NCBI RefSeq assembly: GCF_003663825.1 | Contig: NZ_RCCC01000001.1 | Location: 248,001 to 312,000 of the forward strand | Source: Acidovorax sp. 106 | GTDB lineage: Bacteria; Pseudomonadota; Gammaproteobacteria; Burkholderiales; Burkholderiaceae_C | Direction of reading: 5' to 3' | Length of the DNA: 64,000 nucleotides | Part shown: piece after piece, positions 1 to 64,000 of the stretch | How the letters are laid out: each line of letters starts with the position of its first letter | How positions within the stretch are numbered: position 1 is the first letter of the stretch | Notes under the pieces: model-generated | Told to the model about the DNA's origin: nothing | Database searches by the model: none | The model's input: only the letters and a program-made list of their open reading frames with translations | Program-made: the position numbers and the translations under genes

Positions 1-1259
<1,259 letters not shown>

Positions 1260-1260
<1 letters not shown>

Positions 1261-1337
1261 TACATGCCCCCCCACGAGCAAAGCGAGTGAAGGCCGCCAA
1301 AGGCGGGCAGTTGTTTCGATAAAACGTATTGGGCCAT
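1260..1337 (-). CDS. Possible 25-codon upstream frame repeating the ettA start
   Basis: The frame begins MAQYV, exactly like EttA, and ends in TAA, whose last base is the first base of the ettA ATG. Around the two starts the DNA agrees over about 24 bases (GTAATGGCnCAnTAnGTTTT), and the differences within the five shared codons are synonymous third positions. The middle contains a small GC hairpin (CGCC-TTT-GGCG type) near 1293-1308. It is either a leader peptide coupled to ettA or a decayed duplication of the gene's start. No strong ribosome binding site is visible. The rest of the divergent gap to rhlE (1338-1580) shows no further gene. Confidence 0.35.
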
Positions 1338-1580
1338 TACTTGTTCAACCTGCGAAAGTGGGCAGAAATTCTGCGTTCAAACCGAGATTATCGGGCCATG
1401 CGACAATATGTGGCGTAACGGGCTCCAGTTGCTCGTCACATCAGCAGTTTGCTGGGGACGAAGGAATCACTTTCCTGGCTCCCAATCTTGAACCTCATCT
1501 GCCTGAGACTGGCTCAGCAACCCCTCTTTGGTTGCGACGACAGGCCGATACCCAGCGCCCGGACGGGCGCAATCTACGAC

Positions 1581-3383
1581 ATGAAATTTGAAGAACTGAA
1601 TCTGGCTCCTGCCATCCTGAAGGCGGTGCTCGAACAAGGCTACGAGACACCCACCCCTATTCAGGCCCAGGCGATTCCCTCCGTGCTCGCAGGCCATGAC
1701 CTGCTGGCCGGAGCGCAGACGGGTACCGGCAAGACCGCAGCATTCACACTGCCAATGCTGCACCGCCTCAGCCAGGGCACAGCCCCCAAAAGCAAGTTCG
1801 GCGGCAAGGGCGTCCGCGCCCTGGTCCTGACCCCCACCCGTGAATTGGCGGCCCAGGTTGAAGAGTCGGTGCGCGACTACGGCAAATACCTGGACATCAA
1901 CTCCACCGTCGTCTTCGGCGGCGTTGGCATGAATCCGCAAATCGACCGCATCAAGCGTGGTGTGGATGTGCTGGTTGCCACACCAGGCCGTTTGCTGGAC
2001 TTGCAGCAGCAAGGCTTCCTGGACCTCTCTACTGTCGAAATTCTCGTTCTGGACGAAGCCGACCGCATGCTCGACATGGGTTTCATCCATGACGTCAAGA
2101 AAGTCCTGGCGCTGGTTCCCAAAGACAAGCAAAGTCTGCTGTTCTCTGCCACATTCAGCGATGAAATCCGCGAACTGGCCAACACGCTGCTCAAGAACCC
2201 ACAAAGCATCCAGGTCACGCCCAGCAACACCACGGTGCAACGCATCACCCAGGTGATTCACCCCGTGGGCCGTGGCAAGAAGAAGCAAGTGCTGCTGCAC
2301 ATCATTCAGCAGCACAACTGGAGCCAAGTGCTGGTATTCACCCGCACCAAGTTTGGCGCCAACAACGTTGCCGAGTTTCTGACCAAAAACGGCGTTCAAG
2401 CCATGGCACTGCATGGCAACAAGAGCCAGAGTGCCCGTACACAGGCCCTGGCGGGCTTCAAGAGTGGTGATATCCGCGCCCTGGTGGCTACCGATATTGC
2501 TGCCCGCGGCATCGACATCGACGATCTGCCCCATGTCGTTAACTACGAAATCCCCAACGTCTCCGAAGACTATGTGCACCGCATCGGCCGTACGGGCCGT
2601 GCAGGCGCCACGGGCGAAGCCGTGAGCCTGGTCTGCATGGACGAAGAAGGCTTCATGATGGACATCGAGCGCTTCACCAAGCAGCAGATTCCAGTGCAAG
2701 TCATCGAGGGCTTTGGCCCAGATGCAGGTGAAAAGGCAGAGCCCATTGCCATGGGCCGCCAGACGATCTGGGGCGGCGCAGGCAAGCCCCCAAGCCGTGA
2801 CGTGATGCAGGCCGCCGCCAAGGCCGCCCGCAGTGAAATGATGGAACGCATCCGCACCAACAAAGCTGGCCAAGGTGCAGGCAGCGGCAATGGCGGCGGT
2901 GAGCGCGGCCCCCGTCCTGCCGGTGGCGGCAACGGCGGCGGCCGTGGCGGCCGCGCCGGTGGTGGTGCCGCAGCGAATGGCGGCGGCAATGGCCCGCGTG
3001 GCGGCCGTGCCGGTGGTGGTGGCCAGGGCGGCGGCGCACGCGCTGGCGGCCAGGCCCCTGCACGCGGTCGCTCCGGCGGCGGCGGTTATGAAGGTGGTGG
3101 TGGCGGCAATCGCTATGACGACTCGCAACCCCCACGCGCCAATGCCCACCTAGGCACGCACTCGGGCCACAGCAACCCAGGCAACCGCCACTCGGGCCAT
3201 TCGGCGGGCGGCCAGCCTGACCCGATGCGCACCAGCGTAGACAGCATGGGCGGCGGCGGTCGCCGTGGTGGTGGCTACCGCAGTGGTGGTGGCAATGGCG
3301 GCGGTGGATACGGCGGCGGTGGCGGCCGCAGCAACGGCCCTCGCGGGTCTGGCGGCCCTCGCGGCGGCTCGTTCAACCGCTAA
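1581..3383 (+). CDS. rhlE: DEAD-box ATP-dependent RNA helicase RhlE
   Basis: The RNA helicase is expected to act in ribosome assembly and RNA turnover. All DEAD-box motifs are present: Q motif TPTPIQAQ, Walker A AQTGTGKT at residues 45-52, PTRELA at 85-90, DEAD at 158-161, FSAT, and motif [12 protein letters not shown]. From about residue 430 the 600-residue protein becomes a long Gly/Arg-rich (RGG-like) tail, typical of beta-proteobacterial RhlE and probably RNA-binding. The start at 1581 (MKFEELNL) fits the family; the frame stays open upstream to 1449 without resembling the family. It is transcribed divergently from ettA. Confidence 0.95.
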
Positions 3384-3408
3384 ATTCATCCACCCGCTGA
3401 GGGTTTGA

Positions 3409-3448
3409 GTGCCCGACCTCCCGCAAAGATGCCTGGGATGTCGGGCAC
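3409..3448 (+). terminator. Hairpin after rhlE, possible terminator
   Basis: GTGCCCGAC at 3409-3417 pairs perfectly with GTCGGGCAC at 3440-3448, 25 bases after the rhlE stop. There is no T tract after the stem, so it may end or protect the transcript rather than being a classical intrinsic terminator. Confidence 0.35.
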
Positions 3449-3629
3449 AGTCACATCTGAGCACCAGAACTGCAGATGGCCCGCAAACTCATTGCGTCCT
3501 AGGCGCACTCACACCCGCAGTGAAGGCTGATGTAAACCTGCAGCCACACGCCAACACCTCCTACGGGCATCAACGGGTAACATCCGCAAGTTCCGTGACG
3601 CCCTCTTGCGACCTTTACAGCCCCACACC

Positions 3630-5501
3630 ATGACTTTGCGCTCCGCACTCTTCAATGCCCTTGGCCCCCAGTCAATGCCTGAGAGCCCCGAGCCAAGCGG
3701 CGGGTGGCGGCTGCATGCACTCACCGTAACCATCATTTCAGCGGCTTTGCTGACGGCGTGCAGCAGCACACCATTGCCACCGTGGCCCAGTGCCGGGGGC
3801 AAACCCACGGCAACAGCCCCCGCACCGTTGCCACGCACCGCATTGGCCAAGCAGGTTCCACCCCCACTAGGTACCACCCCGAGAGCAATCGAAGCCACCG
3901 CGACGCCAGTCCTACCAACCCCAGCTTTGGTGGGCAGAAACGAAGAACCACTCACGCCACCTTACGGCACAGCGGTGGCAGCACGTTTTCCTGATCCTGG
4001 CATCCAATACAGCACCCCTGGGCTTGAGAAAGATCGCCGTTCATTCACCACCAATGCCGAGCTAGCGCAATGGTTGACAGGGCTTGCAGACATGCGATCC
4101 GGGGCCACCCCACCTCCCCAGTTGCTTCATCTGGGACTATCTCAACGTGGCACTCCAATCTTGGGCTTGCTGCTGACAAAAGCCAAAAACCCCAGCCCAG
4201 CTGCACTGGAAACAACAGGCCGCCCCACCGTGGTCATGCTGGGGCAACAGCACGGGGACGAACCGGCAGGCGCTGAAGCGCTCCTCATCATGGCCCGCGA
4301 GCTGGCCCCCAATGGACTGCTCGACTCGCTACTGGACAAGATCAACGTGATTGTGGTGCCGCGCGCCAATCCCGATGGAGCCGAAGCAGGAACGCGCAAC
4401 ACGGCCAACGGCGTCGACATGAACCGCGACCACCTGCTGCTGCAAACCCCCGAGGCCCAAGCGATTGCACGCCTGGTACGCGACTACCGCCCGTTGCTTG
4501 TCATTGATTCACACGAATACACCGTGGCAGGCCGGTTCAAGGAAAAGTTCAATGCCATCCAGAAATACGATGCTTTGTTGCAACATGCGACGACAGCCAA
4601 CTACCCTGAGTTTCTGACCAAAGCCTCCCTGGAGTGGTACCACGCCCCCATGGTGGCAGCCCTGAAAGAGCAAGGCCTGAGCAGCGAGTGGTACTACACC
4701 ACATCCACCGACCGCGAAGACAAAAGCATTTCCATGGGCGGCACACAGCCCGACACCGGCCGCAATGTGCACGGACTTAAAAATACGGTAAGCCTGCTGA
4801 TCGAAACACGGGGCGTTGGTATTGGCAGGCTGCATGCGCAAAGGCGGGTACACACCCAGGTCACAGCCATCACCAGCGCATTGCGCAGCACGGCCGACAA
4901 AGTGGGTCCACTGGAGCAAGTGCGCTCATTTGTTGCACGAGACACCGCCGCGCAGGCTTGCCGCGACCAAGTCGTAACCGAAGCCGCCGCCACCCCCACC
5001 CAGCGTGACCTTGTTTTGCTGGACCCAACCACCGGAGAAGATCGCAACCTGCGGGTGGATTGGAATTCCTCACTGAGCCTGCGCAAACTGCAGACCCGGG
5101 CACGCCCATGTGGCTACTGGCTGGATGCCAATGCAACCTCTGCTGTAGAGCGGCTCAAGCTGATGGGCATGCAAGTGATGAAGGTTGCCGAAGCAGGCTC
5201 GCTCCTCGCTGAGAAGTACCAGGAAACTGCAAGAGAAATCGGGGAACGGCGCGACGTGCGCGGTGCCATTGCAGCCAGCGGTGACACCATCCGTATCAAG
5301 GTGGCACCTGTGCGCGCAGCCATCGACGTACCCACCGGCAGCTACTACATTCCGCTGAACCAACCTTTGGCACACATCGCGGTGGCGGCTTTAGAGCCTG
5401 ATACCCAGAGCAGCTACTTTGCAAACCACTTGATCGGCGAGCTGGAGCACACAGCTCGCGTCATGACCACCCCCTCCCTGGTTTTTGAGGAAGCCGACTG
5501 A
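3630..5501 (+). CDS. M14-family zinc carboxypeptidase-like lipoprotein
   Basis: This is a predicted secreted metallopeptidase of the carboxypeptidase A (M14) fold, anchored as a lipoprotein. An N-terminal hydrophobic stretch ends in the lipobox LLTAC with Cys44. Zinc ligands fit H208-x-x-E211 (HGDE) and H295 (IDSHEY), and a candidate catalytic Glu is in the downstream IETRG motif. A low-complexity Pro/Ala/Thr linker follows the lipobox. At 623 residues it is longer than a bare M14 domain, and the C-terminal third (after about residue 430) is unassigned. The ATG at 3630 is preferred; a TTG at 3606 is also in frame. The substrate is unknown; peptidoglycan or peptide trimming is possible. Confidence 0.8.
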   Translation: MTLRSALFNALGPQSMPESPEPSGGWRLHALTVTIISAALLTACSSTPLPPWPSAGGKPTATAPAPLPRTALAKQVPPPLGTTPRAIEATATPVLPTPALVGRNEEPLTPPYGTAVAARFPDPGIQYSTPGLEKDRRSFTTNAELAQWLTGLADMRSGATPPPQLLHLGLSQRGTPILGLLLTKAKNPSPAALETTGRPTVVMLGQQHGDEPAGAEALLIMARELAPNGLLDSLLDKINVIVVPRANPDGAEAGTRNTANGVDMNRDHLLLQTPEAQAIARLVRDYRPLLVIDSHEYTVAGRFKEKFNAIQKYDALLQHATTANYPEFLTKASLEWYHAPMVAALKEQGLSSEWYYTTSTDREDKSISMGGTQPDTGRNVHGLKNTVSLLIETRGVGIGRLHAQRRVHTQVTAITSALRSTADKVGPLEQVRSFVARDTAAQACRDQVVTEAAATPTQRDLVLLDPTTGEDRNLRVDWNSSLSLRKLQTRARPCGYWLDANATSAVERLKLMGMQVMKVAEAGSLLAEKYQETAREIGERRDVRGAIAASGDTIRIKVAPVRAAIDVPTGSYYIPLNQPLAHIAVAALEPDTQSSYFANHLIGELEHTARVMTTPSLVFEEAD

Positions 5502-5702
5502 TTCGGACACAAAAAGCACCTCACCTGCTGCAAGCTGAACGGTCTGGCAAGGACCAAACAGCACATCGGCCTAGCAGGCATTGGTCCGCATATTTGCGCC
5601 GACAGCTCCGTAGGACAGGTGTCTGCGGGTTATCATCGGACTCTCGGGTTAAGCAGTGCACATGCACAGCGCCTCAAAACCTATTGAGGCTATCCCATCC
5701 AT

Positions 5703-5745
5703 CTGCCCGTAGCTCAACCGGATAGAGCAATTGCCTTCTAAGCAA
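5703..5745 (+). pseudogene. 5' half of host tRNA-Arg(UCU), split by island integration
   Basis: The sequence holds the acceptor strand CTGCCCG, D-arm GCTC...GAGC, anticodon stem ATTGC and loop CTTCTAA (anticodon TCT), then breaks off after GCAA. The bases that follow do not form a T-arm or acceptor. The matching 3' half, ending in CGGGCAG-G-CCA, is at 28150-28195. Joined at the shared core the halves make a perfectly paired tRNA-Arg. Confidence 0.9.
5734..5745 (+). repeat. attL core (12 bp)
   Basis: CCTTCTAAGCAA lies across the anticodon loop of the split tRNA-Arg and is identical to 28150-28161. Bases flanking the core differ on both sides. Confidence 0.85.
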
Positions 5746-5791
5746 GTGCAATCTGAATTTCTTGATTTTTTTATACCGAAAAAATCATTAC

Positions 5792-5806
5792 AAATCAACA
5801 ACTTAC
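5792..5806 (+). repeat. Candidate integrase arm-type site, left (inverted pair)
   Basis: AAATCAACAACTTAC matches the reverse complement of 28105-28119 at 14 of 15 bases. The two copies would face each other across the core in a circular form. Confidence 0.5.
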
Positions 5807-5858
5807 AGATTTAAGTTAAAGTTAAATTTGTCAAAATTTTGCAGCTTTTTGCACTTTC

Positions 5859-5878
5859 CGGAGAGATTTTTGTGAGAT
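5859..5878 (+). repeat. Candidate integrase arm-type site, left (direct pair)
   Basis: CGGAGAGATTTTTGTGAGAT occurs identically at 28055-28074 in the same orientation. In the circular form both copies flank the core, which suits binding by the integrase N-terminal domain. Confidence 0.6.
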
Positions 5879-5946
5879 GAAACTGTTGCCAAGACAGTTG
5901 CGACAGGAATTCTGGCTGACACTGCTCCCGTTTAGAATCGACACAC

Positions 5947-6023
5947 CAGCCAGTAGCTCATCCGGATAGAGCAACGTCCTTCTAAGACGTGGGTAGGGGG
6001 TTCGAGTCCCTCCTGGCTGGCCA
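5947..6023 (+). tRNA. tRNA-Arg(UCU), intact copy carried by the island
   Basis: The acceptor CAGCCAG pairs fully with CTGGCTG. The anticodon loop is CTTCTAA with anticodon TCT, the T-arm is GGGGG-TTCGAGT-CCCTC, and CCA is encoded. A TAGAAT box at 5933-5938 lies at the right distance for its own promoter. Its acceptor and anticodon stems differ from those of the split host gene, so it is a different allele and not the displaced half. It probably compensates for loss of the host gene. Confidence 0.95.
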
Positions 6024-6036
6024 ATCAAACCTCTGC

Positions 6037-6699
6037 ATGGACTCTTCCCTCATCCTCGCCGATCTGCGTGAACAGTTTGGAGCCCGAAAGGCCGTGCTTT
6101 ACGCCGAGGAGTTGGCCATAGCGCTGCACCGGACCACCAGTGCTATCTACACCCTGAAATCACGCGGCACCTTGCCGGTGCCCTGCTTCAAAGTGGGCGG
6201 ACGTTTGGCCGTGTCGATCTATGACGTGGCGGATTGGCTCGCGGGAAACACGCCAAAAACAGCGCGCTCGAAGCCGCAGAAGCAGGCGGAAGTCTCAGTT
6301 CCTGAGCCGAAGAGACCCAAGGCGAACATGGGCGACTTTCTGATGCAGGTACGTGCCCAGCGGAAGTTTCTCGCCGAACTTGAAGTGGCTATTCAGCACC
6401 AACTGGAACAGGCAGGCGCCAGCCCAGTCCACACAGTTAGCCTGGCCGTTTTTGACGACCAGCCAGACCTGTTTTTCGTCGAATCCAACGGGCTCGTTCT
6501 GGCTTATGCACGCGATGAGGACGCTGAGCCACCAGATGACGGGGTGGACTTGGAATGGCTAACGTGGACTGCCGCCCTGGCAAGGCCATGGCAAAACGAG
6601 AATGCCCGTATTGGGTGGTTACACCGTGCAGAGACTTTTGCAGCGGGAACCGCCGCCCTTGTAGACGCAGAGCGCGAGGCGATCCTTCGACGCATCTAG
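6037..6699 (+). CDS. Helix-turn-helix protein of unknown function
   Basis: The first 75 or so residues look like a MerR/excisionase-type winged helix-turn-helix (LYAEELAIALHRTTSAIYTL, then a wing with FKVGGRLAVS and a YDVADWL helix). The remaining 145 residues have no motif I recognise. An ATG at 6037 follows the island tRNA by 13 bp. The position next to the left att end would suit a regulator or excision factor of the element, but at 220 residues it is larger than a typical Xis. It converges on the next gene with a 4-bp overlap. Confidence 0.75.
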   Translation: MDSSLILADLREQFGARKAVLYAEELAIALHRTTSAIYTLKSRGTLPVPCFKVGGRLAVSIYDVADWLAGNTPKTARSKPQKQAEVSVPEPKRPKANMGDFLMQVRAQRKFLAELEVAIQHQLEQAGASPVHTVSLAVFDDQPDLFFVESNGLVLAYARDEDAEPPDDGVDLEWLTWTAALARPWQNENARIGWLHRAETFAAGTAALVDAEREAILRRI

Positions 6700-6980
6700 T
6701 CGGGGATCAGACCGTCAACGGAAATAGTTTCCGGCACTTCGAGTGCCGCATATCCCCCGTCCAGAAAGCGGCACACCTGCACCGCTACCAGTTCAGGGAG
6801 TAGTCCATCGTCGATCAGAGCGGGTAACTCACGAAAAGCCGACGTAGCCTTGCTCACGATGTTCGGGTACCTGGCATACAGCAATACACCTTGTGCTGTC
6901 GCAAAAGCCTCCAAACACCGTTGTTCCGTTGCTGGCCCCAGCAACAGGAAGTCGGCACGCGCACGGGGGGAAAGAGACAT
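6696..6980 (-). CDS. Small protein of unknown function
   Basis: A 94-residue frame on the opposite strand, starting MSLSPRARADFLLL. It contains no membrane segment or motif I recognise. It ends inside the stop codon of the convergent HTH gene, an arrangement more typical of real genes than chance frames. A conserved DNA-binding or antitoxin-like role cannot be shown. Confidence 0.5.
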   Translation of the reverse strand: MSLSPRARADFLLLGPATEQRCLEAFATAQGVLLYARYPNIVSKATSAFRELPALIDDGLLPELVAVQVCRFLDGGYAALEVPETISVDGLIPD

Positions 6981-7135
6981 GGGGAAGGGCCGCTCGGACA
7001 ACAACCACGGATGGTACCTGCACTCCGCGTTTGTGCCGCCCCCTGCTGCCTGAACGCAGGCAGCCCTGCCCCATTCACTTGCTCAAACGCCCACCCATTT
7101 GCTAGGTTGGTGGCTCACTCACTTCAAGGAGCCAC

Positions 7136-8278
7136 ATGAAACCATCCCAACCCAGCACAGCCGCCCATACGCGCAATCGCCCCATCGACCAGAAGCGCCT
7201 AGCAAAAAGAACCATGCGCTATGCCGTGGACTACATGGATCACGCGCCCGTTTGGCAAGCGCCCATCTTCGCGCGAGGTCTGTTCAGGCCCACACAAAAC
7301 GGGGCCCCGGCCCAGCCATTGGAAGTGCACTTCACCTCCAAGATTCAGGGCTCCCAGATGCACTACGTGGCGCGCAGCCCCCAAGCGCTCAACATGACCG
7401 ACCAAGCCGTGTACTTTCACCTGTGCCAGCTCATGGCACAGAGCAAGCACCTTTTAGCGCCCGGCCATGAGAACTATGCAGCCTTCAAGAAAGCGCTGGG
7501 GCTGAGCGGCATGTGGGCAAACTCCCCGCTGCCGGTGGTTCGCGTCAAGCCCGCAGACCTCGCCGCAGGCACTGGCCTAACCCGCACCGGCACCAACGCC
7601 AAGGCCATGCTGGCTTCCCTTGCCCGACTATCGTGCACCACCCTTCAACGCCAGACGTTCGAGGCAGGAGCCGTGGCAGATGAAGGCCACAGCAGGTTCC
7701 TGGGTTTACTGTGCTTTGACACCGACGTATGGGTCGTGCTGAACCTCGAATCCGGGCTACACGCCCACCAACACAAGGGCGTGGCCTGGGTCAACATGCG
7801 CGAGCACCGCAGCCTGGCCAGCAAGCCCGCCAAGCGCCTGCATTCCTGGATGACGGCATGGGCCTCACCGTGGGAGCGCAAGATGGTGGCGCTCGACAAA
7901 CTCTTGGTCAGCGTATGGGGCGAGCCGCCCGCAACGCCCGCCATCCGCAAGGACAGGATGCGCACGCTGCGCAAGGCCATTCAGGAGGTCGGCCAACTGG
8001 CGGGCTGGTCTTGCACATTGAGTGAGGACGGGCGGCACCTGTTAGTGCGCAAGCCCCTGTTTGCCGGAACTGCCGCGCAGGCCGAGCACTCGACGCCCTC
8101 ACCAGCCGCAACGGAGGATATGACTGCTGCTGTGCCTGCCGCTGCCACGCCCACCAAAGCCGCTGCAATGCCCACCGAAACTGCTGCAACGGCCACCCCG
8201 GTCGCTGCCACGCCCACCGCCGATACGCTGGAAGCCGCGCCCAGCTTGGATTCTGATGAGCTTGTGTTCTCTCTCTAA
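7136..8278 (+). CDS. IncQ RepC-like replication initiator
   Basis: From family memory the protein follows the layout of IncQ plasmid RepC: an N-terminal PIFARGLFR segment (RepC APGLFR), a LEVHF...NMTDQAVYFHLCQLMA segment (RepC LGADDLRILQGLVAMA), and a C-terminal winged-helix stretch ending in an RKDRMRTLRKAI helix. These initiators bind iterons in oriV. The last 70 residues are an Ala/Thr/Pro tail of near-repeats (AATPT, ATPVA) not expected in RepC. The gene has a good ribosome site (AAGGAG before 7136) and a perfect 8-bp hairpin upstream at 7045-7064. No RepA helicase, RepB primase or clear iterons are visible, so replication would need host or other factors. Confidence 0.65.
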   Translation: MKPSQPSTAAHTRNRPIDQKRLAKRTMRYAVDYMDHAPVWQAPIFARGLFRPTQNGAPAQPLEVHFTSKIQGSQMHYVARSPQALNMTDQAVYFHLCQLMAQSKHLLAPGHENYAAFKKALGLSGMWANSPLPVVRVKPADLAAGTGLTRTGTNAKAMLASLARLSCTTLQRQTFEAGAVADEGHSRFLGLLCFDTDVWVVLNLESGLHAHQHKGVAWVNMREHRSLASKPAKRLHSWMTAWASPWERKMVALDKLLVSVWGEPPATPAIRKDRMRTLRKAIQEVGQLAGWSCTLSEDGRHLLVRKPLFAGTAAQAEHSTPSPAATEDMTAAVPAAATPTKAAAMPTETAATATPVAATPTADTLEAAPSLDSDELVFSL

Positions 8279-8529
8279 GACCACCAAGGAGAGAATAAGA
8301 CGAACCATGGTGGTGTGGGGCGAAGCCCCGTCGCTACGATGAGCGCCGAGGCATCGCCCATTGGATGAGACGCTGCATCTTGGGGGATAAAACGTTACTA
8401 GCCAAGGATAGAGGGTGATATCAATTTGATGCCATGCTACGGCCATGGGCGTGGAGATCCCCTCGTTCTGCGCTCTGCCACCTGACATCCGGCAGCAGCC
8501 ACATGAAAACTAGCTGGCATGAAAATCGC
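8279..8529. other. Non-coding stretch after the RepC-like gene
   Basis: It holds a short GGGGC-GAA-GCCCC hairpin at 8317-8329 and a small palindrome ATCAATTTGAT at 8420-8430 that could be an operator. No gene, iteron array or T tract is apparent. Confidence 0.4.
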
Positions 8530-8558
8530 TTGACGTTCGGGGCGCGAAAAGCTACATT
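8530..8558 (+). promoter_or_regulatory. Likely sigma-70 promoter of the ParB-methyltransferase operon
   Basis: TTGACG at 8530-8535 and TACATT at 8553-8558 are separated by exactly 17 bp. Transcription would start near 8565 and give a leader of about 155 bases. Confidence 0.6.
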
Positions 8559-8672
8559 AGCTGCATGAGTTTTTCGCTCTCCATCTACACCTCACATCTC
8601 CCTCGCCAGACTACGTCTGCGCGCATACGGCCGCTCTAAGCGGCAAACCTCACCCAGTTTCGCCGCTTCATC

Positions 8673-8707
8673 CCGCTTGCAAACGCAAGCGGAGGGTTCA
8701 ACCCTTT
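8673..8707 (+). promoter_or_regulatory. Leader hairpins before the ParB-methyltransferase gene
   Basis: CCGCTTGC-AAAC-GCAAGCGG (8673-8692) is a perfect 8-bp hairpin. It is followed at once by AGGG-TTCAA-CCCTTTT, a second small stem with a short T run just before the ribosome site TTGGAG. The pair could attenuate transcription or mask translation. A 24-codon frame at 8565-8639 lies between the promoter and these stems, but it lacks a ribosome site. Confidence 0.45.
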
Positions 8708-8719
8708 TGGAGCACATTC

Positions 8720-10033
8720 ATGCGAACTTCTTCTCTGGCCAATCGCGGCCAAAATCGTGTCGTTTCGACACAAAAAACCCCCTCCTGCGCTGGCCAATCC
8801 GTTGCAGCGGTAGACGCTGATAAGACGCACACTGCGTTGACTATCGACCCCTGCTGCGAGGCGTTCCCGCCGATGCAGCACGACGAATTCTTGGGGCTCA
8901 AAGCCAGCATCCAACGAAACGGTCAACAAGAGCCCATCATCGTATGGAACGACCGCATTGTGGATGGCCGCCACCGGCTCAAAGCCTGCCAAGAGCTCGG
9001 CCTTGAACCAATGATCAAGCGATTGAGCTGCGACTACGCGCAGGCGGTCAGCGCGACCTTCGCCGCGAACATCAATCGCCGCCAACTACGACATGGTCAG
9101 CTGGCTCTGCTGGCCGCGCAACTCGCAACCCGCAAGCCGGGCCAGACCAAAGCAGCCAAGCATGTTGGTGCCGTTCTTTCCCAACCAGAAGCTGCGGCCT
9201 TGTTTGGAGCAACGCGAGATGCCGTCCAGAAGGCTTGCCTTCTGATCCGTGGCAATAACACCGCTCTGCTGGACAGTGTTCACAACGGCACCATGAAGCT
9301 CAATGTGGCCTATGAAATTTATAAGAACGGTAAAACTGGCTTGCGAGCGAAAACGACAGAAAAAGAACGCGAAGCGCTGCAAGTAGTTGCTGGCTTGAAG
9401 GAACGGCTGGGCGAGGAATCTCGCAACTTGCGATTGATCAAACAAGCGGCCACCAGCGCCAAAAACTTGGCGCTGCCTACCGGTGCACGCCATTCCATCG
9501 TTTTGGCCGATCCTCCCTGGGACTACGGCATGGCGGCTGACCGATCACACAGCAGAGTCCTTCCGCACAATCATTATCCGACGATGACCGTTGCGGCTAT
9601 CTGCGACATGGAGGTCGAGGAGATCGCGGCGGACGATGCCATGCTTTTCATGTGGTGCCCGGCCTCTTTGCTGCCCGACGGCCTCAAAGTCATGGCAGCC
9701 TGGGGGTTCGACTACTCCTCGAACTGGGTCTGGCACAAAAGCGGCGGCAGACTCAACTGCGGTGGCGGCACGGCGGCCATCCATCACGAACTGCTTTTAG
9801 TCGGCAAGCGTGGCGCTGGCCTGACCATCGTGGGCAAAAAGGCGAGGGAATCATCCGTTTTCAGCGCGTCGGTAAAAGGCCACAGCGCCAAACCCGCCGT
9901 GGTGCACGAGCGGTTGGAAAAGCTGTATCCCAAGGTTAGTCGCATCGAGCTTTTTAGCCGAGCGCAGCGAACGGGCTGGACCATGTTCGGCAATCAAGTA
10001 GGTGAGACGGTTGCAGAAAGGAAGGTGGCTTGA
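8720..10033 (+). CDS. ParB/Srx-domain and MT-A70 adenine-methyltransferase fusion protein
   Basis: Residues about 45-130 form a ParB N-terminal-like domain with VDGRHRLKAC at 81-90. A helical middle (about 130-245) follows, resembling the ParB HTH region (SQPEAAALFGATRDAVQKA). Residues about 250-425 are an MT-A70-type methyltransferase with the catalytic DPPW at 264-267. MT-A70 enzymes make N6-methyladenine in DNA or RNA. Fusions of this kind are mostly seen in phages and mobile elements, where they may modify the element's own DNA or regulate it. The ParB part probably gives site recognition. The start at 8720 has ribosome site TTGGAG. The next gene starts one base after its stop. Confidence 0.8.
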   Translation: MRTSSLANRGQNRVVSTQKTPSCAGQSVAAVDADKTHTALTIDPCCEAFPPMQHDEFLGLKASIQRNGQQEPIIVWNDRIVDGRHRLKACQELGLEPMIKRLSCDYAQAVSATFAANINRRQLRHGQLALLAAQLATRKPGQTKAAKHVGAVLSQPEAAALFGATRDAVQKACLLIRGNNTALLDSVHNGTMKLNVAYEIYKNGKTGLRAKTTEKEREALQVVAGLKERLGEESRNLRLIKQAATSAKNLALPTGARHSIVLADPPWDYGMAADRSHSRVLPHNHYPTMTVAAICDMEVEEIAADDAMLFMWCPASLLPDGLKVMAAWGFDYSSNWVWHKSGGRLNCGGGTAAIHHELLLVGKRGAGLTIVGKKARESSVFSASVKGHSAKPAVVHERLEKLYPKVSRIELFSRAQRTGWTMFGNQVGETVAERKVA

Positions 10034-10034
10034 T

Positions 10035-10940
10035 ATGGCCTTTACCCATACTGACATCACGCGCCCCTCCGATATCGACCGAGAACTAAAACTGCCGCCT
10101 GCGGTACGCTACTTTGAAGCAGAACCTGTCAGGACCACGGCTACCCTTGCTGAATATCGCGATGAGGCTGGTCGATTGCACAACGAACATGGCTTTGCCG
10201 TGGCTCTTGACGACGGGACAGAGGAGTGGTGGCGACATGGCCATGCCCATAGCGTTGACGATTGGCCTGCCATTTCTTTGGGCAATTCCAGCGAACTTGA
10301 CGTATTTGTTCCTTCGGGACTGCAAGGCGGCACCATTTGTGACCGGTTGGACTTCGGATCAGGGGCACTCGTGTGGTGTGAAGACGGTCTAATCCATCGC
10401 ATTGGAGATCCAGCAGTACAGCTGTGCCCAGGAATCTTCAACTACTGCGAATACTGGCACATGGGCCGGAGACATCGAGCCGATGGACCAGCGCTCATCG
10501 ACTGCTTCGAGAAGTGGTACTACCACGGCCTTCTCCATCGGTGCGATGGTCCCGCCGTAGTAAATACCAGCAGAAACCACACTGGGGTATGGGTCTGGTA
10601 CGGAGAGGTTTTCTGTGATGGCGCCGAATTGGGCGAGGAAGACTTTCCGTTTCACGAGCCACCGCCCGCGTTCTACATGACCGCGCTGTTGAGCATGATG
10701 ACTACGCCAGTGCTCCACGCGAAATCTATCGACGTCATCGTTGCGCGGATTGCGTTGCTGATGCCAGACTTCCCAGCCCTCTGGTTTGGGAGAGAAGGCT
10801 GCGAGTGGCACGAAATCCGCCGAGCAATCGCAATTTGTTTAGAGGAGCACACGACGGGAGTAGGCCCGAAAGCAAAGCGAAAACGAAAAGCCAAAATCGA
10901 TGTCATTTCTCTGCCTGAATTTTTTCTGGACGAGGACTAG
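10035..10940 (+). CDS. HRxDGPA-repeat protein of unknown function, coupled to the methyltransferase
   Basis: This is a 301-residue protein. Its middle contains about five degenerate repeats of the form G-x-x-HR-x-D-GPA (for example GRRHRADGPA and GLLHRCDGPA, with weaker copies HNEHGFA and HRIGDPA). Each is set between aromatic WYxxG strands, so a repeated beta-hairpin (MORN-like) fold is likely. Similar repeats occur in phage and plasmid proteins with no known activity. A basic segment (KAKRKRKAK) lies near the C-terminus. The AAGGAAGG ribosome site is inside the end of the upstream gene and the start is one base past its stop, so the two proteins are translationally coupled and probably act together. 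Confidence 0.75.
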   Translation: MAFTHTDITRPSDIDRELKLPPAVRYFEAEPVRTTATLAEYRDEAGRLHNEHGFAVALDDGTEEWWRHGHAHSVDDWPAISLGNSSELDVFVPSGLQGGTICDRLDFGSGALVWCEDGLIHRIGDPAVQLCPGIFNYCEYWHMGRRHRADGPALIDCFEKWYYHGLLHRCDGPAVVNTSRNHTGVWVWYGEVFCDGAELGEEDFPFHEPPPAFYMTALLSMMTTPVLHAKSIDVIVARIALLMPDFPALWFGREGCEWHEIRRAIAICLEEHTTGVGPKAKRKRKAKIDVISLPEFFLDED

Positions 10941-11016
10941 CCATCCAGTTGACTCAACTGCTTTCTGCCTCTGCTACGTCCCATCGCCCATAACTAGCTC
11001 AAAAAGGGCAGCCATT

Positions 11017-11066
11017 CCCGCCAGACCGGAACATGCCCATCCGGGCACAACCACGGCCCTGGCGGG
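11017..11066 (+). promoter_or_regulatory. Nested hairpin upstream of the five-gene cassette
   Basis: CCCGCCAG (11017-11024) pairs with CTGGCGGG (11059-11066) around an inner TGCCC-ATCC-GGGCA stem. No T tract follows. It lies 145 bp before the helicase gene and may be a terminator for the upstream operon or part of a leader. The 271-bp gap also has CAGTTG-ACT-CAACTG at 10946-10960, right after the upstream stop. No gene is seen in the gap. Confidence 0.35.
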
Positions 11067-11211
11067 CGCACCTCCCCTTTGCCGCATGGCTTATCCCAAA
11101 ACCTAGCCAACACAGATCGTGATGGCTTGGAGCTAAGTCCGGTCGCAATTGCCTGGGTTCGGGCATCCCCTCCTTCGCTAAGATGTAACCAAGGAGCGGC
11201 GGGAAATTGGC

Positions 11212-14200
11212 ATGAAACTCATCGACAACATCAACGAACTGCTGGGCGACGACATCAAGCAGTCGGTTCAGCCAGGCGCACGCCTCAAAATCGCGGCCTC
11301 CTGCTTCTCCATCTATGCCTACGAGGCCTTGAAGCGCGAGTTGGAATCGGTGGAATCCTTCGAGTTCATCTTCACCTCGCCGTCGTTCATGCCCGACGAG
11401 GCAACGGACGCGGCCAAGAAAGAGCGGCGGGAGTTCCACATCCCCAAGCCACCATCGGACACCAAAACCGAGCGCAGTTTTTATGGCACCGAGTTCGAGG
11501 TGCAGCTCAAAAACAAGCTGACCCAGCGCGCCATTGCCCGTGAATGCGCCGACTGGATGCGGCGTAAGGCCAAGTTCCGCACCAACAGCGGCAACGCGCC
11601 CATGCAGCAGTTTGCTGCGGTACAAACCGCCAGCGCGACGGGAGACATTCCCAATGCCGTTTACATGCCCTTGCATGGCTTTACTGCCGTTGATTTGGGC
11701 TACCAGCCTGGCAACGCCGTATCGAACATCGTCAACAAGTTCGACGAGCACGCCAACACGGGCGTATTCCTGAGCTTGTTCGACCAGATTTGGGCCGATC
11801 CCGCCAAGCTGAGCGACGTAACCAGCTTGGTGTGCGAGCACATCGCGTCGGTGTACCAAGAGAACTCGCCCGAGCGCATCTACTTCCTGATGCTTTACAA
11901 CATCTTCAACGAGTTTCTGGAAGACCTCAACGAAGACGTGCTGCCCAACGACCGCACGGGCTACCTCGACACGCTGGTGTGGCAAAAGCTCTTTAACTTC
12001 CAGCGCGACGCCGCCACCGGCATCATCAACAAGCTCGAAACCTACAACGGGTGCATCCTGGCCGACAGCGTGGGACTGGGCAAGACCTTCACGGCGCTGG
12101 CCGTCATCAAGTATTACGAGCTGCGCAATCGGTCCGTGCTGGTGCTGTGCCCGAAGAAGCTGGCCGACAACTGGTTGACCTACAACCGCAATCTCAAAAC
12201 CAACATCTTCGCCAAGGACCGGTTCAACTACGAGGTGCTGTGCCATACCGACTTGCAGCGCACCAGTGGTGAATCCTTTGGCACCCCACTGAACCGGGTG
12301 AATTGGGGCAATTACGACTTGGTGGTCATCGACGAGTCGCACAACTTCCGCAACAACGACGCCTACAAGGACAAGGAGACACGCTACCAAAAGCTGATGG
12401 ACTCCGTCATCAGGCAAGGCGTGAAGACCAAGGTGCTGATGCTTTCGGCCACCCCCGTCAACAACCGCTTCAACGACTTGCGCAACCAGCTGGCGCTGGC
12501 CTATGAGGGCAACTCCCTTCAACTTGGCGACAAGCTGCACACAGAGAAAGACGTTGAAGAGATTTTTCGCAGGGCGCAGGCTGCGTTCAACAACTGGACC
12601 AAACTGCCACCGGAAGAGCGCACTGCCAATGCCATATTGGGGGCCTTGGACTTCGACTTTTTCGAGCTGCTGGACAGCGTAACGATTGCCCGATCCCGCA
12701 AGCACATCGAGACGTTCTACGACACCAAGGACATCGGCACCTTCCCCGAACGCCTCAAACCTCTGTCGTTCCACTGTCCGCTGACGCTGCGCACGGATGT
12801 CATTGGCTTCAACGACATCTTCAACCAGCTCTCGCTCTTGAAGCTGGCCGTGTATGCGCCTGTGGGCTACATCCTGCCTAGCCGCATCAAGAAGTACGAG
12901 GACATGTACGACACCGAGGTGGCCAGTGGCGGCGGCAAGCTCAAACAGGCCGACCGCGAAAAGAGCTTGCAGGCACTGATGACCGTCAACCTGCTCAAAC
13001 GCCTTGAAAGTTCAGTCGCCTCCTTCCGGCTCACCTTGCAAAGCCTGCAAAGCAATCACCAGAAAGCGCTGGCCCAGATCGCTGCATTCAAGCAAACGGG
13101 CCGCGCCAGGCCGTTCACCGACCAGGCATCGGCTTTTGAGGATGCAGATTTCGACGAGGAAGAACTGCCCGAGTTTGACGACACGGGCGAGAGCAGCACG
13201 GGCGGCAAGGTCAAAATTGACCTTGCCGACATGGACCTGCCATCGTGGGAATACGACCTGAGCGCCGACCTGGCCGTGATTGATGGCCTGCTGGCCGAAA
13301 TGGACAAAATCACCCCGGCTGACGACGCCAAGCTCCAACACCTCAAAGCCCAGATCGAGCACAAGCTGGCCAACCCCATCAATCCGGGCAACCGCAAGCT
13401 GCTGATATTTACCGCGTTTGCAGATACCGCCAACTACCTTTACGACAACCTGGCGGCAGGCCTGTTCCAGGCCCACGGAATTCACGTTGGCAAGGTTACG
13501 GGCACCACAGAGCCCAAAACCACACTGCGGCTGACCGCGAACCCGCGCCAAGGCATCGACTTCCAGACCATGCTCACACTCTTTGCGCCCCGCGCCAAAG
13601 AGAAGGCACTGACCCTGCCCCACGAGCCCGGCGAGATTGATGTGTTGATCGCCACGGACTGCATCTCCGAAGGCCAGAACTTGCAGGACTGCGACACCGT
13701 AATCAACTACGACATCCACTGGAACCCCGTGCGCATCATCCAGCGCTTCGGCCGGGTGGACCGCATCGGTTCGCCCAACGCGCGCATCCAGTTGGTCAAC
13801 TACTGGCCCGACATCAGCCTGGACGAATACATCCGCCTCAAAGAGCGGGTGGAAAGCCGCATGATGATTGCCGACGTTACGGCCACAGGCGATGACAACG
13901 TGCTGTCTGCACAGTCCAACGACGTGGCCTACCGCAAGGAGCAATTGCGACGTTTGCAAGAAGAAGTCATCGAGATGGAAGACCTCAAAACAGGGGTGTC
14001 CATTACCGACCTCGGGCTCAACGACTTCCGCATGGACCTGTTGAACTACGTCAAAGCCCACGGCGACCTGTCCCGCCTGCCCAATGGCCTGCACGCCGTG
14101 GTGCCCGCCGATGCAGAAAAAGGCTTGCACCCCGGCGTGATTTTCACGCTGCGCAACCGGCTGCTCAGTGGGACGTCTGGGGCGGTGGTACGGCAGAAGA

Positions 14201-14547
14201 ACCGCCTGCACCCCTACTACTTGGTGTACATCGGCATGGACGGCACCATCATTGCCGACCACACCGAGGTCAAGACCCTGCTGGACCTGGCCCGCAACGC
14301 CTGCAAAGGCCGTGGGGAGCCAGTGCCCACCGCCTTTGAGCCCTTCAATACGGCCACCAGAGATGGCCGCGACATGACGGTGTATTCATCCCTGCTGGAC
14401 CAAGCCATTCACTCCATGATCAAGCGCCAGCAAGAGCAGGACGTGGACAGCCTGTTCTCGCCGGGCAAGACCAGTGCCTTGGTGCACGACGTGGCAGGGC
14501 TGGAAGACTTCGAGCTGGTCAGCTTCCTGGTGGTGCAGCCTGCATGA
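11212..14547 (+). CDS. PLD-like/SNF2 helicase-related protein, first gene of the five-gene cassette
   Basis: This 1111-residue protein begins with a segment that looks like a phospholipase D-like domain (LKIAASCFSIYAYEALKREL, then FEFIFTSPSF). An SNF2/RapA-type helicase core follows: Walker A DSVGLGKT at 285-292, DESH at 374-377, LSATPVNN, and motif VI QRFGRVDRIGS from 844. An acidic insert (about 640-665) separates the lobes. It should be a DNA translocase. No HKD catalytic motif is evident in the PLD-like part, so that part is probably structural or DNA-binding. It starts the overlapping cassette; AAGGAG at 11191-11196 lies 15 bases upstream. The ATGA overlap with the next gene indicates coupling. 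Confidence 0.85.
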   Translation: MKLIDNINELLGDDIKQSVQPGARLKIAASCFSIYAYEALKRELESVESFEFIFTSPSFMPDEATDAAKKERREFHIPKPPSDTKTERSFYGTEFEVQLKNKLTQRAIARECADWMRRKAKFRTNSGNAPMQQFAAVQTASATGDIPNAVYMPLHGFTAVDLGYQPGNAVSNIVNKFDEHANTGVFLSLFDQIWADPAKLSDVTSLVCEHIASVYQENSPERIYFLMLYNIFNEFLEDLNEDVLPNDRTGYLDTLVWQKLFNFQRDAATGIINKLETYNGCILADSVGLGKTFTALAVIKYYELRNRSVLVLCPKKLADNWLTYNRNLKTNIFAKDRFNYEVLCHTDLQRTSGESFGTPLNRVNWGNYDLVVIDESHNFRNNDAYKDKETRYQKLMDSVIRQGVKTKVLMLSATPVNNRFNDLRNQLALAYEGNSLQLGDKLHTEKDVEEIFRRAQAAFNNWTKLPPEERTANAILGALDFDFFELLDSVTIARSRKHIETFYDTKDIGTFPERLKPLSFHCPLTLRTDVIGFNDIFNQLSLLKLAVYAPVGYILPSRIKKYEDMYDTEVASGGGKLKQADREKSLQALMTVNLLKRLESSVASFRLTLQSLQSNHQKALAQIAAFKQTGRARPFTDQASAFEDADFDEEELPEFDDTGESSTGGKVKIDLADMDLPSWEYDLSADLAVIDGLLAEMDKITPADDAKLQHLKAQIEHKLANPINPGNRKLLIFTAFADTANYLYDNLAAGLFQAHGIHVGKVTGTTEPKTTLRLTANPRQGIDFQTMLTLFAPRAKEKALTLPHEPGEIDVLIATDCISEGQNLQDCDTVINYDIHWNPVRIIQRFGRVDRIGSPNARIQLVNYWPDISLDEYIRLKERVESRMMIADVTATGDDNVLSAQSNDVAYRKEQLRRLQEEVIEMEDLKTGVSITDLGLNDFRMDLLNYVKAHGDLSRLPNGLHAVVPADAEKGLHPGVIFTLRNRLLSGTSGAVVRQKNRLHPYYLVYIGMDGTIIADHTEVKTLLDLARNACKGRGEPVPTAFEPFNTATRDGRDMTVYSSLLDQAIHSMIKRQQEQDVDSLFSPGKTSALVHDVAGLEDFELVSFLVVQPA

Positions 14548-15236
14548 CCCATCCAGCGACTTCGCCAACGACTGCCCATGCCCTGTTCGTCTGGCCTGCA
14601 AAAGCCGCAGTGTCCCGCCCTGTGGCAAAAGCCAAAATCTATGCCCATGCCAAGCCCAGCGCCGCATTGCGCGCGCTGTTTGTGGAGCAGATCGAGAGCA
14701 TCACCTGGGCGTACAAGTTGGCCCCGGAGAGCATCAACCTGCCCGCCAAACCAGAAGTGCCTGAAATCGAAGTGTTTGAAATCGCCTTGAAGCTGCCGGA
14801 TGTCAGTCATTCGGTACTTCGGTGCATCGACAAGGCCATTCCGTTCCCCATCCTGTTTGTTCTGCGGCAAGATGGCAAAAGCCGACCCATCGCCGCCTAC
14901 AAGCGCCCCAGTAATGCCGCCAGCGACCAGTGGGTGTTGGGCGACTACCATGCCGCGCCGTGGCAGCCGGACAACTTGCCGCGCCACGGCTTACCCTTTG
15001 CGTTGGATTTGCAAGGCCTGTACGAGCAGCTTCTGCGGCAGCACCTGGCGGTGCCCGCTCGGGCTGGCGAGACTTTGCGCGACCAGCTGGATCGGCTAAC
15101 GCAGCTTCAAGCCAAGCAGGCCGCAGCGGCCAAGCTGGAAACCCAGCTGGCCCAAGAAAAGCAGTTCAACCGCAAGGTCGAAATCAACGCCCAGTTGCGT
15201 ACCATTCGCAGCGAGCTTCAAGCACTGGCCTTGTGA
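14544..15236 (+). CDS. DUF4391-like protein of the cassette
   Basis: A 230-residue protein overlapping the helicase gene by four bases (ATGA). It matches my memory of DUF4391, a family found next to helicase and type III methyltransferase genes: an N-terminal alpha/beta segment with FPILFVLRQDG and a KRPSNA motif. A Lys/Gln-rich helical C-terminus (about 165-230), likely a coiled coil, follows. No catalytic motif is clear. Its fixed place between helicase and methyltransferase suggests an adaptor or specificity role (inference). Confidence 0.7.
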   Translation: MTHPATSPTTAHALFVWPAKAAVSRPVAKAKIYAHAKPSAALRALFVEQIESITWAYKLAPESINLPAKPEVPEIEVFEIALKLPDVSHSVLRCIDKAIPFPILFVLRQDGKSRPIAAYKRPSNAASDQWVLGDYHAAPWQPDNLPRHGLPFALDLQGLYEQLLRQHLAVPARAGETLRDQLDRLTQLQAKQAAAAKLETQLAQEKQFNRKVEINAQLRTIRSELQALAL

Positions 15237-15248
15237 ACCGGGCCACTA

Positions 15249-15307
15249 CAATTGCTATATATTTTATAGCTTATAGCGCTTACTGAATAAGCGCTAGATG
15301 CCAATTT
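15249..15307 (+). repeat. Dispersed repeat copy A, inside the cassette
   Basis: A TATAGC segment followed by AGCGCTTACTGAATAAGCGCT: an AGCGCTTA/TAAGCGCT inverted repeat embedded in the roughly 60-bp family also seen at 34054, 49753 and elsewhere. It fills most of the 75-bp gap between the DUF4391 and mod genes. Confidence 0.7.
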
Positions 15308-15311
15308 GACC

Positions 15312-17183
15312 ATGAATAAACTAAAAATGCACAGCCCCGACCTGACGCAGGCCAACATCGACAAGCTGGTGGAGCTGTTCCCTAACTGCTTAACCGAAAC
15401 GCGTGGCGCCGATGGTGAGGTCAAGCGCAGCATCGACTTTGACCTGTTGCGCCAAGAGCTGTCCACGTCCATCGTGGAAGGCCCGCAAGAACGCTACCAG
15501 CTCAACTGGCCCGGCAAGCGGGAGGCGCTGCTAACCGCCAATGCGCCCATTGCCAAGACGCTGCGTCCCTGCCGCGAAGAAAGTGTGGACTTCGACACCA
15601 CGCAGAATCTGTTCATCGAGGGGGACAACCTTGACGCGCTGAAACTGCTGCAAGAGACCTACCTGAACAAGGTCAAGCTCATCTACATTGATCCGCCCTA
15701 CAACACCGGCCGCGACTTCATCTATGACGATGACTTTTCGGATGATGCAGAAAGCTACCTCATCCAGTCGAACCAAGCCGATGCGTCGGGTGCGCGGCTG
15801 GTAGCCAACACCGACGCCAACGGGCGCTTCCACTCCGATTGGCTGAGCATGATCTACGCCCGCCTGAAACTCGCCCGCAATCTGCTGCGGGATGACGGCG
15901 TGATATTCATTTCGATAGACGACAACGAAGTGGACAACCTGCGTAAGGTGTGCAGTGAGGTCTTTGGGGAAGAGAACTTCGTCGCGCAGATCATCTGGCA
16001 GAAGGTCTTTTCACCGAAAAATTCGGCAAGGTGGTTTTCCGAAGATCATGACTATGTGCTTGTGTACGCAAAGCAGGGAGCTGACTGGACACCAACAGCA
16101 CTCCCTAAAACGGATGAGATGCTTGCACGATACAAGAATTTAGACAATGACCCACGCGGGGTTTGGCAGTCAGACAATTTGACGGCACGCAATCGTTACG
16201 ACGCAGGACTGTATTCGGTTACCTGCCCGTCAGGGCGTGTAATCGATGGCCCTCCCAAAGGAAGCTACTGGCGATTCAGCGAAGAGAGCTTCACGAGACT
16301 TAACCAAGAAAATCGCATTTGGTGGGGCGAAGAAGGCAACAACATGCCCCGCCTGAAACGCTTCTTATCGGAAGTCCAGCAAGGGCGAACGCCGCAGACA
16401 CTCTGGTTCTACAAAGAAGTGGGCCACACGCAGGATGCCAAGAAGACGCTACTCAAATACGTGCCTTTTCAGGAAACAGAGAACGTCCTGAATTCCGTGA
16501 AGCCGGTCGAGCTTCTGCAACGCATCTTGCAACTGGCTGGCAAGCCGGATGACCACAGCATCATTCTGGATTTTTTCAGCGGCAGCGCATCAACCGCCCA
16601 CGCCGTGCTGAAACAGAACTTCGAGGATGGCGGCAACCGGCGTTTCATCGGTGTTCAGATTGCGGAGCCTTTGCCGAAGCCGGAGCCACGGCTCGGTTCC
16701 ATCTTTGAGATGGGTCTCACACGTGTGCGCAATTACGGAGCGGAGGTGCGCGGGCAGATCGATGGAGCGAAAGCGGATGTTGGCTTCCGCGTTCTCAAAA
16801 TCGACAGCTCCAATATGAAGGAGGTGTTCTACACCCCTGATGCGGTGACCCAAGACCTGCTGTCCGATCAGGTCAACAACATCCGCGAAGACCGCACGGC
16901 CGAAGACCTGTTGTTCCAGGTGTTGCTGGACTGGGGCGTTGACTTGGCGCTGCCCATCACAAAGGAGACCCTTGCGGGCAAGGCGGTGTACTTTGTGGAT
17001 GGCAATGCATTAGCCGCCTGCTTTGAAGAGGGTGTCAGCGAAGATTTCGTCAAGTTGCTGGCCAAGCGCGAGCCGCTGCGCGTGGTGTTCCGCGATGCGG
17101 GTTTTGCCAGCGACAGCGTGAAGATTAACGTGGAGCAAATCTTCAAGCTGATGTCGCCTAGCACCGAAGTCAAGTGCATTTGA
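15312..17183 (+). CDS. mod: Type III restriction-modification methyltransferase (Mod), N6-adenine type
   Basis: A beta-class amino-methyltransferase: catalytic motif IV DPPYNTG at 127-133 precedes the AdoMet motif I DFFSGSAST at 420-428. The segment between them is the target-recognition region and sets the DNA sequence methylated by the complex. At 623 residues the length is typical of Mod. The start at 15312 (ATG) is preferred; a TTG two codons earlier is in frame. Bases about 16000-16760 are more AT-rich and use different codons (for example AAT, TTA, CGT) from the rest of the gene, as if the recognition region had been exchanged. The stop overlaps the next start (TGATG). Confidence 0.93.
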   Translation: MNKLKMHSPDLTQANIDKLVELFPNCLTETRGADGEVKRSIDFDLLRQELSTSIVEGPQERYQLNWPGKREALLTANAPIAKTLRPCREESVDFDTTQNLFIEGDNLDALKLLQETYLNKVKLIYIDPPYNTGRDFIYDDDFSDDAESYLIQSNQADASGARLVANTDANGRFHSDWLSMIYARLKLARNLLRDDGVIFISIDDNEVDNLRKVCSEVFGEENFVAQIIWQKVFSPKNSARWFSEDHDYVLVYAKQGADWTPTALPKTDEMLARYKNLDNDPRGVWQSDNLTARNRYDAGLYSVTCPSGRVIDGPPKGSYWRFSEESFTRLNQENRIWWGEEGNNMPRLKRFLSEVQQGRTPQTLWFYKEVGHTQDAKKTLLKYVPFQETENVLNSVKPVELLQRILQLAGKPDDHSIILDFFSGSASTAHAVLKQNFEDGGNRRFIGVQIAEPLPKPEPRLGSIFEMGLTRVRNYGAEVRGQIDGAKADVGFRVLKIDSSNMKEVFYTPDAVTQDLLSDQVNNIREDRTAEDLLFQVLLDWGVDLALPITKETLAGKAVYFVDGNALAACFEEGVSEDFVKLLAKREPLRVVFRDAGFASDSVKINVEQIFKLMSPSTEVKCI

Positions 17184-18280
17184 TGGGGCGGCACACAATG
17201 GGTTTGGAACCTTTGGGCACTGATTTTTCTGCCTTGGTGCAGGCGCTCAGCGCCACACACCAGCAGTTGCAAGCGCAGGCCGCGCGGTCGGTGGACACGG
17301 CCTTGGTGCTGCGCAACTGGCTGTTTGGCTGGCACTTGGTGGAGTTTGAGAATGCGTCGGCCCGGCGGCAAGAGGTGTACGGCAAGAACCTTGTGGACAA
17401 GCTGTCAGCGGCGCTGAGCAGCCAGGGCATCAAAGGGGTCTCGCCGACCAATTTGCGCTTGTGCCGCAGCTTCTACGAGTCGTTCCAGAAGATTCAACAG
17501 ACGCCGTCTGTTGAATCTTCCGCCACAGCCCCCCAGCCCCCCGACCTGAACGCGTTGAAAGCCCAACTGGGCTTGGGCTGGTCGCACTATGTGGTGCTGC
17601 TGTCGGTGAGCAATGTACAGGCCCGCAGCTTCTACGAGGTGGAAGCGCAGCAGGCAAGTTGGGGCGTGCGTGAGCTGAAACGCCAGATTGCCAGCGGATT
17701 GTTCGAGCGCCTGGCGTTGAGCCGTAGCAAGAATGAAGTGATGGCCCTGGCGCAGGTGGGGCAAGTGCTGGCCAAACCTGCGGATGTGATCAAGAACCCC
17801 TATGTGTTGGAGTTTCTGGATTTGCCAGAGCACCCCACCTACTCAGAGCACCAGTTGGAACTGGCCATCATCGACAAGTTGGAGCACTTCTTGTTAGAAC
17901 TGGGCAAGGGCTTCTTGTTTGAGGCACGGCAAAAGCGGTTCACGTTTGACGACAACCACTTCTACGTGGACTTGGTGTTCTACAACCGCCTGCTGCGGTG
18001 CTACGTGGTGATCGACCTGAAAATCGGCCAGCTGACGCACCAGGACCTGGGCCAGATGCAGATGTACGTGAACTACTTTGACCGGCACGTCAAAACCGCC
18101 GACGAAGCGCCCACGGTGGGCATCTTGCTGTGCTACGACAAGAACGACGCACTGGTGGAACTCACCCTGCCCCAGAACAGCAACATCTACGCCGCGCAGT
18201 ACCAGCTGTATCTGCCTAGCAAGGAAGAGTTGCGTCAAAAAATTCAAGAAGCCGAAAAGGCATGGGAGGCGGCGCAATGA
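17183..18280 (+). CDS. YhcG/DUF1016-type PD-(D/E)XK nuclease domain protein
   Basis: A 365-residue protein. The N-terminal DUF1016-like domain reads [15 protein letters not shown] and [14 protein letters not shown]. The C-terminal nuclease domain has the expected motif spacing: D263 in YVDLVFYN, then D278-L-K280 in VIDLKIG. YhcG proteins are widespread near restriction loci and mobile elements and are thought to be DNA nucleases. The linker between domains (about residues 100-120) is encoded by a 33-bp perfect palindrome. The gene overlaps mod by one base and res by four, so it belongs to the cassette. Confidence 0.88.
17488..17520. repeat. 33-bp palindrome inside the YhcG-type gene
   Basis: The 16 bases at 17488-17503 (GAAGATTCAACAGACG) are the exact reverse complement of 17505-17520, around a single C. 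It encodes the interdomain linker ([10 protein letters not shown]). Confidence 0.9.
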
Positions 18281-21200
18281 AGCTCAAATTCAAGAAACAG
18301 GCCTACCAAACCAATGCTGTGGAGGCCGTGGCGGATTGCTTTGCCGGGCAGCCCAAGCGCGAAGGGATGAACTACCGCATTGACCCAGGCCGTGTGGTTG
18401 ACGCCAGCGGCCAGACGACTGCGTCATTGGAGTCATCAGGGTTCAAAAATGCGGATCTGGCCCTGACCCCCGGCCAGGTGCTGGAAAACATCCACGCGGT
18501 TCAGCGCAGGCAAAACCTGCCGCAGTCTGCCGCCTTGGTCAAAACCAAGGTGTGCGACATCAATCTGGATGTGGAGATGGAGACCGGCACGGGCAAGACG
18601 TATTGCTACGTCAAGACCATGTTCGAGCTGAACGCCCGGTATGGGTGGAGCAAGTTCATTGTGGTGGTGCCCAGCATTGCCATTCGCGAAGGCGTGTTCA
18701 AGTCGCTGGAAATCACAGCGGAGCACTTCCAGGACGACTACAAGAAGCGCGCCCGATTTTTCATTTACAACTCCAAGCAGCTGCACAACCTGGAAAGTTT
18801 TGCGAGCGATGCGGGCATCAATGTCATGGTCATCAACGTGCAAGCATTCAATGCCACGGGCAAGGACGCGCGCCGAATTTATGAGGAGCTGGATGACTTC
18901 CAGTCCCGCAGGCCCATTGATGTGATCAGTGCCAACCGCCCCATCCTGTTCCTGGATGAGCCGCAGAAGATGGAAGGCGGCAAGACGCTGGACTCGCTGG
19001 CCAACTTCAAGCCGCTGGCGGTGCTGCGGTATTCGGCCACGCACAAGACAACGCACAACAAGATCCACCGGCTGGATGCGCTGGATGCCTACAACCAGAA
19101 GCTGGTCAAGAAGATTGCGGTGCGCGGCATATCGGTCAAGGGCCTGACCGGCACCAATGCCTACCTGTATTTGGAGTCGATTGAGGTCTCAACCAGCGCC
19201 CCAGTAGCGCGGGTGGAGTTGGAGATCAAGCAGAACAACGGCATCAAGCGGGTGTTGCGCAAGCTGGCCCGCAACGACAACCTGTTCGACCTGTCGGGCG
19301 GCTTGGAGCAGTACAGGGGCTTCGTGGTGGCCGACATCAATGCGTTGACCAACACCGTGAGCTTTACCAATGGCCACGAGCTGATAGCAGGCGAAGCCAC
19401 GGGCGATGTCAGCGAATCCGCGTTGCGCCGCATCCAGATCCGCGAGGCCGTCAAAGCCCACTTCGAGAAAGAGCAGGCCTTGTTTTCGCAGGGCATCAAG
19501 GTGCTCTCTCTGTTCTTCATTGACGCGGTCAGCAAGTACCGCAGCTATGACGAGGCGGGCGAGCGCAATGGCGAGTACGCCCAGATGTTTGAGGAAGAGT
19601 ACAACCTGCAATTGACCGAGGTGATGACGCTGGAAGAGACGCCCTACAACCGGTATCTCAAAGGCATTGCCACCGCGCGCACGCATGAAGGCTACTTCTC
19701 CATCGACAAGAAGAGCAAGCGCATGGTGGACCCCGAGACAGGCAAGAAGTCCACGGAAACCGACGACGTGGATGCGTATGACCTGATTTTGCGCAAGAAG
19801 GAGCAGTTGCTCAAATTTGAAGAGCCGGTGCGCTTCATCTTCTCCCACTCTGCCCTGCGCGAAGGTTGGGACAACCCCAACGTGTTTGTGATCTGTACGT
19901 TGAAGCACAGCGACAACACCATCAGCCGTCGGCAAGAGGTGGGGCGCGGATTGCGCCTGTCTGTCAATCAGCATGGCGACCGCATGGACGCACCCGCAAC
20001 GGTGCACCAGATCAACGTGCTGACGGTGGTGGCCAGCGAGAGCTACAAGGACTTCGTAACCGCCTTGCAGCGGGACATGAGCGAAGGCTTGTCGGAGCGG
20101 CCACGAGTGGCCGACGAGTCTTACTTCACCGGCAAAGTGCTCAAAACCAGCGCTGGCGATGTAGAGGTAACCCCGCAACTGGCCAAGCAGATATACAAGT
20201 ACCTGCTTAAAAACGACTACACCGACGACAAGGACCGAATCGCGGATGCTTACCATGAGGCCAAGAAAGAAGGGACGCTTGCCGCGTTGCCGCCCGACTT
20301 GGCGGCCCATGCCGAAGCTGTCTTTGCGCTGATCGACACCGTGTTCAGCGATACAAAGCTGCCATTACCGGAGGACGACCGCAAGGCCAAGACCAATCCG
20401 CTGAACGGTAATTTTGAGAAAGCCGAGTTCAAGGCGCTGTGGAGTCGCATCAACCGCAAGGCGGCGTACACGGTGGACTTCGAGACGCCAGAGCTGGTGG
20501 CCAAGTGCGTGAAGGCCTTGGAGGCCGAACTCAAAGTGAGCCCCATGCAGTACACCGTGGTGGCCGGGGAGCAGGCCGACACCGCAACCTACGACGGCGT
20601 TCGCCAGGGCGAGTCCTTCAAGGTAACCGAGTCCACGACGGACTACCACCGTGCATCAGCCCATTCCGCCGTCAAGTACGACCTGATTGGCCGCCTGGCC
20701 GAAGAGACGCAACTGACACGTGCCACGGTCGCCAGCATCTTGCAGGGCATCAACAAGGCCGTGTTCAGCCAATACCGCACCAACCCCGAAGACTTCATGC
20801 GCAAGGCCGCGCGCCTGATGAACGAGCAGAAGGCAACGGTAGTCGTGGAGCACATCGCCTACGACCCCACAGGTGAAACGCACACCATGGAAATCTTCAC
20901 GCAGGACAAGCCCAAGGAAGATTTCAGTAAGGCGGTGAAGGCCAACCACCACATCTACGACTACGTTTTCACGGACTCCAAGAACGAGCGCGAATTTGTG
21001 CGCGAGCTGGATGCCAGCACCGAAGTCGTGGTGTATGCCAAGCTGCCGCGTGGGTTCTTCATCCCAACGCCGGTTGGCAACTACAACCCCGACTGGGCCA
21101 TTGCCTTCCAGGAGGGCAAGGTCAAACACGTCTACTTTGTCGCAGAAACCAAGGGATCGATGTCCAGCATGGACTTGCGAAAAATCGAGGAGAGCAAGAT

Positions 21201-21297
21201 CGAGTGCGCCCGCAAGTTCTTCGCCAAGATCACGTCAGACCAGGTCAAGTACGAAGTGGTGGATGGCTATGGGAAGTTAATGGAGCTGGTGGCGTAG
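18277..21297 (+). CDS. res: Type III restriction endonuclease subunit (Res)
   Basis: The 1006-residue Res-type protein has a superfamily 2 helicase core: Walker A METGTGKT at 101-108, a LDEPQKM Walker B, RYSATHK, and motifs [10 protein letters not shown] and [13 protein letters not shown]-terminal PD-(D/E)XK nuclease follows, with P938-D939 and E957-T-K959 ([14 protein letters not shown]). In type III systems Res and Mod form one complex that cuts after ATP-driven sensing of unmethylated sites. It is the last gene of the cassette and its ATGA start overlaps the nuclease gene. All key residues are intact, so the system is probably active. Confidence 0.93.
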
Positions 21298-21632
21298 CCG
21301 CGCATCGACCGACCGGACTCGACATCGATGCCGGGACGTCGTCATTTGCACGCCGTAATGCCGTCCTAGCAACGCTCATCGGTGATTGCGCGTCGATGGG
21401 ATAGCCCGCCCCTGCTGACTCAGTGGTGAACATTGTTGATAGCACGTTGTCTGGCTGATGTTTTGCCGACATTTCGCCGACCCGTGCTGTCGCGCGGTGC
21501 TGTCATCGAATGCTTTGGGTTGAGCTGCCGGGCATCAGGCACCTCCGGCACGACCGCCCCCCCCCAATTGGTTGCGCTTTTGGCCATGTCCTGTACGTTG
21601 ATTGCATGGGACTCCCAAGACACCAGATTCAC
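21298..21632. other. Non-coding stretch between res and oriT
   Basis: No convincing gene, MobC-like frame or T-tailed hairpin is visible. A run of Cs lies at about 21570. Short frames on both strands here do not resemble mobilization proteins. Confidence 0.5.
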
Positions 21633-21689
21633 TATCCAGTTCCTGGATACCAAGCGCACTTAGAAGTTGCCCCTGTCGGGTCAACTTCT
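21633..21689 (-). promoter_or_regulatory. oriT: Candidate IncQ-type origin of transfer (oriT)
   Basis: On the bottom strand a hairpin AGAAGTTG...CAACTTCT (21662-21669 with 21682-21689) is followed directly by TAAGTGCGCTTGG. This matches the IncQ/MobQ arrangement of an inverted repeat followed by the TAAGTGCG nick region. A second perfect hairpin, TATCCAG-TTC-CTGGATA, lies at 21633-21649. It sits about 140 bp upstream of the MobA/MobL relaxase, as expected. The nick would fall near 21654/21655. Confidence 0.65.
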
Positions 21690-21825
21690 GTTGTGGGCTT
21701 CGCCCCGTGCTGTCCTGCGTCCCCACGGCTCCCGCGTGCCGTCCGAGGGCGGACTGCATGTGTCAATTTGCCCGCATTGGCCGGGGTCGGCCAAGTGGGT
21801 GCGCGAGCAGCGCAGGTTGATACCC

Positions 21826-23934
21826 ATGGCGATTTTCCACCTCACGGCCAAATGGCACACCCGTAAGAAGAACAAAAAACTGCGAGCACTGCGTGCATAC
21901 GCTTATCGCGCAGGGGCCAGGGTCTTCGACCCGTTGAACAACCGGGTCTACAACTCAACCAAGAAAACGGAAGTGGTTCATTCGGAGACGGTAGCACCAC
22001 CCAACGCACCCGCTTGGATGCGCGATCCGTTAGCGCTCTGGGGGAACATTGAACGGAGAGAAACCCGCAAGGATGCCGTCTTGTTTGCTGAGTGGGAGGG
22101 TGCCGTCCCAAACCAGCTGGACCTTGATGCCTGCATCGCTATCGCTTCCGCGTTCGTCAACGATTTGGTGGGCGAGGGCATGGTCGTAACTTGGGCCTTG
22201 CACGACAAACCTGGCAACAGGCACTTCCACGCCATGGCCACCACGCGCAACATCGAGGGGGACCAATTCGGGGCCAAAAACAACCGCTGGCGGCAGCGCG
22301 CCTTGCTCTACAAAACGCGCGAGTGCTTAGCCGAGCACATCAACACCGCGTTAGAAAAAGCTGGGCTGCCTCAGCGCGTAACGCACAAGTCGTATGCCGA
22401 TCTAGGGATAGACAGAGAGCCCACGAAGCATGTTGGGCCCGAGCATTCAGGCAACCACGACTCACCCTACCAAGCCAAACGCGAAGACCGCCTGCGCAAC
22501 AACCGTCGCATCAAAACCGTCTACCAACAACGCAGCAAGCGTCGGCGTGCGGAAGCGCACAAGGGCCTGGTGGCCGGTGTGCAGGCGGGAAAGCTGATGA
22601 CGGCATTGCACGATCAGTTTGGAGAATCACGCCAAGCCGCCGCTCCACCGGTCCCACCGTCAACATCGGTCGAAGAGCTGGCGGCATATAACGACCTGCA
22701 TACGGAGCTGCCGGGTGCCGACGAAATATTCTTGGCAATGGGACGGGTTCGCGCAGGATTGGGACGGCAGTGGAACTGGCTCACACTCGCTGCCCAATAC
22801 AAGCGCTTGGATAAAAAATCCGGCGGCGATGTGCTCGACGCGCTGTTGGTCAAAGAATTGATCTGGGTAGCCAGCCGGTCGCCTGAGCAGATCGCGGAGT
22901 TTGGCAAGCTGGTGCCGCGCTCCCGCATGGCGAATATTGCGACAGCCGCCAGAGCGTGGGCACAATCATCACAGCCCGAGGTGCTGCATCTCATAGATAG
23001 CATGGTGGCCGGTGCGACTGCCTCTTCGCCGAATGACTCGGACAAGCATGCCACGCCCGCGAGCGGCGCTTCGTCGGGGCCCGATTTTTTGAGTTACGCA
23101 GATGCGTTAACACCACTGGCCTATCTCATTACCGATATGGCCGCGCTGGTGGGAACCTGTCAGCAGGTCGCGCGCAGTATCGAAAAAAAGATATCCCCAG
23201 ACATCCTGGCCAAGCGCATGAACCGACTGCTGGCGGGTGATACCTGGCCAGCCAACCAAGCCCAATTGTTGGATGCGCTGATCACTGGCGAAATTGTCTT
23301 CGCTGCCAAACGTCGGCAGCACAAACTTGCCGACGCACTGAATGCTGTGCCACCTGATCGCCGCAGTCATTTTGAGCAACTTGTTGCATCGGTGCTGGGT
23401 GCTTGCGTGGTGGATGCGGGCCATGCCGTGGCATCGCGTGCACTGCCTGCACAAGCCCAGAGGGAAGTGCAGGCCGAATGCAATCTGCGGATGGCACTCA
23501 GCGACTGGCAGCTGGCCGACTATCCGGCAAGGCATGACGCCATGAAGGCCGTTGGAAAGGACTACCCGTGGAGCGAGTTCCAACGGGACATCCAGCGCCA
23601 TGCTCAGCATCACAGTGGATGGCAGACAGCATGGTGGCAAGAGCAGCAAGAGGCGTTACAAGGCCGTGAGCTGGCGGCATTCGGCAAGCACTTACCAACT
23701 TGGTTCGGACTGCCACGTCCCCAGCAATATTCCCTTGCTGCCCATGACCCCAACCCGTCGATGTCGATGACGCGGGACCTGCGCGCCCCCAAAGCGGCTA
23801 CGCCCGAACCCTCACAAAGCGAGGCTATTGGCTGCATCTATCCTGCGCATCTGACAACCGAAGACCTGCCAAATCCATGGCGCGTTCATCCCGCTGCGCG
23901 CGACAACGGCGCAACGCCGGGAGCAACGGCATAA
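21826..23934 (+). CDS. MobA/MobL-family relaxase (MobQ type)
   Basis: The relaxase nicks oriT, stays bound to the 5' end and leads the strand into the recipient. Candidate active-site residues are Tyr25/Tyr27 in AYAYRAGAR and the metal triad H126, H133 and H135 (ALHDKPGNRHFHAMATTR). The start MAIFHLTAKW is the family start; earlier in-frame codons do not resemble it. The protein has 702 residues. About 400 C-terminal residues have no primase or other motif I recognise and are probably helical. No type IV secretion genes are nearby, so transfer would need a helper plasmid or ICE. Confidence 0.9.
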   Translation: MAIFHLTAKWHTRKKNKKLRALRAYAYRAGARVFDPLNNRVYNSTKKTEVVHSETVAPPNAPAWMRDPLALWGNIERRETRKDAVLFAEWEGAVPNQLDLDACIAIASAFVNDLVGEGMVVTWALHDKPGNRHFHAMATTRNIEGDQFGAKNNRWRQRALLYKTRECLAEHINTALEKAGLPQRVTHKSYADLGIDREPTKHVGPEHSGNHDSPYQAKREDRLRNNRRIKTVYQQRSKRRRAEAHKGLVAGVQAGKLMTALHDQFGESRQAAAPPVPPSTSVEELAAYNDLHTELPGADEIFLAMGRVRAGLGRQWNWLTLAAQYKRLDKKSGGDVLDALLVKELIWVASRSPEQIAEFGKLVPRSRMANIATAARAWAQSSQPEVLHLIDSMVAGATASSPNDSDKHATPASGASSGPDFLSYADALTPLAYLITDMAALVGTCQQVARSIEKKISPDILAKRMNRLLAGDTWPANQAQLLDALITGEIVFAAKRRQHKLADALNAVPPDRRSHFEQLVASVLGACVVDAGHAVASRALPAQAQREVQAECNLRMALSDWQLADYPARHDAMKAVGKDYPWSEFQRDIQRHAQHHSGWQTAWWQEQQEALQGRELAAFGKHLPTWFGLPRPQQYSLAAHDPNPSMSMTRDLRAPKAATPEPSQSEAIGCIYPAHLTTEDLPNPWRVHPAARDNGATPGATA

Positions 23935-23966
23935 ATGCTTGTCTGGCCGGAGCACCTACTGCTAGC

Positions 23967-24005
23967 TTGAAAGCGCGCGCACGCTGAACGTTCGCGCTCT
24001 TTCAA
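23967..24005 (+). promoter_or_regulatory. Hairpin overlapping the ribosome site of the 24016 gene
   Basis: TTGAAAG (23967-23973) can pair with CTTTCAA (23999-24005), and AGCGCG with CGCGCT in an alternative register. The downstream arm runs into AAGGAG at 24004-24009, so folding could limit translation of the next gene. Confidence 0.4.
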
Positions 24006-24015
24006 GGAGTTCAAT

Positions 24016-24657
24016 ATGTCAGATAAGGCCTTCCGGGTGCAATGCATTCCAGACAGCAAGTTTTGGGAGCGGCTGGCGAACAGCCCCTCCCCCAATGGCA
24101 GCTTCCCGGAGGTCATGACCTTGGGCAAGCAGATCAGCTTCTCTTACGCGCCGTTCAATGCGCTGGCCGGGTACGCTGACTGGGGCGACCCACAGCGCGC
24201 ACTGCATTACGTGGTGCCACCCACCCCGGCCCCAATCAGGTCCATTGGCTATCTCGTTGCACCGCCATCAGCGAGCACCAAACAAAGGCGTGTGTTTGTC
24301 GCGTTCTTCTATGGTCCGGGCCAAGCGGTGTTAGCAGAGACGCAGCCCATGACTTTGCTGCACAAGCCCTTGGGACTGCGGCTTGCCAGCGGTATTGTGT
24401 TCGGCGACGACACCTTCACTGTCAGCAACGTAGTCATCAAGGGCGACGACGCACCCATTCGCATCGCAATGGCCGGGAAAAACCCCGCCCTGACTCTGTC
24501 GATCACCGAGGGGCCGCCGCCGACAACGCCCGGCAACACGATGTCTGGTGGCTTAACGCAAGCCGAAGCACCGCTACTCAACGTGCTCAACATCAATGTG
24601 GGCGTTCCTCATCTGGCCGCGCTCAACGTGAACTTGCCAATGGCGGCGGTGATTTGA
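24016..24657 (+). CDS. Protein of unknown function downstream of the relaxase
   Basis: A 213-residue protein with an excellent ribosome site (AAGGAG, 7 bases before the ATG). I do not recognise it. It has no signal peptide or membrane segment. It is rich in small hydrophobic residues and Pro, and ends in a repeated Leu-Asn pattern (LLNVLNINVGVP, LAALNVNLP) suggesting beta structure. The stop overlaps the next start (TGATG). Being between relaxase and ArdC-like genes, it may serve transfer or establishment (inference). Confidence 0.7.
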   Translation: MSDKAFRVQCIPDSKFWERLANSPSPNGSFPEVMTLGKQISFSYAPFNALAGYADWGDPQRALHYVVPPTPAPIRSIGYLVAPPSASTKQRRVFVAFFYGPGQAVLAETQPMTLLHKPLGLRLASGIVFGDDTFTVSNVVIKGDDAPIRIAMAGKNPALTLSITEGPPPTTPGNTMSGGLTQAEAPLLNVLNINVGVPHLAALNVNLPMAAVI

Positions 24658-24923
24658 TGACGCACGCTATGGAGCAGTTTTTGTGGGCATGGGTCAAGCG
24701 ATTGTTACAGCCCTTGTTCGCCGAGGTGCAGCCCCACAAGGTTTCTGCGTTTGATTGGACATCCGCGCATTGGGCGGCGATGGCTCAGCAATCGCAATCA
24801 GGAGCGCAGTCCCGCTGTGCTGCGATGCAATCCAAAGAAGCCGAAAAGTTACGCCAGGCAGCTGAAAAAGCCACTCTTGCAAAGCAAAGGGATGACACAG
24901 CCATCGGTACGTTTGAGCTGTAA
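24657..24923 (+). CDS. Small protein of unknown function, coupled to the previous gene
   Basis: An 88-residue protein whose ATG shares a base with the upstream stop. It has an amphipathic N-terminus (FLWAWVKRLLQPLF) and a charged, probably coiled-coil C-terminus rich in Ala, Gln and Lys. No family is recognised. Coupling suggests it works with the 24016 product. Confidence 0.6.
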   Translation: MTHAMEQFLWAWVKRLLQPLFAEVQPHKVSAFDWTSAHWAAMAQQSQSGAQSRCAAMQSKEAEKLRQAAEKATLAKQRDDTAIGTFEL

Positions 24924-25431
24924 AAAATCATTGCCTTACGCGGCTTCGCCGTCCTCAGAACGGTGCAAGCGGCCGAAAGCACATGGGTCTCTTCGTGCCT
25001 CTCAACTTCGCATCCATCACGCCATTCGCATGCTCGCGTCATGCTGATTGCTGTGAGTTGTAGGCATGGTGCGGGAGGCAGCGCGTTGAACATTGTGCGG
25101 TCAGTTCATGGTTCGGTCCTGTCATGGGCGAAGGACCGACACCATGCACTTATGCGACCGCCCCACATCCACCGCGACAGTCCGCGTTCACCACTTGGCC
25201 CTGTTTTTGTGCTGGGCCGCTGTGGCGTTCTTCCAGATCGCAGGCATCAAAACGCACGCTACCGGAGGCCCTGCATCAGCTCCCAGGCCTGCTGTGTGTG
25301 CAGTGATGCGTCAACGCCTTTTTGGCTAAGCCACACGCATACCGTTCGTCGCCCGCAGCACATGCGAATTGGTGGATCTTCATGTCGGCGTTCGCTAGCT
25401 TGGGACGGTCAACCCACCCCAGGAGAACCAC
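24924..25431. other. Long gap before the ArdC-like gene
   Basis: Apart from a possible 61-codon frame at 25144-25329 I see no gene. There is no T-tailed hairpin and no repeat array. Its length would allow a single-strand promoter or regulatory region for the ArdC-like gene, but no motif supports this. Confidence 0.4.
25144..25329 (+). CDS. Possible 61-residue single-pass membrane protein
   Basis: It starts MHLCDRPTST and has one hydrophobic helix (LALFLCWAAVAFFQIAGI), then a Pro/Ala-rich tail. AAGGA lies about 10 bases before the ATG. It could be a chance frame in a GC-rich gap; there is no homology that I know. Confidence 0.35.
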   Translation: MHLCDRPTSTATVRVHHLALFLCWAAVAFFQIAGIKTHATGGPASAPRPAVCAVMRQRLFG

Positions 25432-26841
25432 ATGGACAACGACGCCGATATCGACGCACTGGCATTCAGCGCTGTCGCAGAAGAAAAACCCAAGAAGCCA
25501 AGGAAGACCACCGCCCCCGTGGCATCAAGGAAGAAACCAAGACCGCGTAGGCCCAAACCAAAGCCTGCCAGATCCCCCGCCGTACCAGCTGACGAATCGA
25601 CGCCCGACACAGGTGCCACCCTTGCGGAATCGGAGGCTGGTGCGCCCTCAGCTTCCAAGAAAAAGACGATGGAGCAGATCACCAACCAGATATACCGCGA
25701 TGCTGCGGAACGCATCGTGGCACTTATGGATGCTGGCAACTCCATATGGCAAAAGCCGTGGGTGGCGCCACGCGGCCATTCACGACCATACAGTGCACAT
25801 AGCGGCATGCCGTTTTCGGGGTTCAACCGATTCAGTTTGATGTGCGAGATGCTCGCTAACGGCTGGACCGATGCGCGATTCATGACGTACCGCCAGGTAC
25901 AGGCCATGGCAGCGAGCATGGCCAATGAAGGAGTGAAGCCAGAGGACTTACCGCATGTCAAAGCAGGAGCGCGCGGCTTGCCCATCTACAAGTTCGGCTT
26001 TGTCGAGAAGAAGACGCCCGCTCTGGATGCTGCGGGCCGTCCCCAGATGGACGGAGATGGCAAACCCATCTTCGACATTGTGCGTGGGCGCTCCTACTTG
26101 CGGTCTTACACCGTCTTTCCGGCCAGTGCCATTGCAAACATGCCACCGCTACCCGCGACAGAGCCAGAGCCGGTGTGGGCAGTGCGCTCGCAAGTGGAAG
26201 AGCTGATCGAAAAAATGGGGGTGCCCGTCAGACACACGGCAGGCAATCGCGCGTATTACTCCATCACTACGGACTCCATCACGATGCCCGCGCGCGCGCA
26301 GTTTAAGGACACAGTGGACGCCAGCGGCCATGTAATCGAGGCGGCGAGCGACAAATACCTTTCGGTTTTGCTGCACGAAGTATCCCACGCCACTGGTGCC
26401 AAGCATCGCCTTGCGCGCCCCATGAGTGGGGTACATGGATCACCCTCATACCAGAGAGAAGAGCTGGTCGCGGAGACGGCTAGCTGCTTCCTGCTTTCGG
26501 AAGCTGGGTTGGCTTGTGCCGCCACATCTACGGAGACGATGGCCAGAACCGCAGCGTATTTGAGTTCGTGGCGCCAAGCGATCCTTGACGACCCCAAGGC
26601 ACTCATGACCGCATTCGCAGAAGCGGAAAAAGCCGCTGACTGGGTAATGCAACGTCATCCCATTCAGCTGGAAGCAGCAGCCAAGGCAGTATGCGAAGGC
26701 CTCGCCATAGGACATGAGATCGGCATTAACACGGGCGTGCGTTATGCGCGCAATGCGCCGGAATCTGAGAACCAGATCAACAGGGGGATGCCGCTCAATG
26801 CTACCGACTGGAATGGCCTCGGCTCTTTCCCAATGCCGTAG
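25432..26841 (+). CDS. ArdC-like antirestriction protein (ssDNA-binding N-domain and zincin)
   Basis: A disordered Lys/Pro/Ala-rich start (about 1-75) precedes the ArdC N-terminal domain (MEQITNQIYRDAAERI...WQKPW...GFNRFSLM), which binds single-stranded DNA in relatives. A metallopeptidase-like domain with HEVSH at 315-319 and a downstream REELVAE glutamate follows. ArdC proteins shield incoming plasmid DNA from restriction or act on host factors during establishment. The 469-residue protein is long because of the N-terminal tail and an extended C-terminus. The AGGAG ribosome site is good. Confidence 0.9.
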   Translation: MDNDADIDALAFSAVAEEKPKKPRKTTAPVASRKKPRPRRPKPKPARSPAVPADESTPDTGATLAESEAGAPSASKKKTMEQITNQIYRDAAERIVALMDAGNSIWQKPWVAPRGHSRPYSAHSGMPFSGFNRFSLMCEMLANGWTDARFMTYRQVQAMAASMANEGVKPEDLPHVKAGARGLPIYKFGFVEKKTPALDAAGRPQMDGDGKPIFDIVRGRSYLRSYTVFPASAIANMPPLPATEPEPVWAVRSQVEELIEKMGVPVRHTAGNRAYYSITTDSITMPARAQFKDTVDASGHVIEAASDKYLSVLLHEVSHATGAKHRLARPMSGVHGSPSYQREELVAETASCFLLSEAGLACAATSTETMARTAAYLSSWRQAILDDPKALMTAFAEAEKAADWVMQRHPIQLEAAAKAVCEGLAIGHEIGINTGVRYARNAPESENQINRGMPLNATDWNGLGSFPMP

Positions 26842-26902
26842 ATCCGGCAGCAGCAGTCGACAACCCCGCCATAGGCACAGGATGGCTAACGAGCCGCACC
26901 GA

Positions 26903-28027
26903 CTACCGTTTTTCGCCGTCAAGCCTGCGCGCGAGCGCGTTGGGGCGAAGTGCAGAGTAGGCTTTGAGCATTTCGGACGAGGTGTGTCCGGTGATGCTCA
27001 TGATTTCGCTATCAGTCAGGTCAGTGGTCTCAAACAAGCGGCTGACACCTTCATGCCGCAGATCATGAAAGCGGAAATCTTCGATGCCCGCGCGTACCGC
27101 TAGCCGCCTGAATCCCTTGCTGGTCGTCGCACTATCGCGCCACATGTGGAAGACGCGGTCTTCACCCTTGACCCGAAGAGTCGCCATTTTTTCGAGAATG
27201 GCCAGCGACTTTTTCGACAGCGGTACCGTGCGGAAAGTGGACGTCTTGACGTTCTCTGGCGGGATGGTCCAGCTTCGCCCTTCCAAGTTGAGATCGCTCC
27301 ACTTGGTTTTGAGGATTTCCTGCATTCGCGCCGCTGTGTTCAACGCAAAGTCGATCAGCAACGGCCACTCTACTTTGTGATCGTATCCCCTAACTGCGGC
27401 CTCATGCAGGCGTTCCAGTTCTCCCGCTTCTAATCGGCGCTTGCGCTTGCCTGCCCATGCACGCGGGATTTGGAGCTGCAAGAAGAGATTGCTTGGAAGG
27501 ACGAAGTCCTCGCGCACTGAATACCAAACGAGGATCTTTTTAAGCACAAAGAAGTGCCGACGCACGGTACTCTCGCTGTACGTCTTCCTCTTGCCGTTCT
27601 TGTCGAGCCCACCGTTGTAGTACGGGTGAACTTTCTTGCGAGGCTGCGTGGCCACCTCTGTCTCCAAGAACCTGTCAATCCATGCCTGTATCAGTTGGTT
27701 CGTGATTTCGCTAATGGCAAATTTCTTGAAATCTTGGTTCAAGCTTTGGACTGCCATGATTTCGCCCGGCGTCAGCACCCTTTCTTTGGTTTTCAAGGGC
27801 TTGTAGTGCTTGATGTATTCAGCACAGGCGACCGTAAACATAGTCGTCTGCGCTTTGCGGCTGATGTTCTCGCCGCGATCAATTTTTCCCTCGATAGCGC
27901 GGGCCCAGCTTTCGGCTTCATCCTTCCTCTTGAAGGTCTTGCTCAGGGTCCCAGCCACCCCCCGATTGATGCGGCAGTCATAGACGGAGCTGCCGTCTTT
28001 CAGCGACCGTTTCTTGATAGAACCCAT
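26903..28027 (-). CDS. int: Tyrosine-recombinase integrase of the island
   Basis: The 374-residue site-specific recombinase has an N-terminal arm-binding domain (SIKKRSLKDGSSVYDCRINR), a core-binding domain, and a catalytic domain with R234 (AARMQEI), H321-D-L-R324 and nucleophile Y357 (LKAYSAL). It should cut at the 12-bp core in tRNA-Arg(UCU) genes. It is transcribed away from attR, and a 20-bp direct repeat (28055-28074) lies just upstream of its start, where bound integrase could repress its own promoter. Confidence 0.95.
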   Translation of the reverse strand: MGSIKKRSLKDGSSVYDCRINRGVAGTLSKTFKRKDEAESWARAIEGKIDRGENISRKAQTTMFTVACAEYIKHYKPLKTKERVLTPGEIMAVQSLNQDFKKFAISEITNQLIQAWIDRFLETEVATQPRKKVHPYYNGGLDKNGKRKTYSESTVRRHFFVLKKILVWYSVREDFVLPSNLFLQLQIPRAWAGKRKRRLEAGELERLHEAAVRGYDHKVEWPLLIDFALNTAARMQEILKTKWSDLNLEGRSWTIPPENVKTSTFRTVPLSKKSLAILEKMATLRVKGEDRVFHMWRDSATTSKGFRRLAVRAGIEDFRFHDLRHEGVSRLFETTDLTDSEIMSITGHTSSEMLKAYSALRPNALARRLDGEKR

Positions 28028-28054
28028 CGTAATCTTTCAAGATTCTCCACACGT

Positions 28055-28074
28055 CGGAGAGATTTTTGTGAGAT
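28055..28074 (+). repeat. Candidate integrase arm-type site, right (direct pair)
   Basis: Identical over 20 bases to 5859-5878, same orientation. It begins 28 bases before the integrase start codon and 76 bases from the attR core. Confidence 0.6.
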
Positions 28075-28104
28075 ATTAGGGTTTTATCGTATCAGAAAAT
28101 CGTC

Positions 28105-28119
28105 GTAACTTGTTGATTT
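28105..28119 (-). repeat. Candidate integrase arm-type site, right (inverted pair)
   Basis: The reverse complement reads AAATCAACAAGTTAC, differing at one base from 5792-5806. Confidence 0.5.
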
Positions 28120-28149
28120 AAAAGGCGAAAACCCAACAAATATCAGCTA

Positions 28150-28161
28150 CCTTCTAAGCAA
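28150..28161 (+). repeat. attR core (12 bp)
   Basis: CCTTCTAAGCAA, identical to 5734-5745, is followed by the rest of the host tRNA. Confidence 0.85.
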
Positions 28162-28195
28162 TAGGTCGGGGGTTCGAGTCCCTCCGGGCAGGCCA
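28150..28195 (+). pseudogene. 3' half of host tRNA-Arg(UCU)
   Basis: It contains the 3' anticodon stem GCAAT, variable loop, T-arm GGGGG-TTCGAGT-CCCTC, acceptor CGGGCAG, discriminator G and CCA. The bases before the core (GCTA) do not complete the anticodon stem and no D-arm precedes it. It pairs with the 5' half at 5703-5745. Confidence 0.9.
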
Positions 28196-28541
28196 ATCCA
28201 GTCAGGTCATTCGAAACATCCAAGGACGATGTTGCCCATGGCGATTGCACTCCTCCAAATCAAAGATGAGCCCGCAAGAATGGATTGAAATCCCCCTGGC
28301 AACGCTCTATCGGCTGGCAGCATTTATCGTCTTCAATTTGACGGAAGATGCCGCACTGCTTGCTCTGGTGTTTTGTTAATCAAGTGCCGCAGGTCAAAAC
28401 CCGCAACGACAGCACCTCGACACCACCAAGCAAATTGAACCGCCGTGGGTGACTTGTTTGCACAGTAGCAGGCGCCAAGGTTCTGCCCCACTGAACCAGC
28501 ATACAAACTGACAGATAACGCCGAACCAAAAACAAGAAAAC
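28196..28541. other. Gap between attR and the tRNA-His terminator
   Basis: No gene is evident. A 37-codon frame at 28266-28379 lacks a ribosome site and is probably chance. I see no repeat or structured RNA here. Confidence 0.5.
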
Positions 28542-28570
28542 CCGCAGTGCTTTCACACTGCGGGTTTTTA
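28542..28570 (-). terminator. Bidirectional terminator after tRNA-His
   Basis: CCCGCAGTG (28542-28550) pairs with CACTGCGGG (28557-28565), with A-rich DNA on the left and TTTTT on the right. It serves the leftward tRNA-His and would also stop reading out of the island. Confidence 0.9.
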
Positions 28571-28572
28571 TT

Positions 28573-28649
28573 TGGGGTGGCTGATGGGGCTCGAACCCAC
28601 GACAACAGGAATCACAATCCTGGACTCTACCAACTGAGCTACAGCCACC
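28573..28649 (-). tRNA. tRNA-His(GUG)
   Basis: The leftward strand reads GGTGGCTGTAGCTCAG, anticodon loop TTGTGAT (GTG), T-arm GTGGG-TTCGAGC-CCCAT, and ends AGCCACC-CCA. The acceptor closely follows the E. coli tRNA-His pattern with the extra G at the 5' end. Confidence 0.95.
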
Positions 28650-28708
28650 GTAGACTCAAATTATAACGGAAATTTGAGCACTCCAATCAACTTCCAGAAC
28701 TTTCTATT

Positions 28709-30622
28709 TCAAATAGCGGACGGTTGTGGACGAGTGGGCTTGATCTGCACCTTGAAGCGCTCCTTGAGCATTTCATAGTAAGCGAAACCTTCGGCGGTGG
28801 TCCACCACTGCTGCAGTTGCTGGCGTTGTTGCGCCGTTTGCTGAGGGTCTACAGCCTCACGGGGCAGTATGCGCGACACCTTCACCAAGGCAGCGCCTTG
28901 GGTACCAAGGTCTGCAACCACCCAAGCAGGCAATCCATCCGCAGAGGCGCGCAAGGCTGCGTCCAACACTTGGCGAGGCTGGCCTTGGGTCTGATCACGA
29001 GAAACCGTCACGGCAGCGGAAAGACCCGTCGCAGCGGCTGCATTGGCAGTCCATGCAGCCTTCTTGCCCTCTGCATCCTTGCGGGCAAGCTCCAGCGATT
29101 TTTCTTGCACATGCAGGCTGCGGGCACGGTCGCGGACCTCAGTCAAAGGAAGCGTACGGGCAGGCGCGTAGGTAGAAACGCGCCCAGCCACCAGTTGACT
29201 AGGACCCACTTCGACTGCGCTGGTATTGCGCTTGCCTTCGATGGAATCACTGGAAAACAAGGCTTCCAAAAACTTGGCATTGGCCAGGGGACCGGTCACA
29301 CCAGCGGCGGGAACCCGGGTTACTCCATCTACAGTTTGAATCTTGAGTTTCAAACTGTCCGCCACAGGCTTGAGGCTGTCCGGCTGCTCATACACGCTGT
29401 TCGTGAACAACTCTGCCACCTCGGCAAATTTGCGCTGGGCTTGTTGCTGCTTGAGTTCAGCTTCCAGCGAAGGACGCAGCTCCTCAAAAGACGGCTGGCG
29501 AGGGGTTTTGATGTCCGTCAGCAAAATGATGTGATAGCCGAAATCCGACTCCACCACATCACTGATATCGCCCTTCTTCATGGAGAAAGCGGCGTCCTCA
29601 AAAGGCTTGACCATGGCGCCGCGGCCAAAGAAATTCAGATCACCGCCAACGATTGCAGAACCTGTGTCTTGCGAGGACTTCTTGGCCACTTCAGCAAACG
29701 AGCCAGGGGCCTTGCGAACTTGCGCCAGCAACTCTTCGGCGCGGGCCTTGGCCTTCTCGCGCTCCGCAGCAGGAGCATCTTTGGTTGCGTTGATCAGGAT
29801 ATGGCTGGCACGGCGCTCTTCTTTGGCAGCCAGGCGGGTCAGATTCTCTTTGTAGTAAGTGCGCAGATCATCCTCGTTGACGCGAATGCCGCCACGCACG
29901 CTGTCCAAATCCAGCACCACGTATTCGACTGCAGCCTGCTCTTGCTGCTGAAAGCGTGCACTATTGGCTTGGTAGAAAGCCTCTACATCTGCGTCGCTGG
30001 GATTGACCTGCTTGGCGTAGTCCGTCGCATTGAAGCGGGCCACCTGAATCTCACGGCGTTGATACAAAGAGTCAAAAGCCAGACGCGTGGCCGAATCCGT
30101 GGCGAAGGCCGAGCCCATCACACCACCCATCACCTGGCTCACAGACAACTCTCGGCGAACATTCGACTCAAACCCTTCAGGCGTTAGCCCCTGGGCGCCC
30201 ACCAACGCACGATAGGCCTCGGTGTCCAGCGAGCCATCTGGTCGCTTCAACCCTGCAATAGCAGGAATATCTTGCAGAGCACGTGCAAGGCGGGCATCAC
30301 CCGTTACGAGATGAGCGCTTTGCGCAGCAGCAGCAAACACACGATCACGCACCAAGCGCTCCAGCGTTGCATACCGGGCCTGGGGCGTATCTAGCTGCTT
30401 GGGGTCCACATTGGGAGACTGCGCGCGGATGCGATCCGTCTCCGTCCTGTGGGCATTGTCCCAATCAGCTTGGGTGATTTTGTGCCCATCAACACGCGCG
30501 ACCACTGGGCTCTTTTCAGAGAAGTAGTTGCTGTCGATACCCACAAGAACAAACGAAGGAATGACCAGCAAGAACAACAAGAACATCACGATCTTGGAAT
30601 GCTTGCGGATAGCTTCAAACAT
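28709..30622 (-). CDS. ppiD: Periplasmic folding chaperone PpiD (parvulin-type prolyl isomerase)
   Basis: A membrane-anchored periplasmic chaperone near the Sec translocon. One N-terminal membrane helix (IVMFLLFLLVIPSFVLVGI) is followed by a SurA-N-like region. A parvulin domain at about 265-365 (ASHILINA, FGRGAMVKPFEDAAF, FGYHIILL) and a C-terminal chaperone region complete the 637 residues, the usual PpiD size. It follows hupB and tRNA-Val on the same strand, the common Burkholderiales order. Confidence 0.93.
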   Translation of the reverse strand: MFEAIRKHSKIVMFLLFLLVIPSFVLVGIDSNYFSEKSPVVARVDGHKITQADWDNAHRTETDRIRAQSPNVDPKQLDTPQARYATLERLVRDRVFAAAAQSAHLVTGDARLARALQDIPAIAGLKRPDGSLDTEAYRALVGAQGLTPEGFESNVRRELSVSQVMGGVMGSAFATDSATRLAFDSLYQRREIQVARFNATDYAKQVNPSDADVEAFYQANSARFQQQEQAAVEYVVLDLDSVRGGIRVNEDDLRTYYKENLTRLAAKEERRASHILINATKDAPAAEREKAKARAEELLAQVRKAPGSFAEVAKKSSQDTGSAIVGGDLNFFGRGAMVKPFEDAAFSMKKGDISDVVESDFGYHIILLTDIKTPRQPSFEELRPSLEAELKQQQAQRKFAEVAELFTNSVYEQPDSLKPVADSLKLKIQTVDGVTRVPAAGVTGPLANAKFLEALFSSDSIEGKRNTSAVEVGPSQLVAGRVSTYAPARTLPLTEVRDRARSLHVQEKSLELARKDAEGKKAAWTANAAAATGLSAAVTVSRDQTQGQPRQVLDAALRASADGLPAWVVADLGTQGAALVKVSRILPREAVDPQQTAQQRQQLQQWWTTAEGFAYYEMLKERFKVQIKPTRPQPSAI

Positions 30623-30648
30623 GGTCGATCTTTCAGTGACAAAAAGAA

Positions 30649-30670
30649 AAGGCGAACTTTCGTTCGCCTT
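30649..30670 (-). terminator. Terminator between tRNA-Val(UAC) and ppiD
   Basis: AAGGCGAAC pairs with GTTCGCCTT around TTTC. Reading leftward, a T-rich run (TTTTCTTTTT) follows. It ends the hupB-tRNA-Val transcript before ppiD. Confidence 0.85.
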
Positions 30671-30680
30671 TGTTTGATGG

Positions 30681-30756
30681 TGGTGGGTCCTGACGGTCTC
30701 GAACCGCCGACCTACTCCGTGTAAAGGAGCCGCTCTACCAACTGAGCTAAGGACCC
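30681..30756 (-). tRNA. tRNA-Val(UAC)
   Basis: The leftward strand reads GGGTCCTTAGCTCAGTTGG, anticodon loop TTTACAC (TAC), T-arm GGCGG-TTCGAGA-CCGTC, acceptor GGACCC, A and encoded CCA. It starts 15 bases after the hupB stop, so the two are probably transcribed together. Confidence 0.95.
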
Positions 30757-30771
30757 AGCCTAAAACAATTT

Positions 30772-31044
30772 TCAGTTCACAGCATCTTTCAATGCCTTAC
30801 CTGGACGGAACTTTGGAACTTTAGCAGCTTTGATTTTAATCGCATCGCCAGTACGGGGATTGCGACCTGTACGTGCAGCGCGCTTGCCGACAGCGAATGT
30901 ACCAAAACCCACCAAAGACACGGTGCCGCCCTTCTTCAGGGTCTTCTTGACAGCTTCAATCGTCGACTCCAGTGCGCGTGCAGCAGCTGCCTTGGAGATA
31001 TCGGCGTTGTTAGCGATGTGCTCGATCAATTCGGTTTTGTTCAC
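30772..31044 (-). CDS. hupB: DNA-binding protein HU
   Basis: The 90-residue histone-like protein bends DNA in the nucleoid. It shows the whole HU fold: [21 protein letters not shown], the arm with [14 protein letters not shown], and [13 protein letters not shown]. The start is a GTG at 31044, because the family begins MNKTEL; a longer in-frame ATG upstream adds residues unlike HU. Confidence 0.95.
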
Positions 31045-31379
31045 AAGAAGCCTCTCGGGAAAAACGTTGATGGAATTTGTCTTGGGTATCTGGTCTTCAC
31101 ACGTCAAAGCACCTCAACAAAAGGCTTGGATCAATGGACGGGAGAATGACTGGCATACACAGCAATGGCTGCTGCGTCAGATTAAAACCATCGACTTTCC
31201 GGGTGTCAATACAACATGCCGTTTGGCGGCGATGTTTGCCTGAATTCTAGTCGCATTTCTCAGCCTGGCCGGGCTTGCTGCGTGTTTTTGTCTCAATCGC
31301 GCTGCATGCGCACCTTCACTGATTGACACGGGCTTACATGCCCGCAGCGCTTGCAAGCACCGCGTACACCCAGGGAACT
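31045..31379. other. Gap between hupB and pgsA
   Basis: It must hold the leftward hupB promoter. A TTGACG lies on that strand at about 31100 but no good -10 box at standard spacing is seen. A CGGGC-TTACAT-GCCCG hairpin lies at 31329-31344, just past the pgsA stop, without a T tract. No gene. Confidence 0.4.
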
Positions 31380-31946
31380 CTACCGAACCCTCGCACGAAT
31401 CTCCGGAAGGGCTTTTTGCAGGTAATAGACCATGGACCACACCGTGAGCACAGCGGAGGCCCAGATCAGCCAAGTGCCCCAGACCCCCGTGTCCACAACA
31501 CCCAGCAAACGGCCGTCGTACAAAAGAAAGGGAATCGCAACCATCTGCACCGTGGTTTTGACCTTGCCGATCATGTGCACCGCCACGCTCTTGCTGGCAC
31601 CGATCTGCGCCATCCACTCGCGCAGAGCCGAGATCGCAATCTCTCGGCCAATGATGATGAGGGCCACAAACACATCGGCACGCTGCAAGTGCACCAGCAC
31701 CAGCAGCGATGCGCAAACGAGGAATTTGTCTGCCACCGGATCGAGGAAGGCACCAAACGACGACGTCTGGTTGAGCTTGCGGGCCAGAAAACCATCCAGC
31801 CAATCGGTGGCCGCAAACACCACAAACATCACCGTGGCGATGAGGTTGCGAGTGGCCGGATCCACCGGCGCGTAGAACACTCCGACGATCAAAGGTATCG
31901 CGACAATGCGCGTCCAAGTCATCAGGGTCGGTATAGTCCAAAACAT
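31380..31946 (-). CDS. pgsA: CDP-diacylglycerol-glycerol-3-phosphate 3-phosphatidyltransferase
   Basis: An inner-membrane enzyme making phosphatidylglycerol phosphate. The CDP-alcohol phosphotransferase signature is present (DWLDGFLARKLN then GAFLDPVADK, giving D-G-x2-A-R-x8-G-x3-D-x3-D). Several membrane helices and a 188-residue length suit PgsA. It follows uvrC on the same strand by 50 bp, a common pairing in proteobacteria. Confidence 0.95.
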   Translation of the reverse strand: MFWTIPTLMTWTRIVAIPLIVGVFYAPVDPATRNLIATVMFVVFAATDWLDGFLARKLNQTSSFGAFLDPVADKFLVCASLLVLVHLQRADVFVALIIIGREIAISALREWMAQIGASKSVAVHMIGKVKTTVQMVAIPFLLYDGRLLGVVDTGVWGTWLIWASAVLTVWSMVYYLQKALPEIRARVR

Positions 31947-31996
31947 GCGGCGATTGTGTCACGCGCCCAAAGCCCTGGCACCATGCCCTTGCAACT

Positions 31997-34021
31997 TCAC
32001 CGCAACGCGCGGTAAATCTCTTCGGCCAACTCACGCGAAATGCCGTCCACCGTGGCCAGATCCTCCACGCTGGCCGCGGCCACGCCGCGCACCCCGCCAA
32101 ACCGCTGCAGCAACCGAGCCCGCTTCTTGGGGCCCACACCCGCAATTTCTTCGAGCTGCCCTCCACCCACACGCACCTTGGCCCGCGCAGCACGCATGCC
32201 GGTGATGGCAAAGCGGTGGGCTTCGTCGCGGATCTGCGCCACCAGCATCAGCGCGGCCGAGTCCTTGCCCAGATAGACCTTCTCTCGCCCATCAGCAAAC
32301 ACCAGCTCTTCCAGGCCCACCTTGCGGCCCTCGCCCTTCTCGACCCCCACGATGCGGGTCAGATCCAGCCCCAGCGCGGTGAACACCTCGCGCGCCACGC
32401 CCACCTGGCCCTTGCCACCGTCGATGAGCACCAGGTCGGGCAGACACGCCTGGCCCTTGGGGCGGGCTGCGGCTTGCGCCTCAGGAGACTTCGCATAGTC
32501 AATGCCGCCCTCCGCGCGCTGCGCCTCCACCACCTTGCTATAGCGACGCGTGAGCACCTGGCGCATGGCGGCGTAGTCGTCGCCGCCGGTGATGCCCTCG
32601 ATCTTGTAGCGGCGGTATTCGCTGCTCTGCATCTTGTGGTGGTGGAACACCACGCACGACGCCTGGGTGGACTCGCCCGCCGTGTGCGAGATGTCGAAAC
32701 ACTCGATGGTGAGTTGGTCCAGGTCTTCGGGCGGCAGATCGAGCGCCTCGGCCAGCGCGCGGGTGCGGGCCTGTTGCGAGCCCTCCTCGGCCAGCAAGCG
32801 GGCGAGTTGCAGGTCGGCGTTCTTTTGCGCCATGTCCAGCCAGGCGCGGCGCTGCTCGCGGGGCTGGTGGATGGCGTTCACGCGCAGGCCACTTTGTTCG
32901 GTCAGCGCATCCAGCAAGCCCTTGTCCACCGGCACGCTGGTTACCAGCAACGGGGGCACCGGCACGCCGATGTAGTGCTGGGCTATGAAGGCTTCAAGCA
33001 CCAGCGCCTCCACGGGGCGGGCGGGCTTTGCAGGGGCGGTAGCCGCGTCCTCGACACCCTCCACGCCCTCCACGCCCCCCTCTTCCGCATACACCGCGGC
33101 AGCGTCTTCCACATGCACCGGGAAATAAGGCCTGTCGCCAAGGTGGCGGCCACCGCGCACCATGGCCAGGTTCACGCAGGCGCGGCCACCTTGCACGCGC
33201 ACCGCGAGGATGTCCACATCCTTGTCATCCACCGTCTCGATGGACTGCTGGTGCAGCACCCGAGACAGCGCCTGGATCTGGTTACGCACCTCGGCAGCCT
33301 GCTCGAATTCGAGCTTGTCCGAGTAGGCCATCATCCGCGCCTCAAGCGCCTGCAGCAGCTCCTGCGTTTCACCGCGCAGCAGCGCCTCGGCATGTTGCAC
33401 GTCTGCGGCATAGGCCTCGGGCGAGATCATGTCCACACAGGGCCCGGTGCAGCGCTTGATCTGGAACAGCAGGCAGGGCCGCGTTCGGTTGGCAAACACC
33501 GTGTCTTCGCAGGTGCGCAGCCGGAACACCTTTTGCAGCAGCTGGATGGTTTCCTTCACAGCCCAGGCGCTGGGGTACGGACCAAAGTAGCGGTGTTTTT
33601 TATCGATCGCGCCCCGGTAGTAAGCCATGCGCGGAAACACCTGCCCCGGCGCATCGCCCCGCGTGTGGGCGCCCGGCGTGTGGGCGCCCGGCGTGCCGGT
33701 GATCTTGAGATAGGGGTAGCTCTTGTCGTCGCGAAACAAGATGTTGAACTTGGGGTTCAGCGTCTTGATCAGATTGTTTTCCAGCAGCAGCGCCTCGGCC
33801 TCGGAGCGCACCACCGTGGTCTCCATGCGCACGATCTTGCTGACCATATGGCCGATGCGGGTGCCACCATGGTTCTTCTGGAAATAGCTGGACACCCGGC
33901 GCTTGAGGTTGAGCGCCTTGCCCACGTACAGCAGCGCATCCTGCTCGTCAAAATAGCGGTACACGCCCGGCAGCGCAGGCAGCGCAGCCACCTGGGCGAG
34001 GAGTTCTTCGGAATGGGACAT
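31997..34021 (-). CDS. uvrC: Excinuclease ABC subunit C
   Basis: The nucleotide-excision-repair nuclease that cuts on both sides of a lesion. The GIY-YIG domain ([18 protein letters not shown]) is at residues about 14-95, the UVR domain ([20 protein letters not shown]) is central, and an RNase H-like nuclease ([19 protein letters not shown]) and C-terminal helix-hairpin-helix follow. The protein has 674 residues. Two short low-complexity inserts are seen: a 15-bp tandem duplication at 33663-33692 (GAHTP twice) and a GVEGVEGVE stretch. The start is [10 protein letters not shown] at 34021. Confidence 0.96.
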
Positions 34022-34053
34022 GGCGCGTATTGTGGCCCCGCGCGCAGCCTGCA

Positions 34054-34114
34054 CAATTACTATCAAATAAATAGCTGCCAGCGCTTATCCATCAAGCGCT
34101 AGCGGCCATTTTTA
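34054..34114 (+). repeat. Dispersed repeat copy B
   Basis: Contains CAATTACTATCAAATAAATAGCTGCCAGCGCTTATCC then AAGCGCTAG and a T-rich end. It lies in the uvrC upstream gap and may carry part of its leader. Confidence 0.7.
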
Positions 34115-34136
34115 TAAAAACACGCACTCCCTCGAA

Positions 34137-35117
34137 TCACTCCGCCTCAATCTTCGAGGTCTTCACCACCATGGCCCAGTTGGCCAGATCGGCCTTCACC
34201 TTGTCACCCAGTTGCGCCGGGGTCTGGTAGTCGGCCGTGGCGCCCTGCTCCAGCGCCTTTTGCTGGAAGGCTGGGTTCTGCACCACGGTGCGGATGTCGG
34301 CCGTGAGCTTGTCCACCACGGCCTTGGGCACGGCAGCCGGGGCAAACACGGCAAACCATGAGGTGGCATCGACCTTGGGGTAGCCCGCCTCGGCGGTGGT
34401 GGGCACATCAGGCAGGCTGGGCAAGCGCTGCTTGCCCGTCACGGCCAGCACGCGCAGCTTGCCGCTGGCAATGTGGGGCATGAAGGGCGGAGCGGTACCA
34501 AAGGTCAGGTCCACCTGGCCGCCCAGCAGGTCCTGCAGCGCAGGGCCCGTGCCTTTGTAGGGCACGTGCACCATCTTGATGCCGCCCTGCTGCTCCAGCA
34601 TGGCGCCGGTCACATGCTGCAGCGAGCCATTGCCTGACGAGGCGTAGTTGAGTTTGCCCGGGTTGGCCTTGGCATAGGCGATCAGCTCGGGCAACGTCTT
34701 CACGGGCAGGTCGGCCCGCACCACGATGATCTGCGGGGCGGAGATGACATTGGCCACGGGCTGGAAGTCGCCCTGCTCCCACTGCTTTTGTTTGGTGATG
34801 TGGGGCGAGATGACGTGGTAGCCCGAGTACTGCATCAGCAGCGTGTAGCCATCGGCCTCGGCCCGCTTGACGGCGCTAGCCGCAATGTTGCCGTTGCCCC
34901 CGCCCTTGTTGTCCACGATGACCGACTGGCCCAGCACCGGCGCCAGGGCTTGGGCCAGCATGCGGGCCGACAGGTCGGTGGTACCACCTGCAGCGGTAGG
35001 CACTACCAAGGTGACGTTTTTGGACGGGTAGGCGCCCTGCGCTGCGGCGTGGCCGATAAAGCCCGTGGCCATTGCGGCAAGGGCCAGGGTGGTGAACTGC
35101 TTGCGGGTGGTTTTCAT
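34137..35117 (-). CDS. Bug-type (tripartite tricarboxylate) periplasmic binding protein 1
   Basis: A periplasmic solute-binding protein of the Bug family, which captures small carboxylates. It has a signal peptide (to about residue 26, AAAQG), then YPSKNVTLVVPTAAGGTTD and the VIVDNKGGGNGNIAA motif characteristic of Bug proteins. At 326 residues it is full length. No TctA/TctB membrane genes are nearby, which is usual for Bug orphans. It is last in the leftward LysR-linked operon. The ligand is unknown. Confidence 0.9.
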   Translation of the reverse strand: MKTTRKQFTTLALAAMATGFIGHAAAQGAYPSKNVTLVVPTAAGGTTDLSARMLAQALAPVLGQSVIVDNKGGGNGNIAASAVKRAEADGYTLLMQYSGYHVISPHITKQKQWEQGDFQPVANVISAPQIIVVRADLPVKTLPELIAYAKANPGKLNYASSGNGSLQHVTGAMLEQQGGIKMVHVPYKGTGPALQDLLGGQVDLTFGTAPPFMPHIASGKLRVLAVTGKQRLPSLPDVPTTAEAGYPKVDATSWFAVFAPAAVPKAVVDKLTADIRTVVQNPAFQQKALEQGATADYQTPAQLGDKVKADLANWAMVVKTSKIEAE

Positions 35118-35195
35118 GAAAGCGATGTCTCCGTTGTCGTTGTTGTCAAAAATCTGAAAAGCGAGGAACCGTTGGGTGCCAAGAAAAATGCGCGG

Positions 35196-36176
35196 TCAAT
35201 CGACCGTGGCGCCCGTGTCCTTGACCACGCGGCTCCACTTGGGCAGCTCGGACTGCACCAGCGATCCCAGCTGCGCTGCAGTGCCCTTGAAGGGCTCGCA
35301 ACCCACGGTGGCCAGCTTGTCCACCACGTCCTTGTGCTCCAGCGCGCGGGCCACTTCGGCCTGCAACTGCGCCACGATGGGCGCAGGTGTGCCGGCCGGG
35401 GCAAACAGTGCGTACCAGGGCGCCTGGCCAAAGCCTTTGATCGTCTCGCCAATGGTGGGCGCGTCGGGCAGCGCGGCCACGCGCTTTTCGTTGACCACGC
35501 CCAGCACCTTGAGCTTGCCCGCTTTGATAAACGCAATGACCGACGGCAGGCTTTGCACTGACAGCGGCACCTGCCCGCCCACCACGTCGGTGGCTGCTGC
35601 CGCCGAACCCTTGTAGGGGATGTGCTGCAGCTGGATGCCTGAGGCCTTTTGCAGCATCTCGCCAATCAGATGGTTCAGCGTGCCGTTGCCTGCCGAGGCG
35701 ATCGAATATTTGCCAGGGCTGGCCTTGGCCAAGTTCACAAGCTCGGCCACGTTGTTGGCGGGAAAAGACGGGTGCGCCACCAGCACATAGCCCGCCGTGG
35801 CCACGGGCGCCACCGGCGCGAAATCTTTGACCGGATCGAACCCGGGGTTCTTGTACAGCGCAGGGCCAATCACATGGGCGCTATCGGCTGTCAGCAGCAA
35901 GGTGTAGCCATCGTTGCGCGCACGGGCCGTCGTGCCCGTGGCTAACGTGCCGCCTGCACCAGGGCGGTTTTCCACAATCACGCTCTGGCCCAGTTGCTCG
36001 CCGAGCTTTTGCGCCAGCACGCGCGCAATGGCATCGTTGGCACCGCCCGCAGCCTGGGGCACGACCACGGTGATGGGTTTGGACGGGTACTTGTCTTGCG
36101 CGCCAGCAGCCAGGGCGGTGCAGCACAGCACGGCCGCCGCGAAGGTGCGGCGGGACAGCGGGGTGGGGAAGGTCAT
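35196..36176 (-). CDS. Bug-type periplasmic binding protein 2
   Basis: A second 326-residue Bug protein: signal peptide with a twin Arg (SRRTFAAAV), YPSKPITVVVPQAAGGANDA and VIVENRPGAGGTLA. It differs clearly from the first one, so this is not a recent tandem duplication. It lies 43 bp past the HMG-CoA-lyase-like gene. Two binding proteins in one operon suggest two related substrates or a sensing role for one. Confidence 0.9.
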   Translation of the reverse strand: MTFPTPLSRRTFAAAVLCCTALAAGAQDKYPSKPITVVVPQAAGGANDAIARVLAQKLGEQLGQSVIVENRPGAGGTLATGTTARARNDGYTLLLTADSAHVIGPALYKNPGFDPVKDFAPVAPVATAGYVLVAHPSFPANNVAELVNLAKASPGKYSIASAGNGTLNHLIGEMLQKASGIQLQHIPYKGSAAAATDVVGGQVPLSVQSLPSVIAFIKAGKLKVLGVVNEKRVAALPDAPTIGETIKGFGQAPWYALFAPAGTPAPIVAQLQAEVARALEHKDVVDKLATVGCEPFKGTAAQLGSLVQSELPKWSRVVKDTGATVD

Positions 36177-36219
36177 GGCTTTGTCTCCTGTCGTTATGGG
36201 AATGCAGGCCCACCCGCGT

Positions 36220-37200
36220 TCAGCGGGAAAGCGCTCTTTCGCGAATGGCCTCGAAATCCGTCGGCACCGGGTGCAGCGCCAAGCGCGGGCCTGCCTTGGC
36301 AATCTGGCTCGGGATGTCGTGGCCGATCAGCGCAGGCAGCTGCTGCGCCGCTGCCACCAATTGAGCCAGGTCCACGTCCGTGTCATAGCCCATCAGCTCC
36401 AGCGCATGCACGATCTCTTCACTGCACACATTGCCGCTGGCGCCCGGTGCATACGGACAGCCGCCCAGGCCACCCAGCGAAGCGTCAAACCGGTCCGCAC
36501 CTGCATCAATGGCCGCCAGCACATTGGCCAACCCCATGCCGCGTGTGTTGTGAAAGTGCAGGGTGAACACGATGCCCGGCCAGCGCACGCGCGCTGCCGC
36601 TGTGAGCTGGTGCACCTGCGTGGGGTAGGCCATGCCTGTGGTGTCGCACAGCGTGATGCCGCACACGCCTAAATCCACAAAACGCTGCACCCAGCCGAAC
36701 ACATCGGCCTCGGGCACATCGCCCTCCATGGGGCAGCCGAACACGCACGACAGCGACACGTTGACGGCCACTTTCACCCCCTGAGCCAGGGCCACCACCT
36801 GGGCCAGCGCCGCGAACGACTGCTCCTGCGTCATGCGCAGGTTGGCCAGGTTGTGGGTGGCGCTCACCGACATCACAAGGTTGAGTTCATCCGTGCTCGA
36901 CTCAATGGCGCGCTCGGCACCGCGCAGGTTGGGCACCAGCGCGGTGTAGACCGTGCCTGGGCGACGCGTGATCTCGCGCATCACGATCTCGGCGTCTTTG
37001 AGCGCAGGGATGGCGGTGGGTGAAGTGAACGAAGTCACTTCGATCTTGGACAGGCCCGCTGCCGACAGTGCATTGCACAGCGCGATCTTGTCGGCCGTGG
37101 GCACAAACGTCTTTTCCATCTGCAGGCCGTCGCGCAAGCCGACTTCCTGCATGTGGATGCGGCGGCCTGCGCCCTGCCACACCGTGTTGGATGCACTCAT
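36220..37200 (-). CDS. Hydroxymethylglutaryl-CoA lyase family protein
   Basis: A DRE-TIM-type lyase that splits a 3-hydroxyacyl-CoA to an acyl-CoA and an oxoacid. Motifs: EVGLRDGLQ at the N-terminus, a LHFHNTRG metal-binding segment and the family signature GGLGGCPYAPGASGN with its catalytic Cys. It has 326 residues. It overlaps the CoA-transferase gene by 4 bp, so the two enzymes probably activate and then cleave one hydroxydicarboxylic acid (for example a citramalate-like compound; inference). Confidence 0.9.
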   Translation of the reverse strand: MSASNTVWQGAGRRIHMQEVGLRDGLQMEKTFVPTADKIALCNALSAAGLSKIEVTSFTSPTAIPALKDAEIVMREITRRPGTVYTALVPNLRGAERAIESSTDELNLVMSVSATHNLANLRMTQEQSFAALAQVVALAQGVKVAVNVSLSCVFGCPMEGDVPEADVFGWVQRFVDLGVCGITLCDTTGMAYPTQVHQLTAAARVRWPGIVFTLHFHNTRGMGLANVLAAIDAGADRFDASLGGLGGCPYAPGASGNVCSEEIVHALELMGYDTDVDLAQLVAAAQQLPALIGHDIPSQIAKAGPRLALHPVPTDFEAIRERALSR

Positions 37201-38432
37201 TGAATCACCCCCTTGCTGCGCAGCAGCGCGATCTGTTCGGCCGTGAGGCCTGCCTCGGCCAGCACCGCATCGGTGTCGTCGCCCAGGTGCGGAGCACTGC
37301 TGCGGATGGTTCCGGGCGTGCCCGAGAGCTTGGGCACGATGCCCGGCACTTCCACGCTGTAGCCGTCGCGCGTCTGCTGGGTCAAGAGCATGTCGCGTGC
37401 GCGGTAGTGCGGGTCTTCGGCAATGTCTTTGGCGGTGTAGACCTTGCCCGCAGGCACGCGGGCGGCGCCCAACACATCCAGCACTTGCTGCACCGTGCGC
37501 AGGGCACTCCAGGCGCCAATGGCGGCGTCGATTTCTTCCACCCGCGCCACGCGGCCGGTGTTGTTAGCCAGGTCGGGCGCGGCGCCCAGGTCTGCCCGGC
37601 CAATGGCCTCCATCAACCGCTTGAAAATGCTGTCGCCATTGCCCGCCACCAGCACCCAGCCGTCCGCGCAGGGGTAGGCGTTGCTCGGCGCAATGCCCGG
37701 CAGCGCGCTGCCCGCGGCTTCGCGCACCGCACCGAAAGCGCTGTATTCAGGGATCAGGCTTTCCATCACGTTGAACACCGCTTCGTGCAGCGCCACATCA
37801 ATCACCTGGCCCTGGCCGCCGTTGACCTTGCGGTGGTACAGCGCCGTGAGCACGCCGATGGTGCCGTGCAGCGCCGCCAGCGTGTCCCCAATCGAGACAC
37901 CGACGCGCACCGGCACGCGCCCGGGCTCGCCCGTCAGGTGGCGCAGGCCGCCCATGGCTTCGCCGATGGCGCCAAAGCCTGGTAGGTCGCGGTACGGCCC
38001 CGTCTGGCCGTAGCCCGATATTCGCAGCATGACCAAGCCCGGGTTGAGCGCATGCAGCTCTTCGGGCGACATGCCCCAGCCTTCCAGCGTGCCGGGGCGG
38101 AAGTTTTCGACCAGCACATCGGCTTCAGCAATCAGCTGGCGGGCAATATCCTGACCCTCTTTCTGGCGCAGGTCCAGCGCCACCGAGCGCTTGTTGCGCG
38201 ACTGCACCTGCCACCAGACGGAGGTGCCTTCCTTGATCAGGCGCCAGTTGCGCAGCGGGTCGCCCGTTTCTGGTGCCTCGATCTTGATCACATCGGCGCC
38301 AAACTCGCCCAGCGTCTTGCCGCAGAAAGGCCCGGCAATCAGCTGGCCCATTTCAATGACGCGCACGCCCTGCAACGCAGCCGGGCTGGGCGGGATGAAC
38401 GAAGTGGGCGGGTGGGCGGGCGGCAAAGCCAT
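37197..38432 (-). CDS. Family III CoA-transferase (CaiB/BaiF type)
   Basis: The enzyme moves CoA between carboxylic acids. Typical segments are RVIEMGQLIAGPFCGKTLGEFGADVIKIE, RNKRSVALDLR, ENFRPGTLEGWG and ISGYGQTGPYRDLPGF. The ATG at 38432 has AGGAGA seven bases upstream and fits the family; an ATG ten codons earlier is less likely. The protein has 411 residues. It is first in a leftward operon and divergent from a LysR regulator. Confidence 0.93.
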   Translation of the reverse strand: MALPPAHPPTSFIPPSPAALQGVRVIEMGQLIAGPFCGKTLGEFGADVIKIEAPETGDPLRNWRLIKEGTSVWWQVQSRNKRSVALDLRQKEGQDIARQLIAEADVLVENFRPGTLEGWGMSPEELHALNPGLVMLRISGYGQTGPYRDLPGFGAIGEAMGGLRHLTGEPGRVPVRVGVSIGDTLAALHGTIGVLTALYHRKVNGGQGQVIDVALHEAVFNVMESLIPEYSAFGAVREAAGSALPGIAPSNAYPCADGWVLVAGNGDSIFKRLMEAIGRADLGAAPDLANNTGRVARVEEIDAAIGAWSALRTVQQVLDVLGAARVPAGKVYTAKDIAEDPHYRARDMLLTQQTRDGYSVEVPGIVPKLSGTPGTIRSSAPHLGDDTDAVLAEAGLTAEQIALLRSKGVIQ

Positions 38433-38472
38433 GCGGGGGTTCTCCTGGGGTCCATCAGACAATCAATGCGCT

Positions 38473-38510
38473 CTCCATGCAACATGGAGGGGATGGCGCG
38501 CATCATGCGC
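38473..38510. promoter_or_regulatory. Candidate LysR operator in the divergent gap
   Basis: Two dyads lie in the 158-bp gap: CTCCATG-CAA-CATGGAG (38473-38489) and GCGCAT-C-ATGCGC (38498-38510). Perfect dyads between a LysR gene and its divergent operon are good candidates for its binding sites. Confidence 0.5.
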
Positions 38511-38590
38511 AAAGCCCACGCCATCTGCAAAACGCTGATGCGCGAAGCTGCCATCGCAAACGGGCATGACAAGGGTACGATCTGACGACC

Positions 38591-39475
38591 ATGAAACTAG
38601 ACCCAGTCTCCCTGCGCCTCTTCGTTGCGGTGATGGAAGAAAGCACCATCGCCGCCGCCGCAGAGCGCGAGCACATGGCGGCCTCAGCCGTCAGTCGCCG
38701 CCTGGCCGATCTCGAAGAGGCCTTGCGGGTAGAACTCTTCACCCGCAGCAACCGGGGCGCCACGCCCACCGCTGCGGCGTTTGCGCTGCTGCACCTGGCG
38801 CGCGGGGTGCTGAACGACCTGGACAGCATTGCCAGCCAGATGCGCGAGTACGGCAGCGGCGTGCGTGGGCATGTGCGGGTGGTGGCCAACATTTCGGCCA
38901 TCACGCAGTTCTTGCCAGCACAACTGCAAAGCTTCTTGGCCCTGCACCCGCAGGTCGATGTGCGCCTGCAAGAGCAGATCAGCACCGCCATCGCCACCTC
39001 GGTGGCGGAGAACGCGGCCGACATCGGCATCTTGAACGATGGCGACTACGGCGACCGCGTCACGCTGCTGCCCTACCGAGCCGATGAACTGGTGCTGGTG
39101 ATACCGGCAGACCACCCCCTGGCGCGGCGCAAGGCGGTGCGGCTGTGCGAAGCGCTGGCCTACGACTTTGTGGGCGCCCACCCCGGCAGCGCCATCAACA
39201 ACCAGCTCAACCAGGCCGCCGCGCAGGCTGGGTTGCCGCTGAAGCTGCGCATCCAGGTCACCAGCTACGACGCGCTGTGCCTGATGGTGAACGCGGGCTT
39301 GGGCGTGGGCGTGATGCCCCGGGGCAGCGCGGCGCTGTACAAAGGCACGCTGGGCATCCGCGCCATCACCCTGAACGAGCCCTGGGCGCACCGCCATCTC
39401 AAGCTGTGCGTGCGCTCGGAAGAATCGCTCTCCAGCGTGGCCCGCCTGCTGGCAGACCACTTGCGCATGCCATGA
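38591..39475 (+). CDS. LysR-family transcriptional regulator
   Basis: The 294-residue regulator has an N-terminal winged helix (LRLFVAVMEESTIAAAAEREHMAASAVSRRLADLEEAL) and a co-inducer-binding domain (VDVRLQEQIS, VNAGLGVGVMPRGSA). It is divergent from the CoA-transferase operon and so is probably its activator, responding to the substrate or a CoA derivative. Confidence 0.92.
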   Translation: MKLDPVSLRLFVAVMEESTIAAAAEREHMAASAVSRRLADLEEALRVELFTRSNRGATPTAAAFALLHLARGVLNDLDSIASQMREYGSGVRGHVRVVANISAITQFLPAQLQSFLALHPQVDVRLQEQISTAIATSVAENAADIGILNDGDYGDRVTLLPYRADELVLVIPADHPLARRKAVRLCEALAYDFVGAHPGSAINNQLNQAAAQAGLPLKLRIQVTSYDALCLMVNAGLGVGVMPRGSAALYKGTLGIRAITLNEPWAHRHLKLCVRSEESLSSVARLLADHLRMP

Positions 39476-39644
39476 AACGCCCCCCCCTGAGGCCCTGCGG
39501 GCCTTCCCCCCGCTCTCGCAGCGCCGTGCGCTGCGGGCAGGGGGACGCCGCCAGCGCGGCGGGGCGGCCCTTGCGCGGCGGCCCTGGCGCGGGCAGCGCC
39601 AGTTTCGTGGGCCATGGGTGGTGCTCGCAACATGAACCACTGAT
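39476..39644. repeat. GC-rich intergenic element, probably a dispersed family repeat
   Basis: A 169-bp stretch of very GC-rich hairpins (for example GAGGCCCTGCGGGCCTT at its left end, and CGCCGCCAGCGCGGCGG later). From memory, closely similar blocks occur between genes in Acidovorax-type genomes. No gene is present. Confidence 0.5.
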
Positions 39645-40811
39645 ATGAGCCGAACCAACCTCCCCACTTTGACCGCCCAGCCCACATTGCAATGGGATGT
39701 GTTCTGCCGCGTGATCGACAACTTTGGCGACATTGGCGTGTGCTGGCGCCTGGCCTCGCAACTGGCCGGGCAAGGTCAGCGCGTGCGCCTGTGGGTGGAC
39801 GATGCATCGGCCCTGGCCTGGATGGCCCCCGGCGGCTGCCCCGGCGTGGAACTGCGCCACTGGAACGCCCCGCCCCCCAGCGCCAACGAAGCCCCCACCG
39901 ATGTGATGGTGGAAGCCTTTGGTTGCGAAATCACTCCTGAATTCATAGCTGCTTGCGCTTATCAGGCAGGCGCCAGAGGCCAAAAACCTGTTTGGATCAA
40001 CCTCGAATACCTGTCTGCCGAGCGCTATGTGGAGCGCAACCACCGCCTGCCCTCGCTCATCTCGCACGGACCTGCACAGGGGTGGACACGGTGGTTTTTC
40101 TACCCCGGCTTTACGCCCGCCACCGGTGGGCTGCTGCGCGAGCCCGATTTGCAGCTGCGTTGCCAAAGCTTTGATGCCCTGGCCTGGCGCGCCGCCAACG
40201 CACACCCCCAACTGCCAATGCAAACTGCGGACAGCGAACCTGCTGCGCGCTGGATGTCGCTGTTCTGCTACGAACCCAGCGCCCTGCCCCAATGGCTGCA
40301 ACTGTGCCAAACGGCTGCCACGCCCACGCACCTGCTGGTGGCACCTGGCCGCCCCACGCACGCGGTGCGGCAGGCGCTTGTCCCTGAAGGTGAAATCGAC
40401 CTCCAGCCCCCTACAGGAAAGCGCGAGCAGCTATACATTTCATACCGATCACACTGCCCGCAGGCAGCGTTTGACGAGATGCTGTGGGCCTGCGACTTCA
40501 ACGCTGTGCGCGGTGAAGACTCCTTGGTGCGCGCGCTGTGGGCAGGCAAGGCGCTGGTGTGGCACATCTACCCACAGGACGACGATGCCCACCACGCCAA
40601 GCTGCTGGCGTTTTTGGACTGGCTGCAGGCACCAGCCTCTATGCGCCAGTTTCACTGCACCTGGAACGGTTTGGACGCCCAGCCCCTGCAATGGCCAGGC
40701 GACACCACCCTGCGCGAATGGACCGCTTGCGTGCAAGCCGCCAGAGCACGGCTGCTGACGCAAGACAACCTTGTGGCGCAGCTTTTGGGCTTTATCGCGG
40801 AAAAACGGTAA
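39645..40811 (+). CDS. earP: EF-P arginine rhamnosyltransferase EarP
   Basis: A cytoplasmic GT-B glycosyltransferase that adds rhamnose from dTDP-rhamnose to an Arg of EF-P. The diagnostic N-terminal [13 protein letters not shown] starts at residue 25, and the C-terminal sugar-nucleotide region has [28 protein letters not shown]. It has 388 residues, the usual size. It lies just before efp, the conserved arrangement. Two copies of the dispersed repeat are built into the reading frame (residues about 96-115 and 249-268). Confidence 0.94.
39932..39988 (+). repeat. Dispersed repeat copy D, inside earP
   Basis: GAATTCATAGCTGCTTGCGCTT...GGCGCCAGAGGCCAAAA follows the family pattern and is read through in frame. 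Confidence 0.6.
40390..40449 (-). repeat. Dispersed repeat copy E, inside earP, reversed
   Basis: The reverse complement reads ATGAAATGTATAGCTGCTCG then CGCTTTCCTGTAG and a CTGGAGG segment, matching the family more weakly than copies B and C. Confidence 0.5.
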
Positions 40812-40947
40812 AATCCGAGGCTTTGCGCAAATCGGGGGCACTGGATGCCCCGCAACCGCGCACTTCCGCCGCGGAACATGCGCCGGCAGGCACCGCCCCA
40901 CAAGGCAGCCCGCCCGCATTGAGCGGCCCCAACCCAAGCAACTCGCT

Positions 40948-41502
40948 ATGAAAATCGCTCAAGAAATCCGCGCTGGCAACGTCATCATGCACGGCAAGGA
41001 CCCCATGGTCGTCCTGAAGACTGAATACGCCCGTGGCGGCCGCGGTGCAGCCACCGTGCGCATGAAGCTCAAGAGCCTGATCGGCAACTTCGGCACCGAA
41101 AACGTGTTCAAGGCCGACGACAAGATCGACAACGTGATTCTGGACAAGAAGGAGTGCACCTACTCCTACTTCGCCGATCCGATGTACGTTTGCATGGACA
41201 CCGAGTTCAACCAGTACGAAGTCGAAGCCGAAAACATGGGCGACGCACTGAACTACCTGGAAGACGGCATGTCCCTCGAAGTCGTGTTCTATGACGGCAA
41301 GGCCATCTCGGTTGAACTGCCCACCAGCGTGGAGCGCGAAATCACCTGGACAGAGCCAGCCGTCAAGGGCGACACCTCCGGCAAGGTCATGAAGCCCGCC
41401 AAGATCGCTACCGGCTTTGAAGTGCCCGTGCCCCTGTTCGTGTCGCAAGGCGACAAGATCGAAATCGACACCCGCACCGGCGAGTACCGCAAGCGCGTCT
41501 AG
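40948..41502 (+). CDS. efp: Translation elongation factor P
   Basis: EF-P rescues ribosomes stalled at polyproline. The 184-residue protein has three beta-barrel domains; the modified residue is Arg32 in ARGGRGAA, the EarP-type site, not Lys. The start [11 protein letters not shown] is the family start. The 136-bp gap after earP contains a small CGGGGCA/TGCCCCG hairpin at about 40833-40852. Confidence 0.97.
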
Positions 41503-41573
41503 CCTTTGCGCCGGGGGCACCCGGCCACCGCCCTGCTCACCGCAGGGTGTGCGTGGCAAAAATGCACAAAAAA

Positions 41574-41597
41574 GGAGCCCGCGTGGCTCCTTTTTTT
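41574..41597 (+). terminator. Terminator after efp
   Basis: GGAGCC-CGCGT-GGCTCC followed by seven Ts, with six As before the stem. Confidence 0.92.
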
Positions 41598-41717
41598 ATC
41601 CGCTGGTCCTTTTGGCGCGCGCACAGCCCACCCAAATCCGGGGGACGCTGGCACCATCGCGGGTTGCACAGGATGGCCCGAGGTGGCCCCTTAGCACCTC
41701 AGCTCGCCACACGCCCC

Positions 41718-42890
41718 ATGCAAAGCACCACCCCAGCAACAGACCCCACGCCACCCGCGTTCGCCGAGCGCACCAGCGAGCACCTCTACGCCATCGTGCA
41801 CCGCTGGCCGGGCACCTGCCAGCCACAGGAACAACTGCAACCGCCCGAGCAATCCCTCGCACGCGATGAAGACGCCCGCGAAGTCCTGGCCCTGGGGTAT
41901 CTGGCAGACCTGCGCTTGCGCTTTGTGTTCACCCAGCCCGGCACCGAATCCATGGCCCTGGCCCGCGCCAGCGACCTGGCACGGCTCGAGCTGACGCCCC
42001 ACAAGGCGCTGGCCCTGGCCACGATGCGCCTGCGCAAAACTGGTGCAACCCCCACCCTGCAACCACAAGCCAATGGCACCTACAGGCTGCAGTCATCACA
42101 GCCCTTGCTGCTGGAGAGCCACCTCACCGACCGCAACTTTTGGCGGGGGCTGCTCGCGCAATTCCCGTGCGGCGTGGTGGTGGCCATGCCGCGCCGGGGC
42201 TGGATGGCCCTGGCCCCCGCTGACGACAATGCCGCCCAGGCCCAGCTGTTTGACGCCGCAGACACAGAATTTTCCGCCGCCGGGCCGCAACAGCTGTCGG
42301 GCTGCCTGCTGCACTTTGACCAGACCGGCTGGCGCATGCATGTGCGGCTACCCGCATCGCTCAAGCCCACCCAACGCAAACGCAGGCGCAAAAAAACCGA
42401 GGAAGCCGCCCAAAGCCACGCAAGCCAGGCGACACAGCGCCCCCGTACTGCACCGGCCGCCGCAACCCAAATCAGCGGTGCATCCGCTGCGACAGCGCTG
42501 GAGCTGCCAGAGGCAGCAGAGCGATATGCCAGGCAAGACTTCGCAAACTCTGGAGACATCGAGGACTCACACCTCGTGACCACGGGCATGCAATGCCTGC
42601 TGGCGGCCCTGGTGGTGTTCGTGCTGGGCGCGCTGCTGTGGAAGCTCAGTCCCTTCATGCGTCTGGGGCCATCGCAATTGCTGGGCACGGCGGCAGCTGC
42701 GCTGGGCGCCATCGGAGCGGTGCGGCTGTCTTATGGACTGGGGGCACAAACCACCACCGCGCTGCTCTACGCCGTGGCCTCCTTCACGCCCATCGCCAAC
42801 ATGGCGCTATGGGCCTGGCTGATCTACACAGGCCTGCGTGCACTGCGGGATGCGGGTTGGCAGCCCAGCTGGCGCACCTTCATTCCTTGA
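41718..42890 (+). CDS. Membrane protein of unknown function with DUF1444-like N-domain
   Basis: A 390-residue protein. The N-terminal 200 residues (YAIVHRWPG..., LGYLADLRLRFVF, ALARASDLARL) are only faintly like the DUF1444/YtpQ pattern. A basic patch (RKRRRKK) and a Ala/Gln/Thr linker lead to two or three membrane helices (about 295-375: CLLAALVVFVLGALLWKL and others). The start at 41718 lacks a clear ribosome site; an in-frame ATG at 41673 is possible. No function can be assigned. Confidence 0.7.
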   Translation: MQSTTPATDPTPPAFAERTSEHLYAIVHRWPGTCQPQEQLQPPEQSLARDEDAREVLALGYLADLRLRFVFTQPGTESMALARASDLARLELTPHKALALATMRLRKTGATPTLQPQANGTYRLQSSQPLLLESHLTDRNFWRGLLAQFPCGVVVAMPRRGWMALAPADDNAAQAQLFDAADTEFSAAGPQQLSGCLLHFDQTGWRMHVRLPASLKPTQRKRRRKKTEEAAQSHASQATQRPRTAPAAATQISGASAATALELPEAAERYARQDFANSGDIEDSHLVTTGMQCLLAALVVFVLGALLWKLSPFMRLGPSQLLGTAAAALGAIGAVRLSYGLGAQTTTALLYAVASFTPIANMALWAWLIYTGLRALRDAGWQPSWRTFIP

Positions 42891-42948
42891 AGCAAAGCCA
42901 GCAATCCAATCCCCAGCCCACAGCAAAAACGCCCCCAAAGGTTTGCCC

Positions 42949-43128
42949 ATGGCCAAATGGCTTCTTTACTTTCCACTGATCCTGCCCGTCTGCGCTTTGT
43001 TGGCCGGGGCCGCCACCTGGGTGCTCATTCGCGACCAGGAGCCCGACAGCACCGACTTGTTGATGGACTTTGGCGCCGTTCTGGGCATGGCCTTGCTTTG
43101 CTCGTACGGCGTGTTCTCATTGCGATAA
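42949..43128 (+). CDS. Small two-helix membrane protein of unknown function
   Basis: A 59-residue protein beginning MAKWLLYFPLILPVCALLAG with two hydrophobic helices separated by a short acidic loop (DQEPDSTD). It follows the previous gene by 58 bp on the same strand and may belong with it. Confidence 0.65.
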   Translation: MAKWLLYFPLILPVCALLAGAATWVLIRDQEPDSTDLLMDFGAVLGMALLCSYGVFSLR

Positions 43129-43231
43129 CACACGTCCCTTCGCGCCCCCATCAACCGCCATAACGGGCCGAGAAACGCGCTGGAAACCCACAAGACAAAG
43201 GCCAGCCGCCCCTCGGCACGGGCAATGCCGA

Positions 43232-44623
43232 TCAGATGGGCAGAGCCACCAGGTCGTGCCCTTGCACGCCCACAATGCGCGCCTTGGTGAACTCGCCCAC
43301 CTTCAGCGTCTTGCTGATCTTCTCCGGTGGCAGCAGGTGCACCACGCCATCGATCTCGGGGGCATCGCCGTAAGTACGGCCCGTGCCGCCCTTGCGGCCC
43401 AGCGCAGGGGCGTGGTCCACCAGCACCTGCATGGTCGAACCCACGCGCTGGCGCAGCCGGGCGATAGAAACTTCCTCGGCCACCGCCATGAAGCGCGCGC
43501 GGCGCTCTTCGCGCACTTCCATCGGCAGCATGCCGGGCAGTTCGTTAGCGGCAGCGCCATTCACGTCGCTGTAGGCAAAGCAGCCTGCACGGTCAATCTG
43601 CGCCTCGCGCACAAAGTCGAGCAGATGCTGGAATTCTTCTTCCGTTTCACCCGGGAATCCAGCAATGAAGGTGCTGCGAATCACGATCTCGGGGCAGGCC
43701 TCGCGCCAGCGCTGAATGCGCTCGAGGTTGCGCTCGCCACTGGCGGGGCGCTTCATGCGCTTGAGCACGTCGGGGTGGCTGTGCTGGAAAGGGACATCCA
43801 GGTAAGGCAGCACTTTGCCCGTGGCCATGAACGGAATCACCTCGTCCACGCTCGGATACGGGTACACATAGTGCAAGCGCACCCAGGCGCCGTAGGGCTC
43901 GGCAATCTCGCCCAGCGTCTGCACCAGCTCCAGCATGCGGGTCTTGACGGGCTTGCCGTCCCAGAAGCCGGTGCGGTACTTCACATCCACCCCGTAGGCC
44001 GAGGTGTCTTGGCTGATCACCAGCAGCTCTTTCACACCACCTTCGAACAAGGCTTTTGCCTCGCTCAGCACATCCCCCACCGGGCGCGATACCAGATCGC
44101 CACGCATGGACGGGATGATGCAGAACGTGCAACGGTGGTTGCAGCCTTCGCTGATCTTGAGGTAGGCGTAATGCTTGGGCGTGAGCTTGATGCCCGCCAC
44201 ACCGAAGCCGCCGGGCACCAGATCGATGAACGGATCGTGCGGCTTGGGCAGATTCAGATGCACCGCGTCCATCACCTCTTGCGTAGCGTGGGGACCCGTC
44301 ACGGCCAGCACGCTGGGGTGCATTTCACGCACCATGTTGCCGCCGCCCTCACCTGCGCGCGCGCCCAGGCAGCCGGTGACAATCACTTTGCCGTTTTCAG
44401 CCAGGGCTTCGCCGATGGTGTCCAGGCTTTCTTTGACGGCATCGTCGATGAAACCGCAGGTGTTGACGATCACCAGATCGGCGCCCTGGAAGGTTTTGGA
44501 GGTTTCATAACCCTCAGCGCTCAGTTGCGTGAGGATGAGTTCGGAATCGGTCAGTGCCTTGGGGCATCCAAGGCTCACGAATCCGACTTTGGGTGTTTTG
44601 GTGGGGGCAATTGCTTCGCTCAT
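43232..44623 (-). CDS. rimO: Ribosomal protein S12 methylthiotransferase RimO
   Basis: A radical-SAM enzyme that adds a methylthio group to an Asp of protein S12. Domains in order: UPF0004 ([30 protein letters not shown] with three Cys for one cluster), radical SAM with CNHRCTFC, and a C-terminal TRAM domain (TMQVLVDHA...). It has 463 residues. The [12 protein letters not shown] motif distinguishes RimO from MiaB. Confidence 0.95.
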
Positions 44624-44735
44624 ATCCCCGTATTGTCCCAGTTCCGGCGTTCGGCGGGTGGAGTTGCCTATTCACGGCGAGGTTTGGCGCGGGCAGAGCC
44701 CCTTTGACGGGGACAGCAGCCACGCGGCTCAGTGA

Positions 44736-45269
44736 CTACCTTTTGATTCCAAACGCACCCAGCATCTGCTCGGTCTGCTTTTGCATCTGTTCCTGCATTT
44801 GCGTGAGCATCGATTGGGATTGCTCCACATAGTTGCCCATCATGCCCTTGAGCATCGGCGACTGCAGGTTCATGAATTGCGCCCACATCTCCGGCGTCAC
44901 GCTTTGCGACTGCTCGGCCAGTTTGGTTTGCACATCGGTGAAAGCCTGGACATTTTTCTCCAGATAAGCCCCCATGAAGCCCTGCATGGCATGGCCGTAG
45001 AACCGGATGATGTTGGCCAGCACCGCCTCACTGAACATGGGCGCCCCGCCCGCTTCCTCTTCCAGAATGATCTGCAGCAGGATGCTGCGCGTGAGGTCGT
45101 CACCGGTCTTGGCGTCGCGCACCACCACATTCTGGTGGTCCATGACGAGTTGCCGCACCTCGGTCAACGTGATGTAGGTGGAGGTATCGGTGTCGTACAG
45201 GCGCCGATTGGGGTACTTCTTGATCACGCGCTGCGCTGGTTTGGCAGAGGCGCTGGTGGATTCAGGCAA
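44736..45269 (-). CDS. phaR: Polyhydroxyalkanoate synthesis repressor PhaR
   Basis: The repressor binds DNA and PHB granules to control phasin and PHB genes. The diagnostic N-terminus QRVIKKYPNRRLYDTDTSTYITL is the PHB/PHA accumulation regulator DNA-binding domain. A Gln/Met-rich helical tail follows. The TTG at 45269 is chosen because AAGGAG stands six bases before it; an ATG at 45296 is an alternative that adds 9 residues. It has 177 residues. It fits the 3-hydroxybutyrate dehydrogenase nearby. Confidence 0.92.
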   Translation of the reverse strand: MPESTSASAKPAQRVIKKYPNRRLYDTDTSTYITLTEVRQLVMDHQNVVVRDAKTGDDLTRSILLQIILEEEAGGAPMFSEAVLANIIRFYGHAMQGFMGAYLEKNVQAFTDVQTKLAEQSQSVTPEMWAQFMNLQSPMLKGMMGNYVEQSQSMLTQMQEQMQKQTEQMLGAFGIKR

Positions 45270-45407
45270 ATCGTGGCTCCTTGGGCGAACGCCCATGTGG
45301 GTATTGCAGTGCAACACATTCTAGAGAGCCACAGGGCGGAGATTCTCCGAGGATTACCCTGATGGGCGTGCGCGCCGACCCAACACCCGGTTTCACGGCG
45401 GAAAATA

Positions 45408-45445
45408 AAAAAGCCTTCCAAGCAGTTTGCTTTGGAAGGCTTTTT
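45408..45445. terminator. Bidirectional terminator between tRNA-Val(GAC) and phaR
   Basis: AAAAAGCCTTCCA (45408-45420) pairs with TGGAAGGCTTTTT (45433-45445). Reading leftward it ends the tRNA transcript. Confidence 0.92.
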
Positions 45446-45458
45446 ACCAATGGTTAGT

Positions 45459-45536
45459 TGGTAGGCGCGATTGGACTCGAACCAACGACCCCCACCATGT
45501 CAAGGTGGTGCTCTAACCAGCTGAGCTACGCGCCTG
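45459..45536 (-). tRNA. tRNA-Val(GAC)
   Basis: The leftward strand has acceptor AGGCGCG with CGCGCCT, anticodon loop TTGACAT (GAC), T-arm TTGG-TTCGAGT-CCAA, and encoded CCA. Confidence 0.93.
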
Positions 45537-45594
45537 TTTGTATTCGAGAATGCGAGTATAGCATCAAAAATGCAGGCCTCGCAAAACTCCGCAC

Positions 45595-47805
45595 TCAACG
45601 CCGCCGTGCCGAGCGCACCCCCGGCACCGAAGCCACGATGCCCAGCACCTTGTTGAGGCGACCGGAGTCTGCCACTTCTACCGTGAAAGTCATCCAGGCG
45701 GTGCCCTTGACGGACTGGGTCTGCACCCCGATCACGTTGGTCTTTTCACGGGCAAACACTTCCGAGATATCGCGCAGCAGCCCCTGGCGGTCAGCCGCCT
45801 CAACCGCTACATCCACCGGGTACACAGCAGCGGCAGCAGCCTTGGGCGTACCCCATTCCACCTCGATCACCCGTTCGGCGCTTCGCGCGGCCATCTCACG
45901 GAAGTTGCTGCAATCGGCCCGGTGCACGCTCACCCCCTTGCCGCGCGTGACAAAACCCCGAATCAGATCGGGCGGTGCAGGTTTGCAGCACTTGGCCAAC
46001 TGGGTCATCAACGAATCGATGCCGACCACCAACACCCCGCCCTTGGGGGCAGATTCATTGGTGCGGGTTTTCTTGAGCAGAAGGTAGTCGTCCGGCTGCA
46101 GTACAGGCTCGGGCGGGCGCAGCAGGTTCTCGATGTTGCGCAGCGAAAACTCGTCCTTACCCACCACTTCAAACAAACCGTCCGCAGATTTGAAGCCCAG
46201 CTGCGCTGCCAGGTCGTCGAGCTTCATGGCGGTTTTGCCTTCGCGCTGCAGCAGCTTTTCCACCGCCTCACGCCCACGGGCCACCGTCTCGTGCGTGGCC
46301 TGGGCGTTGAACCAGGCGCGCACCTTGGCTTTGGCACGGTTACTGGTGAGGTAGCCCAGCTCGGCGTTGAGCCAGTCGCGCGAGGGGCGGCCTTCCTTGA
46401 CGGTGCTGATTTCCACCGTCTGGCCGTTTTGCAGTGGGGTGTTCAGCGGCACCATGGCGCCGTCCACCCGTGCGCCCCGGCAGCGGTGCCCCACGCTGGT
46501 ATGCACGGCATAGGCAAAGTCCACCGGGGTAGCGCCTTGCGAAAGCTCGATCACCGCCGCATCGGGGGTGAGCACGTAGATGCGGTCTTCAAACAAGCCC
46601 CGGTTGGGCACATTGCCAGCCAGGTCGCGCTCCCAGGCCAGCAACTGGCGCAGCACCGCGATCTTGGCGTCGTACTCGCCTGCGGCAGACACGCCCGCGT
46701 AACCTTTGCTGCCCGCCTCCTTGTACGCCCAGTGCGCCGCCACTCCGTGCTCGGCGTGGTCGTGCATGGCCTGGGTACGGATCTGGATTTCTACCGGGCG
46801 GCCCTGCTCGTCCCGCACGATGGTGTGCAGGGACTGGTAGCCGTTGGGCTTGGGCTTGGCGATGTAGTCGTCAAACTCTTCCACGATGGGCGTGAACTGC
46901 TCGTGCACCCAGCTGAGGGCGGCGTAGCAATCCTTCACGCTGGGCACCACCACGCGCAGCGCCCGCAGGTCCAGCACCTGGTCAAAATTCAGCGACTTGC
47001 CCCGCATCTTCTTGACGATGCTGTAGATGTGCTTGGGCCGCCCCTGCACGGTGGCGCTGATGCTGCGCCCGCGCAGCTCGGACTCCAGCCGCTGGCGCAG
47101 CTGCTGCATGTACACCTCGCGCTCACCGCGCTTTTCATCGAGCAGGCGGGCCACCTCCTTGTAGGTGTCGGGCTCCAGGAAGCGAAAGGACAAATCCTCC
47201 AACTCCCACTTCATCTGCCAGATGCCCAGGCGGTTGGCCAGCGGCGCAAACACCTGCAGCGATTCGCGTGCCAAGCTGGGCGACACCGGCCGCTTGCTGG
47301 CCGCATGAAAGCGCAGCGTTTGCAGGCGCGAGGCCAGACGCAGCATCACCACCCGCAAGTCGCGCGAGAAGGCCAGCAGCATCTTGCGCACGTTCTCGGT
47401 CTGCACGGCCGGATCATCGACCTGCTCAGCGGCCAGGGCCTGGCGCTGTACCCGCATGAGCTTGGTGGTCTCGACCGCCAGGGCGGCAAAGTTGTCGCCA
47501 AACGCTTTGGCGATCACCTCTTCGGGTTTGTTGAGGTGCACGCAGGCGTACACCAGATAGCACGCGGCCTGCATGGCTTCGGAGCCGCCAATGCCTTTGA
47601 GGATGGCCGCCACGGCGTCGGCGTGGACCAGGGTGTTTTCGCCAGAGTCCAGCGTCTCGCAGGCCAGCAAGGGTTCGGCAAAAGCCCGGGCCCGGGCCAG
47701 AGCGTCCACTTGCTCGGGCAGTGCATGGGCCGTGGCAGCAATCAGCTGCGGCAGGGGCTCAGAGGGCGCGAGGGTGGGGGTGTGGGTCGAGGGGTTCGTC
47801 TTCAT
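45595..47805 (-). CDS. relA: (p)ppGpp synthetase RelA
   Basis: The long Rel/SpoT homologue has a degenerate N-terminal hydrolase domain (the HD-x-x-ED site reads VYACVHLNKPEE), an intact synthetase (GRPKHIYSIVKKM, PKPNGYQSLH), a TGS domain (DRIYVLTPDAAVIELSQGATPVDFAYAVHT) and a C-terminal ACT domain. Loss of the HD pair points to RelA, ppGpp synthesis only, on amino-acid starvation. It has 736 residues. The start is MKTNPSTHTP at 47805, overlapping the upstream hydrolase gene by four bases. Confidence 0.93.
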   Translation of the reverse strand: MKTNPSTHTPTLAPSEPLPQLIAATAHALPEQVDALARARAFAEPLLACETLDSGENTLVHADAVAAILKGIGGSEAMQAACYLVYACVHLNKPEEVIAKAFGDNFAALAVETTKLMRVQRQALAAEQVDDPAVQTENVRKMLLAFSRDLRVVMLRLASRLQTLRFHAASKRPVSPSLARESLQVFAPLANRLGIWQMKWELEDLSFRFLEPDTYKEVARLLDEKRGEREVYMQQLRQRLESELRGRSISATVQGRPKHIYSIVKKMRGKSLNFDQVLDLRALRVVVPSVKDCYAALSWVHEQFTPIVEEFDDYIAKPKPNGYQSLHTIVRDEQGRPVEIQIRTQAMHDHAEHGVAAHWAYKEAGSKGYAGVSAAGEYDAKIAVLRQLLAWERDLAGNVPNRGLFEDRIYVLTPDAAVIELSQGATPVDFAYAVHTSVGHRCRGARVDGAMVPLNTPLQNGQTVEISTVKEGRPSRDWLNAELGYLTSNRAKAKVRAWFNAQATHETVARGREAVEKLLQREGKTAMKLDDLAAQLGFKSADGLFEVVGKDEFSLRNIENLLRPPEPVLQPDDYLLLKKTRTNESAPKGGVLVVGIDSLMTQLAKCCKPAPPDLIRGFVTRGKGVSVHRADCSNFREMAARSAERVIEVEWGTPKAAAAAVYPVDVAVEAADRQGLLRDISEVFAREKTNVIGVQTQSVKGTAWMTFTVEVADSGRLNKVLGIVASVPGVRSARRR

Positions 47806-48836
47806 TCTGCCAAGGCACCTGTTTCGAGGGGAGCGGCCAGAAGAAAGTCCTGCACCACGGCCACCTGGTCGGCAGCCACCAAGGTGGGGGCATGCCCCAC
47901 CCCTGCCAACTCCACACAGCGCGCCCGGGGGCCGCGGGCCTGCATGGCACTGGCAGTCTCTCGCGAGAGCAAGTCCGATTGCGCCCCACGCAGCAACAGG
48001 GTCTGCGCCTGGATATGGTCGTACAGCTGCCATAAGGCGGCCTCGCCCGCAGCAGCAGCCTCGGGCGTCAACGCCCGAAACGGCACGGCAATGGCCGGGT
48101 CGTAGTGCAACGCCAAGCCCCCTTCGGGCAGGCTGCGTACCATGGGCTGGGAAAGTGCCAGCCATTGTTCTGGAGTGTGTGGCCCAAAGCTGCTGGAAAT
48201 AGCCCAGAGTGCATCGGCCGCCTGCTGCAGCGATTCAAACCGCGCTGGGTAGCCCAGGTATTGGCCAATGCGCTGCAGCGCCTGCCACTGGATGACCGGC
48301 CCCACATCGTTGAGCACCAATCGGCGAACGGGTGCTGGCAAGGGCAAGCCCGGTTGCCCCGCCAGGGCCATGCCGATGAACCCCCCCATGCTGGTGCCCA
48401 CCCAATCGAGGGTGGCAATGGGGCCTTGCTGGTGCACCTGCGCCAGCAAGGCCAGCATGTCGGCCGCGTACACCGGCAGCTGATAGCCCATGGGGTCTGC
48501 CAGCCAGTCGCTTTGGCCACGCCCCACCACATCGGGGCAAATCACGCGTACGTGGGCACTGAGGCTGCGGGCCAGGGTGTCAAAGTCGCGCCCTTGGCGC
48601 GACAGGCCGTGCACGCAAACCACCACATGCGGATGGGCTGGGTTGCCTGTGGCATTCCACTCCCAATACGCCATGCGGTGGGCCGCAGGATACTGCGCAG
48701 GCGATGCGCCGGTCACGTCGGTCAGGGCTGCTGGTGCCGAGGCCGCAGCAAGGCCTGGGCACGGTACGTAGTTCAGCGTAGGTTCAATCATGGGTGCGAA
48801 ATCCGAAGGCAGCGCTTGATAATGGCTGCGTTGCAT
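47802..48836 (-). CDS. Alpha/beta hydrolase
   Basis: A serine hydrolase-type fold: oxyanion segment VCVHGLSRQGRDFD, nucleophile elbow GTSMGG, and late GVGHAPTL His. It has up to 344 residues; an ATG at 48791 (MIEPTLN) is an alternative start. The substrate is unknown; esterase or lactonase activity is plausible. It overlaps relA by four bases and is transcribed with it. Confidence 0.85.
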   Translation of the reverse strand: MQRSHYQALPSDFAPMIEPTLNYVPCPGLAAASAPAALTDVTGASPAQYPAAHRMAYWEWNATGNPAHPHVVVCVHGLSRQGRDFDTLARSLSAHVRVICPDVVGRGQSDWLADPMGYQLPVYAADMLALLAQVHQQGPIATLDWVGTSMGGFIGMALAGQPGLPLPAPVRRLVLNDVGPVIQWQALQRIGQYLGYPARFESLQQAADALWAISSSFGPHTPEQWLALSQPMVRSLPEGGLALHYDPAIAVPFRALTPEAAAAGEAALWQLYDHIQAQTLLLRGAQSDLLSRETASAMQARGPRARCVELAGVGHAPTLVAADQVAVVQDFLLAAPLETGALAE

Positions 48837-48959
48837 CGTAATTCATTAGGACTTGCGCAAACCGGGATACAGCAAAAGCCTTTGCCCTGCGGTTGGGCCA
48901 CCTGCACCCTGGTTGCGCCAGTCATGTTCCCCAGTCATGTTCATTAGGGAGAAACTCTC

Positions 48960-49742
48960 ATGCTGAAAGGCAAAACGGCCCTCGTCACCGGCTCTACCAG
49001 CGGCATCGGCCTGGGCATTGCAAAAGCCCTGGCCCGCCAGGGGGCCAACATCGTTCTCAACGGGTTTGGTGACGTGGACGCCCCCCGGGCCGAGGTGCTG
49101 GCCGCAGGCCAGGCGGCGGGCGCCCAGGTGGCCTACCACGGGGCGGACATGAGCCGGGCGGCAGACATCGAAGACATGATGCGCTACAGCGCCACCCAGT
49201 TCGGCCAGGTGGACATTCTGGTCAACAACGCGGGCATCCAGCATGTCGCCAATGTGGAAGACTTTCCCGTGGAGAAGTGGGATGCCATTTTGGCCATCAA
49301 CCTGACCAGCGCCTTCCACACGTCGCGCCTGGCCTTGCCCAGCATGCGCAAGGCCAAGTGGGGCCGCATCATCAATGTCGCATCGGTGCATGGGCTGGTG
49401 GGCTCGGCCCAAAAATCCGCCTATGTGGCCGCCAAGCACGGCATCGTGGGGTTGACCAAAGTGACGGCACTGGAGACCGCCACCACAGGCATCACGGCCA
49501 ACGCCATCTGCCCCGGCTGGGTGCTGACACCGCTGGTGCAAAAACAGGTGGATGCCAAGGCCGCCGCCCACGGCTTGAGCAACGAAGAAGCCACCAAGCT
49601 GTTGCTGGGCGAGAAAGAGCCCTCCATGCAATTCACCACCCCCGAGGAGCTGGGTGACCTGGCGGTGTTCTTCTGCTCCGCCGCCGCCAACAACGTGCGT
49701 GGTGTGGCCTGGAACATGGACGGCGGCTGGGCGGCTCAGTAA
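48960..49742 (+). CDS. 3-hydroxybutyrate dehydrogenase (SDR family)
   Basis: An NAD-dependent short-chain dehydrogenase oxidising 3-hydroxybutyrate from PHB breakdown. It has the GSTSGIG dinucleotide motif, NNAG, and catalytic S-Y-K (NVASVHGLVG and YVAAKHG). The segments GIQHVANVEDFPVEKWDAILAINL and GWVLTPLVQKQ are typical of hbdH. It has 260 residues. The AGGGAGA ribosome site is good. It is divergent from the hydrolase-relA operon. Confidence 0.92.
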   Translation: MLKGKTALVTGSTSGIGLGIAKALARQGANIVLNGFGDVDAPRAEVLAAGQAAGAQVAYHGADMSRAADIEDMMRYSATQFGQVDILVNNAGIQHVANVEDFPVEKWDAILAINLTSAFHTSRLALPSMRKAKWGRIINVASVHGLVGSAQKSAYVAAKHGIVGLTKVTALETATTGITANAICPGWVLTPLVQKQVDAKAAAHGLSNEEATKLLLGEKEPSMQFTTPEELGDLAVFFCSAAANNVRGVAWNMDGGWAAQ

Positions 49743-49752
49743 GCGACCAGTT

Positions 49753-49810
49753 CAAATGCTATTAATTTAATAGCTGCCAGCGCTTATTCCACAGGCGCTA
49801 GAGGCACATT
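49753..49810 (+). repeat. Dispersed repeat copy C
   Basis: CAAATGCTATTAATTTAATAGCTGCCAGCGCTTATTCC, then GGCGCTAGAGGCACATT, just before the shared terminator. Confidence 0.75.
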
Positions 49811-49814
49811 CAAT

Positions 49815-49851
49815 AAAAAAGGCCCTTGGCGTGATGCCAAGGGCCTTTTTT
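49815..49851. terminator. Bidirectional terminator between hbdH and the RND pump
   Basis: GGCCCTTGGC-GTGAT-GCCAAGGGCC flanked by six As and six Ts. It serves both convergent genes. Confidence 0.95.
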
Positions 49852-49871
49852 GTGGGTGCAGCCAGTGCGAC

Positions 49872-52800
49872 TCAGCCGTGCGCCGCCGCAGACCCTGCAG
49901 GGCCATCGGCGTGCGGCGTGGCACTCTCCACCGCCACGGTGGTCTTGGCCCCCGGCACAGCCTTGCGGGCAAACAGGGTGTACATGGTGGGCACCACAAA
50001 AATGGTGAGCAAGGTGCCCAGCGACATGCCGCCCACAATCACCCAGCCAATCTGTGACCGCGTCTCGGCCCCCGCCCCGGTGGCCAGCGCCAGGGGCACG
50101 GCGCCCAGCACCATGGCGCCAGTGGTCATCAGGATGGGGCGCAGGCGCTGGGCCGAGGCTTTGACCAGCGCATCCACCATGTCCATACCCTCTTCGCGCA
50201 GCTGGTTGGTGAACTCCACAATCAAGATGCCGTGCTTGGTGATCAGGCCCACCAGCGTGATCAGGCCGATCTGCGAGTACACGTTGAGCGAGCCCCCGCT
50301 CCACTGCAGCGCCAGCAGCGCACCGATCATGGACAGGGGCACCGACACCATGATGACCAGCGGGTCGATAAAGCTTTCAAACTGCGCGGCCAGCACCAGG
50401 AAGATGAACACCAGCGCCAGCAAGAAGACGATGCCCAGGGCCCCCTGCGAGCTTTTGAACTCGCGCGAGGTGCCGTTGAGGTCGGTGGTGTAGCCAGGCT
50501 TGAGCACCTTGGCGGCGGTGGAATCCATGAAGGTCAGCGCCTCGCCCAGCGAATAGTCGGGCGACAGGTTGGCCGTGATGGTGACCGAGCGGCGCTGGCC
50601 AAAGTGGTTCAGCTCGCGCGGGCTCACGCTCTCCTTCACGTTCACCAGACTGGAGAGCGGAATCATGGCGTCGTTGCGGCCACGCACGTAGATGCTGTCA
50701 ATGTTCTCTGGTGTGGTGCGGCCTCGGGCCTCGGTTTGCACGATCACGTCGTACTGTTCGGCATCGCGCTTGTAGCGCGTCACGGTGCGCCCGCCCAGCA
50801 TGGTCTCAATGGCCTTGGCCACCACGTCCACGCTGACCCCCAGGTCGGCAGCACGCTCGCGGTTCACGCTGATGCGCAGCTCAGGCTTGTTCAGGCGCAG
50901 GTCCACGTCGGGCGCGATGATGCCGGGGTTCTTGGCAATCTCGGCCATCATCTGGTTGGTGACCGCGTTCAGGTTCTCGTAGCTGTCCGAGGTCTGGATC
51001 ACATAGGTCAGAGGCCGCGAACGAAAGCCCTGGCCCAGCGATGGCGGGGTGATCAGGAACGAATTCACCCCCGGCAAGGCCGCCACCTTGGGCTGCAGAT
51101 CGCGCGCCATGGCCAGGGTGCTGCGCTCGCGCTGCTCCCAATCCACCGTGCGGTAGATCACGCTACCCTGCGCCACCGTGGGGTTGCCGATGTTGGCGAA
51201 GATGCGGTCGAACTCGGGGTACTCGCGGCCCATCTTTTCCAGCTCCAGCGCGTAGCGGTTGGTGTAGTCCAGCGTGGCACCATCGGGCGCCGTGACGTTG
51301 ACGAGAATCGTGCCCCGGTCTTCCATAGGCGAGAGCTCTTGCTTCATCTTGGGGTAGATCGCCACCAAACCGGCCCCACTGACGAGCATCACCGCCACCA
51401 CCAGCCAGCGGGCCTGGAACAGCGCACCACGCAGCCCTCCGCCCGAGCCGTCTTCCCTGCGCCCCCCCCACCGCGCGGTGACCACCCAGCGCAACAGGCG
51501 GCCATAGGCGTCTGACAGGGCCGTGAGCCCCCGCTCCATGGAGCGGTCAAACCAGTTCGGATTGGGGTTGTGCTTGAGCAGCAGCGAGCACATCATGGGC
51601 GACAGGGTCAGCGCCACAAAGCCAGATACCACCACCGCCCCGGCCAGGGCCAGCGCAAACTCAACGAACAACCGCCCGGTGCGGCCGGGGGTAAAGGCCA
51701 GCGGCGCGTACACCGCCACCAGCGTGAGCGTCATGGCGATGATGGCAAAGCCGATTTCGCGCGCCCCCTTGATGGCGGCCGAGAACGGGTCCAGCCCTTC
51801 TTCAATGTGCCGGTAGATGTTCTCCAGCATCACGATGGCATCGTCCACCACCAGCCCGATGGCCAGCACCAGGGCCAGCAAGGTCAAGGTGTTGATGGAG
51901 AAGCCCGCCAGGGACATCAATGCAAACGTGCCCACCAAGCTCACCGGGATGGTGATGATCGGAATGATGGAGGCGCGCAAGGTGCGCAAGAACACAAAAA
52001 TCACCAACGCCACCAGCACCACCGCCTCACCAATGGTGTGGTACACGCTCTTGACCGAGCGGTCGATGAACACCGAGTTGTCGTTGGCCACGTCGATAGT
52101 GATGTCAGCGGGCAGGTCTGCCTTCAAGGTGGGCAGCATGGCGCGCACACCGGCAGACAACTCCAGCGGGTTGGCCGTGGCCTGGCGGATCACGCCCATC
52201 GAGATGGCTTCGCGGCCATTGAGACGCACGCGGCTGCGGTCGCTGGCGGCGCTTTCTTCCACCCGAGCCACATCGCGCATGCGCACCGGAAAGCCGCTGA
52301 CCGTGCGGATGACGATGTCAGAGAACTGCGCCGGGCGTGCCAGCTCCGTCTGCGAGGTCACGCTGAACTCGCGCTGCTGCGACTCGATGCGGCCCGCAGG
52401 CAGCTCCAGGTTGTTGCGGCGAATGGCGTCTTCCACGTCCTGCGTGGTGAGGCGGTAGCCGGCCATGCGCTCGGGGTCCAGCCAGATGCGCATGGCATAG
52501 CGGCGCTCGCCGTAAATCGGCACATCGGCCACGCCCGTCACCGTCTGCAGCCGAGGCTTGACGATGCGGTTGAGCAGGTCATTGATTTCGAGCGGGCTGC
52601 GCGTGTCGCTGCTGAAGGCCAGCCACATCACGGGCGAGGCATCGGCCTCCACCTTGGCGATGACGGGTTCGTCCACCGCGTCGGGCAGGCGGTTGCGCAC
52701 GCGGGCGGTGCGGTCACGCACCTCGGCGGCGGCGTTGTCGGCGTCTTTCTCCAGGCGAAAGCGCACACTGATCTGGCTTTGCTCGGCGCGGCTGATGGAG

Positions 52801-53042
52801 GTGATCACGTCCACCGCATCAATACCGGCAATCGAGTCTTCGAGCGGCTTGGTGACCTGGGATTCAATCACCTCGGCCGAGGCCCCCGCATAGCGCACGC
52901 TCACGGTGACCACGGGTTCGTCGATCTTGGGGTACTCACGCACCGTCAGGCGGGTGAAGCTGACGGCCCCCACCAGCAAGACCAGCAAGGACAGGACGGT
53001 GGCGAAGACCGGCCGACGGATGGAGATTTCAGCAAGTTGCAT
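49872..53042 (-). CDS. RND efflux transporter, inner-membrane pump (HAE1 type)
   Basis: A proton-driven pump for drugs or other hydrophobic compounds. It starts MQLAEISIRRPVFATVLSLL, with two large periplasmic loops and twelve expected membrane helices. The proton-relay Asp pair appears in LAIGLVVDDAIVMLENI of helix 4. It has 1056 residues. It is immediately downstream of the adaptor gene; no outer-membrane channel gene is near, so a shared TolC-like protein is expected. Confidence 0.94.
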   Translation of the reverse strand: MQLAEISIRRPVFATVLSLLVLLVGAVSFTRLTVREYPKIDEPVVTVSVRYAGASAEVIESQVTKPLEDSIAGIDAVDVITSISRAEQSQISVRFRLEKDADNAAAEVRDRTARVRNRLPDAVDEPVIAKVEADASPVMWLAFSSDTRSPLEINDLLNRIVKPRLQTVTGVADVPIYGERRYAMRIWLDPERMAGYRLTTQDVEDAIRRNNLELPAGRIESQQREFSVTSQTELARPAQFSDIVIRTVSGFPVRMRDVARVEESAASDRSRVRLNGREAISMGVIRQATANPLELSAGVRAMLPTLKADLPADITIDVANDNSVFIDRSVKSVYHTIGEAVVLVALVIFVFLRTLRASIIPIITIPVSLVGTFALMSLAGFSINTLTLLALVLAIGLVVDDAIVMLENIYRHIEEGLDPFSAAIKGAREIGFAIIAMTLTLVAVYAPLAFTPGRTGRLFVEFALALAGAVVVSGFVALTLSPMMCSLLLKHNPNPNWFDRSMERGLTALSDAYGRLLRWVVTARWGGRREDGSGGGLRGALFQARWLVVAVMLVSGAGLVAIYPKMKQELSPMEDRGTILVNVTAPDGATLDYTNRYALELEKMGREYPEFDRIFANIGNPTVAQGSVIYRTVDWEQRERSTLAMARDLQPKVAALPGVNSFLITPPSLGQGFRSRPLTYVIQTSDSYENLNAVTNQMMAEIAKNPGIIAPDVDLRLNKPELRISVNRERAADLGVSVDVVAKAIETMLGGRTVTRYKRDAEQYDVIVQTEARGRTTPENIDSIYVRGRNDAMIPLSSLVNVKESVSPRELNHFGQRRSVTITANLSPDYSLGEALTFMDSTAAKVLKPGYTTDLNGTSREFKSSQGALGIVFLLALVFIFLVLAAQFESFIDPLVIMVSVPLSMIGALLALQWSGGSLNVYSQIGLITLVGLITKHGILIVEFTNQLREEGMDMVDALVKASAQRLRPILMTTGAMVLGAVPLALATGAGAETRSQIGWVIVGGMSLGTLLTIFVVPTMYTLFARKAVPGAKTTVAVESATPHADGPAGSAAAHG

Positions 53043-53075
53043 GGCGGGCGTCGGGCGATGTCAAAAATGCAGAAC

Positions 53076-54440
53076 TCAGGAGGAACGCGCGCCACGGGCC
53101 GCGCGCGTGGGGCCAGGCGGCACCGCAGGCTCTGCCGCCCCTTGGCACGGATTGGCAACGCGCGCATCGGGCAGCCCAGGCTGCGGGCTGGCAGCAGCAG
53201 ATGCTGCGCGGGTGCTGGTCGCCACCACCGTGGCGGAGGCCACAGCGGGGACTGCAGCCGCTGTGTCTGTGGCCGATGCAGGTGGGGTTGGGGTTGCCGC
53301 CGCCGCTGCCTTGGCATCGCCCGCAGACTGACCCAGCTCCACCACGCGCACGGCCAAACCATCGCGCTGCAAGCGTTGCTGCCCGGCGGTCACCACCACG
53401 TCCCCAGCGGCCAACCCTTCCACCACCTCGACAAAGCCAGGGGTGCGGGCCCCCAGGCGCACCGGGGTGCGTTTGGCAATCTTGCTGCCCTCTTCCTTGC
53501 CGGGCACGATGCGCAGCACATAGGGGGAGGTGCCATCGGGCACGATGGCCTCCTCAGGGATCACACGGGCGTCTGCACGCTCGCCAAACACCGCTGTCAC
53601 GCGGGCAAACATGCCGGGGCGCAACTGCAAGCGGCGGTTGTCGATGCAACCGCGCACGGCAATGGAGCGCCCATCGGCGTCAATCTGCGGGTTGATGGCC
53701 TGCACCACCGCCGCATACTGCACACCCGGCAGCGCATCGAAGGCCACACGGGCCAGTTGGCCAGGTTTGACCTTGTCCTGCAGCCGCTCGGGCAGGCGGA
53801 AGTCCACATACACCGCGTCCAGGTCTTCCACGTTGACGATGTCGGCGCCATCCTTGAGGTAGTCGCCCACATTCACACCCCGAATGCCCGCGATGCCATC
53901 GAAGGGCGCCAGGATGCGCAGGCGCTGCGCCGTGGCCTCTGACAGGGCCAGCTTGGCCTCAGCCACTTCAAGGTTGGCAGCACTTTCGTCCACCGAGCGC
54001 TGGCTGATGAAGCCCTGGGCCACCAGCTCCTGGTTGCGTTTGTGGTTGGCGCGGGCAATCGACAACTCAGCCCGGCTTTGCTGCACCTGGGCCCGGGGCA
54101 ACTGGTCGTCCAGTTGCACCAGCAACTGGCCCTTGTGCACCCGCTGTCCATCGCGAAAGTTCAAATGGGTGATGCGCCCACTGATTTCAGGCCGCAGCAC
54201 CACGCTGCGCCGTGACCGCAGGCTGCCCACGGCCTCGGCGTCGTCGCGCAAGGCCATCTGGCGCACAGCGGTGGCTTCCACCATCACAGGCTTTCCACCG
54301 CCTTGAGGCGCCGACTTGGCCTGAGGGACTGCCGCATCGGGGCGCGAAGCCTTTGAGGGTGACTGGAGCCACCAGGCCGCACCGGAAGCAGCAGCCAAAC
54401 CGATAACCGCAAAAACGACGTATTTGTTCTTGAGCGCCAT
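53076..54440 (-). CDS. RND efflux periplasmic adaptor (membrane fusion protein)
   Basis: The adaptor links the pump to an outer-membrane channel. One N-terminal membrane anchor (KYVVFAVIGLAAASGAAWWL) precedes the barrel/lipoyl halves (LRPEISGRITHLNFRDGQRVHKGQLLVQLDD and RILAPFDGIAGI) and the helical hairpin. The last 80 residues are an Ala/Thr/Pro-rich tail, unusually long for the family. The start at 54440 (MALKNKY) is chosen; 54470 is also in frame. Confidence 0.92.
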   Translation of the reverse strand: MALKNKYVVFAVIGLAAASGAAWWLQSPSKASRPDAAVPQAKSAPQGGGKPVMVEATAVRQMALRDDAEAVGSLRSRRSVVLRPEISGRITHLNFRDGQRVHKGQLLVQLDDQLPRAQVQQSRAELSIARANHKRNQELVAQGFISQRSVDESAANLEVAEAKLALSEATAQRLRILAPFDGIAGIRGVNVGDYLKDGADIVNVEDLDAVYVDFRLPERLQDKVKPGQLARVAFDALPGVQYAAVVQAINPQIDADGRSIAVRGCIDNRRLQLRPGMFARVTAVFGERADARVIPEEAIVPDGTSPYVLRIVPGKEEGSKIAKRTPVRLGARTPGFVEVVEGLAAGDVVVTAGQQRLQRDGLAVRVVELGQSAGDAKAAAAATPTPPASATDTAAAVPAVASATVVATSTRAASAAASPQPGLPDARVANPCQGAAEPAVPPGPTRAARGARSS

Positions 54441-54542
54441 GGATCCATCAAACCTGGGGAGTTGCGACATGCAGCGAAGCAATGTATCAGTGCGTACCAA
54501 GTTGTGCATTCACTTTGGCGCTTACCCCCGTGGTCTGTTGTG

Positions 54543-54565
54543 CAAGTTTTACACAAGCTTTACAC
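54543..54565 (-). promoter_or_regulatory. Tandem direct repeats upstream of the RND operon
   Basis: On the operon's strand the sequence reads GTGTAAAGCTTG then TGTAAAACTTG, two 11-base copies in a row, 103-125 bases before the adaptor start. Tandem half-sites spaced by about one helical turn are typical of OmpR/PhoB-family operators. Confidence 0.45.
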
Positions 54566-54650
54566 GCAGCCATGGCGCAGTGCGCTTCACACCTCTGGCA
54601 AGGCGCTTTGCGCTGAGCCCGCGCCTTGCGCCCAGGGGAGGGCTCTCACA

Positions 54651-55112
54651 TCAACGGCCGTTGGCCTTGTCCACGCCTTTGTTGGCCAGCGCGTCTGCCC
54701 GTTCATTGCCCGGATCGCCCGAGTGGCCCTTGACCCAGCGCCATTCAATGCGGTGGCCCCCCGTGCTCACCAGCGCGTCCAGACGCTTCCACAACTCCAC
54801 ATTCTTGACCGGCTGGTTGGATGACGTGCGCCAGCCTTTGGCCTTCCAGCCATGAATCCACTCGGTGATGCCTTTGCGCACATATTCGCTGTCCAGAAAC
54901 AGTGTGACGGCGCAGGGCCGCTTGAGGGCTGTGAGCGCCTCGATCACCGCCATCAGCTCCATGCGGTTGTTGGTGGTGCCCAGCTCACCGCCAAACAACT
55001 CTTTTTCCAGCGTGCCTGAACGCAGCAGCACCCCCCAACCCCCTGGCCCAGGGTTGCCTTTGCATGCGCCATCTGTGTATATCTCGACCTGGTTCAAACT
55101 GGATTCCTGCAA
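54651..55112 (-). CDS. rnhA: Ribonuclease HI
   Basis: The enzyme removes RNA from RNA-DNA hybrids. It has the four acidic catalytic positions in [37 protein letters not shown] and ERADALAN. At 153 residues it has the classical size. It is followed leftward by the RND operon. Confidence 0.96.
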
Positions 55113-55205
55113 ATGTGAAGATGATGAATAGGAGGGCGTGAGAGCACAGAGCCCCCAATCGCACTGCGCAGCGGCAAGCCATGCGTGGCCTGCGCAGCCC
55201 CTGGG

Positions 55206-56024
55206 TCAACGCCTGCGCACCGGGCCACCTGGGTCCGTGCGCCGCACCACGGGCACCGTGGCGGCCACGCGGGCCTTGCCAGAGCGCCAGGCAGGGCCCA
55301 GCAGGCGCATGCCATGGACACGCTTGACCGCTACCAAAAAATAGGCCGCGCCAAAAATGGGCCACCACTTTTCGCCCAGCGGGTCCACCCAGGCAAAGCG
55401 CTCCAGCCACTCGGCACTGCGCACCGCTGGACGATAACAGCCAAACTGGGCCGACTCGACCTCAAAGCTCAACAATCGCAGCCAGTCACGCAAGCGCCCA
55501 AAGCCAATGAACTCACCAGCATCTGGCAAGTACAGCGAGCCCCCCATCCAGCGCTGGCACAAGCGCACCCGCATCTGGCGCAGGGCCCACAGGCTCAGGG
55601 GGTTGAGCCCGGCAATCACCACACGCCCCTCGGGCACCAGTACACGCTCGACCTCGCGCAGGGCCATGTGCGGGTCCTCGCTCAACTCCAGGGTGTGGGG
55701 CAACACCACCAGGTCCAGGCTGGCACTGGGAAACGGCAACGCCACAGGCTCGGCCCACAAGGCCACCGCGCGCGGCGCATCAGGGGGGATGGGGCCGCCC
55801 CAGTCGCCCGGTTCATTCAGCAATGCATCTGCGCCCAAGGCAAGCCACTGGTGCGGCATGCGGTTGGTGCGCAGGCCATCAATGCGGGGCATGCCCAGCT
55901 GCACAGCGTGGTAGCCAAAGATGTCGGCCACAGCCTCGTCCATGCAAGCCTGCTCCCAGGCCAGCAGGTACCGTCCAGGCGCAGAGTCGAACCACTGGTG
56001 CAAATCTATAATTTGAGAGCTCAT
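55206..56024 (-). CDS. SAM-dependent methyltransferase-like protein
   Basis: A class I methyltransferase fold from residue about 10 to 190: the N-terminal motif near VADIFGYHAVQLG, then a LPFPSASLDLVVLPHTLELSEDPHMALREVERVLVPEG stretch matching the Methyltransf_11 pattern, followed by VVIAGLNPLS. The usual Gly-rich AdoMet loop is weak. It lies next to rnhA in many Burkholderiales. Its start codon ATG overlaps the gloB ATG on the other strand (CATG at 56022-56025). Confidence 0.85.
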   Translation of the reverse strand: MSSQIIDLHQWFDSAPGRYLLAWEQACMDEAVADIFGYHAVQLGMPRIDGLRTNRMPHQWLALGADALLNEPGDWGGPIPPDAPRAVALWAEPVALPFPSASLDLVVLPHTLELSEDPHMALREVERVLVPEGRVVIAGLNPLSLWALRQMRVRLCQRWMGGSLYLPDAGEFIGFGRLRDWLRLLSFEVESAQFGCYRPAVRSAEWLERFAWVDPLGEKWWPIFGAAYFLVAVKRVHGMRLLGPAWRSGKARVAATVPVVRRTDPGGPVRRR

Positions 56025-56805
56025 GAACTTGCTGCCGCTACCCGCCTTTACCGACAACTACATCTGGATGCTGCACGACGCGCAGCATGCGGTGGTGGTG
56101 GACCCTGGAGACCCCGCGCCCGTGCTGGAGGCGCTGCAGTCGATGGATCTGTCCTTGCAGGCAATTCTAGTCACCCACCACCATGCCGATCATGTCGGTG
56201 GCGTAGGGGTTTTGCGTGAGCACACCGGGGCCCGCGTGTACGGCCCGGCAGGCGAAGACATCCCCCGGCCCCTCACTGGCCTGAGCCAGGGCGATCAGGT
56301 GAAGGTGCTGGGCCTCACGCTGGACGTACTGGACGTACCCGGACACACCGCCGGGCACATTGCTTATTACGGTGCTGGCGTTGGAGGCGGGGGCGAGCCC
56401 ATGCTGTTCTGTGGCGACACCTTGTTCTCGGGTGGCTGTGGTCGGTTGTTTGAGGGGACTCCGGCACAAATGCACACATCGCTCAGCCAGCTCAGTGCAC
56501 TGCCCGACAACACACGGGTATGCTGCGCGCACGAATACACACTCTCTAACCTGAAATTTGCGCTGGCGGTGGAACCCGCCAACGCAGCACTGCTCAACTA
56601 CAACGCCTGGTGCCTGGCCCAACGGGCCGCCAACCGCCCCACGTTGCCATCCCACATGGCGCTGGAGCGCAGCATCAACCCATTCCTGCGGGTTCAGCAG
56701 CCAGAGGTTGCACGAGCAGCCAAGGCCCACGCGCCGCAGATCGACAGCAACGACGCAATCGCCGTACTGGCCGCATTGCGCACTTGGAAGAACGAGTTTC
56801 GATGA
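56023..56805 (+). CDS. gloB: Hydroxyacylglutathione hydrolase (glyoxalase II)
   Basis: This metallo-beta-lactamase-fold enzyme hydrolyses S-lactoylglutathione in methylglyoxal detoxification. The two-metal motif THHHADHVGG is at 51-60, followed by DVPGHTAGHIAYY, CGDTLFSGGCGRLFEGT and AHEYT. It has 260 residues. The start MNLLPLPAFTDNYIW is the family start. A TATAAT box (56007-56012) lies very close upstream, within the neighbour's coding sequence on the other side. It overlaps mltD by four bases. Confidence 0.95.
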   Translation: MNLLPLPAFTDNYIWMLHDAQHAVVVDPGDPAPVLEALQSMDLSLQAILVTHHHADHVGGVGVLREHTGARVYGPAGEDIPRPLTGLSQGDQVKVLGLTLDVLDVPGHTAGHIAYYGAGVGGGGEPMLFCGDTLFSGGCGRLFEGTPAQMHTSLSQLSALPDNTRVCCAHEYTLSNLKFALAVEPANAALLNYNAWCLAQRAANRPTLPSHMALERSINPFLRVQQPEVARAAKAHAPQIDSNDAIAVLAALRTWKNEFR

Positions 56806-58319
56806 AATTTCTGCACATTGCCAGCCTGCTTGGCATGCTGTGGCTGACAGGCTGCGCCACCACCGGTGGAGCGCCGGATACCGCCAGCAACTCGCCCAAC
56901 GAAACACCCACCAGCCGGCAGGCAGGCCACACGCCACTCATCCCCAAGGGGCCGCTGCAACCCATCACGGCCGCCAATGCCTCTAGCCGCGAAGTGGCAT
57001 CGCTCTCCGCTCCCGCCGATCTGTGGGATCGCATCCGGCGCGGCTTTGCCATGCCCGACCTGCAACACGATCTGGTGCAAGACCGCGAGCAGTGGTATGC
57101 CAGCCGACCAGACTACATGCAGCGCATGACCGAGCGCTCCAGCAAATACCTCTTTCACATCGTCGAGGAACTGGAGCGGCGCGGCATGCCCACCGAGCTG
57201 GCCCTGCTGCCTTACATTGAAAGCGCCTTCAACCCACAGGCCGTCTCCAGCGCCAAGGCAGCGGGCATGTGGCAATTCATGCCCGCCACCGGCAACTACT
57301 TCGACCTGAAGCAAAACGCGTTTCGCGATGACCGGCGCGATGTGCTGGCCTCCACCCGTGCAGCGCTGGACTACCTGCAAAAGCTCTACGGCATGTTTGG
57401 CGATTGGCACCTGGCACTGGCCGCCTACAACTGGGGCGAAGGCAGCGTGGGCCGTGCCATTGCGCGCAACCAAAAGGCAGGCCTGGGCACCAGCTACACC
57501 GACCTGAACATGCCCGCAGAAACACGCATGTATGTACCCAAGCTGCAGGCCGTCAAAAACATCGTGGCCAACCCGGATGCCTTCAAGACCGAACTGCCAC
57601 TGATTGAGAACCACCCCTATTTCCAGACGGTGGACGTTACCCACGACATCGATGTGTCGCTGGTGGCGAGCCTTGCAGGCATCCGCGAAGCAGATTTCAA
57701 GGCGCTGAATCCCTCTTTCAACAAACCCGTGATCCTGGCCGCAGGCACCCCACAGATCCTCTTGCCCTGGGACAACGCCAAAGTCTTCCAGCGCAACCTG
57801 GAAGCCCGCAGCGAAGGCCAGTACGCGAGCTGGACCGTGTGGTCGGCCCCCAGCACCATGAGTGTGGCCGAAGCGGCACGCCGCACGGACATGAGCGAGA
57901 ACGACCTGCGCAGCCTCAACAACATCCCTCCGCGCATGCTCATCAAGGCGGGCTCGGCCTTGATCGTGCCGCGCAGCGCCACCACGCGCCAGGATGTGTC
58001 ATCGCACCTGGCAGACAACGGCCAAGTGGCGCTCGCCCCCGAAATCGTGACGCGGCGCACCTCGGTGCGGGCCGCCAAAGGCGAAACAGTGGCCAGCATT
58101 GCGCAGCGCTACAAGGTCAGTGCCGCCAACGTGGCCGATTGGAACGATGTGAAGCTGAGCGCCGCCTTCAAGGCCGGACAACAGGTGGTGATGTACCTGC
58201 CCGTGCGCCAAATCGCTGCCGCCGCACAGCCACGCGTGCAGGCCCGCAGCAGCGCCAGCAAGACCGCATCCGCCCCAACGCGCCGTGGTGGCACGCCCTC
58301 TAAGGTACGCCGCCGCTGA
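56802..58319 (+). CDS. mltD: Membrane-bound lytic murein transglycosylase D
   Basis: A lipoprotein that cuts peptidoglycan glycan strands. The lipobox LTGC has Cys18, the SLT domain has LPYIESAFNPQAVSSAKAAGMWQFMPATG with its catalytic Glu, and two LysM-type domains follow (WTVWSAPSTMSVAEAARR and TSVRAAKGETVASIAQRY). It has 505 residues with a basic tail. The ATGA overlap couples it to gloB, a conserved neighbour pair. Confidence 0.95.
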   Translation: MKFLHIASLLGMLWLTGCATTGGAPDTASNSPNETPTSRQAGHTPLIPKGPLQPITAANASSREVASLSAPADLWDRIRRGFAMPDLQHDLVQDREQWYASRPDYMQRMTERSSKYLFHIVEELERRGMPTELALLPYIESAFNPQAVSSAKAAGMWQFMPATGNYFDLKQNAFRDDRRDVLASTRAALDYLQKLYGMFGDWHLALAAYNWGEGSVGRAIARNQKAGLGTSYTDLNMPAETRMYVPKLQAVKNIVANPDAFKTELPLIENHPYFQTVDVTHDIDVSLVASLAGIREADFKALNPSFNKPVILAAGTPQILLPWDNAKVFQRNLEARSEGQYASWTVWSAPSTMSVAEAARRTDMSENDLRSLNNIPPRMLIKAGSALIVPRSATTRQDVSSHLADNGQVALAPEIVTRRTSVRAAKGETVASIAQRYKVSAANVADWNDVKLSAAFKAGQQVVMYLPVRQIAAAAQPRVQARSSASKTASAPTRRGGTPSKVRRR

Positions 58320-58340
58320 GCACGCCCCTGCACACACTCC

Positions 58341-58370
58341 ACAAAGCGCCTGCAAAGACAGGCGCTTTGT
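58341..58370. terminator. Terminator-like hairpin after mltD
   Basis: ACAAAGCGCCTG-CAAAGA-CAGGCGCTTTGT, a perfect 12-bp stem between two convergent genes. The T run after it is weak. Confidence 0.75.
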
Positions 58371-58383
58371 GTTTATGCAGGCC

Positions 58384-58536
58384 TCAAAGGCGCAGCGATG
58401 CCATGCCCATCAGGCCCAAAATTCCCATGATGATGAGGTACAGCGCCACGATGGTGCTGAGCAAACGGGGCATGACCAGGATCAGGATGCCAGCAATCAG
58501 GGACACCAAGGGGCCGATACTGAGACTCAACGACAT
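58384..58536 (-). CDS. DUF3096-like small membrane protein
   Basis: A 50-residue, very hydrophobic protein starting MSLSLSIGPLVSLIAG, with the central LVMPRLLSTIVALYLII typical of DUF3096 proteins, which have one or two membrane helices and no known role. It is convergent with mltD and shares its hairpin terminator. Confidence 0.8.
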   Translation of the reverse strand: MSLSLSIGPLVSLIAGILILVMPRLLSTIVALYLIIMGILGLMGMASLRL

Positions 58537-58602
58537 GGCGGGTCTTTCTGCACAAAGTGAAACAGGCCGCTATCTTGCCCGAGCGCACCCCGCCCTGCGC
58601 CC

Positions 58603-59655
58603 TCACACGTTGAATTTTTGCCGTGCCTTGCGCACCCAGTCGTTCGAGAAGGTACGCGCCAGGTCTACCTTGCTGCCCGCCAGCTCAGGATAGGCCAGCG
58701 TCAAAGTGCGCAACGCCACGCCAGGCCCATCGTCGGGCATCAGCCCGTTGGGAGAGAAGGTCTCACGCATGCGATAGAAGGCGGTCAAATACAAAGCCCT
58801 GTCGCTGGCCAGGTGGGCCGTGGGCAGCGCCTTGACCATGTCGGCAGGCTCAGCCGTCTGCAACCACTTGAGCGTGTGCACCATCGCATGCACCAGGGCC
58901 TGCACCTGCTCGGGGCGCTTTTGGACAAAGGGCTGGGCCGCATACAAACAGCTGGCGGGCATATTGCCGCCAAACAAGTCCTGCGAAGACTTGAGCGTGC
59001 GCGCATCGGCCACCACGCGCAGGGCCAGCTTTTGCTCGGCCTGCGCCACGATGGGGTCTGAATGGCACAGCGCGTGCACCTGCCCCGCACGCAGGGCTGC
59101 CAGGGCTGCCGCCCCAGAAGGTGTGGCGACAAAGGTCACATCCTCCGGCGCCACGCCCTCACGCGCCAGCACCCAGCGCGCAAAGGTGTGGGTGGAAGAG
59201 CCCGGGGCGGATACACCAATGCGCCGCCCGACCAGATCACGCACGGATTCAAACTTGGGTAGCGCGCGCTGCGATATGCCCAGGGCCACTTGCGGCGCCC
59301 GCCCGTGCAGCACCATGGACCGCAACGGCAGCCCACGCACCTGCTGGCGAATGGTGTGCTCGTAAGCCCCGGAGACCACATCCACCGCGCCCTCTTGCAG
59401 CGCCTGCAGAGCCAACGCCCCAGCAGAAAAATCGCGCAGCACTACGTCCAGCCCCTCGGCTCGGAAAAAACCAAGCTGGTCGGCCAGCAACACGGGCAGA
59501 TGGAACATCTCGCTTTGCCCCGCCACCGCCAGCGTCACCCGCCCCAGGTCGCCCACAGGGGCCGACTGGGCGCCCAGCAAGGGCGCAAAAACGCCAGCCG
59601 CGTATGCAACGGATGCGGCCCCCAGGGTACGGCGGTGGATCAGAAAACGCGACAT
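58603..59655 (-). CDS. ABC transporter substrate-binding protein (TauA/SsuA/NMT1 type)
   Basis: A periplasmic binding protein for a sulfonate, nitrate- or thiamine-precursor-like ligand. It has a signal peptide with twin Arg (HRRTLGAAS), then LPVLLADQLGFFRAEGLDVVLRDF, a hallmark of the family, and LVGRRIGVSAPGSSTHTF. It has 350 residues. No permease or ATPase gene is adjacent within the window, so it may be an orphan component. The start at 59655 gives a good signal peptide. Confidence 0.88.
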   Translation of the reverse strand: MSRFLIHRRTLGAASVAYAAGVFAPLLGAQSAPVGDLGRVTLAVAGQSEMFHLPVLLADQLGFFRAEGLDVVLRDFSAGALALQALQEGAVDVVSGAYEHTIRQQVRGLPLRSMVLHGRAPQVALGISQRALPKFESVRDLVGRRIGVSAPGSSTHTFARWVLAREGVAPEDVTFVATPSGAAALAALRAGQVHALCHSDPIVAQAEQKLALRVVADARTLKSSQDLFGGNMPASCLYAAQPFVQKRPEQVQALVHAMVHTLKWLQTAEPADMVKALPTAHLASDRALYLTAFYRMRETFSPNGLMPDDGPGVALRTLTLAYPELAGSKVDLARTFSNDWVRKARQKFNV

Positions 59656-60056
59656 GGAATCAAGACAGCCCAGAAAAGTGCAACGCACACAATGCAGCGC
59701 AGCAAAAAACAAAGATGCTGCACTGCAACAATTGTGCCGGAGCCATGGGGCGAAAACATCAGGGATCACCCCTGCGGGCTTCTACGTACCGTGAAAAAGG
59801 TGGGGAAACCGTCGAAAAACGGAGGTAACCAGCGGGCAACACGGGGGGACAACAAGCCCGTGCACCCGTCACAGGCCTGCAAGCCGGTTCTACGACGGCT
59901 CTACGACGGCTATAAAGCCGAAGCGCCCCCACCGCGCAGACCAAGGCTTGCCTGAATCTGCACCGTAGAGGCGCGTGGATGCGGTCGATGGAAACAAATC
60001 GGGCGACAAAAAGGCGCTCAACGTCTCAGCACGTTGGCAGCCACAACCGCCCTGGG
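59656..60056. other. Gap between the binding protein and MAPEG genes
   Basis: No gene is visible. A short direct repeat TCTACGACGGC occurs twice near 59885-59910, followed by TATAAAG. It may hold the leftward promoter of the binding protein. No riboswitch-like structure was recognised. Confidence 0.4.
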
Positions 60057-60482
60057 TCAGTGATAGCCCACAAACAGGATGGCAATGTTCACAAAGAACG
60101 CAGCCCCCCACACCGCACTGCGGGCCGTGGGCATGTTGGACACGTACATCATGATGTAGAAAATGCGCAGCATGATGAACAGCATGGCCAGCAAGTCCAG
60201 CCAGGTCTGCCGAGCCCCGAGCTGGTGCGCAATGATGACCGCGCCGATGAAAAACGGCAGCACTTCAAAACTGTTGGCCTGCGCGGCGTTGGCACGGGCC
60301 CGCCAATCCGACTGGCGGGCCAGCCAGCCCCGCGGGTCGCTGTTGTCGAAGCCGCCCTGGTCTACGGGCTTGCCGAGGGCGCCCCGCTTGGCGATCCAGG
60401 CGCACACGATGGGCAGCAACGCGGCCACCAGGACGCACCAGTACGCCACCGTGAAGCGGGCCAGTTGCATGGATGTGTTCAT
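60057..60482 (-). CDS. MAPEG-family membrane protein
   Basis: A 141-residue protein with four membrane helices: TVAYWCVLVAALLPIVCAWIA, a central RANAAQANSFEVLPFFIGAVIIA that carries the MAPEG pattern (R-A-x-x-A-x-x-N-x-x-E), LLAMLFIMLRIFYIMMYV, and a C-terminal helix. MAPEG proteins include glutathione-dependent membrane enzymes; the bacterial relatives are mostly of unknown role. Confidence 0.9.
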   Translation of the reverse strand: MNTSMQLARFTVAYWCVLVAALLPIVCAWIAKRGALGKPVDQGGFDNSDPRGWLARQSDWRARANAAQANSFEVLPFFIGAVIIAHQLGARQTWLDLLAMLFIMLRIFYIMMYVSNMPTARSAVWGAAFFVNIAILFVGYH

Positions 60483-60491
60483 TTTTAAGCC

Positions 60492-60545
60492 TTTAAGGGC
60501 CCAAAGCCCCTGTTTATAAGCGCTAGCCGCTATGAATTCGGGAGT
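60492..60545 (-). repeat. Dispersed repeat copy G, reversed
   Basis: The reverse complement reads GAATTCATAGCGGCTAGCGC then TTATAAACAGGGGC, matching the family core. It lies just upstream of the MAPEG gene. Confidence 0.6.
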
Positions 60546-60581
60546 ATTCTACCCACGATGGTCAGGCCTCAGGCCCGCACT

Positions 60582-61172
60582 TCAGCGGCGGTCGACCAGC
60601 GCGTGCGCAATGGTGCCCAGGTCCACGTACTCCAGCTCGCTGCCCACCGGCACGCCGCGTGCGAGGCGGGTCACATGCAGGCCCCGGCTCTTGAGGGCCT
60701 CGCTCAACACATGCGCGGTGGCCTCGCCCTCGGCATTGAAGTTGGTGGCCAAAATCACCTCTTGCACCACGCCATCGCTGGCGCGCTCCATCAGCTTGTG
60801 CAGGCCAATCTCCTTGGGACCAATGCCATCGAGCGGGCTCAGGCGCCCCATCAGCACAAAGTACAGCCCCTTGAACGCCCCCGTGCGCTCCAGCGCCGAT
60901 TGATCGGCCGGGGTCTCCACCACGCACAGCCGCGAAGCATCGCGATCTGGGTCCAGGCAGGTGCTGCAGATGTCGTCTTCGGTAAAGGTGTGGCAGCGCG
61001 CGCAGTGGTGCACGTTCTGCACCGCACCATGCAGCGCCACCGACAACGCCTCGGCCCCATCGCGGTCATGCTGCATCAAATGAAACGCCATGCGCTGCGC
61101 AGACTTGACCCCCACCCCCGGCAAACGGCGCAGCGCCTGAATCAAGACATCAAGGGCGTTGGTGGAGGACAT
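60582..61172 (-). CDS. recR: Recombination protein RecR
   Basis: RecR acts with RecF/RecO to load RecA at gaps. It has the helix-hairpin-helix region [19 protein letters not shown], a Cys4 zinc finger ([16 protein letters not shown]), and a Toprim domain ([17 protein letters not shown]). At 196 residues it is standard. It is last in the leftward dnaX-ybaB-recR order. Confidence 0.97.
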
Positions 61173-61227
61173 GGGTGGGTGGCAATCAGGGGACGTGGGG
61201 ATCGGAATACGGGAGGTGCGGTGAAAA

Positions 61228-61293
61228 GCTTCGACAGGCTCAGCCTGAACGGTGAGGGGATCGCCACGGCTTCGACAGGCTCAGCCCGAACGG
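61228..61293. repeat. Two copies of a TTCGACAGGCTCAGCC repeat
   Basis: GCTTCGACAGGCTCAGCCTG at 61228 (to 61252) and again at 61269-61293 with one base changed. Each contains CAGGCT-C-AGCCTG. Such units are dispersed in many proteobacterial genomes. Confidence 0.8.
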
Positions 61294-61481
61294 ACTGGGG
61301 AAAGATCAGAAATATCCCATCCAAACCCTGCCCTTCCCCTGCCTTCACACCCCACCCTCAAGGGCGTAGCGAGCGCCTGCCAGGCTAGGCGGACGGAGCA
61401 CAGCAACCGGAACGTACTTAAAGTACGTGAGGATTGCGAGCACCGCCCAACGACGCATGGCTGGCGCGCAGTAGCCAGACC
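61294..61481. other. Structured gap before recR, with a palindrome at 61412-61428
   Basis: ACGTACTT-A-AAGTACGT is a perfect palindrome. The surrounding block (61380-61480, with AGGATTGCGAGCACCGCCC) looks like a conserved element. I recall similar blocks elsewhere in Burkholderiales but not their role. No gene is called in the 61173-61481 gap. Confidence 0.45.
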
Positions 61482-61814
61482 TCAGAAAGGGAATTTCATG
61501 CCGCCGGGGAGGCCTGGCATCCCTGCTGTCAGCTTGCCCATCTTCTCCGACGAAGTCTCCTCAGCCTTGCGCACCGCCGCATTGAACGCAGCCGCCACCA
61601 GGTCTTCCAGCATGTCCTTGTCTTCGGCCAGCAGGCTCGGGTCGATGGTGATGCGTTTGACATCGTGCTTGCAAGTCATCACCACCTTGACCAGGCCTGC
61701 GCCCGATTCGCCTTCCACCTCGACAAACGCCAGTTCGTCCTGGGCCTTCTTGAGGTTGTCCTGCATGGCCTGGGCTTGCTTCATCAGGCCGGCGAGTTGT
61801 CCTTTGTTGAACAT
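61482..61814 (-). CDS. ybaB: YbaB/EbfC nucleoid-associated protein
   Basis: A small DNA-binding protein of 110 residues, with [27 protein letters not shown] at the start and the conserved [23 protein letters not shown] strand region, ending in a Gly/Met/Pro-rich tail. It lies between dnaX and recR as in most bacteria. Confidence 0.96.
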
Positions 61815-61853
61815 GGATGGTTTCCTTTTTTGAAAAATGACGAGGGTCAAAAA

Positions 61854-63911
61854 TTACAGCGGCTTGATGCTGCCCGGCACGATCTTCGCGCCGTGGTCGC
61901 GCATCAGCGTCTGCACATAGGGGTCGTTCATCACGGTTTCTTCGGCCAGGCGCTGGCGTTCGGCGGCAGCGGCGGCGTTGCGGCGGGCGGGGCTGTCGAT
62001 CACGCGGCCCACCTCCACGCTGATCTGTGTGGCGTGGCCTGCGGCCTCTAGCGCCGCGCGCAGGCGCTCGCGGGCGGTGGGCTGGTTGAGCGATTCGCGC
62101 TCCACCCGCAGCAGCCAGTGGGCGCCATCGCGCGCCACCAGTTGGGATTGCAAGGCCAGCTCGCGCACCAGGGCGGTGATGGCCTCGGCCGCCACCAGCT
62201 GCTGCACCGTGGCGTGCCACACGTCGCCCTCTTCGGTGGGCGTGTAACGGGTCGATACCGGTGTGGGGGCCGACAGGGGCAAGGGCTGCAAGCGTTCGCT
62301 GGGCTCAGACGCCTCACGGACCGGGATTGCTACCAATTCAGGAGCTGCTTGCGCTTGATTGTTAAGCGCTGGAGGCAGATTTTGTTCTGAATTTCGAGCC
62401 GCATGCGCTGGCGGAACGGCGGGGGCAGGTACCGATCCATCGTCCGCGTCAGGCCAGGGAGGGGGTTCGCTGCCAGCGTCATCCCACGGGGCAACGGCAT
62501 TGGCTGGGACAGCCGCCGGGGCGGGCGCCGACACAGGGGGCTGAGCCGATGGCACGGCCCGGGGCGCAGGCTCTGGTGGCTGCGCAGCGGCAGGAGCCAT
62601 TGGGATCGTTGGGATCGTTGTGGTCGTTGGAGCGGAGGGAGCCAACGCAGCGGGAGGCACCGGCTCGGCAGGGGCTATGGGCGGCAGTGGGGCAGCCTGC
62701 GGAGCAACCGCTGCAGGCTGCACGGCAGGCGCCAAGGCGGGGGCAGGGGTCGATGGCAGTGCGGGCTCAGGCCGCGTCAGAGTTTTTTTTTCAGCCGGGT
62801 CTGCAGGGGCTTTGAAGGCCAGCAGGCGCAGCAGCACCATGGTCAGCGCGGCGTATTCGTCGGGCGCCAGGCCCAGTTCGCCCCGGCCGTGCAGGCATAG
62901 GCTGTAGAGCAACTGGGTTTCGTCTGCGGGCATTTCGCCCGCCAGGCGGGCGGTTTCCACGGCTTCGGGGTCGTTGGCGTCTACGGCCTGGGCCATTTGC
63001 GGCACGGCCTGGTACACGGCCATGCGTTGCAGCACGGCGCTCATTTCTTCCAGCGTCGATGCGGCCGACAGGCCGTTCATGCGCAGGGCATCGGCCGTTT
63101 CCACCACGGTTTTGCCATCGGCCTGGGCCAGCGCGTCGATGAGGCGAAAGACGTAGGAACGGTCGACCGCGCCCAGCATCTGGCGCACACCGGCTTCTTG
63201 CAACTGGCCGCTGCCGAAGGCGATGGCCTGGTCGGTGAGCGAGAGCGCATCGCGCATGGAGCCCCGCGCAGCGCGTGAGAGCAGGCGCAGCGCCTGGGGT
63301 TCGGCGGGCACGTTCTCTTGGGCCAGCACACGGGTGAGGTGGTCCAGCACCGTCTCGGGCGCCATGGGGCGCAGGTTGAACTGCAGACAGCGGCTGAGCA
63401 CCGTCACGGGCACCTTCTGCGGGTCGGTCGTGGCCAGCACGAACTTGAGGTACTCGGGCGGCTCTTCCAGCGTCTTGAGCATGGCGTTGAACGCCGTGTT
63501 CGTGAGCATGTGCACTTCGTCGATCATGAAGACCTTGAAGCGGCCCTGCACCGGCTTGTAGACGGCCTGCTCGAGCAGGCTCTGCACCTCGTCCACGCCC
63601 CGGTTGGACGCTGCGTCCAGCTCGGTGTAGTCCACAAAGCGGCCGCTGTCGATGTCGGTGCACGCTTGGCACACGCCGCAGGGCGTGGCGGTGATGCCGC
63701 CGTTGCCATCCGGCCCCTGACAGTTGAGCGACTTGGCCAGAATGCGCGACACCGTGGTCTTGCCCACGCCGCGCGTGCCGGTAAAAAGGTAAGCGTGGTG
63801 CAGGCGCTGCTGGGTCAGCGCGTTCGACAGGGCCTGGACCACATGCTCCTGCCCCACCATTTCGGTGAAATTGCGGGGGCGGTACTTGCGGGCGAGCACG
63901 AGATAGGACAT
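61854..63911 (-). CDS. dnaX: DNA polymerase III subunits tau (and probably gamma)
   Basis: The clamp-loader ATPase of the replicase. The N-terminus has Walker A GTRGVGKT, a Cys4 zinc module (CQGPDG...CGVCQAC), MIDEVHML, and sensor regions through about residue 365. A long Pro/Ala linker (about 380-520) and the tau-specific C-terminal domain follow. It has 685 residues. An A9 tract at codons 374-377 sits at the end of domain III; slippage would give a short gamma form. The start is MSYLVLARKYRP. Confidence 0.96.
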   Translation of the reverse strand: MSYLVLARKYRPRNFTEMVGQEHVVQALSNALTQQRLHHAYLFTGTRGVGKTTVSRILAKSLNCQGPDGNGGITATPCGVCQACTDIDSGRFVDYTELDAASNRGVDEVQSLLEQAVYKPVQGRFKVFMIDEVHMLTNTAFNAMLKTLEEPPEYLKFVLATTDPQKVPVTVLSRCLQFNLRPMAPETVLDHLTRVLAQENVPAEPQALRLLSRAARGSMRDALSLTDQAIAFGSGQLQEAGVRQMLGAVDRSYVFRLIDALAQADGKTVVETADALRMNGLSAASTLEEMSAVLQRMAVYQAVPQMAQAVDANDPEAVETARLAGEMPADETQLLYSLCLHGRGELGLAPDEYAALTMVLLRLLAFKAPADPAEKKTLTRPEPALPSTPAPALAPAVQPAAVAPQAAPLPPIAPAEPVPPAALAPSAPTTTTIPTIPMAPAAAQPPEPAPRAVPSAQPPVSAPAPAAVPANAVAPWDDAGSEPPPWPDADDGSVPAPAVPPAHAARNSEQNLPPALNNQAQAAPELVAIPVREASEPSERLQPLPLSAPTPVSTRYTPTEEGDVWHATVQQLVAAEAITALVRELALQSQLVARDGAHWLLRVERESLNQPTARERLRAALEAAGHATQISVEVGRVIDSPARRNAAAAAERQRLAEETVMNDPYVQTLMRDHGAKIVPGSIKPL
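62326..62384 (+). repeat. Dispersed repeat copy F, inside dnaX
   Basis: ATTGCTACCAATTCAGGAGC, then TGCTTGCGCTTGATTGTTAAGCGCTGGAGG, a recognisable family copy in the linker-coding part of dnaX. Confidence 0.65.
62783..62791 (-). promoter_or_regulatory. A9 slippery tract in dnaX
   Basis: Nine As on the coding strand (GAA AAA AAA ACT). A -1 shift adds five residues (N-S-D-A-A) and stops at 62769-62767, and a +1 shift adds Leu and stops. Both give a product of about 377-381 residues, the gamma-like clamp-loader core. Confidence 0.7.
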
Positions 63912-64000
63912 GGGCGGGATTCTACGGGCTGGGCGGTGCCCGCTCTTTTTGCCGCACCCACAAATCCCCTGCACTCCGCAAAGTGCCCAGCATCCGAAGT
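63912..64000. other. dnaX upstream region, to the window edge
   Basis: A leftward promoter of dnaX must lie here or beyond. The SRP RNA often found upstream of dnaX is not recognisable in these 89 bases. Confidence 0.4.

Follow-up and report, generated by a model that had tools for sequence, protein, structure and literature searches.

The cassette and its genes

The window, by which we mean the whole 64,000-nucleotide stretch of Acidovorax sp. 106 DNA that was analysed, contains five real open reading frames (ORFs) at positions 11212-21297, all on the + strand. They lie on an integrated mobile element with a tyrosine integrase at its right end. The features are as follows:

5996-28198, no strand: integrated mobile element carrying the cassette, about 22.2 kb, with the 3′ end of tRNA-Arg repeated on both sides
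11212-14547, + strand: SNF2-like helicase, 1111 aa; core gene 1
14544-15236, + strand: DUF4391 protein, 230 aa; core gene 2, overlapping the helicase ORF by 4 bp
15237-15311, no strand: gap with one copy of a dispersed palindromic repeat; the position of cargo slot 1 in other loci
15306-17183, + strand: Mod, type III adenine methyltransferase, 625 aa from a TTG, first ATG at 15312; core gene 3
17174-18280, + strand: DUF1016/YhcG protein of the PD-(D/E)XK type, 368 aa, likely start ATG at 17183; cargo of slot 2, not a core gene
18262-21297, + strand: Res, type III restriction subunit, 1011 aa, likely start ATG at 18277; core gene 4

Neighbouring ORFs overlap at three of the four internal junctions (ATGA at 14544, TGATG at 17181, ATGA at 18277), so that an earlier note on this DNA, which counted four of five starts as overlapping, was slightly off. 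The same note had placed a gap filled by a repeat before mod, and here it was right: the DUF4391|mod junction shows no overlap and a gap of 69-75 bp with one repeat copy. With 40 of 150 candidates scored, this repeat has at least 48 matches in the genome, or about 40 distinct places if the two strands of a palindrome count as one. It is a dispersed palindromic element, and because it is scattered through the genome we rejected it as a part of the system. At the start of Res, DNA homology resumes at 18277/18278 in six of the nine relatives compared.

That Mod and Res form a type III pair, as proposed before, is confirmed by their Pfam domains and by matches to EcoP15I and PDB entry 6k0w. Mod contains an N6_N4_Mtase domain (PF01555, 4.5e-34), scores 756 bits against the PADLOC model MTase_III and matches both 6k0w (2.2e-75, residues 60-458 of 623) and EcoP15I Mod (4zcf_A, 8.6e-56), as expected of a type III Mod. 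Its central target-recognition region at ~15985-16780 is exchangeable between relatives. Res carries ResIII (PF04851) and RE_endonuc (PF19778), the SF2 helicase and C-terminal endonuclease domain of a type III Res, the latter presumably of the PD-(D/E)XK type, and matches EcoP15I Res (4zcf_C, 2.4e-76) with its best stretch at residues 60-670 of 1011.

Conservation of a four-gene core

In all 109 relatives compared by tblastn, the SNF2-like helicase, DUF4391, Mod and Res occur in the same order and on the same strand, which indicates an association beyond chance. All four core genes are matched in 90 of these loci, while 18 stop at contig edges and one (L056) is interrupted past the beginning of mod. 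The helicase is present in 108 of the 109 DUF4391 loci, always upstream and on the same strand; the only locus without it, L050, begins 164 bp upstream of DUF4391. Helicase and DUF4391 overlap by 4 bp in 72 of 90 measured pairs. All four core genes were also found on plasmids of Enterococcus, Mycolicibacterium and Shewanella and in one phage record.

Several features of this sample affect how the counts are to be read. Of 378 confirmed loci on genome contigs the best 80 were used, and the sample therefore leans to the subgroup of the window. Nine plasmids were picked by hand from 97 with at least 80% cover, and L005 and L049 are the same sequence. Several of the 90 four-match loci contain a split core ORF (e.g. 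L006, L048, L057, L069, L084 and L120), and in others (e.g. L037, L082, L096 and L104) the ORF map missed DUF4391, so that their DUF4391-adjacent junctions are not in the counts.

In a draw of 398 genomes across phyla, with two candidates scored per genome, the helicase (at least 340 bits) was found in 21 genomes, DUF4391 in 23 and both in 20; the three genomes with only DUF4391 carry it at contig ends. The earlier note had tied a second helicase and DUF4391 to Mod-Res and had named their lack of conservation with mod-res as the outcome that would speak against its proposal. For this pair the link holds, since DUF4391 accompanies a strong helicase match in 20 of 21 genomes.

Exchangeable genes between the core genes

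The fifth gene of the cassette behaves differently. Its product combines DUF1016_N (PF17761) and YhcG_C (PF06250), the domains of PDC-S02, and scores 433 bits against this PADLOC model; a search against the PDB gave no match at 0.001. YhcG occupies 10 of the 92 scored Mod|Res junctions. The remaining ones hold Schlafen-AlbA, RhuM, Fic, Bro-N, PLD or AAA-DUF4276 genes, or nothing. Counting ORFs of 100 aa or more on the same strand, we found inserts at 5 of 104 SNF2|DUF4391, 37 of 101 DUF4391|Mod (slot 1) and 45 of 92 Mod|Res junctions (slot 2). Cargo families were defined as BLAST clusters, each named from one scanned representative. Several match PADLOC HEC or PDC models, and by a shuffle test that ignores relatedness slot 1 holds mostly families different from those of slot 2. 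A Mutator-family transposase lies within the apparently split mod of L048 and was left out of the cargo counts.

The exchange is visible in closely similar loci. The window and its Caenimonas relative (L059) share 90% identity up to 15230, 85% over 15289-17190 and 90% from 18277, and differ in the cargo alone, between the mod stop and the res start. In the nearest relative Fic replaces YhcG, with flanks 85-90% identical. L065, with an empty slot, and L068, with a Schlafen gene, have flanks 80-92% identical. On a 75-tip tree, cargo changed at least 22 times in slot 1 and at least 29 times in slot 2. YhcG is thus an exchangeable gene of defence type embedded in another system's operon, and we rejected it as a core subunit. 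The proposal that a separate PD-(D/E)XK nuclease is a part of the machine failed on the same lack of conservation with mod-res that the earlier note had singled out.

The four-gene form is not alone in carrying genes between mod and res. In the phylum draw, such an insert occurs in 8 of 18 four-gene loci; among the type III loci used for comparison it occurs in 4 of 14 (Fisher p 0.47). Of these 14, L142 has a mod match over 16% only, the insert of L147 consists of three short ORFs, and mod is cut by the contig end in L146 and L150. The 14 were kept from 19 comparison loci after five without a visible mod had been dropped (L137, L139, L140, L141 and L149).

The helicase and DUF4391

The helicase contains SNF2-rel_dom (PF00176) and Helicase_C (PF00271) and scores 423 bits over residues 190-1109 against PDLC01075, the PADLOC model "C3a139 HKD+Snf2", to which its SNF2-like body is homologous. 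The N-terminal PLD-like domain reported earlier is present, as recognised by homology to an outgroup, but it is not an active nuclease as judged from its motif. A Pfam scan of the helicase found no PLD domain, and HxK...GSxN(F/L/Y)T is present in none of the 91 full-length four-gene helicases (window included; matched over >90%, length 1040-1150 aa), six of which show a stray HxK off the motif position. Based on these two results the domain should not be counted as a nuclease, and we rejected the idea that the helicase has PLD nuclease activity. All six next-best relatives (L155 and L169-L173) retain the HxK...GSxN motif, and each adjoins an Eco57I-family methylase. In the helicase tree, its 31 four-gene helicases form one side of a branch with a support of 91, below 95, and branches are long.

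The DUF4391 protein was assigned to PF14335 (3.8e-56). It matches none of the PADLOC models, and its best hit in the PDB (E 0.082) was of no use.

Interpretation

Based on gene order, homology and cargo exchange, we consider it probable that the locus encodes a four-gene extended type III restriction-modification (RM) system, consisting of the SNF2-like helicase, DUF4391, Mod and Res, with one exchangeable cargo gene (DUF1016/YhcG) in the Mod|Res slot, and that the SNF2 protein is a former nuclease-helicase turned motor. By homology to EcoP15I, Mod would mark self DNA, and Mod-Res would cut unmarked DNA. The SNF2-like protein would descend from HKD-nuclease/SNF2 restriction subunits adjoining Eco57I-family methylases, would have lost its HxK motif once paired with the nuclease-bearing Mod-Res, and would now function in DNA translocation or remodelling, in close partnership with DUF4391. 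The cargo genes probably provide another line of defence that works independently of the core and may come into play when the core is blocked by phage anti-restriction.

More tentatively, we regard it as possible that the SNF2-DUF4391 pair is a new restriction co-factor, a nuclease-dead translocase pair derived from an HKD-SNF2 subunit, which would strip or remodel proteins on phage DNA or report failed restriction and so let the type III enzyme work. The operon would then be a platform for slot-specific back-up effectors.

By analogy, the tie between core and cargo could be closer, if the core, or phage anti-restriction inhibiting it, were to turn cargo toxins on. PrrC and PARIS are described as such guards of RM systems in part of PMC12707154, and the RhuM, Fic, AAA_13 (PDC-S06) and AAA-DUF4276 types among the cargo would suit this role. 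We nevertheless rate a guard arrangement as rather unlikely, as cargo assorts independently of the Mod recognition region and 26 of the 88 loci with both junctions scored carry no cargo in either slot.

A further explanation is an ordinary type III Mod-Res with unrelated neighbours, in which SNF2-DUF4391 would be a separate defence system that shares the operon in the manner of cargo. Loci in which no SNF2-DUF4391 pair is visible fall within both four-gene subgroups of the Res tree, which suggests that the pair could be dispensed with, but a number of these contigs are truncated; the distant helicases of L155 and L169-L173 likewise lack type III Mod-Res within the sequence retrieved. Unlike cargo, however, the helicase is a nearly constant upstream neighbour of DUF4391, and no exchange of the pair was seen in the locus pairs compared, which makes this separation improbable.

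Five same-strand ORFs do exist, but the single five-component complex of the earlier note, with YhcG as a second effector arm, is very improbable: overlapping starts and the return of YhcG in the same slot of distant loci favour it, yet cargo genes too are joined by 4-bp overlaps, so that overlap is no proof of one complex, 82 of the 92 Mod|Res junctions lack YhcG, Fic takes its place in the nearest relative, and among nine relatives YhcG assorts independently of the Mod recognition region.

If the extended type III system is correctly described, its four conserved genes, whose loci are spread over several phyla and also occur on plasmids and in a phage record, would represent a distinct restriction subtype centred on the uncharacterised DUF4391 family; PADLOC models alone would call the locus a type III RM system plus a PDC-S02 candidate. 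That the HKD motif has been lost precisely where another nuclease is available offers a testable case of division of labour between nuclease and motor, and near-identical locus pairs with different cargo are natural swaps for testing how embedded genes depend on their host system.

Comparison with known systems

In a literature search that did not include the main preprint on embedding, we found no name for the four-gene form; searches for PADLOC C3a139 and for inserts between mod and res led nowhere. DISARM shares an SNF2-like helicase near an adenine methyltransferase. The helicase reached only 145.5 and 97.9 bits against the DrmD models, far under the NCBIfam cut-offs of 610 and 950, and we therefore rejected membership in DISARM. 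Among the best 25 matches listed, DrmA, DrmB or DrmC was the best match of none of the five cassette proteins, and the helicase gave a weak PADLOC cross-match to DrmA (55 bits).

The C3a139 type, an HKD nuclease plus SNF2 beside an Eco57I-family methylase, shares the helicase family and the domain order. Its six representatives described above keep the motif and show no type III Mod or Res in the stretch fetched, whereas none of the 91 four-gene helicases has retained the motif, and the nuclease of these loci resides in Res. Compared with EcoP15I-type RM systems, Mod and Res are homologous and mod precedes res in both, but here two more core genes, the SNF2-like helicase and DUF4391, lie upstream, and cargo is found between core genes. 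Embedded defence genes such as the Hma-embedded candidates, or DarTG2 or PrrC in type I RM systems, are likewise defence-type genes within another operon; in contrast to these, the genes found here sit in an extended type III system, in two slots whose contents differ.

A conserved four-gene core

The earlier note had described one five-gene cassette, and the ORF map recovered all five same-strand ORFs where it had placed them, with the domains it had named:

11212-14547, + strand, SNF2-like helicase (SNF2/Helicase_C)
14544-15236, + strand, DUF4391 protein
15312-17183, + strand, Mod (N6_N4_Mtase)
17183-18280, + strand, YhcG nuclease (DUF1016_N and YhcG_C)
18277-21297, + strand, Res (ResIII and RE_endonuc)

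Overlapping starts are present at three of the four internal junctions (ATGA at 14544, TGATG at 17181, ATGA at 18277) and not between DUF4391 and mod, which are separated by a gap. Longer versions of the last two ORFs, beginning at 17174 and 18262, are unlikely to be used: in six of the nine relatives aligned with the window, DNA homology resumes at 18277/18278. Within the gap lies one copy of a palindromic repeat (15250-15300) with 48 matches across the 4.88-Mb host genome, or ∼40 distinct places if both strands of one palindrome are counted once (40 of 150 candidates scored).

Using DUF4391 as bait in 398 genomes from the phylum of the window, we found this protein in 23 genomes and the helicase family (at least 340 bits to PDLC01075; two candidates scored per genome) in 21, with both together in 20. 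The exception, G071, contains the helicase without DUF4391; in the DUF4391-only genomes (G018, G022, G257), the matches lie less than 400 bp from a contig end. Of the 398 genomes, 41 have a strong type III Res match (at least 73 bits), and DUF4391 is present in 22 of these, counted per genome and not always on one contig. We read 109 loci: 20 from the phylum draw, 9 plasmids, and the best 80 of 378 named genome contigs. Order and strand of the core genes (helicase, DUF4391, Mod, Res) agree in all 109 by tblastn; all four genes were matched in 90, the contig edge was reached in 18, and L056 is broken past the start of mod. The association with mod-res is supported for the helicase and DUF4391 and not for YhcG, which occupies 10 of 92 Mod|Res junctions, the window counted.

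Several of the 90 loci show a split core ORF (e.g., L006, L048, L057, L069, L084, L120); in L048, a Mutator-family transposase (7163-8416) separates two parts of mod. Helicases of a divergent subgroup (L036, L040, L042, L045, L046, L048, L055) are 43-46% identical to that of the window. The core order is also annotated on plasmids of Enterococcus faecium, Mycolicibacterium, and Shewanella and in Erysipelothrix phage phi1605. In the phage record (L164), the DUF4391 gene is annotated as a methyl-accepting chemotaxis protein, and the macrolide-resistance genes mef(A)/msr(D) are nearby. The gene table of a Desulforapulum plasmid, which is incomplete, lists helicase, DUF4391, and methyltransferase but no res. 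Directly upstream of the helicase, 11 loci (L003, L035, L039, L040, L083, L088, L097, L099, L101, L116, L125) encode members of a single protein cluster of 290-314 aa, likely a regulator, which is annotated as a WYL-domain protein in L003 and L035 and was not seen in the window.

Cargo genes occupy two slots

Counting any same-strand ORF of 100 aa or more at scored junctions as cargo, we found SNF2|DUF4391 interrupted in 5/104 cases, DUF4391|Mod (slot 1) in 37/101, and Mod|Res (slot 2) in 45/92. No cargo was present in 26 of the 88 loci with both slots scored, and 10 of 17 phylum-draw loci carry at least one cargo gene. The two slots contain 29 clusters, each named after one scanned representative. 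Slot 2 holds Schlafen/AlbA_2, DUF1016/YhcG, RhuM, Fic (SoFic), PLD, Bro-N, and an AAA + DUF4276 pair. In slot 1 we found a 900-aa UvrD-like protein, OLD nuclease + DUF2130, SIR2 + HerA, Zeta-toxin-like, ORF6N, Bro-N, GmrSD, and AAA_13, plus single cases of Fic and Schlafen. For families of at least three, with one entry per occupied slot (n = 65), family is linked to slot: none of 10,000 shuffles, which ignore relatedness, reached the observed mutual information.

Inserts between mod and res are not special to the four-gene form but a wider type III habit, because 4 of 14 type III loci taken for comparison from this set of genomes also carry them, versus 8 of 18 four-gene loci (p = 0.47). Directly 3′ of res, L122 encodes a 367-aa protein (15691-16791) whose cluster recurs in L113 and L117; the L122 member gave no Pfam or PADLOC match, and the cluster may represent a new family of cargo that uses a third slot.

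Exchange of cargo and recognition region

The window and L059 (Caenimonas) share 89.9% DNA identity over 11184-15230, 84.9% over 15289-17190, and 90.1% over 18277-21301, with no match between 17190 and 18277, where a Fic-cluster gene replaces yhcG in L059. In L060, YhcG is kept and aligned throughout, whereas mod is unmatched over about 15985-16780. L064 carries a YhcG-cluster gene too diverged for DNA alignment, and its mod differs from the window over 15883-16770. L059 and L062 share the recognition part of mod, but their cargo is Fic and Schlafen, respectively. Among the nine relatives compared, Mod recognition region and cargo assort independently.

Similar exchanges separate L065 (empty) from L068 (Schlafen; 90.6% identity upstream, 80.4% over the mod end, 91.9% over res), L035 (OLD + DUF2130) from L116 (900-aa UvrD-like; 95.1% upstream, 94.0% over the mod end and res), and L075 (RhuM) from L086 (Schlafen; 90.2%, 91.6%, and 89.2%). 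Mapped onto a 75-helicase tree, the cargo label changes at least 22 times for slot 1 and at least 29 times for slot 2.

The helicase lacks a nuclease motif and probably pairs with DUF4391

The N-terminus of the helicase, previously called PLD-like, aligns with the active PLD domain of L155, but Pfam detects no PLD domain and the HxK...GSxN motif is absent. The PADLOC model "HKD+Snf2" aligns only from residue 190 onward. The blocks that match motifs I, II, III, V, and VI of helicases are invariant among 35 aligned homologues. L155, the closest relative beyond the four-gene loci, contains HGKLIHIDDG...GSSNFT (PF13091, 3.2e-8). None of 91 four-gene helicases contains HxK...GSxN(F/L/Y)T (a stray HxK occurs elsewhere within the first 260 residues in six), whereas all six outside relatives (L155, L169-L173) do; these are the next-best scorers in the 398-genome helicase search, and in each a large Eco57I-family methylase adjoins the helicase. 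On a tree that includes 31 of the four-gene helicases, these form one side of a branch with an SH-aLRT of 91, below 95. The simplest reading is that the nuclease site was lost once, when the helicase began to act alongside Mod-Res, a pair with a nuclease of its own.

The start of DUF4391 overlaps the helicase end by 4 bp in 72 of 90 measured pairs, which argues that both form a close pair. In the window, DUF4391 has 230 aa; P18, K29, W55, E74, P102, K120, and E205 are invariant in 47 aligned sequences, and a conserved stretch, EKQFNRKVE, lies near the C-terminus. It gave no match in the PDB (best E = 0.082) and none to PADLOC or NCBIfam models at E = 0.001; in the literature searched, it turned up in one paper, as a table row.

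Loci that lack a visible SNF2-DUF4391 pair, several of them on truncated contigs, nest inside both four-gene subgroups on a 52-row tree of Res, so the pair may have been lost or gained. Its presence requires 7 changes, versus a shuffled mean of 21.

The cassette is carried by an integrated element

The 3′ end of tRNA-Arg is repeated beside a tyrosine integrase, which places the cassette on an integrated element of about 22.2 kb (5996-28198):

5996-6026, tRNA-Arg 3′ end, repeated at 28168-28198 (29/31 identical)
7136-8278, RepC
8720-10033, MT-A70 protein
21667-23934, MobA/MobL relaxase
25432-26841, ArdC-like anti-restriction protein
26903-28027, tyrosine integrase, adjoining the right-hand repeat copy

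An additional exact 20-bp repeat occurs at 5859 and 28055. Anti-restriction (ArdC-like) and restriction genes are found together on this element. From its best matches, the host probably belongs to Comamonadaceae or to a related group.

Proposed function and comparison with known systems

Judged by sequence, these loci combine a conserved core, an EcoP15I-like Mod and Res, a lost HKD motif, and exchangeable cargo and recognition region. Mod-Res would restrict as EcoP15I does (PMC4490356), SNF2-DUF4391 would translocate on DNA and aid restriction, and the cargo would act as a second defence line.

Literature searches by component parts did not find a description of the four-gene system among the papers listed, nor was the source of the PADLOC label C3a139 found. 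In the parts consulted, this gene set is not described among BREX-related systems (PMC12839542), phosphorothioate-linked HKD-SF2 systems (PMC10853773), or YprA systems (PMC12458937). The embedding of defence genes is already established: Hma is named in PMC8565338, DarTG2 sits inside type I RM (PMC12255303), type I RM loci contain second systems, PrrC among them (PMC12629846, PMC12707154), and PDC and HEC are guilt-by-embedding candidates (PMC12988326).
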